Source: a virus
Virus record (IMG/VR): IMGVR_UViG_3300044491_003889
Span: 1 to 38,583 of that record
Direction: 5' to 3' (one strand)
DNA: 38,583 bases
Of the stretch, positions 1 through 38,583 are shown piece after piece (position 1 is the first letter of the stretch; the number at the start of each line of letters is the position of its first letter). Position numbers and translations under genes: made by a program. A model generated the notes under the pieces. The model made no database searches and was not told where the DNA came from. It saw nothing but the letters and a program-made list of their open reading frames with translations.

Positions 1-1199
1 TCTGTGTCTGTCTGTGACGCTTTAAATGCCGTCCAGGCGCCGCCCGCGTTCCCATATATGGTAGAACCATCATCGGCGAAAGTTTCGTCCCACACCCAGT
101 ATAAATTCTGTTCAGTGGCGGAGGATAATTCACCCCTGTTGACCTTCAATCCTGTGTGGTTGGGCATTCCTGCCGCACTTGAAATGTTCCTGTTGAGTTC
201 TATTATGTTGTCCTCTACGGAAAGTGTTGAAGTGTTCACTATTGTCTGCGTGCCTTTCACTTCAAGATTTCCATTGACCACTAGGTCATTTATGGCCCCG
301 CTGTCAAAGACCACCCTTCCGGTTGATCCTTGTATGGTCATTGGGGTTTTGGTTACTCCTCCGTCGTTGACCGTGAATATGATGTCCTTGTCCTGTGTGG
401 TCTGTGCTATGGTGAAATCGTCACTGCTCAGGGTCATTGTGATGTCCTGCCCCGCACCTAACACTAATCCTGTGTCACTCTGTATGATCAGTTTACCTGT
501 TGTGGTGTCGTCGCCATCTGAACGCAGGAAGTTGGCCGCGGCCACACCACCCAGTGCGTCTGCATCTGTCGCCGTCCCCCTGAACTTGGCCGATGCCACG
601 GATGTTGAAAGTTGTATGCCCTGTGCCACCGTGGCGAATCCCGCCGATATCAGCGCCGCTGATGTGGTGTCTGTGGAACTCGGTGTGAAAGCCAGGTTTG
701 ATACCACGCCCACCACCGTGTCGTTGGCCACTAGTTTCAAATATGATTGATTCACTCCAGTGTTGTCTGGTGAAACTTCCGACACGACCTGTGTAACCCC
801 AGAACCGGCCACTGTGGTTGGTCCTATCAAGGTCCATGCGGATCCGGTGTAGACGTACAACTGTGTGTTGGCCGTGTCGAACCACATGTCTCCCTGCACA
901 GCATTGGTCGGCTGTGTTGCGGAGTTGGTTGTGGATCCCACCGGTTTCCATTTTGATCCAGTGTAGACGTTGATCTGGTTGTTGGTCTTGTCGTACCACA
1001 TCTGACCCTGTTGCTTGTTGGTGGGTGCCGTAGTGTTGTTGAAATTCTCTAGGAGTTTGATCAGGTTCTCGTTCAGTTTCTCACCGAACCCGGCGTAGCC
1101 CTTGCCGATCAAGGTGAGGTCCGTGGTGGCCACATCTATGGTGCCGTCGGCCAGTGTGACCAACAATGTCCCGAATGTGTTGTTTATTTTGTAAGCCAT
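1..1199 (-). CDS. Tail-fibre-like structural protein, paralogue C (3' end beyond window)
   Basis: The gene starts at the ATG complementary to 1197-1199 and stays open to the left edge, so about 399 residues are visible and the C-terminus is missing. The N-terminus begins MAYKINNTFGT, followed by a segment with LIGKGYAGFGEKLNENL and two short QGQMWYD / QGDMWFD modules, each followed by a VYTGS motif. The middle contains GGVAAANFLRSDGDDTTTG and a TQDKDIIFTVNDGG segment. All of these recur in the proteins at 3954-5354 and 5365-6873, so the three are paralogues. Such beta-rich, Thr/Ser/Gly-rich proteins of marine T4-like phages are usually virion fibre or tail-surface components; the exact role is inferred. 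Only 3 bases separate it from the upstream 60-residue gene. Confidence 0.75.
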   Translation of the reverse strand, partial: MAYKINNTFGTLLVTLADGTIDVATTDLTLIGKGYAGFGEKLNENLIKLLENFNNTTAPTNKQQGQMWYDKTNNQINVYTGSKWKPVGSTTNSATQPTNAVQGDMWFDTANTQLYVYTGSAWTLIGPTTVAGSGVTQVVSEVSPDNTGVNQSYLKLVANDTVVGVVSNLAFTPSSTDTTSAALISAGFATVAQGIQLSTSVASAKFRGTATDADALGGVAAANFLRSDGDDTTTGKLIIQSDTGLVLGAGQDITMTLSSDDFTIAQTTQDKDIIFTVNDGGVTKTPMTIQGSTGRVVFDSGAINDLVVNGNLEVKGTQTIVNTSTLSVEDNIIELNRNISSAAGMPNHTGLKVNRGELSSATEQNLYWVWDETFADDGSTIYGNAGGAWTAFKASQTDT

Positions 1200-1202
1200 T
1201 TA

Positions 1203-1385
1203 CTATTCTCTTGGCAGGTTATCTCTGATTTCTACAAGCCAACTTACATCACCAACAATTTTAATTAATATACTTGCGAGCTTAGGATCTATTCTTTCCT
1301 GGACGTATGCATTTTCGTCCCATGATAGTTCATCTTCCATCTCAAATCGGTTGATATAATCTGCTACTTCTTGTTTTGTCGCCAT
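1203..1385 (-). CDS. Small acidic protein of unknown function (60 aa)
   Basis: I do not recognise this protein. It is 60 residues long, acidic and probably helical (begins MATKQEVADYINRFEMEDEL, ends EIRDNLPRE), with no signal peptide, membrane segment or cysteine. It is likely a real gene: TAAGGAG at about 1394-1400 is a strong ribosome binding site just ahead of the ATG, and an AATAAATA late-promoter-like box lies 20 bases upstream of the start. Its stop is 3 bases from the start of the fibre paralogue, so the two are probably co-transcribed. Its composition is more AT-rich than that of the fibre gene. Confidence 0.6.
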   Translation of the reverse strand: MATKQEVADYINRFEMEDELSWDENAYVQERIDPKLASILIKIVGDVSWLVEIRDNLPRE

Positions 1386-1404
1386 TTTTGATACTCCTTA
1401 TGCT

Positions 1405-1412
1405 TATTTATT
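1405..1412 (-). promoter_or_regulatory. T4-type late promoter box AATAAATA
   Basis: On the minus strand this reads AATAAATA, one base off the T4 late -10 element TATAAATA and matching the looser NATAAATA form of marine T4-likes. It lies 20 bases upstream of the ATG at 1385, with the Shine-Dalgarno sequence AAGGAG between them, a normal late-gene arrangement. Confidence 0.55.
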
Positions 1413-1439
1413 AGTATAACGTTGCTTTCCGTGTGCTCC

Positions 1440-1874
1440 TTATTTGATCCAATCCAGATTATTATACTTTTTTTTGTTCAAGTTCATGATGTAGGATTTA
1501 ACGTTTTTTTCACCATACTCCATGCCTCCGTGCTTAATATACAATTTTTCTAAGGCTTTTTCCGCTGTAATGGTATAGACCATTCCTAATTTATTTTTTC
1601 TTGCTTGTTTTTCAATTTCTTTTAAACACATTTTCATGGCCTTAAATAATTTTATTTTACTTGTTTTTGGATTTGAAAATATACCATACATAAACCCAAA
1701 TTTAGCTTTCTTGTCCACATATAATCCAGCCGCACAAATTTCTTTTTCTTCAACTATTATTACTCCTAACGGGGGTAACATTTCTTTTGGTATCACAGAA
1801 TCCCATTTGTGTTCTTCACACCATTTTTCCAGAATTGGATAATCCTGGGCCAAATCCCATGCTCTATATTTCAT
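1440..1874 (-). CDS. GNAT-like N-acetyltransferase-fold protein (144 aa)
   Basis: This small protein has the length and general pattern of phage GNAT-fold proteins: an N-terminal strand-helix segment (MKYRAWDLAQDYPILEKWCE), a central strand pair (LGVIIVEEKEICAAGLYVD), a long basic helix (FKAMKMCLKEIEKQARKNK) and a C-terminal ITAEKALEKLYIKHGGMEYGE stretch like the part of GNAT proteins that packs on acetyl-CoA. I do not see an unambiguous acetyl-CoA-binding Q/RxxGxG/A motif, so activity is uncertain and the substrate unknown. The gene is markedly AT-rich and lysine-rich compared with the fibre genes. It sits between the Hint-domain adhesin and the small 60-residue gene, inside what otherwise looks like an array of fibre genes, which suggests a cargo gene. 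Confidence 0.55.
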   Translation of the reverse strand: MKYRAWDLAQDYPILEKWCEEHKWDSVIPKEMLPPLGVIIVEEKEICAAGLYVDKKAKFGFMYGIFSNPKTSKIKLFKAMKMCLKEIEKQARKNKLGMVYTITAEKALEKLYIKHGGMEYGEKNVKSYIMNLNKKKYNNLDWIK

Positions 1875-1891
1875 TATGAATTATTCTATTA

Positions 1892-3949
1892 TTATTTGTT
1901 GCTAAAGTCAACTATTTGCTTGTCTACCAAGTCAGCATGTTCTCTGTACTGCTCAAAGTATTTTTCGCCTAATTTTTCAAGTCCTTCTTGCTCAAATCCA
2001 TCAAAGTAGTCTGTGAATAATGTGTCTTTGATCTGTATTCTTCTGTTCTCGCAACCAAAAACGTAAACAATGTTATTTCCTTGATCAATCAATTTACCAT
2101 GTTTACTTTCGTCTACTCTTTTCCATTCGCCGTCTTCTTTGACCATGTGCGACCCTGCAACTTTGATGCCTTTGTAATCGTGCAGATCATTAATTATGAA
2201 TTTACCAGTTGCAAACACATATCCGCCAACTGCAACGTTGTCTTCCAATTCTATTTCTTCGATAGGTTTTGTGCTTCCGTCTGCCATAATGACTGGCGTG
2301 CCTGCCAAGAAACAACCTTTGTTGTGTACGACATAGTTGTCGGCAATATATGATTTGTCATTTGAAATATGGAAATTGTATAAAGGCATTTCAGGATCGT
2401 TTATTTCTTTTGATTTGATATCTGTGATCTCGAGTAATCCATCTCCTGTCACAAGTTTATCTCCAACTTCTAACGCACCTTTCAACTGGTTGTAAAGTTC
2501 TACACCATCACGCTCTTTGGTTTTCTCTGGCTTGACTGATTTCCAACCTTGTTCTGTCAGGAATGGGTGTTCTGACGTGAAGAAATAATGTTCACTGTCA
2601 TTGAATGTGTACAACTTCCTATCACCCAAAAGTACCCAATCTAATTTTATAACTGTGTTAGTTCCGTTGTGTCCTTTCACTTCATCACCGACCACGACAT
2701 CTTCGATATTTTTTTCTGTGCCATCCGCCATTGAAATTTTAGTGCCTGCAACAAAACAACTGGTACCACCTCCAATAGGTGGTCCATATGAGGATGTTGC
2801 CACCGATGCCAGACTGTATCCGCTGACTGTGTGCGGATTGTGTCTCACCGCTGGTTGTGGTGCTACTGGGACAAAACCTCCACCCTCGCCTCCTGCTTGT
2901 GGTGGAATGTTCGCGACCGTTGGAACACCCCCTGAACCTTCCGTGCCCGATGTCGCTCCTCCTATTGCGTTTCCGAACAGTGCTGAATTTCCATTGAACA
3001 GGATGTCTGAAGTAAATATGGCCTTCCATACTCCGCCTACCTTTACAAAACCTGAATTTATGTGTTTCCACACACCTGATACTTTGACCAAAATGGAATT
3101 AAGAGATTTCCATTCACCGGCTACCTTGTAGTTGCTCTCTGATGGTACGTTGAATATTAAAACGGCTCTTCCGGCACCTCCGGCAGTACCGCTCCTGCCA
3201 CCTTTGGCTACACCAGCCGAGTAGTAAACACTGCCTGTGCCCCCTGGGTCCAGCCCTGAACCGTCATCCGCGGAACCTCCCGCGGGTACCAAATTGGATC
3301 CCGAGTAGCCTCCGAAACCACCTGCGTCACCTGTGGCTCCTGAACCGCCCTTGCCTCCGTTGGCTCCACCACCTCCAGCACCTCCACCACCACCGTCTCC
3401 GGAGTGGCCTGCGCCGTTCTCTCCCAATGTGCCTGGCGTGTTGCTTGTCGCTGAATTACTATTGATTCCTATTCCGCCACGTGATGCGGCTCCTGTTCCG
3501 CCGCCGCCACCGCCGCCGCCTGCAATGGCTAATTTAATATTGTCCGCGGCCTGACCATTTTCGAATAATGTCACTGTCGTGGCTCCACCACCCCCACCAC
3601 CGGAACCTGATGATCCGATCGGTCCTGAACTGCCACCTTGGCCACCTGAATAACCTGTCAAACTTTTTCCGTTTCTACCGCCGTCGGTTTCTCCGCCCGA
3701 TCCTCCAGATTCTGCACCACCACCGACCGCAACGCCAATTAATTTATTGCCTGCGTATGCTGATACATCTAAATCTGTCACAGTGACGTAGTGTCCAGCG
3801 GCGCCATCTGCGACACTACCCTGGGTATCTGCTCCACCGGGTCCTCCCCCTCCGCCCCATAAGTGCATGGTTAGGGTGGTTGTTCCGGGTGGTAGCTCTG
3901 CTATTTGAAATTGACCTGTGTAATCGAAGGTCTTTGTAATTATTGGCAT
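1892..3949 (-). CDS. Glycine-rich tail adhesin with two tandem Hint (hedgehog/intein-like) domains
   Basis: The 685-residue protein has three parts. Residues 1 to about 270 are extremely glycine-rich, like phage Gly-rich adhesins and distal tail proteins. Residues about 273-315 hold repeats of a KVxGxWK motif (KVAGEWK, KVSGVWK, KVGGVWK). From Cys398 come two Hint-type domains. The first spans 398-543, starts CFVAGTKISMADGT, contains a block-B-like TSEHPFL and ends VVHN (His542-Asn543). The second starts at Cys546 with CFLAGTPVIMADGST, contains GSHMVKEDGEWKRV and ends near FTDYFDG without a terminal HN. Residue 544 is Lys, not the Cys/Ser/Thr needed for full splicing, so self-cleavage rather than splicing would be expected of domain 1. 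The DNA of the Hint part is AT-rich while that of the Gly-rich part is GC-rich. Activity and virion location are inferred. Confidence 0.8.
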   Translation of the reverse strand: MPIITKTFDYTGQFQIAELPPGTTTLTMHLWGGGGGPGGADTQGSVADGAAGHYVTVTDLDVSAYAGNKLIGVAVGGGAESGGSGGETDGGRNGKSLTGYSGGQGGSSGPIGSSGSGGGGGGATTVTLFENGQAADNIKLAIAGGGGGGGGTGAASRGGIGINSNSATSNTPGTLGENGAGHSGDGGGGGAGGGGANGGKGGSGATGDAGGFGGYSGSNLVPAGGSADDGSGLDPGGTGSVYYSAGVAKGGRSGTAGGAGRAVLIFNVPSESNYKVAGEWKSLNSILVKVSGVWKHINSGFVKVGGVWKAIFTSDILFNGNSALFGNAIGGATSGTEGSGGVPTVANIPPQAGGEGGGFVPVAPQPAVRHNPHTVSGYSLASVATSSYGPPIGGGTSCFVAGTKISMADGTEKNIEDVVVGDEVKGHNGTNTVIKLDWVLLGDRKLYTFNDSEHYFFTSEHPFLTEQGWKSVKPEKTKERDGVELYNQLKGALEVGDKLVTGDGLLEITDIKSKEINDPEMPLYNFHISNDKSYIADNYVVHNKGCFLAGTPVIMADGSTKPIEEIELEDNVAVGGYVFATGKFIINDLHDYKGIKVAGSHMVKEDGEWKRVDESKHGKLIDQGNNIVYVFGCENRRIQIKDTLFTDYFDGFEQEGLEKLGEKYFEQYREHADLVDKQIVDFSNK

Positions 3950-3953
3950 GGGA

Positions 3954-5354
3954 TTACGCCTCCCTTACGAACCAGAAGTCCCCATCATTGCCGTCACCGC
4001 TTGTTGGTAATGAAGTTGAAACAGTCTTCGCTGATCCGCTCCATAGATTACCAAATGTGGCAACCTGTCCAATGGTTGGAACATTAACGCTCGCAGTGTC
4101 TGATGTTGTTATTGCTGAGCCAACCGCCGCTAAATTTATGCTTGTTACAGTTAGTAAACCTGCCGCTGTTGTCTTTAATACTTTTTCCTTGTTGGCATTG
4201 CCGTCCGCTACCGCGTCTGATAATCTTATGATCTGCGAGTAAGTGGCATTTTCACCTGCCGCCCAGTAGTTTTCTGATACGTCATAGAAGATTCTAGCGT
4301 CATCTGTGTCTGATGTCTCAACAATCAATCCCGCATCAACTTCGCCGTTGCCGGAATTTACCTTGATGAACGCATCGTCGTACGTTGAAACGTTCGATGT
4401 TGATGAATTGTATTCACCGGTGATGTTCAAGTTTCCGTTGATCGTGATATCACCTGTTGATCCATCCATGGTCATTATTGTTTTAGGAGTACCTCCTGTA
4501 TTCACTGAAAATAAAATGTCTTTATCTTGTGATGACTGTGTCAGAGTGACGTCATTACTGGCAACAGAAATACTGAATTCTTGTGAATCACCGACTACGA
4601 GTCCTGTGTCATTATCTATTGTGAGCGAACCTGTGGTGGTGTCAGAAGCATCTGCTCTGAGGAAATTGCCCCCGGCAATAATACTTGCTGATGTATTTGT
4701 TGTAGAAGAAACATCGATTGCCGAAGCCTGTGTGCTTGATCCTTCAAAGACCGAGCCCAGTGTTGAATTCAATGTGATTCCCGCTTTGATCTGTGAGAAA
4801 CCTGCCTGAGAAACGGACGGTGTGAATGTTTCCTTAGAAAGTATTGCCACTCTCGTACCACCTGCATACATCGAAGAGACGACCTTGTTACCTCCTGAAC
4901 TGGCCAGTGTTTCAATCTTCCAACCTGACTGTGTCTGTCCTGCTGTGAAGGCCGGACCTACCAGTTCCCACTTGTCGTTGACTTGGTGTGATCTGGAATC
5001 GCCCGTATAGACGAAAACTTGATCGTTAGTGGAATCCAGCCAAAGGTCACCCGCTGATGGCAACGTTGGCAGTGTTGAACTGGCTTTCGCACCACCTGTT
5101 GGTTTGAAGCTCGTACCATCATACACTTTAATCTGATTTGTTGTGGTGTCGAACCACAATTCACCCTTTAGAGGTGCCGAGGGTGCCGCGGTTGATGCCG
5201 CGTTCTCTAACAGTTTGACAAGGTTCTCGTTTAGACCCTCACCAAAACCTGAATATGACTTACCGAACAACTGCAACGAAGTGGTGTTGTCCACCGTTCC
5301 GTCTGTGATAGTTGTTACTACTGTTCCGTCTGTTTTGTTAATTGTGTACGCCAT
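3954..5354 (-). CDS. Tail-fibre-like structural protein, paralogue B (466 aa)
   Basis: The N-terminus (MAYTINKTDGT, then LFGKSYSGFGEGLNENLVKL, then GELWFDTTTNQIKVYDG) is the same module as in the genes at 1-1199 and 5365-6873. The middle contains GGNFLRADASDTTTGSL and SSQDKDILFSVNTGG, again shared with the paralogues. The C-terminal part differs (INLAAVGSAITTSDTASV, then GDGNDGDFWFVREA at the end), so the family looks like a conserved attachment module with exchangeable tips. It is rich in Ser, Thr, Gly and Asn and lacks transmembrane segments. It lies 4 bases upstream of the Gly-rich adhesin gene and 10 bases downstream of paralogue A. Function as a tail fibre or other virion-surface protein is inferred from family and context. 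Confidence 0.75.
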   Translation of the reverse strand: MAYTINKTDGTVVTTITDGTVDNTTSLQLFGKSYSGFGEGLNENLVKLLENAASTAAPSAPLKGELWFDTTTNQIKVYDGTSFKPTGGAKASSTLPTLPSAGDLWLDSTNDQVFVYTGDSRSHQVNDKWELVGPAFTAGQTQSGWKIETLASSGGNKVVSSMYAGGTRVAILSKETFTPSVSQAGFSQIKAGITLNSTLGSVFEGSSTQASAIDVSSTTNTSASIIAGGNFLRADASDTTTGSLTIDNDTGLVVGDSQEFSISVASNDVTLTQSSQDKDILFSVNTGGTPKTIMTMDGSTGDITINGNLNITGEYNSSTSNVSTYDDAFIKVNSGNGEVDAGLIVETSDTDDARIFYDVSENYWAAGENATYSQIIRLSDAVADGNANKEKVLKTTAAGLLTVTSINLAAVGSAITTSDTASVNVPTIGQVATFGNLWSGSAKTVSTSLPTSGDGNDGDFWFVREA

Positions 5355-5361
5355 TTGTGTG

Positions 5362-5369
5362 TATTTAGC
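5362..5369 (-). promoter_or_regulatory. Weak late-promoter-like box GCTAAATA
   Basis: The minus strand reads GCTAAATA seven bases before the ATG at 5354. It includes the stop codon of the upstream gene, so the match may be incidental; it is listed because the same TAAATA core recurs ahead of several starts in this window. Confidence 0.25.
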
Positions 5370-6873
5370 ACCTTCCCACTACAATGTTAATTGTGCCTAT
5401 TTCCTCCGATTCGTGGTCTTCCAACGCCTTTCCTATGATTGTTCCTGTTGCTGGATCGTGTGCTTTTTTGGCCACGCCATGGTGTTTCGCATGGGTTGAC
5501 AGCATATCACCTTTTCTTATGTAACCCGAAACTTTACATTTTACTTTACCCATTAATGCCACAGGTAGACCTTCTGAACTTGAATTCATTAGGTAGGCTG
5601 GGTTCTCACTGATCACGCCCGCCACCCTTGTGTCGTTGCCCATTTTTGAAATCGTTATCTCTTTTTCGCCACCAAATATTACCACCGTTCCCACTTCGTA
5701 CTCCGCGTCTGATTCGTAGATCTCCGCCAAGTCAGCGTACTGTGCCGATGTGGCCTTGGCGTAAACTGTGTTGTATTTGTTGCCTGTTGAGCCTATGTCG
5801 TATGTAAGTGTTGTGTCTGGTAATATTGCTTTTGAGGTCAATGTGCCTCCCATTGTGAGAGTTCCCATGGTGTTAGCACCTGCGCTGGTCAAATTACCTG
5901 TTAAATTACCTGTAACGCTACCTGTTAACGCACCCGTAAACGCTGTAGCCGTAACAGTACCTGAAACCTGTAATTTGGTACTTGGTGTCGTGGTTCCTAT
6001 CCCTACCCTTGACTCTGAACCATCTATGGTCATCACAGTTGTGGTCGTTCCACCATCGTTCACTTTGAATGTTATGTCTGTGTCTTGTGTCGTGTTAGAG
6101 ATCACAGCACCCGAACTGTCGACTGCTAACGATATATCGCTGTCGACCCCAACAATCAGTCCGCCATCGTTGGATATGGAAATAGTTCCTGTTGAGGTGT
6201 CATTGGCATTAGACCTTAGATAGTTGGCCGCGGCCACACCACCCAGTTTGTCGGCATCGTCCGCCGTTCCCTGGAATTTGATGTCTGCTATCGCCGTGGT
6301 CAACGTGATACCTTTCTTCACTGTGGCGAAGCCGGTCAGTGTGCTCTTTGGCGTGAACGTGTCCTCGGAGACAATTGCTATGAGATTCCCGTCGTTGTAC
6401 CACTTGGTTATGTTCTGTGAGGCATCCGTGGAATCTAGTATGGTGTCGAAAGTGAAACCGTTGGTGGTACCTGTCGAGCTTGGGGGTCCTACCAATATGG
6501 ACGAAGATCCATTGTAGAAGTAAAGTTGTCCTGTGTCTGAATCTATCCAAAGGTCACCTTGTGTCAGTGAACTGGGTGCCGCCGCTTGATACGGAACGTT
6601 TCCTCCGGCCGGAGTGAATGCTGATCCCGTGTATACTTTTAACCTGTTGTCACTGCTGTCATACCATAGTTGACCTGTTATGGGTTTGGTCGGTGCCGTG
6701 GTGTTGGCGAAATTCTCCAACAAGTGAAGGAAGTTCTCCGCTATCGCTTCACCATAACCCGCATATCCCTTACCTATCAGTGACAGGTCTGTTTGCGTGT
6801 TGACCACACCATCCTGTACTGTGTACTGGTTCGGTGACGCCGAGCTATTGGTCTTGTTTACTGTGTACGCCAT
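5365..6873 (-). CDS. Tail-fibre-like structural protein, paralogue A with conserved C-terminal domain (502 aa)
   Basis: It begins MAYTVNKTNSSASPNQYTVQ and carries the shared module (LIGKGYAGYGEAIAENF, GQLWYDSSDNRLKVYTG, QGDLWIDSDTGQLYFYNG). A fibre-type segment RVGIGTTTPSTKLQVSGT precedes a stretch of LTGSVTGNLTG repeats. From about residue 378 it has a compact domain starting YADLAEIYESDAEYEVGTVV and ending with IGTINIVVGRC, a recurring C-terminal domain in phage fibre proteins; here it sits where many fibres have an S74 chaperone. The start ATG overlaps the upstream stop as TAATG, with AGGAT (6878-6882) as the ribosome binding site inside the upstream gene. A role as tail fibre or tail-surface protein is likely; receptor and processing are unknown. 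Confidence 0.8.
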   Translation of the reverse strand: MAYTVNKTNSSASPNQYTVQDGVVNTQTDLSLIGKGYAGYGEAIAENFLHLLENFANTTAPTKPITGQLWYDSSDNRLKVYTGSAFTPAGGNVPYQAAAPSSLTQGDLWIDSDTGQLYFYNGSSSILVGPPSSTGTTNGFTFDTILDSTDASQNITKWYNDGNLIAIVSEDTFTPKSTLTGFATVKKGITLTTAIADIKFQGTADDADKLGGVAAANYLRSNANDTSTGTISISNDGGLIVGVDSDISLAVDSSGAVISNTTQDTDITFKVNDGGTTTTVMTIDGSESRVGIGTTTPSTKLQVSGTVTATAFTGALTGSVTGNLTGNLTSAGANTMGTLTMGGTLTSKAILPDTTLTYDIGSTGNKYNTVYAKATSAQYADLAEIYESDAEYEVGTVVIFGGEKEITISKMGNDTRVAGVISENPAYLMNSSSEGLPVALMGKVKCKVSGYIRKGDMLSTHAKHHGVAKKAHDPATGTIIGKALEDHESEEIGTINIVVGRC

Positions 6874-7601
6874 TAGTATCCTGTGTTAGCACCCGATGTG
6901 GTTCCGCTCACTGTGTTGGATGTTGACAGTGCTGTTGAACTGGTCTCGGTGAATGTTGTTAAACTCTGTATCCTTAACGTATAATCAATCTGTATCAGTC
7001 TGTTCAGTGACTTCTGTACCGGGTGGAATATCACGTGTGTCAGTAACTTGTTGGTCGATCCGTTCTCTGTTCCTTCCCAACTCTTCAATCCCAACTCGTC
7101 GAAAACGTAAGCACCATTAAAGTCTGTTGTGTTGTCGAATGCCGCTTGTCCTGTTGGTTCACCATAATCAAGAGTACAGGTCACGACGATGTCTGTGTAC
7201 TTGTTGCCGGCAGTGTGTCTCACTTCCATCTTGTTACGTGTGGTGTCCTTGTTTGTGGCCGAGTTGTTGTCGATCACTTTATAGTATGTCTGGTTGTAAA
7301 GTGATGCATTGGTTCCTGTTGAGTTTGGTGTGAGGTATGTGATGATACCCGTTGGGTCAACACTTGTGCCACCGTTTCCGAATGCCATCTCATGCACGAA
7401 CCCTGTGGTCTTGTTGGCCAGTGAGTTGGCCAATGCCTGAGACATGTTCTCGTAGTGTATCGCATTACGCTTGTCTACGATCACCTCGCCCGTCTCTGGG
7501 TCGAAAATCTTTATGTGCCCCGTCATCATAACACCCGTGTTATCCTGAGGCTTGTTGTTCTCTTCTTTTGTTTCTGTTGGTTTGTTATCTTGCTGTGTCA
7601 T
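6873..7601 (-). CDS. Virion structural protein, tail region (242 aa)
   Basis: I do not recognise a named T4 equivalent. The N-terminus is a charged, disordered stretch (MTQQDNKPTETKEENNKPQD). It is followed by a folded region beginning MMTGHIKIFDPETGEVIVDK and containing HEMAFGNGGTSVDPTG, YVFDELGLKSWEG and LLTHVIFHPVQKSLNRLIQI. The C-terminus is a Ser/Thr tail ending GANTGY. Position between the giant tail protein and the fibre paralogues suggests an adaptor or collar for fibres, but this is inference. It overlaps the next gene by one base (TAATG). The last two sense codons and stop (GGA TAC TAA) are identical to the end of gp6, because both encode the same ribosome binding site for the next gene. 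Confidence 0.7.
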   Translation of the reverse strand: MTQQDNKPTETKEENNKPQDNTGVMMTGHIKIFDPETGEVIVDKRNAIHYENMSQALANSLANKTTGFVHEMAFGNGGTSVDPTGIITYLTPNSTGTNASLYNQTYYKVIDNNSATNKDTTRNKMEVRHTAGNKYTDIVVTCTLDYGEPTGQAAFDNTTDFNGAYVFDELGLKSWEGTENGSTNKLLTHVIFHPVQKSLNRLIQIDYTLRIQSLTTFTETSSTALSTSNTVSGTTSGANTGY

Positions 7602-7607
7602 CTAGTG

Positions 7608-7615
7608 TATTTATT
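7608..7615 (-). promoter_or_regulatory. Late-promoter-like box AATAAATA
   Basis: The minus strand reads AATAAATA, six bases before the ATG at 7601 and overlapping the stop codon of the 4,291-residue gene. It could start a transcript with almost no leader, or serve only incidentally; the base match to NATAAATA is good. Confidence 0.4.
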
Positions 7616-10600
7616 CAGGTGCATTTGTCGGCTCTTGCGCTATGAATCTAGCCTGCTGAGTCGTAGAAGCCTGTAATCCCTTGCCGTCCGCTGGATTACC
7701 ATCTGCTCCTGTGTACCAGACCTGTCCTTTCTTGTGTAATATTTTTATCTGTGTTCCTGAAGCAGGTGCAGAACTCAATGTAACAGCAGTGGTGCTTCCG
7801 TCCACAGAATAGTTTATGGTTGATCCATCCTCGCTAGTGAGCAACAATCGTTGGCCACCAATGAATATGTCTAACTCACTAGCGCTGGATGGTGTTTGTG
7901 ATAGTGCATACACAACTGTGCTTCCATCACCTGTGAAGGTGTTGGTGTAAACTGTGTCCGCATAAGGGATGGTTTGAGTACCAGACGCATCTACCACTTC
8001 CGTGCCTGATCCATGCTCCTTAATTCCTGTTCCTAGGGTTCCACGCCTTAGTTGTCCCAGCGTGTTACCTGATTTTGTGAAGTATTCTATCCTCTCCTTG
8101 TCTATGAAGATCACCCCTGGCGTGTTGCTGGCCACGTTTGGTGTGCCCAACATCGAACCGTCCGCGACCGTTATGGTCTGTGTGCCTTCCGTCATATCCA
8201 ATGTTAAAACTGTTGTGGCGTTCTTGCTGATCCTCTTGTAGAAGGTCCTGTTCATCATGTCCTTGAATATCCTGAATCCTGTGGCGCCCACCGCGGAGTC
8301 CAGCGCGAAGTACATCACGTCCAGCCTGTCCGCGGATGTGATCGTCCTGCCCACTATGGTTATCTTGGTGTCATCTGACGTGAAGTGAGGAGTCACAGTA
8401 AAGTCCGTTCCTTGTGTGATCTGCTCTCCGTTCAGCCAAACATACATGTATGTGGAATTCAATGGTTTGAATCTCAAGTAGAACTCACCCGATGGTTGTC
8501 CTTCTAAAACTTCCCTTCGCTGTTTCATGCCCAGTGCGTTGTTGAACGTGGTCACTGATATAACGTCTGATGCTGATAAAGAATACGGTGAAGTAATAGC
8601 ACTAGGTATCAATATAATGTCCGTGCCTTCGTTGTAGTAGTGATTGTCCACCAGTGTTGAGATGCATATCACATCTGTTGATGTCGGTACCGCTCCTGCT
8701 ACGAATTCCACGTTCTGATTTCCAATGTCTACTGTGTAATCTGTGTTTAGAATTTTCTGTACACCGTTCACGAAAACCTGTACCTGGCTTGCTGTTGTGA
8801 TCGTCTTGGCCGGATCAACAGTTGAGTCCTCTCCTAAGCCTGACACTACACCATACGTGTATGTGCTTCCGTCACCTAAATAATATGTGTTGTCTGGTCC
8901 CCTCAGCATCCTGCCGTTGACCTCCACCATGGTCAGTCCCGAGTATGGTCCTATAGATCCAGGTGGGTATGTTAATGTGTGCCTGTTGGTCGAACCATCA
9001 TAAGTGATCGTTTGGTTCCTGATGCTGGCGTAACTCCTCGTTGACGTTGTCGACTTGTTGAAACCCGCGACCTGTATGAACTCACCCGCGGCCGGTGCCG
9101 AGGTGAACGTTATCGTTATGGTGTTGGCAGTCGTGGTCGTTGTGTATGCGGTGGTTGGTACTCCGTCTATGGTTATGTACATGTCACTTGACGTCGAGTC
9201 AAGATTGAATTCTCCCCTAGTCGATGTGATGTATACCGCTGTGTTACCATCTCCCGTGAAAGTGTCCAGCACCCTGTAGTTCTCACCTGATATCGCAAAC
9301 ACTTTAGTAGATATGACACTTAGACTCGCTGGTGCTGATGTGAACGTTATGGTCTTGTTGGCCACGTCCACCGTGTAGTCGGTCGTCAGTTTCTTGATCA
9401 CTCCATCAACGGCCACAGTCACTGATCCCAGTGTACCTGGGTAGTCACCTATGGAGAATATGGTTGTGTTTCCGTCGCCCCTGTAGTTCTTCTCACTTAT
9501 GAACGGCACGCCCGATTCCGGTGATGTGTACACCTTGATGTCCAGTGTGTCGAACAACTGTCCAGGAACCACCTCTTCTGGTGCATAACTGGTGTCTGGT
9601 GTGACGAATCCATCACCCTCTAAAACGATGTCGCTCGGTGCGTAACCCAGTGCTGAAGTGAACAAGCCGCCCTTGATTATGCTGTCTAGTGTCCTGTCAT
9701 CCGTCGGAGTTAACACACCGTCGTCGTTGAACAGTATGAACTCCACCAGCGTGCCATCGGCCGGAGCGGAAGTTAATGTGAATGTTGTTGTGGACCCATC
9801 ACCCCTGAAACTATCTGCTGTTTTGGTCCTGATGCCGGCGCTGGTAGTGTACACCTGGTACACCTTGGTGCTGTCTGGTGCTGAATCAAAAGTGAATGAC
9901 ACTGTTGAACCGTCACCCCTGAAAGTTTTTACTGTTGATTCGCCATAGTTATCCCACGGGAAGTCATACCATCCGGACCTATCCCAACCCTGATCTTGGT
10001 TGAACAGCAGTCCCGTGACCATGGTTCCTCCGTAATCCACACCCAACATCACCTGGTCCAGTTCGTTGCCCGGCATTCCGGTACCTGGTGTGTAGAATCC
10101 TTTGGTCCTATCCGCCGCCGTCAGTCCGGTCTCGTCACCGTATACCTTGTACACGCTTCCGATATTGTCATCAAAATCGGTGGTCGAAGTGAATGCGTTC
10201 GTTACCTTGTATAATTGGTTCTTGTGTCTCAGCAGATCGTTGTAGGCATAGCTCGTGCTCGCCGCCCAATCCACCACACGTGAAGTGCTTGACACCCTAT
10301 CAAACTTGATGGTGGTGTTGATATCTCTCACTAGGTCGTTGTTCAAGTTGGCGTAGGCCATGGCCGTGTCTGCTGGGGTTGAGCCATCCTTCTTACCGCC
10401 TGATATGACCACTATCGGTGTTGCAGTGTAGTTCGCACCTATGCCTGTGACCGTTATCCTCGTGACTGCACCGTCCCTTATGGTTGCTGTCGCCGTGGCC
10501 GCGGTTGTTGTCGGAGTCACGTACATCTTGAACGTGCCTGACTTGGTGCTTTGTGCCTCACTGGTGGACGCAGTTGGTCCATAGAATGTGCCTGAGTGTC

Positions 10601-13600
10601 CATCAAACGTGTATGTTTTGGTCGTGCCTGCACCACCGTTCTGAGAATCATAGATTCCTGCCTGCTTCTGGCTGGTGAACAGTGGATAGTAGTATCCGAA
10701 AGATCCTGATGTGGCACCAGATGAGCTTGTGGCCTGTATCTGGAATGGACCTGTTGATCCCGTTGTGCCTCCCAGTATTGTAACTGTTGGAGCCACCTCA
10801 TATCCTGATCCTCCCGCGGTCACCGTGATGGACTGTACATATTTCTTATGATAATCATTCCACATCTGCCATGGATACTGTGTGAGTTTGTCCGTGTCCG
10901 ACATAACGTTCAGTGACCTTATTTTGCCTGTGTCGCTGTCATAGAACGGAGGATTGTCAAAATCTGTGAATATACCGTCCTGTGTGTCAGTGCCTGTGTA
11001 ACCCAATTTGTATTCCCTTATCTTGGTGTGGAAGGGTTTGACCTCATTGATGTAGCTCTCTATCCATGTGTCAGTACCTGTGGTATATGTTTTGCGCTGA
11101 TCCAATGGTCTCACCGAGTTATTGACGTTAATGAAAGAAGTTTTGAACATCCAATCTACGTAGGTCTGTTCTGACAACACCTTCCTTAATCCTGTGAAGA
11201 AAAGAGTATTGTATTCCACCGCGAGGTCATTTATAAACAAATCATCTCGAAGGGCAGTTAGTATTTGCCTTGTCTCTATGCTGGGCTCTTGGTCAAAGAA
11301 GTTCTCATCGAAGTTGTCCTCGCCGGCGAACCCTGTGGCGTCCTGTGAGTAGTCATACAGTTTCGTTGATAGCCTTATGGTTCCATTCTCCGTTCCCACG
11401 TTTTCCCATCCTGTGGACGTCCTCATGAACAGTTTCCATCCGCCTGTGTCCGCGCTAGTTACTTTGACATGTTTTCCTATCTCAAGTTCTAAGGTCTCCA
11501 ACTCATACTGATAGGTCACCTGTTTGTCTATCTTGGTGTTTTCGTCGTGCGTCATGTCACCGTCGACTTTGTACCAGTCCGTGTAACTCCAATACACCGA
11601 GGTGTTGTAGGTCTGTACCTTGGTCCTCGACCACTCTGTGCCGTCCCAGGTATATATCGCCCAGAAGTTGTTGGCCGTCTCGTCTGCCTTGACTAGGTAT
11701 TTGACAGTACCTGATAAGTCGTTGGTGTTAACATAGGTCAATTCTGCGTAGGTATCCACAGTTGCGTCCCACTCGAGACTCTGTGCTGTCGGTTCTGGAT
11801 CTTTCAAGTCTAGATTTGTGAGATTAATCTGGCCCACCAATTGGTTCTTCTTCAGCACTGAGTTGGCGTAGTCGATTATCTCCTTCAGTGCAGAGAATCT
11901 GTCCACGTACCAACTTTGCCTAGGTCTAATGCTGTTGCCATATCTCTCGTTCACAGGCAGTTCTACATCTGGTACTAGATCACCAGCAGAGTTCTTGCCT
12001 ATCAGGGAATCCCACCATCTTGTTTCAATCTGCTGTCCTGGCCTGTACTCCTTGTCACCTTCCCTGGCCAGTTTCCATACGCTGTGTGCGTCTCCTTCGA
12101 ATGTGTTGGTCCTCACGTCAACGTTCAACACGATGTCGTCATTGCTTAAATTAGTGATATTGTTGATAATGAACTTGTTGACGTCTGTTGCTGAATAATA
12201 CTTCACATCAAATCTGCTTGGATCTGTGATGAGATTGGCGACAAAAGAAGTGGAATTTTTCCTATCTACAACGCTGTTGCTTGGAACTGTTATTTTGTTT
12301 TTGACCCAATAGTAATAATAATTCACGAAAGCGTCTAGTCTTGAATTGTATCTCTGTACGACCGAATACTGAGAATCATCACCATACGCGGCCGTGCCAC
12401 TTATTCCCTCACTGGCTCCTTGTGGTGATCCAGATCTACTGTTCCACTGGCTTGGTAATAAAATCGACTCTGTCCATTCATACACATCCATGCTGGATCC
12501 AGGGAAAGTCTTACCCCAATTATTGACCTTGTACTCCTGTGTGTCCTGTTCGTACCATATCCATTTAACTTTAGATAGGTCCCACCATACTTCTCCTAGA
12601 TGTTCTGCTCCCCATGGGGTCTTGGTGTTGGCATTAACCCCCACGTTGTAAGTGGCAGGATCCCATGTGGTCTTGATGTTGATCTCCCTATCAGCCAATC
12701 CTAATATCCTACCCTTGACTGGATCATACAGGTCGTAGTAATCTTTTATCTGTTTGGTTCTCCTGTTGAAATCGAAAACTTGTCCTAATTTGTTGATATC
12801 CAATAAAGGAGTTTCGGTTACTAGGTTCTTCCATGCGTACTCTCCTCGCACAGTGGTGTCATAACAAGTCACGGTGCCATCGTTGGAGATCCTTGTGCTT
12901 CCGTCTAATGAGATGTTACCCTCGTCGTTTGGTGCCCCCACGAACACCGTGTCGTCTATCATGCAAATGCCACGTCCGAAGTCGTCATTTTCTGAGACCA
13001 AGGCGGAATTGAGCCTGTCATCCATCACGAATTTAGTGTTGTACATGGTGGCCGTGTAGGCCGCGCCGGAACCCGTGTTTGGGTCAACGATCGTCGTGTC
13101 CTGTAGGTCAAACGTTGTTTCGCCCAAATCAAACTTTATCTCACGAGCATTGGCAAAATTTTCTGCTCCTATCACCAAACGTGTTCCTGCTTGATTTATG
13201 TCCAACGTGGTACCAAATTTCATGTTGTCTTGAGTATCTGGTGCAGTAATAGTTTGTTGAAGTGTGTATGTGTTCGTTGAGCCGTCGGCATTCCACTTGT
13301 AGTAGTAGATTGCTCCACCGTCGGTTTGGTCTGTGCCATCTACTCCAGGCGCTCCTATGATCAGTGTTGTGCCATCCTTGCTCATTGCTATCGATTCTCC
13401 AAAGGCAGTGTTTATTGAAGATCCATCACTGTTCACTCCTGTTATTGTCTGTGCAAGTGTAAAGGAATTTTGTGTGCTTCCGTCATTGCTCTGAGATGTC
13501 TTGATGAATATTTCGACTTTCCCTGCATTTCCAGGGGCCAATGAACTTACCACCAAGATATCACCATTATCATTTGCGGCTATTCTGTGACCAAACCTTT

Positions 13601-16600
13601 GTCCTGATCCTCCGTCTGGTGCTTCTATCGTGTAGTCCTGGGTCCATGTGTCATATGTTGATCCGTCCAGACCTACTCCCCATGTGTACATGTACACCCT
13701 ACCAGTGTCATTTGCATGTCCTGGTGATGAAACGAAAAGATACTTGTCCGCCGTAGATCTAGATGAAGTTGCTCCTGGTTCTGATATTTTGTGTGCCCAA
13801 CCAAAGTTTGCATTCTCTGTCAGCGTTGATCCATCGGTCGGTGAAGTCAGCGTGTTGAGTACGCCATACTTGAATGTGCTCGGATCCCAAAGATAAATCT
13901 TTATCAGTCCTGAATCTATAAATCTTGTGCTTCCATCTGATCCAATCACGTTGGCATATGGGGCACCGGCGACAACAAAGTTCTCGTCTGTGCTGATAGA
14001 AAGTGATTCACCGAGTCTGCTGGTGTTGTCGTCACCTTCGGTCGTTGTGTTGGTCGATTGTGTAATGAATTGTGTTCCAGCGTCATGGGAACTCCTGAAG
14101 AAGAAGTGTACCTCTCCCTGTCCCTTGCCTGGGGCGGACACAATCAATGTCCTACCGTCATTACGTGCCACAATCCTGTGTCCGAACTCTTGGTCGGCGG
14201 TCAGTGTGTCTGGTGAAAGTATCAGTGTCTGTGTGTATGGATCCTGTTTCTCATAAACACGCCACAGTCCGTTGCTGTCCGCATCTGCAAACACCTTGTC
14301 ACCTTCACGCCCAATGCTATCATCTTTATCAATGTATTGAGAATAACTTAATAGATCGTTTACGTTGTCCATAGACCCCAATCTCACCGAGACGAACTTG
14401 TAGACATTGCCGAAACTGTCCGCGGTTGATCCGTCCTCCAACGTTGGTATGAATCCTAAATTCCCTGAGTAGTCTATGACCACAGTCTTGTGGTCGGGAG
14501 TACTTGAGATCCTGTACACTCCATTTAGAGCGATCTCCTCACTATTGCTGATACCGAAATAGTCTGCCTGTGTCGTCGTTGTGCCTGCTGATAACCCATG
14601 CGATCCAGACAACGTGAGCTCAAGTTGAGTGTCATCGTTTATTACTCTGATTTTCTCTATCTTCACACCAGCGCTGGTTATCCTCAAGACATCCCAGTCA
14701 TTGTTGCTGGTGTTGGCCACCCAGATGAGATCGTTGGTTGTGATAGAATTCATATCTAGATTCAATATGTCGTCCGTGCTGAATGCTGTGTGTTGCACTT
14801 GCTCCAGTTGTGGATATCCTGCAGTCTTGTACACCTGTGTGACATCTCTATCCACTCCCTCTTGGGTATAGTCTAATCTAGAGAAAGTGGAACCAGAGAT
14901 GTAGTCGACTGGTTTCTTGTAGAAATTTGACTTAGGAACGGCAACCGATCTGCTGTATCCTACTGTATCGTTGGAACTGTCAAGCAGTTCGATACTCTGT
15001 GGATTTGCTGTTATCTCATTATCACGCAGAGTAATCTGTATGCTCTCCACACTATCGGTGTTACCAAATCTTCCAGTCCTAATCATCCACTCTGGATACT
15101 GGTTCAGTTGGATGTCCGATCCCTCATATCTGGCTTTTAAAATTTTATCTATAGCATCCTGGGTACCTTTCTGCCTGATGTAACCCTGATAGAACTTGTA
15201 CTGTGACACATCATTGACGAAGAGATTCTCGAGATAGTCTCTACTCTGGTAACCTATCAACCTCTGTGCCAGCTGTTGCTGTGACTCATCGAAGTTATTG
15301 CTTTCTAGATTGTAGAAATCATTGAACTGTGTGATCTTGTAGTCAAAGTTGGGAATCAATTGAGGTGCTGGTTTAGTGTCTTTCAGCGTCCAGTTGCTTT
15401 TGTCGAACTTGTCTACTGAATTGTGATTCGCCTTCGCCACGTAGAACTTTCCTTGGTATTCCACGCTGTCACCAATTCTGTAGTCGGTGTTGGCCGTCCA
15501 ATAAATGATCTGAGCGGCATCGAACACAAAACCTGGAGCATAGTAGTCACCGTTCCAGTCGGCTGTCTTCCAACCCACCAGTTTCAATCTCTGCTGTCTG
15601 AATCCTGTGAATGGTTCATATATGATGTCCGAGAACACTGTTGAGTTGTCGAACAACAGCAGGTGCTCCTTTTGTACTGTGTTTAGTGCAATATTATAAA
15701 GTCCGATGTTGTCTGACTTAACCCCCAGTTCGAAGGTCTTGCCTATACGCTTGGTAGTAATCTCCCTGATGTCGATCTTACGTCCTCCGGCATCCAGTAG
15801 TGAATAATCTCCTGCTAGGTTCCTCAATCTACCCACTATAGAATTATTTGTGTCTAGTTCAAAACCATCCGCGGCCGGTGAAACCGTTATCGCAGATCCC
15901 GGTGTCCACTCCTGCGTGGTCCAGAACAGGAACTCCCTCACGGCGTTGCTCCAGTTCAGTACCTCCTTAAGCTCGTTGGAGAACTTGTTGAACCTGAAGC
16001 CCTGTGACTCCAACCAGTGTCCGTAGCCGAACAGGAAGTCCGCCACGTCCTGTATGGTGTTGAACACATAACCATAAGGTATGGTCTGCGTTTGCTCTTG
16101 ATAATTGGCGTACTGCTTGACCTGTTGTGATCCCTGTACTGAAACCGACGTGCTGGTAGTGGTCTTGATCGGGTAGTTGAAGGTGAAGTAGGGTTTGATC
16201 GTACTGTAGCCTAGAATTTTATAACCGCCCAGTAAAGACGATCCGTCCTGTCCAACATCTGTATTTTTCTCTATCAACACACCTGAGTAATAGAAACTCT
16301 CTACCGGATTTGATGTCCTAAACAATATCTTGTAGTTCTCATCTGGTATGAATTTAGACCCTGATGTTGACCCTGGTGAGACAGAATCGGTCAATACCTT
16401 GATGTTGTCTTTATCAGTGAATCCACCAAGTTTGTAGGCCAATTGTATCGAGAGATTTTTCATCTTGTCGTGGTACAAGGCTTTGGGATCGAGGTTCTTT
16501 GATATCAAGTAGTTCACTATAAACGGTTGATAACCCGCTGTCTGGTATCTGGTAGTGACACCCGTATTGCTGTTGGTCAAGATCTCTAAGTGATACCTAG

Positions 16601-19600
16601 CAGTGGCCAAGGTCTTCCTTATACCTGTCTCCGTGTATATCTGATTGCCTGCCGTGTTGGTGGTCAGCCTAGATGGATCAAACAGATTGCTGAAAAATTT
16701 CGCTGGTTTAGTCAGTGCCAGTGTTTTGATCACCGTAAAAGGATACGAACTGGACCTCCTCCACGCCGTCTCTGCTGGTGCTTGGTCTCCAAATTTCCAT
16801 GAGGACTGCCTGCCTGGAATGTCGAAGTTGTCTACCAGTCCCGTGGCGATTGGGTCAAGTAGATTACCCGAGGCATCAACTGGTAGGTATGATCTTATAT
16901 TGGGTTTTCCATATCTTCCCGGTTCCGTGGCAATCTTGTTCCACAACACGTCATTGCCTGACGTGTATGGCGCTGTTCCATACGTAGCGTCCCAGTCCGT
17001 GGGCTTCTCCGAATGTCCCAACATCTCCCATGGTCTGGTGTGTGGTGCGTCCGTGTCATAGAAGTACTTGTAGATTCCCCTCCAGTATCCTGGTAAAGTC
17101 TGTTTGTTCAACCTATCAGTGGACTTGGCGTAGTTGTAGGTAAATGGTGAACCTTCCGAGAACGTGGTGTTGTTGATGTACTGAACGTTGTTCCTTCCTG
17201 CCCATTTATAGAAGTCAGGACCCATCACATCATTTATCTCCTGTAGTGTGTAATCTGTAGAAGTAAATGCGCTTGGCAACATATCGTGGATGTCCAACAG
17301 TGATGTATCGTGCGCGGTCTTGCAGTTGTTATATACACGCATCTCTAGTTCTAAAATAAGGTCATCACGCTCATCACCATAGGCCTTGATTATAGATCCA
17401 TCGTGCCTCCTAATGACAGCAGTGCTGGTCAGGTATGTGTTGTCTGTGAACGACTCTGGTTTGAATTTTGGATATATTCCCAACTTGGTCGGCGACGGAG
17501 GCATGTAACTGCCCGTGGTGTCTGAGTAATCCTTGATGACGATCTTGTCTCCTTCCAGTAGTGCCTTTGTTATGGTGACACTGTCATCTGTGGTGCTGAA
17601 TGTGTAATCTGTTCCAAGTAATAGTTGTGACCCGTTGAGGTATATGTAAACTGCCCTGTTGCTTGGCGTGGTGATGTTGTGCTGTGAATCCAGGGCGTAT
17701 TCTGTCTGTGAAGCACCCTGTACTGTGTAAGATCTAGTGCTGACATTCTCTCCCCATCCTATCATGTCCTCATAGAAGAATGGGAAGGCACTGTTCTTGC
17801 CTTGGTTTATGGCAGAGACTATCTCGTCCACCCTATCCGCGGCGATGCCTTCGTAGGCGGTGCCCGTGGCATGTGTCAAGAAAGCGTTGTACCACTTCTC
17901 GTATTCCTGGTTCACGTAGTCTACAGCAGACGTTATGTTGGTTTCCTGATCTATCAGTCCAAATACCGCCGGAAGCAACGGTGCCTCGTGCTGGTGTATT
18001 GTTCCCCCTTTGAGCCTTGCGTCTGGTTTGTCTCGTAAATTACTTTTTCCTGGAACAGCGCCAGTCACATCCTGATTCTTGTCAAAAATATCTCTGACGT
18101 GATTAAGTATCTGTCCATATGTGAATGTGCCCAACTGCTGATTGAGACTGTTGGTCGCTAAATTCTCTGGTATCTCATATATTCCCTTGTCAGCGACTTT
18201 GTCAGCGGTGCTATGTGCCGCTATCCTGATCTGATCATTGACTTGCAACTCGCTGTTGAATCGCACGTACTTGTTCGTCGTGCCGTTGATCAACGTGTAG
18301 TCCGTTATTATGGTTTTTCTCGTGCCATTAACAGAAACCGATACCTCAAGATCTGTGAGCGAGGCGGAATTCTTGTAGAAGTCTATTGGGAACAACTGTT
18401 TCTCCGTATCGTCCACGATGAAAGTCCTTATCACACGTTGTCGGCTCTCATTGGTCCTCTTGATCCAAGCACTTCTGGAGTTGTGTGTTCTCCTACCTGT
18501 CGTGTAGTGCAGGTGTCCCTCCGCTAAATTTTTTGTCAGCGTACGGCTACCGTCTTTGTAAGTGAATGTGCCTGAAGTATGGTCTGATTCAAACACTATG
18601 TCTCCCACGTTGTTTATAGTGTTGTACTTGACCTTTATACCCAGCACAGTATCAACCGTGGCCGTCGTTGAGGTTGCGTAAGAGAAAACCTTGGCGCCTG
18701 CGAATGACGAGTTTGGATAAGTTGTAGTATCTGCGAAACTGTTGTGATTGTTGTCCCACATGCCGAACAACGGCTGTTGGTTCACTCCCGTCTTCTGTTG
18801 TGCCGCAGTCCATGACTCTGTCGTACCATTGTAATAGAATGTCTTGCCCTGATTGGTCGTTCCAAACTCTATGAACACGGAATCATTGTCTGTTGGTATA
18901 CTGTCTGATGATTCTGTCAGTGCTATCACTTGTGTGGAATCTCCCGCTGTCACGAAATCCACGTCGTATATCTTGTTCTTTACTATCGGATCAGTATCTG
19001 CGGCGAATATGACTCTCATTCCCTTTGCCAATGAGAGACCATCCACTATGTATCCGGTCTGACCGATCACTTTGCTGAAAGCGTCTGTTGTTACCGTGTC
19101 ATAAAGTGTGACCGATCTTTTGGCCGCTGTGCCGTGATTATAAAGTGCCAGACCCGAATCAAACTCTATGATGGGTCTCTTGGCCCTGTCATCCTCGTTG
19201 AGCACAGGAGTGAAACCACCTATCCTCGCAGTCTCTTCTATCACAGACCTGTGGAACCACCTGTTGTATCTCGACCAGGCGTTTTGGTCCTGTGAGTCCC
19301 TCTTGATGGTTATGTAGTCCTTGGTGTCTGGTGTGTAAAACGCTTTGGCGTATGGTCTTGAATCGTACCCTACCGAATCGTAAAGTATTGTGGTCTCCGT
19401 GGCGTAACTGGCAGGTGTGATTAGATCATCCACGTCGGTAAGGGTTATCGCTTCTCCAACACCTTCAACATAGTATTCCTTGTCCTGATATGCCGTTGGT
19501 ACCAAACTGCTTGTGAATTTTATCTTCATGCCGTTTGACAGATCTAAGGTCCTCAGGCTGTAGTTCTTGACACCTATGATATCGTTCGCTGGATCGATCG

Positions 19601-20486
19601 CCGTGGCGGCCGTTGCATCCTTGATCTGTAGTATGCCGTACATGGCGTCATGGTTGCCACATTGGTAATATAAAGTGTCTGGTGCACCGGAGGTAGGGAC
19701 CGTGAAGGTGACCGTGCCTTTGTCTGCACCGTTGTTTGTGATACCCGTATTGAATATTGTTGAAGTGGAACCATCCACAGAGACCTTGCTCTTGTAGGGT
19801 TCTGTCATTATCCAGAATGGGTGTCCTTGTGCATTGACATCAAACTTATAGGTATTGCCCCTGTACAAAGTTATTATAGGATTCTTTTCGTTCTCTTTGT
19901 GCGGGAACTCCCACCCTGAGTTGTCTGAATATGGTTCAACTTTATATTCTACAACTGCACTTGGTCCTACCGAATCAATCTCTATCGAACCCGGCCCTTC
20001 TGGTATCCAGTAATATTCCCTGTAGTTAATTAACTTGTCATAGTCTATGGCTGGGTTCCAACTGTAAACGGTCTCCTTGTTGAGCCTGTCATGGTTGTTG
20101 ACCTTGCCTCCCAGATACCGGATCTGGTTGATGTAGTCGTCGTATGTTCCTGTGAACTTGACCTGATCCTCTGGATTCACAGAAGTCGTGTCTCTGTCTG
20201 TGTAAGTTACTGCCGGTTCCAACTGGTATGCGAACCTATCCCTGCTGATGGCACCTATGTATCTGTCTGTTATCTGTCTGGTGTAGGCATCCTGTCGACC
20301 AATGTAGCCGTCCAGTCTTTCCAGTGAACCCTTTTGTACCAGTGGATCCAGTGTGCTGGCCAGGAAACGTTGGTTGGTGTCGGTCCTGTAGAATGCTGGT
20401 AGGTGTTGTACCGTTCTACGGTATTCGTTATCGCCTTGCTTGACGACTTCGTTGTTGGTCAGCGCGTTGATTGGATCGTCGGCCAT
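7611..20486 (-). CDS. Giant modular tail/baseplate structural protein (4,291 aa)
   Basis: An uninterrupted reading frame encodes 4,291 residues, about a third of the window. The N-terminus (MADDPINALTNNEVV, then RTVQHLPAFYRTDTNQRFL) resembles the large structural proteins that follow gp6 in marine T4-likes. Visible modules are: a cupredoxin-like domain at about 205-290 with His222, Cys276, His279 and Met282; an FG-GAP-like propeller at about 2095-2520; a paired GSGYEVAPTVTILGG / GIGANYTATPIVVISGG motif near 3200-3320; and tandem GDGST-type beta repeats at about 3520-4255. The tetrapeptide DGST occurs many times throughout. The start overlaps the gp6 stop (TAATG) with AGGAT as ribosome binding site, so it is translationally coupled to gp6. 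By position it should belong to the baseplate periphery or long tail fibres; equivalence to T4 gp7 or gp10 cannot be shown here. Confidence 0.85.
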   Translation of the reverse strand: MADDPINALTNNEVVKQGDNEYRRTVQHLPAFYRTDTNQRFLASTLDPLVQKGSLERLDGYIGRQDAYTRQITDRYIGAISRDRFAYQLEPAVTYTDRDTTSVNPEDQVKFTGTYDDYINQIRYLGGKVNNHDRLNKETVYSWNPAIDYDKLINYREYYWIPEGPGSIEIDSVGPSAVVEYKVEPYSDNSGWEFPHKENEKNPIITLYRGNTYKFDVNAQGHPFWIMTEPYKSKVSVDGSTSTIFNTGITNNGADKGTVTFTVPTSGAPDTLYYQCGNHDAMYGILQIKDATAATAIDPANDIIGVKNYSLRTLDLSNGMKIKFTSSLVPTAYQDKEYYVEGVGEAITLTDVDDLITPASYATETTILYDSVGYDSRPYAKAFYTPDTKDYITIKRDSQDQNAWSRYNRWFHRSVIEETARIGGFTPVLNEDDRAKRPIIEFDSGLALYNHGTAAKRSVTLYDTVTTDAFSKVIGQTGYIVDGLSLAKGMRVIFAADTDPIVKNKIYDVDFVTAGDSTQVIALTESSDSIPTDNDSVFIEFGTTNQGKTFYYNGTTESWTAAQQKTGVNQQPLFGMWDNNHNSFADTTTYPNSSFAGAKVFSYATSTTATVDTVLGIKVKYNTINNVGDIVFESDHTSGTFTYKDGSRTLTKNLAEGHLHYTTGRRTHNSRSAWIKRTNESRQRVIRTFIVDDTEKQLFPIDFYKNSASLTDLEVSVSVNGTRKTIITDYTLINGTTNKYVRFNSELQVNDQIRIAAHSTADKVADKGIYEIPENLATNSLNQQLGTFTYGQILNHVRDIFDKNQDVTGAVPGKSNLRDKPDARLKGGTIHQHEAPLLPAVFGLIDQETNITSAVDYVNQEYEKWYNAFLTHATGTAYEGIAADRVDEIVSAINQGKNSAFPFFYEDMIGWGENVSTRSYTVQGASQTEYALDSQHNITTPSNRAVYIYLNGSQLLLGTDYTFSTTDDSVTITKALLEGDKIVIKDYSDTTGSYMPPSPTKLGIYPKFKPESFTDNTYLTSTAVIRRHDGSIIKAYGDERDDLILELEMRVYNNCKTAHDTSLLDIHDMLPSAFTSTDYTLQEINDVMGPDFYKWAGRNNVQYINNTTFSEGSPFTYNYAKSTDRLNKQTLPGYWRGIYKYFYDTDAPHTRPWEMLGHSEKPTDWDATYGTAPYTSGNDVLWNKIATEPGRYGKPNIRSYLPVDASGNLLDPIATGLVDNFDIPGRQSSWKFGDQAPAETAWRRSSSYPFTVIKTLALTKPAKFFSNLFDPSRLTTNTAGNQIYTETGIRKTLATARYHLEILTNSNTGVTTRYQTAGYQPFIVNYLISKNLDPKALYHDKMKNLSIQLAYKLGGFTDKDNIKVLTDSVSPGSTSGSKFIPDENYKILFRTSNPVESFYYSGVLIEKNTDVGQDGSSLLGGYKILGYSTIKPYFTFNYPIKTTTSTSVSVQGSQQVKQYANYQEQTQTIPYGYVFNTIQDVADFLFGYGHWLESQGFRFNKFSNELKEVLNWSNAVREFLFWTTQEWTPGSAITVSPAADGFELDTNNSIVGRLRNLAGDYSLLDAGGRKIDIREITTKRIGKTFELGVKSDNIGLYNIALNTVQKEHLLLFDNSTVFSDIIYEPFTGFRQQRLKLVGWKTADWNGDYYAPGFVFDAAQIIYWTANTDYRIGDSVEYQGKFYVAKANHNSVDKFDKSNWTLKDTKPAPQLIPNFDYKITQFNDFYNLESNNFDESQQQLAQRLIGYQSRDYLENLFVNDVSQYKFYQGYIRQKGTQDAIDKILKARYEGSDIQLNQYPEWMIRTGRFGNTDSVESIQITLRDNEITANPQSIELLDSSNDTVGYSRSVAVPKSNFYKKPVDYISGSTFSRLDYTQEGVDRDVTQVYKTAGYPQLEQVQHTAFSTDDILNLDMNSITTNDLIWVANTSNNDWDVLRITSAGVKIEKIRVINDDTQLELTLSGSHGLSAGTTTTQADYFGISNSEEIALNGVYRISSTPDHKTVVIDYSGNLGFIPTLEDGSTADSFGNVYKFVSVRLGSMDNVNDLLSYSQYIDKDDSIGREGDKVFADADSNGLWRVYEKQDPYTQTLILSPDTLTADQEFGHRIVARNDGRTLIVSAPGKGQGEVHFFFRSSHDAGTQFITQSTNTTTEGDDNTSRLGESLSISTDENFVVAGAPYANVIGSDGSTRFIDSGLIKIYLWDPSTFKYGVLNTLTSPTDGSTLTENANFGWAHKISEPGATSSRSTADKYLFVSSPGHANDTGRVYMYTWGVGLDGSTYDTWTQDYTIEAPDGGSGQRFGHRIAANDNGDILVVSSLAPGNAGKVEIFIKTSQSNDGSTQNSFTLAQTITGVNSDGSSINTAFGESIAMSKDGTTLIIGAPGVDGTDQTDGGAIYYYKWNADGSTNTYTLQQTITAPDTQDNMKFGTTLDINQAGTRLVIGAENFANAREIKFDLGETTFDLQDTTIVDPNTGSGAAYTATMYNTKFVMDDRLNSALVSENDDFGRGICMIDDTVFVGAPNDEGNISLDGSTRISNDGTVTCYDTTVRGEYAWKNLVTETPLLDINKLGQVFDFNRRTKQIKDYYDLYDPVKGRILGLADREINIKTTWDPATYNVGVNANTKTPWGAEHLGEVWWDLSKVKWIWYEQDTQEYKVNNWGKTFPGSSMDVYEWTESILLPSQWNSRSGSPQGASEGISGTAAYGDDSQYSVVQRYNSRLDAFVNYYYYWVKNKITVPSNSVVDRKNSTSFVANLITDPSRFDVKYYSATDVNKFIINNITNLSNDDIVLNVDVRTNTFEGDAHSVWKLAREGDKEYRPGQQIETRWWDSLIGKNSAGDLVPDVELPVNERYGNSIRPRQSWYVDRFSALKEIIDYANSVLKKNQLVGQINLTNLDLKDPEPTAQSLEWDATVDTYAELTYVNTNDLSGTVKYLVKADETANNFWAIYTWDGTEWSRTKVQTYNTSVYWSYTDWYKVDGDMTHDENTKIDKQVTYQYELETLELEIGKHVKVTSADTGGWKLFMRTSTGWENVGTENGTIRLSTKLYDYSQDATGFAGEDNFDENFFDQEPSIETRQILTALRDDLFINDLAVEYNTLFFTGLRKVLSEQTYVDWMFKTSFINVNNSVRPLDQRKTYTTGTDTWIESYINEVKPFHTKIREYKLGYTGTDTQDGIFTDFDNPPFYDSDTGKIRSLNVMSDTDKLTQYPWQMWNDYHKKYVQSITVTAGGSGYEVAPTVTILGGTTGSTGPFQIQATSSSGATSGSFGYYYPLFTSQKQAGIYDSQNGGAGTTKTYTFDGHSGTFYGPTASTSEAQSTKSGTFKMYVTPTTTAATATATIRDGAVTRITVTGIGANYTATPIVVISGGKKDGSTPADTAMAYANLNNDLVRDINTTIKFDRVSSTSRVVDWAASTSYAYNDLLRHKNQLYKVTNAFTSTTDFDDNIGSVYKVYGDETGLTAADRTKGFYTPGTGMPGNELDQVMLGVDYGGTMVTGLLFNQDQGWDRSGWYDFPWDNYGESTVKTFRGDGSTVSFTFDSAPDSTKVYQVYTTSAGIRTKTADSFRGDGSTTTFTLTSAPADGTLVEFILFNDDGVLTPTDDRTLDSIIKGGLFTSALGYAPSDIVLEGDGFVTPDTSYAPEEVVPGQLFDTLDIKVYTSPESGVPFISEKNYRGDGNTTIFSIGDYPGTLGSVTVAVDGVIKKLTTDYTVDVANKTITFTSAPASLSVISTKVFAISGENYRVLDTFTGDGNTAVYITSTRGEFNLDSTSSDMYITIDGVPTTAYTTTTTANTITITFTSAPAAGEFIQVAGFNKSTTSTRSYASIRNQTITYDGSTNRHTLTYPPGSIGPYSGLTMVEVNGRMLRGPDNTYYLGDGSTYTYGVVSGLGEDSTVDPAKTITTASQVQVFVNGVQKILNTDYTVDIGNQNVEFVAGAVPTSTDVICISTLVDNHYYNEGTDIILIPSAITSPYSLSASDVISVTTFNNALGMKQRREVLEGQPSGEFYLRFKPLNSTYMYVWLNGEQITQGTDFTVTPHFTSDDTKITIVGRTITSADRLDVMYFALDSAVGATGFRIFKDMMNRTFYKRISKNATTVLTLDMTEGTQTITVADGSMLGTPNVASNTPGVIFIDKERIEYFTKSGNTLGQLRRGTLGTGIKEHGSGTEVVDASGTQTIPYADTVYTNTFTGDGSTVVYALSQTPSSASELDIFIGGQRLLLTSEDGSTINYSVDGSTTAVTLSSAPASGTQIKILHKKGQVWYTGADGNPADGKGLQASTTQQARFIAQEPTNAPE
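7720..9930 (-). repeat. Tandem GDGST beta-repeat region of the giant protein
   Basis: At protein residues about 3520-4255, units begin with F/Y-x-GDG-S/N-T (FRGDGSTVSF, FRGDGSTTTF, YRGDGNTTIF, FTGDGNTAVY, YLGDGSTYTY, FTGDGSTVVY). They continue with a VxVxGV strand (DGVIKKL, NGVQKIL), a TDYTVD turn and an ITFTSAP-type strand. The copies are diverged, so this is a protein-level repeat, not a recent DNA duplication. Such units usually form rigid beta-rich fibre shafts. Confidence 0.7.
12927..14204 (-). other. FG-GAP-like beta-propeller domain inside the giant protein
   Basis: Residues about 2095-2520 contain at least six repeats that pair an FG motif with a V/I-x-x-AP or similar strand: FGHRIVARNDG with VSAPGKG, LGESLSIS with VAGAPYA, FGWAHKIS with VSSPGHA, FGHRIAANDNG with VVSSLAP, FGESIAMSKDG with IGAPGVDG, and FGRGICMI with VGAPNDEG. 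This is the pattern of integrin-alpha FG-GAP propeller blades. In phage tails such a domain could bind a surface ligand; that is inference. Confidence 0.65.
19617..19874 (-). other. Cupredoxin-like domain with complete type-1 copper ligand set
   Basis: Residues about 205-290 of the giant protein read as a small beta-sandwich: LYRGNTYKFDV, GHPFWIM, TVTFTVP, LYYQCGNHDAMYG. His222 and Cys276-x2-His279-x2-Met282 match the His / Cys-x2-His-x2-Met ligand pattern of amicyanin/pseudoazurin-type blue copper proteins. Similar HPF...YYQC..H..M domains occur in marine bacterial and phage surface proteins. Copper binding is not demonstrated. Confidence 0.6.
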
Positions 20487-23400
20487 TAGTATCCTGCCCC
20501 ACTACTGCCGGTGCTTGAACCGGAACCTGTTGTAGTAGAGCCTGATACCGCTGATCCTGTGGTGGTGTTGGTAGTGGCAGTTGATGTTGATGTCACAACA
20601 GTGCCTGACGCCACCAATTGGTTGGCTCCCAAAGCACTTATGATTGAAACATCATCAACGGTGGCCCCACTGATGAAAATCTCGTCTGCCGCTGAGTTGA
20701 TCTGGAACAGAGACCCAAAACTCTGTCCTGATTGGTTTGGCACGATCACCGCTGTCAGCAGGTCTGGCGCCAGTTGGTTGTGTATGTAAGCGGCTAGTTC
20801 TGTAAAGTAAAAAGTGTCTCCGAAATCCCAGTTGTCTAGTGCAAAGAATTCGTTTATGGCGGCGATCACCTTGGTCTTAATGACCGCATCTGATACATTG
20901 GTCTTGGTGTTCTTTACAACTTTAAAAGTGGCTTGGAGTTCCTCGTCGGCATTGTTGCCGAACAGTATCTTGTACTTGACAGGATGGTATACGATTTGAT
21001 CAGAAAGCGACTTCAAAGGATTCAAGATCCCTGAATAATTGATACGCAATTGGTCTGATGTCGATGTGGAAGGTTTACTCCCACCTTCCTGTAGCCATAT
21101 CCTGAACAGATTGTCATAGGTTCTCTCCAACAGGTAAACGTCCACTATGTTGGACACGCTAGGATCAATCCTGGTCTCCTGTCCCGCATGGTGTTTGTAT
21201 TGAAAACTGATCGAACCCCTACCCCGTCTGGCCAGATAATCTGTTGTGGTCGATAGTGTGTTGGTGGTCGAACTATATTTCTTAATGACATTCTCGCTGG
21301 CATCAAAGAAGTAGAACAACTGTCCATTGGTGTACGTGGTGGTGTTGAGATTGATGTCTGCCTCGTTCTGCGTCACTATGAAATTGGTCGAAGCGTAAGG
21401 TCTGTACCTCTCTATGTTGTCATATGATAGATACTTCTCGAAGAAAACAAATTTAGTCGATTCTGATAGTGTTGGTTCAACAATTATATCAAATATATCG
21501 GGATTGTCCACTACACCGTCGTCGTCATCGTCATAGAAACCGACCTTGACCTTCCTGTTGTCCTGGAACCCATCCGCCTCCGTGACTGTGTCTACGACCT
21601 GCCAGGTGATGGGATAACCCACACTGTTGCCTGTTGAGACTATGCTGTTGGTCTTCAATATTTTCACTGTGTCTTTAACACTCCTACCTGTCCTGTAATC
21701 ATAGATCCTCTCTGTTCTGTCAAAATGGAACTTGTTCTGTGATTCAGACTCAAATATGTGCTCTAATTTCCTATATTGTACCGTGTATGTGTTGCCATCA
21801 TTAGTGAACTTGAACCACCAACTTGCATCAGCATTGGTGCCGGTAACAGATCCAGTGTTGGTGAGGTTGAACACCGAACTGGTACTTAGATTAGTTGCGG
21901 TTATGACCTTCCAGGTCTCTGTGTCCACATCATACCTGAGTCCAAACTCTTCGTAGGCTTCTATCCTATCTATGAGATCAGATTCTAGGGTTTCCGAGAA
22001 CGATGTGGTGAAGTTAGGTATTATAGCGTTAACCACTGAACCGTGTGGTATGATATCGTTCAGGGTCACTGGTCCAACTCCTGACTCAAGATTGCCTATA
22101 CCATTGTTGGCACCGTCCAGCACTACCGCTCCTATCTTGGCCCAGGCTCTATCCTCGGAGTTGTCTGTTGTTGACGTGACTAATTTCCCGTTGAGGAATC
22201 GCCTGCTGTCTGGCGATGTGAATTTTATCAATGCACCCGGTTTGGCGAACTTCATGTTAGAGGTAGCGAAATCGCCTAGGACCAATGCCCCTCCTGAAGT
22301 AAAGTAACCGGTGTTAGTGTTGGTTGATGTTGTCGTGGAATTCCATGTTGCCGTCAATGTGCTTACATCTTTGGTTCCATACTTGATATAGTAGAACTGT
22401 CTGGCGTACGCTTCTTTCAATTTCGCCTCCACAGACGTATCTATAGTTGATTGTATGTTGCTCCTGTTGTTGAACGTGAATGTGAATTGCTGTACAGATT
22501 CTTCTCTGTACAATATGCCGTCTTCTGCAAACACCGAAACATTGGAGTATGCTCCCGTAGGATCTAAAATTTCTTTTGCCCTTGATATACCAGAAGCGGA
22601 TCTATTCACTGATCTCACTTTCACAATCTCTTGTGACGCTGACAGAGGCACAACCTGGTAGTCCTCCGCAGTTATCATCCTATTCTGTGAGTAGTATACC
22701 TGTGATGCTTTCTCCTTTATGGAATCGTTTGATTCAGTGGCCGCGGCGTTGTACACTCCAGATTTGAGACTCGCTGTCACGGTCAATGTCTGTTGTGCAC
22801 CATTGGCATCAATGTATGGCACAGTAACTTGTATGTTCTGCATGTCTGCGACCTGTATAGCGTACTTGGCATTGTCGCTGGTCCTGTAATACGTTTTGAA
22901 CGATCCCAGTGGTAGGTTTGAGAAGTTACCATCTCCAAACACTAGATCTACAGTATCGTTGTTTTTGGTCACGACATTGTATATGTTTCTTTCATTCCTA
23001 GACAATGAATTGTAAATGGTGTTGTTGCCTGTCAGTGTGGGAACCTTGGTCCATTGTTCAATAATCTGTCCAAACTGATCCAACTTATACAACCAAACAT
23101 CTGTGTCATTGATGTTGCTAACATTTAGACCCTTGACGTAATTGGTTGTCGCACTATCTACAGTAAACTCTTGGTTGTTCATTGTGCCTTGTTTGAAAAG
23201 CAAAAAGAATCCCGTGTTGTTCGAGCTGTCACCTGCACCATCTGATCTGTAGGTGTAGGTCAGCCCCGTGCCCGATACTGGTGATGATTCGTGTATAGAG
23301 TCTGAATCATTGATCGTACAGGGTACTATCTCGAAGGATCTCGATATACCGCCGACCGACTTCTGGAAACTAAAAATAGGAAGATCAAGTTGATTGGAAC

Positions 23401-23968
23401 TAAGGGTGTAGACCTCCGTGCTGATCCCACCTATGGTGTTCGATTCCCTGGGATTGCCAAACAGTTGTCCTGTCTGGTTCGCGGCGTTCAGTATGGTTGT
23501 GAACTGCTCTCTGTAATTCGAGTTTGCCGAATCATTCCAGATTACGGTCTGGTTTGCCAGGTTCGTGCCTGAAGAATCCCTAACGTCTTGTGTGGTTGAT
23601 ATGGAATCTATCTTAAGAAGTCCTGTGGCTGGTTTGTTACGCTTGGCGTTGTAGTTGATCAGCCTCGCCAATCTTAAAACACTGTTCCTCCTCTCGGCGG
23701 TCTCTAGGAAGTTCTCCCTGGCGTTGAGATCCACCCTGAATGATAGGGCCTGTGCTATGTAGGCTATCAGATCTATTAGGGCGACGTACTCTGAACTCTC
23801 AACGAAGTCATTGAAATCGTCTGGATAGTTCTCCCGGAGATAGGCCACCATGGTCCTTCTCAGTGTCTCGAAGTCGTAACTTTTAAAGTCGGCCTGCTGG
23901 AAAGCCTGGTAGATCTTTCTCCAATCTTCCGCTACTAGTAATCTGTTCTGTCTGTCTGTTGTGGCCAT
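20486..23968 (-). CDS. gp6: Baseplate wedge protein gp6
   Basis: This matches marine T4-like gp6, a baseplate wedge component. The N-terminus (MATTDRQNRLLVAEDWRKIY, then YDFETLRRTMVAYLRENYPD and LIDLIAYIAQALSFRVDLNA) is the highly conserved gp6 start with the ARENFLETAERR segment. A baseplate-J-like central region follows (YSQNRMITAEDYQVVPL, then IVKVRSVNRSASG). At 1,160 residues it is much longer than T4 gp6 (660), and it ends in a Ser/Thr/Gly low-complexity tail ending SSGAGY. Its last codons form the ribosome binding site of the giant gene, with which it shares one base (TAATG). A perfect TATAAATA box lies just upstream of its start. gp25, encoded immediately upstream, is a known wedge partner. 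Confidence 0.92.
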   Translation of the reverse strand: MATTDRQNRLLVAEDWRKIYQAFQQADFKSYDFETLRRTMVAYLRENYPDDFNDFVESSEYVALIDLIAYIAQALSFRVDLNARENFLETAERRNSVLRLARLINYNAKRNKPATGLLKIDSISTTQDVRDSSGTNLANQTVIWNDSANSNYREQFTTILNAANQTGQLFGNPRESNTIGGISTEVYTLSSNQLDLPIFSFQKSVGGISRSFEIVPCTINDSDSIHESSPVSGTGLTYTYRSDGAGDSSNNTGFFLLFKQGTMNNQEFTVDSATTNYVKGLNVSNINDTDVWLYKLDQFGQIIEQWTKVPTLTGNNTIYNSLSRNERNIYNVVTKNNDTVDLVFGDGNFSNLPLGSFKTYYRTSDNAKYAIQVADMQNIQVTVPYIDANGAQQTLTVTASLKSGVYNAAATESNDSIKEKASQVYYSQNRMITAEDYQVVPLSASQEIVKVRSVNRSASGISRAKEILDPTGAYSNVSVFAEDGILYREESVQQFTFTFNNRSNIQSTIDTSVEAKLKEAYARQFYYIKYGTKDVSTLTATWNSTTTSTNTNTGYFTSGGALVLGDFATSNMKFAKPGALIKFTSPDSRRFLNGKLVTSTTDNSEDRAWAKIGAVVLDGANNGIGNLESGVGPVTLNDIIPHGSVVNAIIPNFTTSFSETLESDLIDRIEAYEEFGLRYDVDTETWKVITATNLSTSSVFNLTNTGSVTGTNADASWWFKFTNDGNTYTVQYRKLEHIFESESQNKFHFDRTERIYDYRTGRSVKDTVKILKTNSIVSTGNSVGYPITWQVVDTVTEADGFQDNRKVKVGFYDDDDDGVVDNPDIFDIIVEPTLSESTKFVFFEKYLSYDNIERYRPYASTNFIVTQNEADINLNTTTYTNGQLFYFFDASENVIKKYSSTTNTLSTTTDYLARRGRGSISFQYKHHAGQETRIDPSVSNIVDVYLLERTYDNLFRIWLQEGGSKPSTSTSDQLRINYSGILNPLKSLSDQIVYHPVKYKILFGNNADEELQATFKVVKNTKTNVSDAVIKTKVIAAINEFFALDNWDFGDTFYFTELAAYIHNQLAPDLLTAVIVPNQSGQSFGSLFQINSAADEIFISGATVDDVSIISALGANQLVASGTVVTSTSTATTNTTTGSAVSGSTTTGSGSSTGSSGAGY

Positions 23969-23982
23969 TGTATATACAACGG

Positions 23983-23990
23983 TATTTATA
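23983..23990 (-). promoter_or_regulatory. T4-type late promoter TATAAATA for gp6
   Basis: The minus strand has an exact TATAAATA. Only 14 bases separate it from the gp6 ATG, so a transcript starting a few bases downstream would have a leader under about 10 bases and no clear Shine-Dalgarno sequence. Confidence 0.65.
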
Positions 23991-24010
23991 TGCTAGGAAA
24001 TGTGCGTATA

Positions 24011-24421
24011 TTAAGATAGACGCAGAAGTGAGTTCTCGTCAAAATTAAAACGCAGTTTCTCCGTGATGTTGAGCGGCACATATGTTATAGTGGCCTGTAT
24101 GGCTATGCCCTTGTCCGCTTCCGTGACTAGTATCTCCTGTGTGCTGATCCTAGGATCCGCGTTGAGATTGGCCGTCACATCCTCAACTATAGCATCTTTT
24201 AACGCTTCTGTGAATGGTTCAAACAGTGCATCATATATGATAGTCCCAAATTCTGGGTTCTCCACCCTCTCACCCTTGCGAACAGAAAGCCTGTTGATAA
24301 GGTCCTGCTTGGCAACCTCGAAATCATACAGTTTGAAGTTCTGCTTGTCCGCGCGGCTACTGAAGCCCTTGAAGGTCACTGTCTTGTTTGATAGATTGTT
24401 TGATTCGTTGTCGTATGCCAT
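24011..24421 (-). CDS. gp25: Baseplate wedge protein gp25
   Basis: The protein is 136 residues, near the usual size of T4 gp25 (132). It carries the family hallmarks: DFEVAKQDLINRLSVRKGER, then NPEFGTIIYDALFEPFTE, then VTANLNADPRIST. This is the gp25/lysozyme-like wedge fold, present in contractile tails and type VI secretion sheath-baseplate complexes, where it links the baseplate to the sheath and tube. It lies between gp5 and gp6, as expected for a baseplate operon. A GGGAG sequence 12 bases before the ATG may be the ribosome binding site. Confidence 0.93.
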   Translation of the reverse strand: MAYDNESNNLSNKTVTFKGFSSRADKQNFKLYDFEVAKQDLINRLSVRKGERVENPEFGTIIYDALFEPFTEALKDAIVEDVTANLNADPRISTQEILVTEADKGIAIQATITYVPLNITEKLRFNFDENSLLRLS

Positions 24422-24427
24422 ACTGTA

Positions 24428-24435
24428 TATTTACT
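24428..24435 (-). promoter_or_regulatory. Weak late-promoter-like box AGTAAATA
   Basis: The minus strand reads AGTAAATA, two bases off TATAAATA, six bases before the gp25 start and just after the gp5 stop. Its short spacing to the ATG resembles the boxes at 5362, 7608 and 23983. Confidence 0.25.
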
Positions 24436-24437
24436 CC

Positions 24438-26660
24438 CTAAAATTTGAAGATTTTCCTGACCGCCCCGCCTATACTGCCTATCTTGTCCTTGAGATTGAT
24501 GCCCACGTTCTGTAAGAAGCTCTGTCCCAACCTCGAGGCGTCCCTGGCATTGAACAGTCCCGCCTTGCTGGCCAGACTCTTGACCTGATTCATGCCCACT
24601 ATCTTGCCTCCCACAACGCTGGAGTAGGTCTGCGTGATGCTGTTGAGATTGGCTATGGTGCTTTCTATGTTGCCCGCTGATAGATTCTTGGTCAGCCCTT
24701 GCACAGAGTTGAGTGCGTTGTTGGCCAGATCTATGTTGCCTGATACTCCTGAAACTGTGTTATTGCCCAGAGTGAAAAGTTGACCGGCCTGATTCACGAA
24801 CACGTTATCCTTGAACAGTTCCGTGCTCTTTCCTGTGAACTTCTCAACAACCTGTGACGATAAAGTGCTCACGAGATCTTTGGTGGGTGTGTTGAAGTCT
24901 ATGCCCTTGATCTTCTCCGATATGCTGTCCTTGATGTCGAATGGTAGATTGACTTTATCTGTGATACCGTAAATTTCATTGTACTTGGTGCCAAACTCGG
25001 TCAGTAGTTGTCTCGCCTTGACTGCTTCCGTGCTTGATCCCATCTTCTGCTTGACGTACTCCAATGCGTCCGCCTGGTACTGTGCGTCACGTATGGCACT
25101 GTTGGTGCTCACCCTATTCTGCATGTTGATGTACTCTGCCGTGCCTGGCGTGCTGGCCAGTCTGTACCACTGCTTCTTGTCGTCCGCATCAATGGGGATG
25201 ATGCCATCGTTGCCAATGACGCTGGCCCTGAACATGGGCTCGTGTGTGACAAACCTGTGCACCGTGGTCTTGGTCTTCCTGGTGAACTGTTCCAGTGGCT
25301 TGATGCCTTTCTGTGTCAGTTCCACATCTCCCTCTTCCCTGGGAGTTATTCCCGCGGCTTCCGTGGTCAGCCACTTTGGACCCCAAGTATTACTTGCACC
25401 CACTGAATTCAAGTGTACTTGTGCTCCTGCCAAGTCTATTCTTCCCCCGGCACCGTGTAATTGCGGACCATCAGTGAAGGATGTTATACCGTCTCTGGCG
25501 TAGTCTCTGATTGAACCTTTTTGTGAACTGTTGAAGATACCTTTTTCTCCCATATTCAATAGTAGGTCGGCAGAATGTATCATTTCCTTGGCCGAACTGA
25601 ATCTCACCTGTCCGTTGGCGTGCATGTTGATGTTGCTGTCTGAGTGCAGGTTGAAGTCTCCCTCTGTCCTCATGTTTATACCGCCTACCCCTGAGTATAG
25701 ATCTATCCTGCCGTTGCTCTGCATCTCTATCCATGCATTTCCTGAACCGTTGGCTATGTACACCACGCCCTCTGTGTCGTGCATCAACAACTGGTGCCCC
25801 GAAGCGGTCCTCAATCTTGTCAGTTGGTTCGTTCCATCAACAGCACCGTCATCCATCACGAACGTGTGTCCTGCCGTCCTGGTGACATAGTCGGTTGCTT
25901 CTGAATCCTTGGTCCCCACTTTCTGTCTTGTCGTGCCGATGTCCTTGCGTCCCGGGGTGCTGATTCCAAACACCTGGCTAGGGGTCTCCCGCCTGGCCGA
26001 GGATGATGTGTTACCCCTCACGTTATCGCTAACCAATCCTTGTTTGAGTAGTATGTCAGCGAACGGATGTATGGGTTTGTTAATACTGTTGTAGTTGGTG
26101 GCAGTCAATCCCGGGTTGGTCCTGTTGACCTCTCCCGCTGGCAACGAAGTCGACCCGTACTGGCTCTTCTTGTCCACGTCGGAACTGTGCTGTCCGGCGG
26201 CGCCGCCACTGCTCTTGTCCCAGGTCTTCTCGCTGGCCGCGATGCCCGGCACCATGTGGTTGGTCATAGGCTCCTGCACACAACCTATCCAGAACGCCTG
26301 GTCCATCTTGCCTTCCGCAAATATCACCAGCACCCTCGTGCCTATGTCGGGTGGAACCGCCCAGAAACCATAACTGTGCTGGCTGTGTTCGTACTTGGTG
26401 GATCCTGGGAGGTTGTACTTCACATCCTTGGCGCCATAGAAAGGTGACAGGTATTCACATGTGATCAGGTTGCCACTGACGGGGTCAGTGGTCTTGCTGA
26501 GTCCGGGTATGTTGACCTGCAGTCGGCCCATCCTCAATGGATCCGTGTTGTTCTTCACAACCCCTATGTATGGTCCGGCGTTCTCACCTGACCAGGCTGT
26601 GTCGTTGCCCGGTGCCTTTGATGTTGATGCGTGTCCTTTTAAATAATCCTTGCCTGCCAT
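24438..26660 (-). CDS. gp5: Baseplate central spike / hub protein gp5 (no lysozyme domain)
   Basis: Residues about 30-130 form the gp5/VgrG-type OB-fold: GPYIGVVKNNTDPLRMGRLQ, then GFWAVPPDIGTRVLVIFAEG, then AFWIGCV. Residues about 255-430 are spike-like beta repeats (RTASGHQLLMHDTEG, IEMQSNGRIDLYSGVGGINM, FNLHSDSNINMHANGQVRFS), as in the beta-helical needle of gp5 and VgrG. Unlike T4 gp5, no T4-type lysozyme insert with its Glu-Asp-Thr active site is visible, which is usual for marine relatives. The rest is helical and of unknown role. The gene overlaps the upstream 707-residue gene by one base (TAATG), with AGGAT at 26668-26672 as ribosome binding site, so the hub and spike are probably made in coupled fashion. 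Confidence 0.88.
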   Translation of the reverse strand: MAGKDYLKGHASTSKAPGNDTAWSGENAGPYIGVVKNNTDPLRMGRLQVNIPGLSKTTDPVSGNLITCEYLSPFYGAKDVKYNLPGSTKYEHSQHSYGFWAVPPDIGTRVLVIFAEGKMDQAFWIGCVQEPMTNHMVPGIAASEKTWDKSSGGAAGQHSSDVDKKSQYGSTSLPAGEVNRTNPGLTATNYNSINKPIHPFADILLKQGLVSDNVRGNTSSSARRETPSQVFGISTPGRKDIGTTRQKVGTKDSEATDYVTRTAGHTFVMDDGAVDGTNQLTRLRTASGHQLLMHDTEGVVYIANGSGNAWIEMQSNGRIDLYSGVGGINMRTEGDFNLHSDSNINMHANGQVRFSSAKEMIHSADLLLNMGEKGIFNSSQKGSIRDYARDGITSFTDGPQLHGAGGRIDLAGAQVHLNSVGASNTWGPKWLTTEAAGITPREEGDVELTQKGIKPLEQFTRKTKTTVHRFVTHEPMFRASVIGNDGIIPIDADDKKQWYRLASTPGTAEYINMQNRVSTNSAIRDAQYQADALEYVKQKMGSSTEAVKARQLLTEFGTKYNEIYGITDKVNLPFDIKDSISEKIKGIDFNTPTKDLVSTLSSQVVEKFTGKSTELFKDNVFVNQAGQLFTLGNNTVSGVSGNIDLANNALNSVQGLTKNLSAGNIESTIANLNSITQTYSSVVGGKIVGMNQVKSLASKAGLFNARDASRLGQSFLQNVGINLKDKIGSIGGAVRKIFKF

Positions 26661-28783
26661 TACGATGATCCTAATTCTCCACTCATTTCGTCTATACGAG
26701 CCAGTGCTATTGGGTTCGTCACGTTAGTTATTACACCGTTCTTCTTGGTGATTTTTTCATTGGTGGTCTTGGTGACCTTGCTGTCTTGGTTGTTGAAACG
26801 TACCATGGTCAGATTCTGTGTGAACTTGCCGTCCGCGAAACTGTGTTCGACCTGGGTGACCTTATACAGGCCCGAGAACACCGCCCGCTGTGCCGAGGAT
26901 ATCTCGTAGATGCCCGTCCTGTCGTTCAGGTCCTGTGGTGTCTTGAACGTGAGGTTTGTCACAGGTTCTGCCACGTCGTAGTTGAAACATTTAAGTTTGG
27001 GGTTCCAGATGTTGTCCTTCACTCCGCCCCTGAAGAAGTCTATGTTGTTGTCACTGCTCCTACCGTTGGAGTTCTGTGGGGTAGCGGGTATGAACTGGCT
27101 TTGTCCCAACCAAGCGGGATCGCCTAGTATCTCCATCCTGATCACCACCATGTCCGCCAGCGGGTTGGTTATGGCGTCGAAGAACTGGTCCACCCTGGCG
27201 TCGCCCTTGGCGGTCCTGTTGCTGTTGGAACTCTTGTACACAGATGGTTCACTCTTGAGGGGTAGATAATCAAATGGTCCCCATTTTTGCTTGTTGGTCG
27301 GGATGCCTGTGTCCTCGGTCTCCGCCTTGTTGCTGGAAGAGAAGGTCCTGTTTTCGCTGGCCTCCAGATCCTTGAGGCGTGACTGGTAGTAGGCCACCTT
27401 GTAGTTGATATCTAGGTTCAATATGTCCACGTTTTCGCCCGTGAATATGTAGTTGTAGGCCTTGGCCACGTATGTCTGGTAATTCTTGTCCTGGTGTATG
27501 CCGGCGGTGGCCAGGTTGTAGGCGCTGATGTAAAAGGGCTCGACCACAATGTGTATGATCTTGGCGTTGGTCTGGCGTATCTCGTCAAAGTTGGTGGTCG
27601 GTTCCACGCTGGTGCGTATCCTGAAATACTTGAAGTATGTGGACAGCCCACTGTTCGGTTCGAACACGCCCGGTCCTCTGTTCGCGACTGCCGTCTCCCA
27701 CTCTTCGAAGCTCTTGGCACCGTACTTGGGATGGGTCTTCATCAGGTTCTCTAGTAGCATCAGTAGGTTGACCGAGGGATCAAATTTTATGTATTCCATC
27801 GTGAACTCCTCACCGCCTGTGTCCACGAGATTCCTCTTTTGTGTCATCCCCACCTGCGACAGCAAGTCATACGAGAGTTGTTGCTCGGGATCCAGGTCCT
27901 CGCTGATCGAGATGTCGTACTGGTCGGGGAACTGGTTGTATCTCCTGTCCCGTTCATCCTTGTTCTGTTCATTGAGTATTTCCTGTAGGTTCAGTACCGC
28001 ATCCTTGAACGTTCGGTTGGTAGAAGACAAGGTACCGCTGGTCCTGGGATACATGAAGTTGTTGGTGAATCCGAACTCGTTGTAGGGTATGGCCTGTATG
28101 GTGTAGTATGACCCGGCCTGGTTCACGTCGATGTCCATGGTGATCAACTTGATGGGTATCACGCGCTTGATGAAATCGGTGTTCTCCTCGATGGGCTGGC
28201 CGTTCTCGTCATAGCCCTTGAACTCTATGGTCAGCATGTAGGGTGCGTCCAGGTGGTCCAGGAAGCCGTTGTTGGCCGCGGCCGCCTTGATTTTCTCCAG
28301 CAGGGTTATGCCGGCGGGTTCCACCAGTTCCATCTTGATGTTGGTCACGCTGGTGAGACGTCGCTTGTCGTTCAGTCCCGGTATGGAGGTCATCTCCACG
28401 TTCTTGAAGTAGAGATCGTTGTTTCTCATAAACTCTGTCGAGGCTCTTCCTAACGCATCTCGTAAAGCCGTGTTTTTTATGATAGTTTTCTTTGTCTCAT
28501 CTGTGAACTGGTTATCTTGCTCGAAGGCCGGCTTGTCGTTCCTGTTGGCGGCGGCCCCTATGCCACCACTCCGTGCTATGATGTCGTGTGGTGCGCCCTG
28601 GAAGAACTGCTTGGGATTGCGAATCTCCTGTTGGCTCAACGCCGACAGCGTGAACAGTGTGTTGTAGGACGCGAACTTGTGTAGAACATTCGGATCCGGT
28701 GAAAGTGGTAGTTCGTTTATGCTACGCTTCCTGTCGTAGGCCGCCTGGTTGTAGGTGTCCCAGTTCTGTGTATTTTGTGCCAT
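26660..28783 (-). CDS. Probable baseplate hub protein (gp27 position; 707 aa)
   Basis: This protein is typical of the large structural protein encoded next to gp5 in marine T4-likes. It starts MAQNTQNWDTYNQAAYDRKR and contains INELPLSPDPNVLHKFASYN, DIDVNQAGSYYTIQAIPYNE, NIKMELVEPAGITLLEKIKA and, near the end, VFSGLYKVTQVEHSFADGKF. The last segment resembles the hub-domain end of gp27-like and gpD-like proteins, where a KVxxVxHxF motif is common. Position directly before gp5, with a translationally coupled overlap, supports a hub role as the partner of the gp5 trimer, but it is far longer than T4 gp27 (391) and I cannot show homology. The start lies 3 bases after the gp53 stop, preceded by GGGGA. 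Confidence 0.65.
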   Translation of the reverse strand: MAQNTQNWDTYNQAAYDRKRSINELPLSPDPNVLHKFASYNTLFTLSALSQQEIRNPKQFFQGAPHDIIARSGGIGAAANRNDKPAFEQDNQFTDETKKTIIKNTALRDALGRASTEFMRNNDLYFKNVEMTSIPGLNDKRRLTSVTNIKMELVEPAGITLLEKIKAAAANNGFLDHLDAPYMLTIEFKGYDENGQPIEENTDFIKRVIPIKLITMDIDVNQAGSYYTIQAIPYNEFGFTNNFMYPRTSGTLSSTNRTFKDAVLNLQEILNEQNKDERDRRYNQFPDQYDISISEDLDPEQQLSYDLLSQVGMTQKRNLVDTGGEEFTMEYIKFDPSVNLLMLLENLMKTHPKYGAKSFEEWETAVANRGPGVFEPNSGLSTYFKYFRIRTSVEPTTNFDEIRQTNAKIIHIVVEPFYISAYNLATAGIHQDKNYQTYVAKAYNYIFTGENVDILNLDINYKVAYYQSRLKDLEASENRTFSSSNKAETEDTGIPTNKQKWGPFDYLPLKSEPSVYKSSNSNRTAKGDARVDQFFDAITNPLADMVVIRMEILGDPAWLGQSQFIPATPQNSNGRSSDNNIDFFRGGVKDNIWNPKLKCFNYDVAEPVTNLTFKTPQDLNDRTGIYEISSAQRAVFSGLYKVTQVEHSFADGKFTQNLTMVRFNNQDSKVTKTTNEKITKKNGVITNVTNPIALARIDEMSGELGSS

Positions 28784-28786
28784 GGA

Positions 28787-29086
28787 TTATATCCCCAGGT
28801 CTTTGAGAAGGTTCTCTTTCTTGGGCAGTTGCACCGTCACTCCTGGTCGGAAGTCGTAGATGGGATCCTCTATCTGGTCTGGATTGCGCTGAGCGAACAC
28901 CCACCACAGTCTAGGTGTTCCATAAAGGTCATATGCCAACAGGTCTGGCCTGTATGCGTAGGTCCTCTCTATGGTGTAACTCTGGTCATCGTCCTCCGCC
29001 GTCAGCGTCCTCGGATTCAGTATGTCTAGGTAGTCTGATGCCTCGTCTGTTTCGAAATACGGAGACGTGTTGGAATACTTGGCCAT
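28787..29086 (-). CDS. gp53: Baseplate wedge protein gp53
   Basis: The 99-residue protein has the gp53 signature: ERTYAYRPDLLAYDLYGTPR, then LWWVFAQRNPDQIEDPIYDF, then FRPGVTVQLPKK, which is also the LysM-like region of this family. T4 gp53 is 196 residues, so this is the short marine form. gp53 joins neighbouring wedges during baseplate assembly. Its ATG overlaps the upstream stop as TAATG with AGGAT at 29094-29098, which makes coupling to the gp48-like gene likely. Confidence 0.88.
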   Translation of the reverse strand: MAKYSNTSPYFETDEASDYLDILNPRTLTAEDDDQSYTIERTYAYRPDLLAYDLYGTPRLWWVFAQRNPDQIEDPIYDFRPGVTVQLPKKENLLKDLGI

Positions 29087-29904
29087 TAGATGAATCCTAC
29101 CTCGCTAGAACCTTTGCCGTTCAGCTCGCCATTGACGAATTTCTTCATTGAAAAGTTCTTGATGGACTCCCTGCTGTAGATCGGTGTGACGAGTACAGAT
29201 ATGTTTGAAAGTGTGGGTGCCCAAGTCTGCGATTCACCTGTCTGTACCAACTGTGTCACATTGCCAGGGGTTACCGAATTTATGTCATTTTGTTTAGTAG
29301 AGATATAATCTATGCCCGGTCTCAACTCAACGTTGAAAGTGTTAATCACCACCGGTACCTTATTAAACATGTGATCACCATAACCATACAAATGCATGAT
29401 GGGTGGTGGATTGCCTTTCAATCCATCAATGCCTCGTTCACTGCCAAAGAACATCTTGGTTGCCGTCCTCAGAAAGTTGACCGTGGCAACCCAGTGCTTG
29501 GCATCCTCGGAATTCTGTACAGGGAACTCTCCAATTATGTTCATAGAGTCTACTTGGGAGTTCTGATAGGCCTGGTGTGGATAATTGCTGTGCACCTGGT
29601 CCATGGCATTGTAGTTCGCCGAATGCTGAATAACAACCGCTGGAGTCAGTGGCCAGAATATTCCCTCTGCAGACGCAAGTGGTTGCATTATGGGATTGTT
29701 CTTGAAATCAAAAAATTGCGTCAAGGGGCCATCTGGAACTTTGAGCCTCACACGCCAGTCGGCCTTGTCATTCCGGCCGGACCATTTGGCACTGGCGTTT
29801 ACCAATCTCGAATCCGTGGCTATGCCGGACCCGGTTAGTCTGGCCAATGTGTTACTAACAAACCCTCCCGCTACATCCTTTATTATTCCGCCTAGTTTTG
29901 CCAT
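29086..29904 (-). CDS. gp48: Baseplate tail-tube cap protein (gp48/gp54-like)
   Basis: This is the first gene of the leftward baseplate operon. The 272-residue protein has an N-terminal hydrophobic, glycine-containing stretch (GGIIKDVAGGFVSNTLARLT). Conserved-looking segments follow: DWRVRLKVPDG, PLTPAVVIQHSANYNAMDQV, NIIGEFPVQNSEDAKHWVAT, HLYGYGDHMFNKVPVVINTF and VLVTPIYSRE, with SSEVGFI at the C-terminus. Marine T4-like proteins of this kind encoded beside gp53 are annotated as the gp48 baseplate tail-tube cap; gp54 is a related alternative. It would sit at the baseplate-tube junction and nucleate tube assembly. A perfect late promoter lies 46 bases upstream and AAGGGA precedes the start. 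Confidence 0.65.
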   Translation of the reverse strand: MAKLGGIIKDVAGGFVSNTLARLTGSGIATDSRLVNASAKWSGRNDKADWRVRLKVPDGPLTQFFDFKNNPIMQPLASAEGIFWPLTPAVVIQHSANYNAMDQVHSNYPHQAYQNSQVDSMNIIGEFPVQNSEDAKHWVATVNFLRTATKMFFGSERGIDGLKGNPPPIMHLYGYGDHMFNKVPVVINTFNVELRPGIDYISTKQNDINSVTPGNVTQLVQTGESQTWAPTLSNISVLVTPIYSRESIKNFSMKKFVNGELNGKGSSEVGFI

Positions 29905-29950
29905 ATATTATAGGTTGCTTTCCCTTGTAAAATTTCGTATACTTTAACTA

Positions 29951-29958
29951 TATTTATA
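29951..29958 (-). promoter_or_regulatory. T4-type late promoter TATAAATA of the baseplate operon
   Basis: The minus strand contains an exact TATAAATA 46 bases upstream of the gp48-like start, leaving room for a normal leader with an AAGGGA ribosome binding site. It is the recognition element of gp55-type sigma, and the gp55 gene itself starts about 100 bases away on the other strand. Confidence 0.78.
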
Positions 29959-30013
29959 GGCACAATTTTAGGCGCACTTAATTACTCTAGCGGCACGATT
30001 CTAACCGACCTGT

Positions 30014-30041
30014 TTGTGGTCATTCTACAGTACATTATAAT
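30014..30041 (+). promoter_or_regulatory. Sigma70-like promoter of the gp55-gp47-gp46 block
   Basis: TTGTGG (30014-30019) and a perfect TATAAT (30036-30041) are separated by 16 bases. The likely start of transcription is about 10 bases before the gp55 ATG, giving a very short leader. It faces away from the late promoter at 29951, so this 150-base gap is a divergent early/late control region. Confidence 0.6.
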
Positions 30042-30058
30042 ATAAAGCGAAAGAATTT

Positions 30059-31042
30059 ATGAAGAGAGTCAAGTACCTAAACAACCGAGATCTGCTGGCA
30101 CAGATACACGCCAGCAAGAACACCTACTGCTCGTACGTCACGCCGGAGGACGCGAACTACGACATCATTGTGCCCAACCTCAAGAAGATCAACACAAGGA
30201 GCATAGCGGAGGCCAAGAAGGCACGCGCCAAGCGGATGACACAGGAGGCCTGGGAGCAGGCCAAGGAGTCAGGCGAGAAGAAGATCAAACTGGTGGACTA
30301 CACCGTGTCTCCGAGGAAGATAGACAAGACAGATCTAGTATTCCGTGTGATGATGTTTGATCACGTGCCCATGGACGACGAGCGTAAACGCAATCCCAAG
30401 AGCACCGCGGATCATCACTCTAAAGTGAACTTCCCACCATTCCAACACTACAGGATCGACCGGAAGGGCAAACTGAAGTGCGTGGGCAAGAGCCATTGGA
30501 TCGGGGGCATGGACAACGGACACTTTTCAGCGGACCACGGCAAGATGACCAACCAACTGGCCATGATGTACATGAAACTGTGTGAGAGATATGGTACCAG
30601 GGCAAACTGGAGGGGTTACACCTACAACGACGAGATGCAGTCACAGGCATTGATGCAACTATCACAGATAGGACTACAGTTCGATGAATCAAAATCAGAC
30701 AACCCATTCGCGTACTACACCGCGGCCATAACAAACAGTTTCACAAGGATCCTGAACATCGAGAAGAAGAACCAGGCCATCAGGGATGACCTGTTGGAGT
30801 TCAACGGCATGATGCCCAGTTTCACAAGGCAGAACGAGAACGACACCAGCACAGTCAGTTACAAGAAGAAGATGAAGACCGTGCATGGCGACGTGCATGA
30901 GGTCAACAAGACCGGATTGGCCAAGCTCAACAAGGCATTGAAGAAGAAAGGCAAACTGGATTCCGAGGACTTCGAGGAGGTCAAGTTCAAGAACAAGATC
31001 GACATGACCAACCACAAACCCATAGTGAAGAAGAAATGGTAG
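30059..31042 (+). CDS. gp55: Late-transcription sigma factor gp55
   Basis: gp55 directs host RNA polymerase to TATAAATA late promoters. The family core is visible from about residue 165: MTNQLAMMYMKLCERYGTRA, then NWRGYTYNDEMQSQALMQ, then SDNPFAYYTAAITNSFTRIL and NIEKKNQAIRDD. This corresponds to the sigma region-2-like part that contacts the polymerase and reads the -10 element. Synteny with gp47 and gp46 agrees with other T4-likes. At 327 residues it is considerably longer than T4 gp55 (185): it has an added basic N-terminal part (residues 1-160) and a lysine-rich C-terminal extension ending PIVKKKW. The ATG is preceded by a weak AAAGAA. The gene leads a rightward cluster with gp47 only 4 bases downstream. 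Confidence 0.85.
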   Translation: MKRVKYLNNRDLLAQIHASKNTYCSYVTPEDANYDIIVPNLKKINTRSIAEAKKARAKRMTQEAWEQAKESGEKKIKLVDYTVSPRKIDKTDLVFRVMMFDHVPMDDERKRNPKSTADHHSKVNFPPFQHYRIDRKGKLKCVGKSHWIGGMDNGHFSADHGKMTNQLAMMYMKLCERYGTRANWRGYTYNDEMQSQALMQLSQIGLQFDESKSDNPFAYYTAAITNSFTRILNIEKKNQAIRDDLLEFNGMMPSFTRQNENDTSTVSYKKKMKTVHGDVHEVNKTGLAKLNKALKKKGKLDSEDFEEVKFKNKIDMTNHKPIVKKKW

Positions 31043-31046
31043 AAAT

Positions 31047-32069
31047 ATGTTTTTCAAGAAGGTAGCCTGTTTCACGGACATACACTTCGGACTCAAGGGC
31101 AATTCCAGGGTTCACAATGATGACTGTGAAGCATTCGTCATATGGTTCATAGAGCAGGCCCGGGCACACGGATGTGAGACATGCATATTCCTGGGAGACT
31201 GGCACCACCACAGATCGGCCACCAACGTAAGCACCATGAACTATACGGTATCCAACATGGAGAGATTGGGCCGGGCATTCGAGAAGGTGTACGTGATAAT
31301 GGGCAATCATGACCTGTACTACAGAGACAAGAGGGAGATTAACTCAATGGAGTACATCAGGAACATACCCAACATACACATAGTGAACGAGTGGTTGGTC
31401 ACAGAAGATGTCGCGATCATACCATGGGTGGTGGAAGACGAATGGAAAGTGATCGAGAAGATGACACAGAAATACGTGTTCGGACACTTCGAACTGCCAT
31501 ACTTCAAAATGAACGCCATGGTGGAGATGCCGGATACAGGCACCATACAGGTGGATCACTTCGCTGGTTGTGGCAAAGTGTTCTCTGGACATTTCCACAA
31601 GCGACAGCAGATGAAGAATGTGACATACATGGGCAACGCCTTCCCACACAACTACGCGGACGCCGGCGACGACGAACGTGGCATGATGGTGTTGGAATAT
31701 GGCGAGGAATCCAAGTTCATCAACTGGCCAGACATGCCCAGATACAGGACCATAAAGATAAGCGAACTGCTGGCAGATCCTGACCGACACTTGAAACCAA
31801 AAATGTACGTGAGGGTCACACTGGATATCAAGATAAGTTATGAGGAGGCCAACTTCATCAGGGAGACCTTTATAGACAAATACCAATTGAGGGAACTGCA
31901 ACTGATACCAGAACAGATTGACGCCGCACAGCAACCACAGGTGGAGATACAGAAGTTTGACAGTGTGGACCAGATCGTTATAAAGCAACTACAAGGGGTG
32001 GATTCGGAGGTGTATGACAAGAACATACTCACCGCGATCTACAATGATCTAGATGTCGAGAATCAGTAA
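31047..32069 (+). CDS. gp47: Recombination endonuclease subunit gp47 (Mre11/SbcD-like)
   Basis: This is a calcineurin-type metallophosphoesterase with every metal-binding motif present: Asp11-x-His13 (FTDIHFG), Gly50-Asp51-x-His53 (GDWH), Gly86-Asn-His-Asp89 (GNHD), His147 (FGHFE) and Gly-His182-x-His184 (GHFH). At 340 residues it is the size of T4 gp47 (339). It forms the nuclease half of the gp46-gp47 complex that resects DNA ends for recombination-dependent replication. It lies 4 bases after gp55 and overlaps a small ORF that bridges to gp46, so the three or four genes are almost certainly one transcript. Confidence 0.95.
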   Translation: MFFKKVACFTDIHFGLKGNSRVHNDDCEAFVIWFIEQARAHGCETCIFLGDWHHHRSATNVSTMNYTVSNMERLGRAFEKVYVIMGNHDLYYRDKREINSMEYIRNIPNIHIVNEWLVTEDVAIIPWVVEDEWKVIEKMTQKYVFGHFELPYFKMNAMVEMPDTGTIQVDHFAGCGKVFSGHFHKRQQMKNVTYMGNAFPHNYADAGDDERGMMVLEYGEESKFINWPDMPRYRTIKISELLADPDRHLKPKMYVRVTLDIKISYEEANFIRETFIDKYQLRELQLIPEQIDAAQQPQVEIQKFDSVDQIVIKQLQGVDSEVYDKNILTAIYNDLDVENQ

Positions 32070-32220
32070 GAGGAAATTGTTAAAGACACTGAAGGGCGAA
32101 TTTGAAGAACCAACGTGGAATAAAAAATCCTTGCTAGAACATCTAGCGAAACCCGTGACCCAAGAGGAATGGTTGAGAGGATACAAAGAATGGAAGAGGA
32201 AACAACTTGCTAACGATTAA
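32053..32220 (+). CDS. Small basic protein bridging gp47 and gp46 (55 aa)
   Basis: An ATG at 32053, inside the end of gp47, opens a 55-codon frame that runs past the gp46 start and ends with TAA at 32218-32220. The product begins MSRISKRKLLKTLKGEFEEP and ends WKRKQLAND. It is strongly basic with several tryptophans (TWNKK, EEWLRGYKEWKRK). It fills the 137-base gap between gp47 and gp46 exactly, overlapping gp47 by 17 and gp46 by 14 bases, as expected of a genuine coupled gene. I do not recognise the family. Confidence 0.6.
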   Translation: MSRISKRKLLKTLKGEFEEPTWNKKSLLEHLAKPVTQEEWLRGYKEWKRKQLAND

Positions 32221-33982
32221 AGAAATAACGGTCAAGAACTTCATGAGCGTGGGCAACCAGGCACAGGCCATCGACTTTTCCAACAAGAGTTTAGTATTAG
32301 TAATAGGTGAGAACATGGACCTAGGTGGCGATGATGCGGGTGCCAGGAACGGTACAGGTAAGACCACAATCATAAACGCACTCAGTTACGTGTTCTATGG
32401 TGAGGCCCTGACAAACATCAGGAGGGACAACCTAGTCAACAAGACCAACGAGAAGGGCATGTTGGTATCAGTGAAGTTTATCAAGAACGGAGTAACCTAT
32501 ACCATAGAGCGTGGCAGGAAGCCACAGATATTTAGATTCTACGCGGATGACATCGAACAGAAGACGGAGAGCAACGAGGCACAGGGCGAGAACAGGGAGA
32601 CACAGATAGAGATCAACAAGTTGCTGGGTATGACCCACGCCATGTTCAAGAACATAGTGGCGCTGAACACCTACACACAACCTTTCCTAAGCACCAAGCA
32701 GGCGGAACAGAGGGAGATCATAGAACAGTTGTTGGGTATCACTTTGCTGTCGCAGAAGGCGGACCTACTGCGTGAGAAACAGAAGGCAACGAAACAACTG
32801 CTCACGGAAGAGAAGATGAGATTAGATGCCAAAGTGGCGTCCAACGAGAAGATACAGGAATCCATAGAAAGCCTCAAACTGAGAAGTGCGGCTTGGACAC
32901 AACAGAATAAACAGGACATCGAGAGCTTCCGCGAAGCGATAGCGGAACTAGAGAAGGTGGACAGCGAGATCGAGATCGAGAAACACAAGAAATTACAGAA
33001 ACACAACGAGATGCAGACGGCACTGCGTGGACTGATGAAGGAAAAGGCGTACCACGAGGACTCCTTGACCAAGGCGGAATCAACAGTGGAGAAGACCGAG
33101 AAGGATCTGGAGTTCGCGGAGGCGGCCAAGTGTCCCACGTGCGAACAGGCACTACACGATGACAAGCACGAGCACCTGGTCGGTAAACTGAAAACAAATC
33201 TAACGGAAAGTCGAGATTACAGCGACAAACTGAAGAGTGATCTTGCAAAAATACAACAGGCGATAGAGGAGATCGGCGACCTGGGACAGGTACCAGACAC
33301 CTACTATGACACCATAGACGAAGCCTACAACCACAAGGGCACATTACAGGACCTCAAGCGACAGTTGGAACAGACAGAGAAGAAAGATGACACCTACGCC
33401 GAGCAGATCGCGGAGTTGGAGAGCAAGGCCATACAGGAGGTAGATTATGAAAAGGCCAACGAACTGGAGGACCTGCACAGGCACCAGGACTTCTTGTACA
33501 AACTGCTGACAGCCAAGGATTCATTCATCAGGACCAGGATCATAGAACAGAACTTGACTTACCTGAACCAGAGGTTGGCGTTCTTCCTGGGCAAGGTCAA
33601 ACTGCCACACACCGTGACATTCCAATCAGACCTCAGTGTGCGTATCGAGGAGTTGGGCAGAGAACTGGACTTTGACAACTTGAGTAGAGGTGAGAGAAAC
33701 AGGTTGATACTGTCTTTGAGCTGGGCGTTCAGAGATGTTTGGGAATCACTTTATCAACAGATCAACTTGCTGTTCATTGACGAACTTGTGGATGCCGGTA
33801 TGGACATATCCGGTGTTGAGAGCTCCATGGCCGTGCTCAAGGACATGGCGAGGACGCAACAGAAGAACATATTCCTGATATCACACAAGGACGAATTGGT
33901 AAGCAGGGTAAACTCCGTGCTGAAAGTGGTAAAAGAAAATGGCTTTACCAACTATGCCAATGATGTTGACATTATAGTGTAA
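32207..33982 (+). CDS. gp46: Recombination endonuclease subunit gp46 (Rad50/SbcC-like ATPase)
   Basis: This SMC-type ATPase is the partner of gp47. Walker A is at about 45-54 (GARNGTGKTT). Long coiled coils flank a zinc hook at Cys309-Pro-Thr-Cys312. The ABC signature (LSRGERNRLILSLSW) is near residue 492, Walker B (NLLFIDELVDAG) near 521, and the H-loop (FLISHKDE) after it. Length (591) is close to T4 gp46 (560). The start is probably the TTG at 32207, because the resulting MLTIKEITVKNFMSVGNQ is the usual family N-terminus and AGAGGA stands about 6 bases upstream; the first in-frame ATG would delete the first beta strand. The complex resects double-strand ends in recombination-dependent replication. 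Confidence 0.95.
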   Translation: MLTIKEITVKNFMSVGNQAQAIDFSNKSLVLVIGENMDLGGDDAGARNGTGKTTIINALSYVFYGEALTNIRRDNLVNKTNEKGMLVSVKFIKNGVTYTIERGRKPQIFRFYADDIEQKTESNEAQGENRETQIEINKLLGMTHAMFKNIVALNTYTQPFLSTKQAEQREIIEQLLGITLLSQKADLLREKQKATKQLLTEEKMRLDAKVASNEKIQESIESLKLRSAAWTQQNKQDIESFREAIAELEKVDSEIEIEKHKKLQKHNEMQTALRGLMKEKAYHEDSLTKAESTVEKTEKDLEFAEAAKCPTCEQALHDDKHEHLVGKLKTNLTESRDYSDKLKSDLAKIQQAIEEIGDLGQVPDTYYDTIDEAYNHKGTLQDLKRQLEQTEKKDDTYAEQIAELESKAIQEVDYEKANELEDLHRHQDFLYKLLTAKDSFIRTRIIEQNLTYLNQRLAFFLGKVKLPHTVTFQSDLSVRIEELGRELDFDNLSRGERNRLILSLSWAFRDVWESLYQQINLLFIDELVDAGMDISGVESSMAVLKDMARTQQKNIFLISHKDELVSRVNSVLKVVKENGFTNYANDVDIIV

Positions 33983-33990
33983 TTTTCCTA

Positions 33991-34020
33991 TTGACAGAAC
34001 CACATCATACGTGCTTTAAT
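33991..34020 (+). promoter_or_regulatory. Sigma70-like promoter for the histone-like gene
   Basis: A perfect TTGACA (33991-33996) and TTTAAT (34015-34020) are separated by 18 bases, in the gap directly after gp46. The leader would be about 45 bases and contains the ribosome binding site AAGGA (34060-34064), 8 bases before the ATG. Confidence 0.65.
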
Positions 34021-34072
34021 TAGAATGACGTTAATTAATGTTATCGTACGACAAAAAGAAAGGACGTAAATT

Positions 34073-34267
34073 ATGTCAAATGAAACACATGAACAGATCA
34101 TGACAGAAATACAGACTTACTCAGAAGAGAATGGTAAGTTCGTAGACAAGGGTGTAAAGGCTTCTGCCACTAGGGCTAGAAAGGCACTTGCCAACCTTGC
34201 TAAATTGATCAAAGCAAGAAGAAAAGAGATTCAAGAAGTCAAGAACGCGGCCAAAGAGTCAGCGTAA
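34073..34267 (+). CDS. Small basic histone-like (Hc1-type) protein (64 aa)
   Basis: The 64-residue product has an acidic N-terminal third (HEQIMTEIQTYSEENGKF) and a basic helical remainder with GVKASATRARKALANLAKLI and KARRKEIQEVKNAAKE. This arrangement resembles the short Hc1/histone-H1-like proteins of bacteria and marine phages, which bind DNA, but the resemblance is by eye only. It has its own promoter, a good ribosome binding site and a terminator directly downstream, so it is a single-gene unit probably expressed at high level and early. It could alternatively be an unrelated small coiled-coil protein. Confidence 0.65.
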   Translation: MSNETHEQIMTEIQTYSEENGKFVDKGVKASATRARKALANLAKLIKARRKEIQEVKNAAKESA

Positions 34268-34296
34268 TCGATCATTGGATTTTGCAAAACCATTAG

Positions 34297-34327
34297 ACCC
34301 CCGGCTTTAGCGAGTTGGGGGTTTTTA
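34297..34327 (+). terminator. Rho-independent terminator after the histone-like gene
   Basis: ACCCCC (34297-34302) pairs with GGGGGT (34317-34322) around a 14-base loop and is followed by TTTTT. It ends rightward transcription 30 bases after the histone-like gene. The leftward gene's stop codon (34325-34327) overlaps the T run, so the stem also separates the two converging units. Confidence 0.8.
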
Positions 34328-35365
34328 TTTTAAGGAATTTAAATATTCTTTGATGAAAGTTGGTAGTATATCGAATTGTGCCAATCTCTCAGCCTCCCAG
34401 TCAGTATTAACCAATCTATTATAATTGTGTTCTATTACTCGTTGATTTTTATCGTATAACTCTTTTACTCGTTGCTTATCTTTAAAAATATTCTCATTGT
34501 CATCCAACAGAGACGTCCATCGTAGCACAGGATTATCAATGCCATCACTTTTTAAATCAAATCCCACATAGGGTAAGAATCCTAATAGCTCCACTCCGGT
34601 GCTGTTGCTGTGTTTTTCACACAGCATAAAAGGAACAGTTTTACATAGTATTGTATCAAAATATTTTTCATCATGCCCATGTTTCAACATGTCAGTGTTT
34701 GGAAAAGTTGTTATAAAATTTAAATAAGAGTCACTTAATATTGATATTTGCTTTTTATTAAACTCGTCCTGGTCAGTTTCCTCTGTAAACATTCTTTTTT
34801 GTTGTAAAACTGTCGGTTGTTGTATTGCTGTAGAGAGACATCGACTGATCTGATTTTCGAAATCTTTGCTTAGATTATACGTGATAGCCGGATGAAATAT
34901 ATTGAAGTCGTGTTTTAACGAAAATTTCAGCAATATGTATCGGTTCAATCGGATAGTACCTATGGATGTGTGAAATGCAAGATCTCTTATACTCTTGTGT
35001 ACAGGTAATACTGGTCTTCGAGATAAAGTATCTCGTATAGGCTTTATTTGAAGACTTAAATTATGAGCATGATAATTTATTATTACATTTGGAAATAGTT
35101 TCTTACAATACGATTGCAGAGCAGTGAGATCTCCCAACAAAGAAACAATATTGATCTCTTTTAATTTTTCTATCTTTTCTTGTTCAAACTCCATCCAAAT
35201 ACTAGGCTTCCATTCTAAGTAATTTCCAATTAACGATAACGAATTAGTGTTACAATGGTCATGGAAAAATAAATTAAGTATTTCGGTATCATTCTCTAAC
35301 ATGCCACCACCCGTGCTATTGAAATCTAAAGAATTATCAAAAAAGATATTCTGTTGTTTAATCAT
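34325..35365 (-). CDS. AT-rich protein of unknown function (346 aa)
   Basis: I do not recognise a family with confidence. It is a soluble-looking protein of 346 residues beginning MIKQQNIFFDNSLDFNSTGG. Features are an alternating hydrophobic segment (INIVSLLGDLTALQSYCKKL), several histidines (NYHAHNLSLQI, FFHDHCN) and a C-terminal stretch with DTILCKTVPFMLCEKHSN, then VELLGFLPYVGFD, then LRWTSLLDDNENIF. That stretch faintly recalls the E(K)-x(5)-PF-x(n)-LGF...FD pattern of some marine phage proteins annotated as glycosyltransferase-like, but this is weak. The gene is distinctly AT-rich compared with the gp55-gp46 block and overlaps the upstream 124-residue gene by 8 bases, so the two form a pair. 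Confidence 0.65.
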   Translation of the reverse strand: MIKQQNIFFDNSLDFNSTGGGMLENDTEILNLFFHDHCNTNSLSLIGNYLEWKPSIWMEFEQEKIEKLKEINIVSLLGDLTALQSYCKKLFPNVIINYHAHNLSLQIKPIRDTLSRRPVLPVHKSIRDLAFHTSIGTIRLNRYILLKFSLKHDFNIFHPAITYNLSKDFENQISRCLSTAIQQPTVLQQKRMFTEETDQDEFNKKQISILSDSYLNFITTFPNTDMLKHGHDEKYFDTILCKTVPFMLCEKHSNSTGVELLGFLPYVGFDLKSDGIDNPVLRWTSLLDDNENIFKDKQRVKELYDKNQRVIEHNYNRLVNTDWEAERLAQFDILPTFIKEYLNSLK

Positions 35366-35732
35366 AGTAGTGTTGTTCCGTTCGTAGATCTAAATGTCCC
35401 CCCAGTGCCCATGCTCTTTCTACGGCACACTGATAGAGCTGTTGGTCCGCATAGGTATAGAACCATATCTCTTTGATCAATAGTTGATCCGAATCCTGCA
35501 AACTCCATTCTATGTAAGGTAGATCCCCGTGTTCTGCGGGTATGAAAACACTGTTGATTTTTTTAACCGCAGTCTCGACATCTGCAAAGGTAACATAATT
35601 AAACTTTTCAGAAGGGTGGGGCATTTTTTTTAAACTATAACAATCGTGGTTGTACTGACGCATTTCCTCCGCGGAGCAGTCGAAAAACTTATAACCGTAT
35701 TTTTTATAAGTTTCAGACAACACTGTTTTCAT
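35358..35732 (-). CDS. Protein of unknown function (124 aa), paired with the 346-aa gene
   Basis: No family is recognised. The protein starts MKTVLSETYKKYGYKFFDCS and is rich in aromatic residues, with SVFIPAEHGDLPYIEWSLQD and IKEIWFYTYADQQLYQC in its centre. The C-terminus reads ERAWALGGHLDLRTEQHYYD. It overlaps the GIY-YIG gene stop by 4 bases (ATGA) and the downstream gene by 8 bases, so the three leftward genes are a compact operon with likely coupled translation. It is AT-rich like its downstream partner. Confidence 0.65.
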   Translation of the reverse strand: MKTVLSETYKKYGYKFFDCSAEEMRQYNHDCYSLKKMPHPSEKFNYVTFADVETAVKKINSVFIPAEHGDLPYIEWSLQDSDQLLIKEIWFYTYADQQLYQCAVERAWALGGHLDLRTEQHYYD

Positions 35733-36160
35733 ATCGTATCTTCATGCTTTTTATCTTCATTAATAATATGAGAACCATGCACACGCACACGTATGTGTCC
35801 GTTGTAGTAGTCGTTCGATTCCAGCACCTTGCGTGCGAATTGTTCACGTGCCTCGATGTATGAAAGTTCCGCTTTGGAATAACAGTAGAACAGTATCTCC
35901 CTGGTGAATTTCTCCTTACCTAATTTCAAAACATCCGCTGTGAGTTCATCACTGCTTCCATAGTAGTCCTGCCAGCCCGAGTCCACCTTGTACCTGCGCT
36001 TGTTCTTCCTGCCCTTCAGTGGTGGACGGCTACGCTTGAACCTGGCCAACTTCTTGCCTATGTACATCCTGCCGTTGGTGGTGTTGGTTATCTGGTACAC
36101 GAATCCCACCACTTCCTCGGGTAGGCTGGTAATCTCATTTCCTTGGTGGGTCCACGTCAT
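35729..36160 (-). CDS. GIY-YIG endonuclease-like protein (143 aa)
   Basis: The start is taken at the ATG complementary to 36158-36160 (MTWTHQGNEITSLPEEVVGF), not the longer open frame reaching 36388, because the N-terminus matches marine T4-like relatives and the extension would read into the structured RNA region. The GIY-YIG motifs are GFVYQITN (19-26) and RMYIGKK (31-37), followed by a basic segment (KLARFKRSRPPLKGRKNKRR). A helix with the candidate metal-binding Glu (YIEAREQF, Glu103) and YYNG complete the domain. It has no DNA-binding extension like I-TevI. Such stand-alone proteins are widespread in T4-likes and may be homing nucleases or repair enzymes. The stop overlaps the next gene as ATGA. 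Confidence 0.75.
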   Translation of the reverse strand: MTWTHQGNEITSLPEEVVGFVYQITNTTNGRMYIGKKLARFKRSRPPLKGRKNKRRYKVDSGWQDYYGSSDELTADVLKLGKEKFTREILFYCYSKAELSYIEAREQFARKVLESNDYYNGHIRVRVHGSHIINEDKKHEDTI

Positions 36161-36165
36161 CGTGG

Positions 36166-36173
36166 TATTTAAA
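36166..36173 (-). promoter_or_regulatory. Weak late-promoter-like box TTTAAATA
   Basis: The minus strand reads TTTAAATA five bases before the GIY-YIG start. It has the TAAATA core of the late boxes but differs from TATAAATA in the second base; the close spacing to the ATG is the same oddity seen at 7608 and 24428. Confidence 0.25.
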
Positions 36174-36183
36174 GCCAAAAAGA

Positions 36184-36210
36184 TTGACCCAGAAAGAAAA
36201 CTCGTATAAA
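36184..36210 (+). promoter_or_regulatory. Candidate promoter for the structured RNA
   Basis: TTGACC (36184-36189) and TATAAA (36205-36210) face right, with a 15-base spacer that is shorter than ideal. No coding gene lies within 450 bases downstream, but the first stem of the candidate RNA begins at 36260, so this would be its promoter. Confidence 0.45.
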
Positions 36211-36468
36211 CAAGTGCGATAGGCAAACTACAATTTCTCAAAAAAATTTCATAGGCAAACATAGCATCGCAACCAGTGAGCAAGGAAATGCGGCCGACAA
36301 GGCGACAGGTGAATCCTTTGATGCAAACGGCAAAAAATGATGGGGCTCTTAGAAAAAGATAATCCCCAGGTCCGCCAAGAACTATCATACAGGGGTTTGG
36401 TGGACTCGCGTTGTAATGAATGAGCTAACGGGTACAGCACAACCGCCCGACTACGGTAGCGATGTATG

Positions 36469-36545
36469 GTGACTGCGAACTCACCACAGGGTTCAAGTCG
36501 GTTCGGCTAGAAATAGCCGAATTGTGACTGCTCATCTACCACAGG
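36469..36545 (+). repeat. Imperfect 22-base direct repeat with 55-base period
   Basis: GTGACTGC-N6-ACCACAGG occurs at 36469-36490 and again at 36524-36545, exactly 55 bases apart. In both copies it is followed by a strong hairpin (36502-36521 and 36547-36562). The flanking 8-base blocks are identical and the six bases between them differ. It lies inside the candidate structured RNA. Confidence 0.7.
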
Positions 36546-36630
36546 CGACGCATAAATGCGTCAAACCGCAAATCTAACTACTGCGTAAAGCGTAAATCAA
36601 GAAAAAAGGAAACGAGCGTAGCGAAGTTTC

Positions 36631-36652
36631 AGATGGCTGTAAGCCATCTTTT
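36631..36652 (+). terminator. Terminator-like hairpin at the end of the structured RNA
   Basis: AGATGGCT (36631-36638) pairs perfectly with AGCCATCT (36642-36649) across a GTA loop and is followed by TTTT. The T run is short, so termination may be partial, allowing read-through into the gene at 36675. A second stem, GAAAC/GTTTC (36609-36613 / 36626-36630), lies directly before it. Confidence 0.5.
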
Positions 36653-36674
36653 CGATGACCTTAAGTACAGCACA

Positions 36675-37445
36675 ATGGAGCTGATCTTCGACCACACTCT
36701 GGGCAAACAGGAACACACCGACGTGGTGCTGTGCCGACCCATGGCCATAGTGGACTCCGACGAGGAACACGAGGCCTTGGATCGCGGTTGGCTGGCGCTG
36801 GACCACCCCGTGATGGGGCGCGAGGTGTTCTACCAATCACGTAGCACCCGCATAAACCTGGACCTGTACAGGCCGAGGTACCGGCAACACCAGTGGGACG
36901 GCCGTGACATCGGCATCAAGATCATCGACGCGTCAGAGATGGTGAGGCTGTTGGGACTGCCCACCATATACGACGATTACATGAAGAGGAAGGGATTCTC
37001 GCAGGACTACACGCCGTTCGCCAATTACAATGCCCGTGACCAGTTCATGCTGTTCTACGTGGGTACCGCGGACAACATCATAGGATTCACCAAGCAGAAG
37101 CGCTACAAGTACGAAATGGACCACTACAGCACCATAGACACCTACGACAGCCGGGACCTGGCGGGCCTGGAGTCGGTGATACACGCCAACACCGTGGCAG
37201 TGTCGGACATCACCCTGGACATGGAGATCGGGTGGGCCAGTGACAACTACGTCAGTTACTTCTACATGGGATCGGGCTATGAAAAAAGTAGCCTGTACAA
37301 GGCAAACTTCCGGGGTTTCGAGTGGTGGACCGGCACTGAATGGAGCACCAACAAGCGGCAGTACAGGCGATTGTGTGAGCGTGACTCTAGGATCGAGTCT
37401 TTCCGGGATCTCGGAAACCTTTCACTGCTTCCAGATAAGTCTTAG
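36675..37445 (+). CDS. Conserved-looking phage protein of unknown function (256 aa)
   Basis: The frame is open from an ATG at 36633, but that codon lies in a perfect terminator-like hairpin. The ATG at 36675 (MELIFDHTLGKQEHTDVV) is the better start, giving 256 residues. No strong Shine-Dalgarno sequence is visible for either. The product is soluble, rich in Asp, Tyr and Arg, with INLDLYRPRYRQHQWDGRD, IIDASEMVRLLGLPTIYDDY and DNYVSYFYMGSGYEKSSLYK segments. I do not recognise a family. The coding region is GC-balanced like the T4-core genes, unlike the AT-rich genes to its left. Its 3' end overlaps the convergent gene at 37387-37920 by 59 bases. Confidence 0.7.
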   Translation: MELIFDHTLGKQEHTDVVLCRPMAIVDSDEEHEALDRGWLALDHPVMGREVFYQSRSTRINLDLYRPRYRQHQWDGRDIGIKIIDASEMVRLLGLPTIYDDYMKRKGFSQDYTPFANYNARDQFMLFYVGTADNIIGFTKQKRYKYEMDHYSTIDTYDSRDLAGLESVIHANTVAVSDITLDMEIGWASDNYVSYFYMGSGYEKSSLYKANFRGFEWWTGTEWSTNKRQYRRLCERDSRIESFRDLGNLSLLPDKS

Positions 37446-37920
37446 ACCAATTTCGATAGTAAGGACCCGACTCCAACATCTTCGAGAACTTATTCAGTTT
37501 GCTCAGTCGCTGTGCCAGGAACAGGGTGTAATGGCCGTTGTTGAGTTTCACGTCCTTTACCTTCTCTTCTGTGTCGGGATGATCCTCTAATATCACTATG
37601 TCCTTGGACATGAATCTCTCGTTGAGCGCCTCCGCCATGCTGGCCGTCTCTCGGGCCGTGAACTGTTTAGGATCCGCTATCACGCACAGCACGTCCTTGT
37701 CATCGAAGTCGGTGTTCCAGATCAGTTGGTATATGGTGCGCCAGTCCGCGGTGCGGTTCAGTTCCACGAACTCCACTTTGTTTTCCACGATGGCCCTCTG
37801 GGCGTACGGACAAGGTGGTAGGTCACCGAATATGGGATTGGGCTTGGTTACGAAGTCCCTAATCCACTTCTGGATCGTCTCCGTGGGTGTCTGTTTGTTC
37901 TTGTTGTGTTGAGTCATCAT
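37387..37920 (-). CDS. Protein of unknown function (177 aa)
   Basis: No family is recognised. The protein begins MMTQHNKNKQTPTETIQKWI and contains a possible Rossmann-like alternation (DVLCVIADPKQFTARETASM, then KDIVILEDHPDTEEKVKDV). Two cysteines lie in PPCPYAQRAIVEN near residue 37 and VLCVIA in the middle, and the C-terminus reads YYRNWSKTYLEAVKGFRDPG. It overlaps the upstream coiled-coil gene by 62 bases in another frame and the convergent gene by 59 bases, so its coding DNA is double-used at both ends. The start could equally be the second Met (37917). Confidence 0.7.
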   Translation of the reverse strand: MMTQHNKNKQTPTETIQKWIRDFVTKPNPIFGDLPPCPYAQRAIVENKVEFVELNRTADWRTIYQLIWNTDFDDKDVLCVIADPKQFTARETASMAEALNERFMSKDIVILEDHPDTEEKVKDVKLNNGHYTLFLAQRLSKLNKFSKMLESGPYYRNWSKTYLEAVKGFRDPGKTRS

Positions 37921-38182
37921 GTATCGATTTGATCCTGTCCAGGGCCTCCTGTAACAGTCGTTCCTTGGTTTCCAGTTTGGCCTCCAGCGTGGCTATCTCT
38001 CGGTTGAGTTCACCTATCTTGTGTCCACAGGAGTGTACGTCCGCCGTGGAGTGCTCCAGTTTGATCATCAGTTGCTTGATCCTGCTCTCCTTGGTCTTGG
38101 CGTTGGCCAGCGCGTCATCCCGGTCCTTGGAGATGTCAGCGATTGTGGCCTTGAGTTCTTTGACTAGATCGTTAGTCGACAT
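37859..38182 (-). CDS. Coiled-coil protein of unknown function (107 aa)
   Basis: Nearly the whole product is predicted helical with heptad-like spacing: MSTNDLVKELKATIADISKD, then ESRIKQLMIKLEHST, then KIGELNREIATLEAKLETKE and RLLQEALDRIKS. It ends in an acidic, disordered tail (DSTQQEQTDTHGDDPEVD). AGGA lies 4 bases before the ATG, a good ribosome binding site. Its 3' end overlaps the following gene by 62 bases. Function is unknown; a scaffold, chaperone or assembly factor is possible given its place among short phage genes. Confidence 0.65.
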   Translation of the reverse strand: MSTNDLVKELKATIADISKDRDDALANAKTKESRIKQLMIKLEHSTADVHSCGHKIGELNREIATLEAKLETKERLLQEALDRIKSIHDDSTQQEQTDTHGDDPEVD

Positions 38183-38233
38183 AATGTCCTGTAATTATCT
38201 GGTTTTTTGTGCACCATAATAGTATACTATATC

Positions 38234-38446
38234 CTAGAAGAAAGGTTGACCGGTTTTCTTGGCTGTGTCCATGTTTTCTTTTACCAGTTGCGCCGCTATA
38301 CTGCGCTCGTCCGGCGACAGGTTCAGGGCTTCCTGCCAGCTCATCCCACCCCTCATGAACCAACAGATCTTCATCAGTTCCATTTTGAGGTTCTTTGCCT
38401 GGCTTTCGAAGTCCTTGAGGTGTGCGACTATTTCAGAGTCCCCCAT
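38234..38446 (-). CDS. Small helical protein, possible tail/baseplate assembly factor (70 aa)
   Basis: The 70-residue product reads MGDSEIVAHLKDFESQAKNL, then LMKICWFMRGGMSWQEALNL, then SPDERSIAAQLVKENMDTAK and ends KKTGQPFF. The KICWFMRGG...EA..LS..ER pattern followed by a terminal PF is familiar from short proteins in marine T4-like structural regions, where they have been linked to the gp26/gp51 baseplate-assembly family or to tail-assembly chaperones. I cannot decide between these and treat the link as tentative. No clear Shine-Dalgarno sequence precedes the ATG, which lies 11 bases after the upstream stop. Confidence 0.55.
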   Translation of the reverse strand: MGDSEIVAHLKDFESQAKNLKMELMKICWFMRGGMSWQEALNLSPDERSIAAQLVKENMDTAKKTGQPFF

Positions 38447-38457
38447 TGTCAGCAGTG

Positions 38458-38583
38458 TTACGCGAAAAAATTTGAGTTGTCAAATGTCACCGGCACTTCA
38501 TACGAAGCTGGTGCACCCTTCTTGATCTGATCTTCCGTGGATTGTAGTTTGATGGGCTTTATCTGAGCCTGTGATCTTATCTT
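38458..38583 (-). CDS. 3' end of a gene running off the right edge (41 codons visible)
   Basis: The minus strand is open from the right edge to a TAA at 38458-38460. The visible C-terminus reads KIRSQAQIKPIKLQSTEDQI and ends PVTFDNSNFFA. Its stop is 11 bases upstream of the 70-residue gene, in the same direction, so it is probably the preceding gene of that operon. Too little is present to assign a function. Confidence 0.5.
   Translation of the reverse strand, partial: KIRSQAQIKPIKLQSTEDQIKKGAPASYEVPVTFDNSNFFA

Follow-up and report, generated by a model that had tools for sequence, protein, structure and literature searches.

The evidence supports a complete cupredoxin domain with the full type-1 copper ligand set in a giant virion protein encoded by the window, the whole 38,583-nucleotide stretch of viral DNA analysed here (IMG/VR record IMGVR_UViG_3300044491_003889). 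We put the probability that this is a genuine cupredoxin which binds copper in the virion at roughly 0.7. Copper binding by the domain is strongly predicted, with one copper ion that would be held by histidine (His) 222, cysteine (Cys) 276, His279 and methionine (Met) 282. The domain recurs in other marine phages with its site almost always intact, so that marine phage particles bearing it are likely to contain a metal, with copper as the best candidate. Virus particles that carry copper or another metal in this way seem undescribed so far, and the open-licence literature revealed no report of cupredoxins or blue copper in phage tails, tail fibres, cyanophages or viral auxiliary metabolic genes.

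Position of the domain and its ligand residues

The 4,291 amino acid (aa) protein is a baseplate-associated tail protein of a marine jumbo-phage lineage and adjoins genes for gp6-like and gp25-like wedge subunits (Table 1). Translation of its open reading frame confirmed the four ligands at the residue numbers given in an earlier note on this DNA, with His222 in a GHPFWI context. The interval assigned to the site in that note (19617-19874) corresponds to residues 205-290, whereas the whole domain is longer (residues ~178-293). The HMM span of the domain covers residues 193-295, and the window is otherwise without a second copy.

Table 1. Positions of the cupredoxin domain, its ligand codons and the surrounding genes in the window
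Feature	Position (nt)	Strand	Evidence
Cupredoxin domain, residues ~178-293	19608..19955	-	AlphaFold2 model, PDB fold matches, profile-profile E 2.7e-9
His222 ligand codon, in GHPFWI	19821..19823	-	sequence; conservation surveys
Cys276 ligand codon	19659..19661	-	sequence; conservation surveys
His279 ligand codon	19650..19652	-	sequence; conservation surveys
Met282 axial ligand codon	19641..19643	-	sequence; conservation surveys
Giant virion structural protein, 4,291 aa, carries the domain	7611..20486	-	phrog_10938, E reported as 0
Context: gp6-like baseplate wedge subunit, upstream gene	20486..23968	-	phrog_10646, E 2.4e-296
Context: gp25-like baseplate wedge subunit	24011..24421	-	phrog_261 + phrog_43
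Context: baseplate hub subunit and tail lysozyme-like protein	24438..26660	-	phrog_13211

The ligands follow each other in the order of type-1 copper sites, and the last three form an amicyanin-type C-x2-H-x2-M loop (CGNHDAM). This spacing had been likened to that of amicyanin and pseudoazurin; the likeness holds for amicyanin, but pseudoazurin has C-x2-H-x4-M. CGNHDAM is the sole C-x(2-4)-H-x(2-4)-M/Q motif in the whole protein, which contains only 5 Cys among all its residues. In the second shell, the first His is followed by proline (Pro), where small blue copper proteins usually have asparagine (Asn) or serine (Ser).

Predicted fold and relation to known cupredoxins

AlphaFold2 predicted an all-beta structure for residues 176-300 (pLDDT 88.8, pTM 0.84), in agreement with the compact beta-rich segment described previously. 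In a model of residues 1-480 the mean pLDDT was 54.8; confidence was poor outside the domain region and mostly above 70 for residues ~160-350. The confident model has type-1 topology, with (in model numbering) a strand at 96-100, then C101, H104 and M107, and a further strand at 108-114. Cys thus ends a late strand, and His and Met lie in the loop that leads into the last one; this placement was judged from strand order and profile register in place of a four-residue superposition. A PDB fold search with the model gave 122 matches at E<=0.001 (best E 1.4e-5). The matches listed were cupredoxins in 50 of 50 cases and include AcoP, rusticyanin, pseudoazurin, CuNIR, laccases and plastocyanin, with modest TM-scores of about 0.4-0.57 against these solved structures. 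The predicted fold is therefore that of a cupredoxin, and no fold inconsistent with a copper site was obtained. The top pseudoazurin match, 2ux6, is a variant into which an amicyanin loop has been engineered.

Profile comparison pointed to the same superfamily. An hhalign comparison with 36 bacterial cupredoxins, amicyanin-like proteins included, reached a probability of 96.2 (E 2.7e-9) with all four ligands in register, and 20 column-shuffled control profiles gave probabilities of <=0.8. The best sequence-profile match in the PDB was the copper oxidase 6vox (E 0.005), and a phmmer search of the PDB with the single sequence revealed no match. Known cupredoxins were reached only through profiles and fold comparison, not by single-sequence searches. 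On the basis of fold and of profile homology with the ligands in register, the domain is a member of the cupredoxin superfamily; the earlier proposal of a blue-copper-like domain near the N-terminus of a virion protein is thereby borne out.

None of the individual cupredoxin models in Pfam or NCBIfam matches the window domain. The amicyanin model TIGR02657 (cut-off 110.2 bits) did not match it and matched one of 14 family members (E 0.013); PF00127 (cut-off 21.2 bits) likewise gave no match to the window and one among the 14 (E 0.15). The closest Pfam model is PF25489 (At5g54830-like), which matches 12/14 members and the window domain with E 1.7e-5; at 25.2 bits the latter falls just below the curated cut-off of 27, a borderline case outside that family. 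Since neither the amicyanin nor the plastocyanin/azurin family model covers it, the domain is, judged by sequence, a distinct branch of the cupredoxin superfamily.

The lack of a matching cupredoxin model would also fit a chance motif in a beta-rich protein. This explanation has a negligible probability: the composition predicts 0.0006 C-x2-H-x2-M motifs per protein against the one observed, and fold and profile comparisons both reach cupredoxins. It was refuted by the AlphaFold2 model, the PDB fold matches and the hhalign register.

Conservation of the predicted copper ligands

Orthologues were collected through the flanking sequence, with queries and scan patterns that exclude the domain itself. 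Among 103 such orthologues, His222, Cys276 and His279 are each present in 103 and Met282 in 102, the sole exception being glutamine. A second survey of 78 diverse copies found His222 in 76, Cys276 in 77, His279 in 77 and Met282 in all 78; the four ligands are among the five most conserved well-covered columns, and their codons show synonymous variation. In one orthologue, Met replaces the first His. The frequent loss of ligands in close homologues, which the earlier note had named as evidence against a copper site, was thus not found.

The same note had considered a relic retained for stability. The same domain is present in secreted proteins of cells, from which a non-functional remnant of a captured cupredoxin could derive, but in a relic the ligands would drift; here they rank as the best-conserved positions, and their codons change synonymously. 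Because ligand conservation is near-absolute, we regard a relic as very improbable, and this reading was rejected on the conservation survey.

Cyanophage RB11-B has one copy that lost three ligands together (F/A/V/M) and another that is intact; the former is the only ligand-lacking copy among those in cyanophage records. It stays recognisable without the site, and the fold alone can therefore survive without metal. This observation, together with the presence of the domain in many unrelated virion proteins in the manner of generic spacer domains, would suit copper with a purely structural task, stapling the ligand loop and stabilising a beta-sandwich spacer with no role in host contact. We consider this rather unlikely, since other beta-sandwich spacers, to our knowledge, need no metal, and near-absolute ligand conservation across very different proteins exceeds what a stabiliser would be expected to require.

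The joint loss of three ligands in RB11-B also speaks against the idea that the virion holds another metal such as zinc (Zn), or none, and that Cys and His persist solely because they shape the loop. Met is a poor Zn ligand, yet it is kept in 78/78 copies, and the ligand set and its order match type-1 copper sites exactly. Pro in place of the usual second-shell Asn and the cytoplasmic assembly of the particle, in a compartment where free copper is scarce, would be compatible with such a site, which we hold to be improbable.

Recurrence in marine phages

The same domain was found in ~340 marine phage records, again with the site almost always intact. A blue copper domain in a phage protein had been called unexpected; it is present here, but it is no one-off. 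Most copies in other phages belong to gp9 connectors, tail fibres or further proteins of the virion. The domain is a mobile module that recurs in tail proteins of marine phages and in virion proteins of other kinds. Cyanophages P-SSM2 (P-SSM2_028), S-ShM2 (gp9) and P-GSP1 are among the cultured carriers; Pseudomonas phage Deifobo lacks the domain. In tblastn, a self-composed, consensus-like query and the real one detected identical cyanophages; the former was used to choose some distant records (S-H9-1, S-SSM7, S-H9-2 and RB11-B), and no counts rest on it.

At the corresponding place in five cultured jumbo-phage relatives the domain is absent. Searched with the A1 profile, the jumbo relatives yielded no match; its matches in 13 other phages served as the positive control. 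Sequence comparison with these five relatives shows the domain to be an insertion near the N-terminus of the giant protein.

Possible role in the virion

We propose that the domain would form part of the adsorption machinery, as a module that is exposed on the surface and depends on metal. Copper would probably be acquired at lysis or in seawater, because the virion is assembled in a reducing cytoplasm. The metal may lock the ligand loop bearing the exposed second His, which is the docking face in known cupredoxins; a copy with its loop locked would dock to a host-surface partner or stay rigid outside the cell. Its location suggests, tentatively and with the odds somewhat against it, a role in adsorption through docking, stability or metal capture. 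Electron transfer is possible and is the least supported role.

By analogy, loaded copper might lure host copper-uptake receptors. However, the copper of cupredoxins is as a rule deeply buried and is not handed over, and we know of no receptor for such a lure. This reading appears slightly less probable still than a Zn-bound or metal-free site. The idea would agree with the position of the domain in tail and fibre proteins of marine phages and has a counterpart in the iron (HxH) proposal for fibres of T4, cyanophages and an Alteromonas phage (PMC11705849).

A redox-capable copper site that stays near-invariant in unrelated tail proteins of marine phages would place a second metal beside iron, add a possible trigger or stabiliser of adsorption and link viruses with ocean copper chemistry. 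It is a doubtful extension that many marine tailed phages, from jumbo phages to cyanophages of the T4-like and T7-like kinds, bear type-1-like copper in stoichiometric amounts on the structures used for adsorption, that virions form an unrecognised copper-binding colloid in seawater and that copper status affects adsorption.

Comparison with known systems

Amicyanin shares with the window domain the cupredoxin fold and the His plus C-x2-H-x2-M loop, with ligands in register. The window domain differs in an extra loop between the first His and Cys and in having His-Pro instead of His-Asn/Ser, and it is inserted in a giant virion protein, whereas amicyanin is a free periplasmic electron carrier. 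The plastocyanin/azurin/pseudoazurin family is alike in fold matches and in the four ligand types, but the Cys-to-Met loop is shorter in the window domain. Type-1 domains of multicopper oxidases similarly have the first His in a His-Pro-hydrophobic context (HPxHLHG in oxidases, GHPFWI here). The window domain, in contrast, has a short ligand loop, and type-2/3 ligands (HxH motifs, HCH) are absent from its GHPFWIMTEP and YYQCGNHDAM segments; no oxidase chemistry is expected, because these HLH/HCH ligands are missing.

A phage counterpart is the C-terminal domain of phrog_677 (cyanophage gp9, the baseplate wedge tail fibre connector), which belongs to the same family (E 8e-19) and has intact ligands in S-ShM2. 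There the domain is C-terminal in a gp9-type connector, whereas in the window it lies near the N-terminus of a 4,291 aa protein.

Until now, proposals for metal binding in phage tails have dealt mainly with iron. Iron-binding HxH sites are described in T4 gp37, in Alteromonas phage R22Y and also in cyanophage fibres, and an iron lure for host uptake receptors has been proposed for phage tails (PMC11705849). The window domain resembles these tail fibre sites as a putative metal-binding element of a phage adsorption protein, but differs from them in metal, ligand chemistry and fold (PMC11705849).

Domain and ligand motif in the giant virion protein

Translation of the ORF encoding the 4,291-residue protein in this linear virus record (38,583 bases) placed His222, Cys276, His279 and Met282 exactly where the earlier note had located a putative type-1 copper site. 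C276-GN-H279-DA-M282 is the sole motif of its kind within the protein, which contains only five Cys residues; 0.0006 such motifs are expected from its composition. The interval first assigned to the site, 19617-19874, corresponds to residues 205-290 and lies within the domain; the full domain is wider (about residues 178-293). Searching the window revealed no second copy.

PHROG matching placed the giant protein with phrog_10938 (virion structural protein). It also has stretches resembling CBM_5_12, a chitin-binding type, and FG-GAP repeats, at residues 1663-1693 and 2353-2394. Its gene has a gp6-like baseplate wedge subunit gene (phrog_10646) directly upstream; before that come genes for a gp25-like wedge subunit and a hub/tail lysozyme-like protein. 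For the wedge protein, the nearest relatives in culture belong to jumbo phages infecting Agrobacterium, Sinorhizobium, Salicola, Vibrio and Pseudomonas.

Features in the window and in compared loci
Feature	Location	Strand	Remark
4,291-residue protein	window 7611-20486	-	ORF
Late sigma factor and SbcD/SbcC-like nuclease subunits	window 30059-33982	+	adjoining tail module
Match to 'NAD synthetase' PHROG and several homing endonuclease PHROGs	window 35729-36388	-	probably a mobile endonuclease, and a misnamed family
Orthologue-like copy (locus L292)	3001-3354		Met at first His (KGMPFYIM); Cys, His, Met kept
RB11-B copy (locus L348)	PV261925.1:203655-203915		F/A/V/M
Secreted-type protein (locus L340)	2948-5971		ligands intact
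Secreted-type protein (locus L341)	3629-4540		ligands intact

Predicted fold and relation to cupredoxin families

AlphaFold2 modelling of residues 176-300, using 49 aligned sequences drawn from related viral contigs and the window, predicted an all-beta structure with a mean pLDDT of 88.8 and a pTM of 0.84. In this model Cys276 comes straight after one strand, and the loop holding His279 and Met282 leads into the last strand, the same order as in type-1 copper proteins. A Foldseek search of the PDB gave 122 matches at E<=0.001, the best 50 of which are all cupredoxins with TM-scores of about 0.4-0.57; those among the matches listed include AcoP (E 1.4e-5), rusticyanin, pseudoazurin with an amicyanin loop, nitrite reductase, laccases and plastocyanin. 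The predicted fold thus agrees with the cupredoxin-like domain proposed earlier. A model of residues 1-480 was poor except around the domain. In BFVD, fold matches at E of about 1e-8 to 1e-7 included two small, stand-alone 'beta-sandwich' proteins, A0A481Z6J5 and A0A481YVH3, from giant viruses resembling pithoviruses and marseilleviruses.

Searching PDB sequences with the family profile gave a copper oxidase as top match (E 0.005), with azurin and pseudoazurin weak. Profile-profile alignment with 36 cupredoxins, gathered from bacterial genomes via PF00127 and TIGR02657, gave a probability of 96.2 (E 2.7e-9), and none of 20 column-shuffled controls exceeded 0.8. The four phage residues align opposite the four copper ligands; since the 36 were chosen by the regular expression His...Cys...His...Met/Gln, their ligands are present by construction, but nothing in that choice fixes their register with the phage profile. 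Neither TIGR02657 nor PF00127 matched the window domain, and its PF25489 score fell just below the curated cut-off; by these sequence comparisons it represents a divergent branch of the cupredoxin superfamily rather than a member of these named families.

Conservation of the ligands

Searches with the regions flanking the domain on both sides retrieved orthologues without selecting for the ligands. Each of the 231 ORFs that span both flanks carries the domain, a count that includes loci first found through the domain itself. Among 103 sequences (102 distinct flank-search sequences and the window), H222, C276 and H279 are each kept in 103 and M282 in 102, so that the proposed ligand set proved near-invariant; the sole exception has Gln, a known axial ligand in stellacyanin, for Met282. 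In the flank-found set, the codons for His and Cys show synonymous variation.

A wider set of 78 copies keeps H222 in 76, C276 and H279 in 77 each and M282 in all. Its five most conserved well-covered columns are the four ligands and Tyr274, with Gly210 tying with H222. Part of this set was fetched with a Cys-containing pattern and is biased accordingly; this bias affects neither the flank survey nor the profile search of whole genomes. One orthologue-like copy has Met at the position of the first His (Table).

Distribution and mobility

By tblastn the domain was detected in 315-340 phage records, nearly all from marine cyanobacterial phages, with a few further Pelagibacter, Actinomycetia and uncultured marine phage records. 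A profile search of 13 complete or partial marine records found one to four copies per record, and podovirus P-GSP1 also carries the domain. Carriers in marine phages include gp9 connectors, tail fibres, peptidase-like and other virion proteins. Where the ligand positions are covered, all copies in these records keep the set, one with its His shifted by one alignment column, except a copy in Synechococcus phage RB11-B, which retains Met and lacks His, Cys and His; the other RB11-B copy is intact. Joint loss of three ligands is expected if they act as a unit, and this copy may serve as a natural copper-less control.

Five cultured jumbo relatives match the flanks and lack the domain both there and, by profile search, elsewhere in their genomes. 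In Atu_ph07 and Phosso the same spot, within the first 250 residues of their giant structural protein, is occupied by another segment, several tens of residues long, which suggests a slot for exchangeable insertions, a possible insertion hot spot. The same domain occurs in two apparently cellular secreted proteins from Bacteroidetes and a betaproteobacterium; one has collagen-like repeats, the other a signal peptide plus repeats. Contigs L336-L339, from MAG bins assigned to Pelagibacter, Porticoccaceae and Betaproteobacteria, encode it with close identity, within giant-protein ORFs wherever open frames were measured; they are probably phage contigs, and their bins possible host hints.

Possible function

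Our analyses establish the fold, a full ligand set under selection, the domain's location in tail-associated proteins, and its mobility. By analogy with established cupredoxin biology, each domain would bind one copper once the virion is outside the reducing cytoplasm. Judged by its location, a metal-locked loop would help the adsorption machinery, through docking via the exposed second histidine or through rigidity. Alternatively, the copper could be purely structural, the site could hold another metal, or the domain could transfer electrons. A further rival reading is a copper Trojan horse, analogous to the iron Trojan-horse proposal (PMC11705849).

The open-licence literature yielded no paper linking cupredoxins or blue copper to phage tails or cyanophage virions; the cupredoxin fold is known, and the setting and family appear new. 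Among known systems, amicyanin has a similar ligand loop, and multicopper oxidases have a type-1 site that the domain's His-Pro-Phe context resembles.
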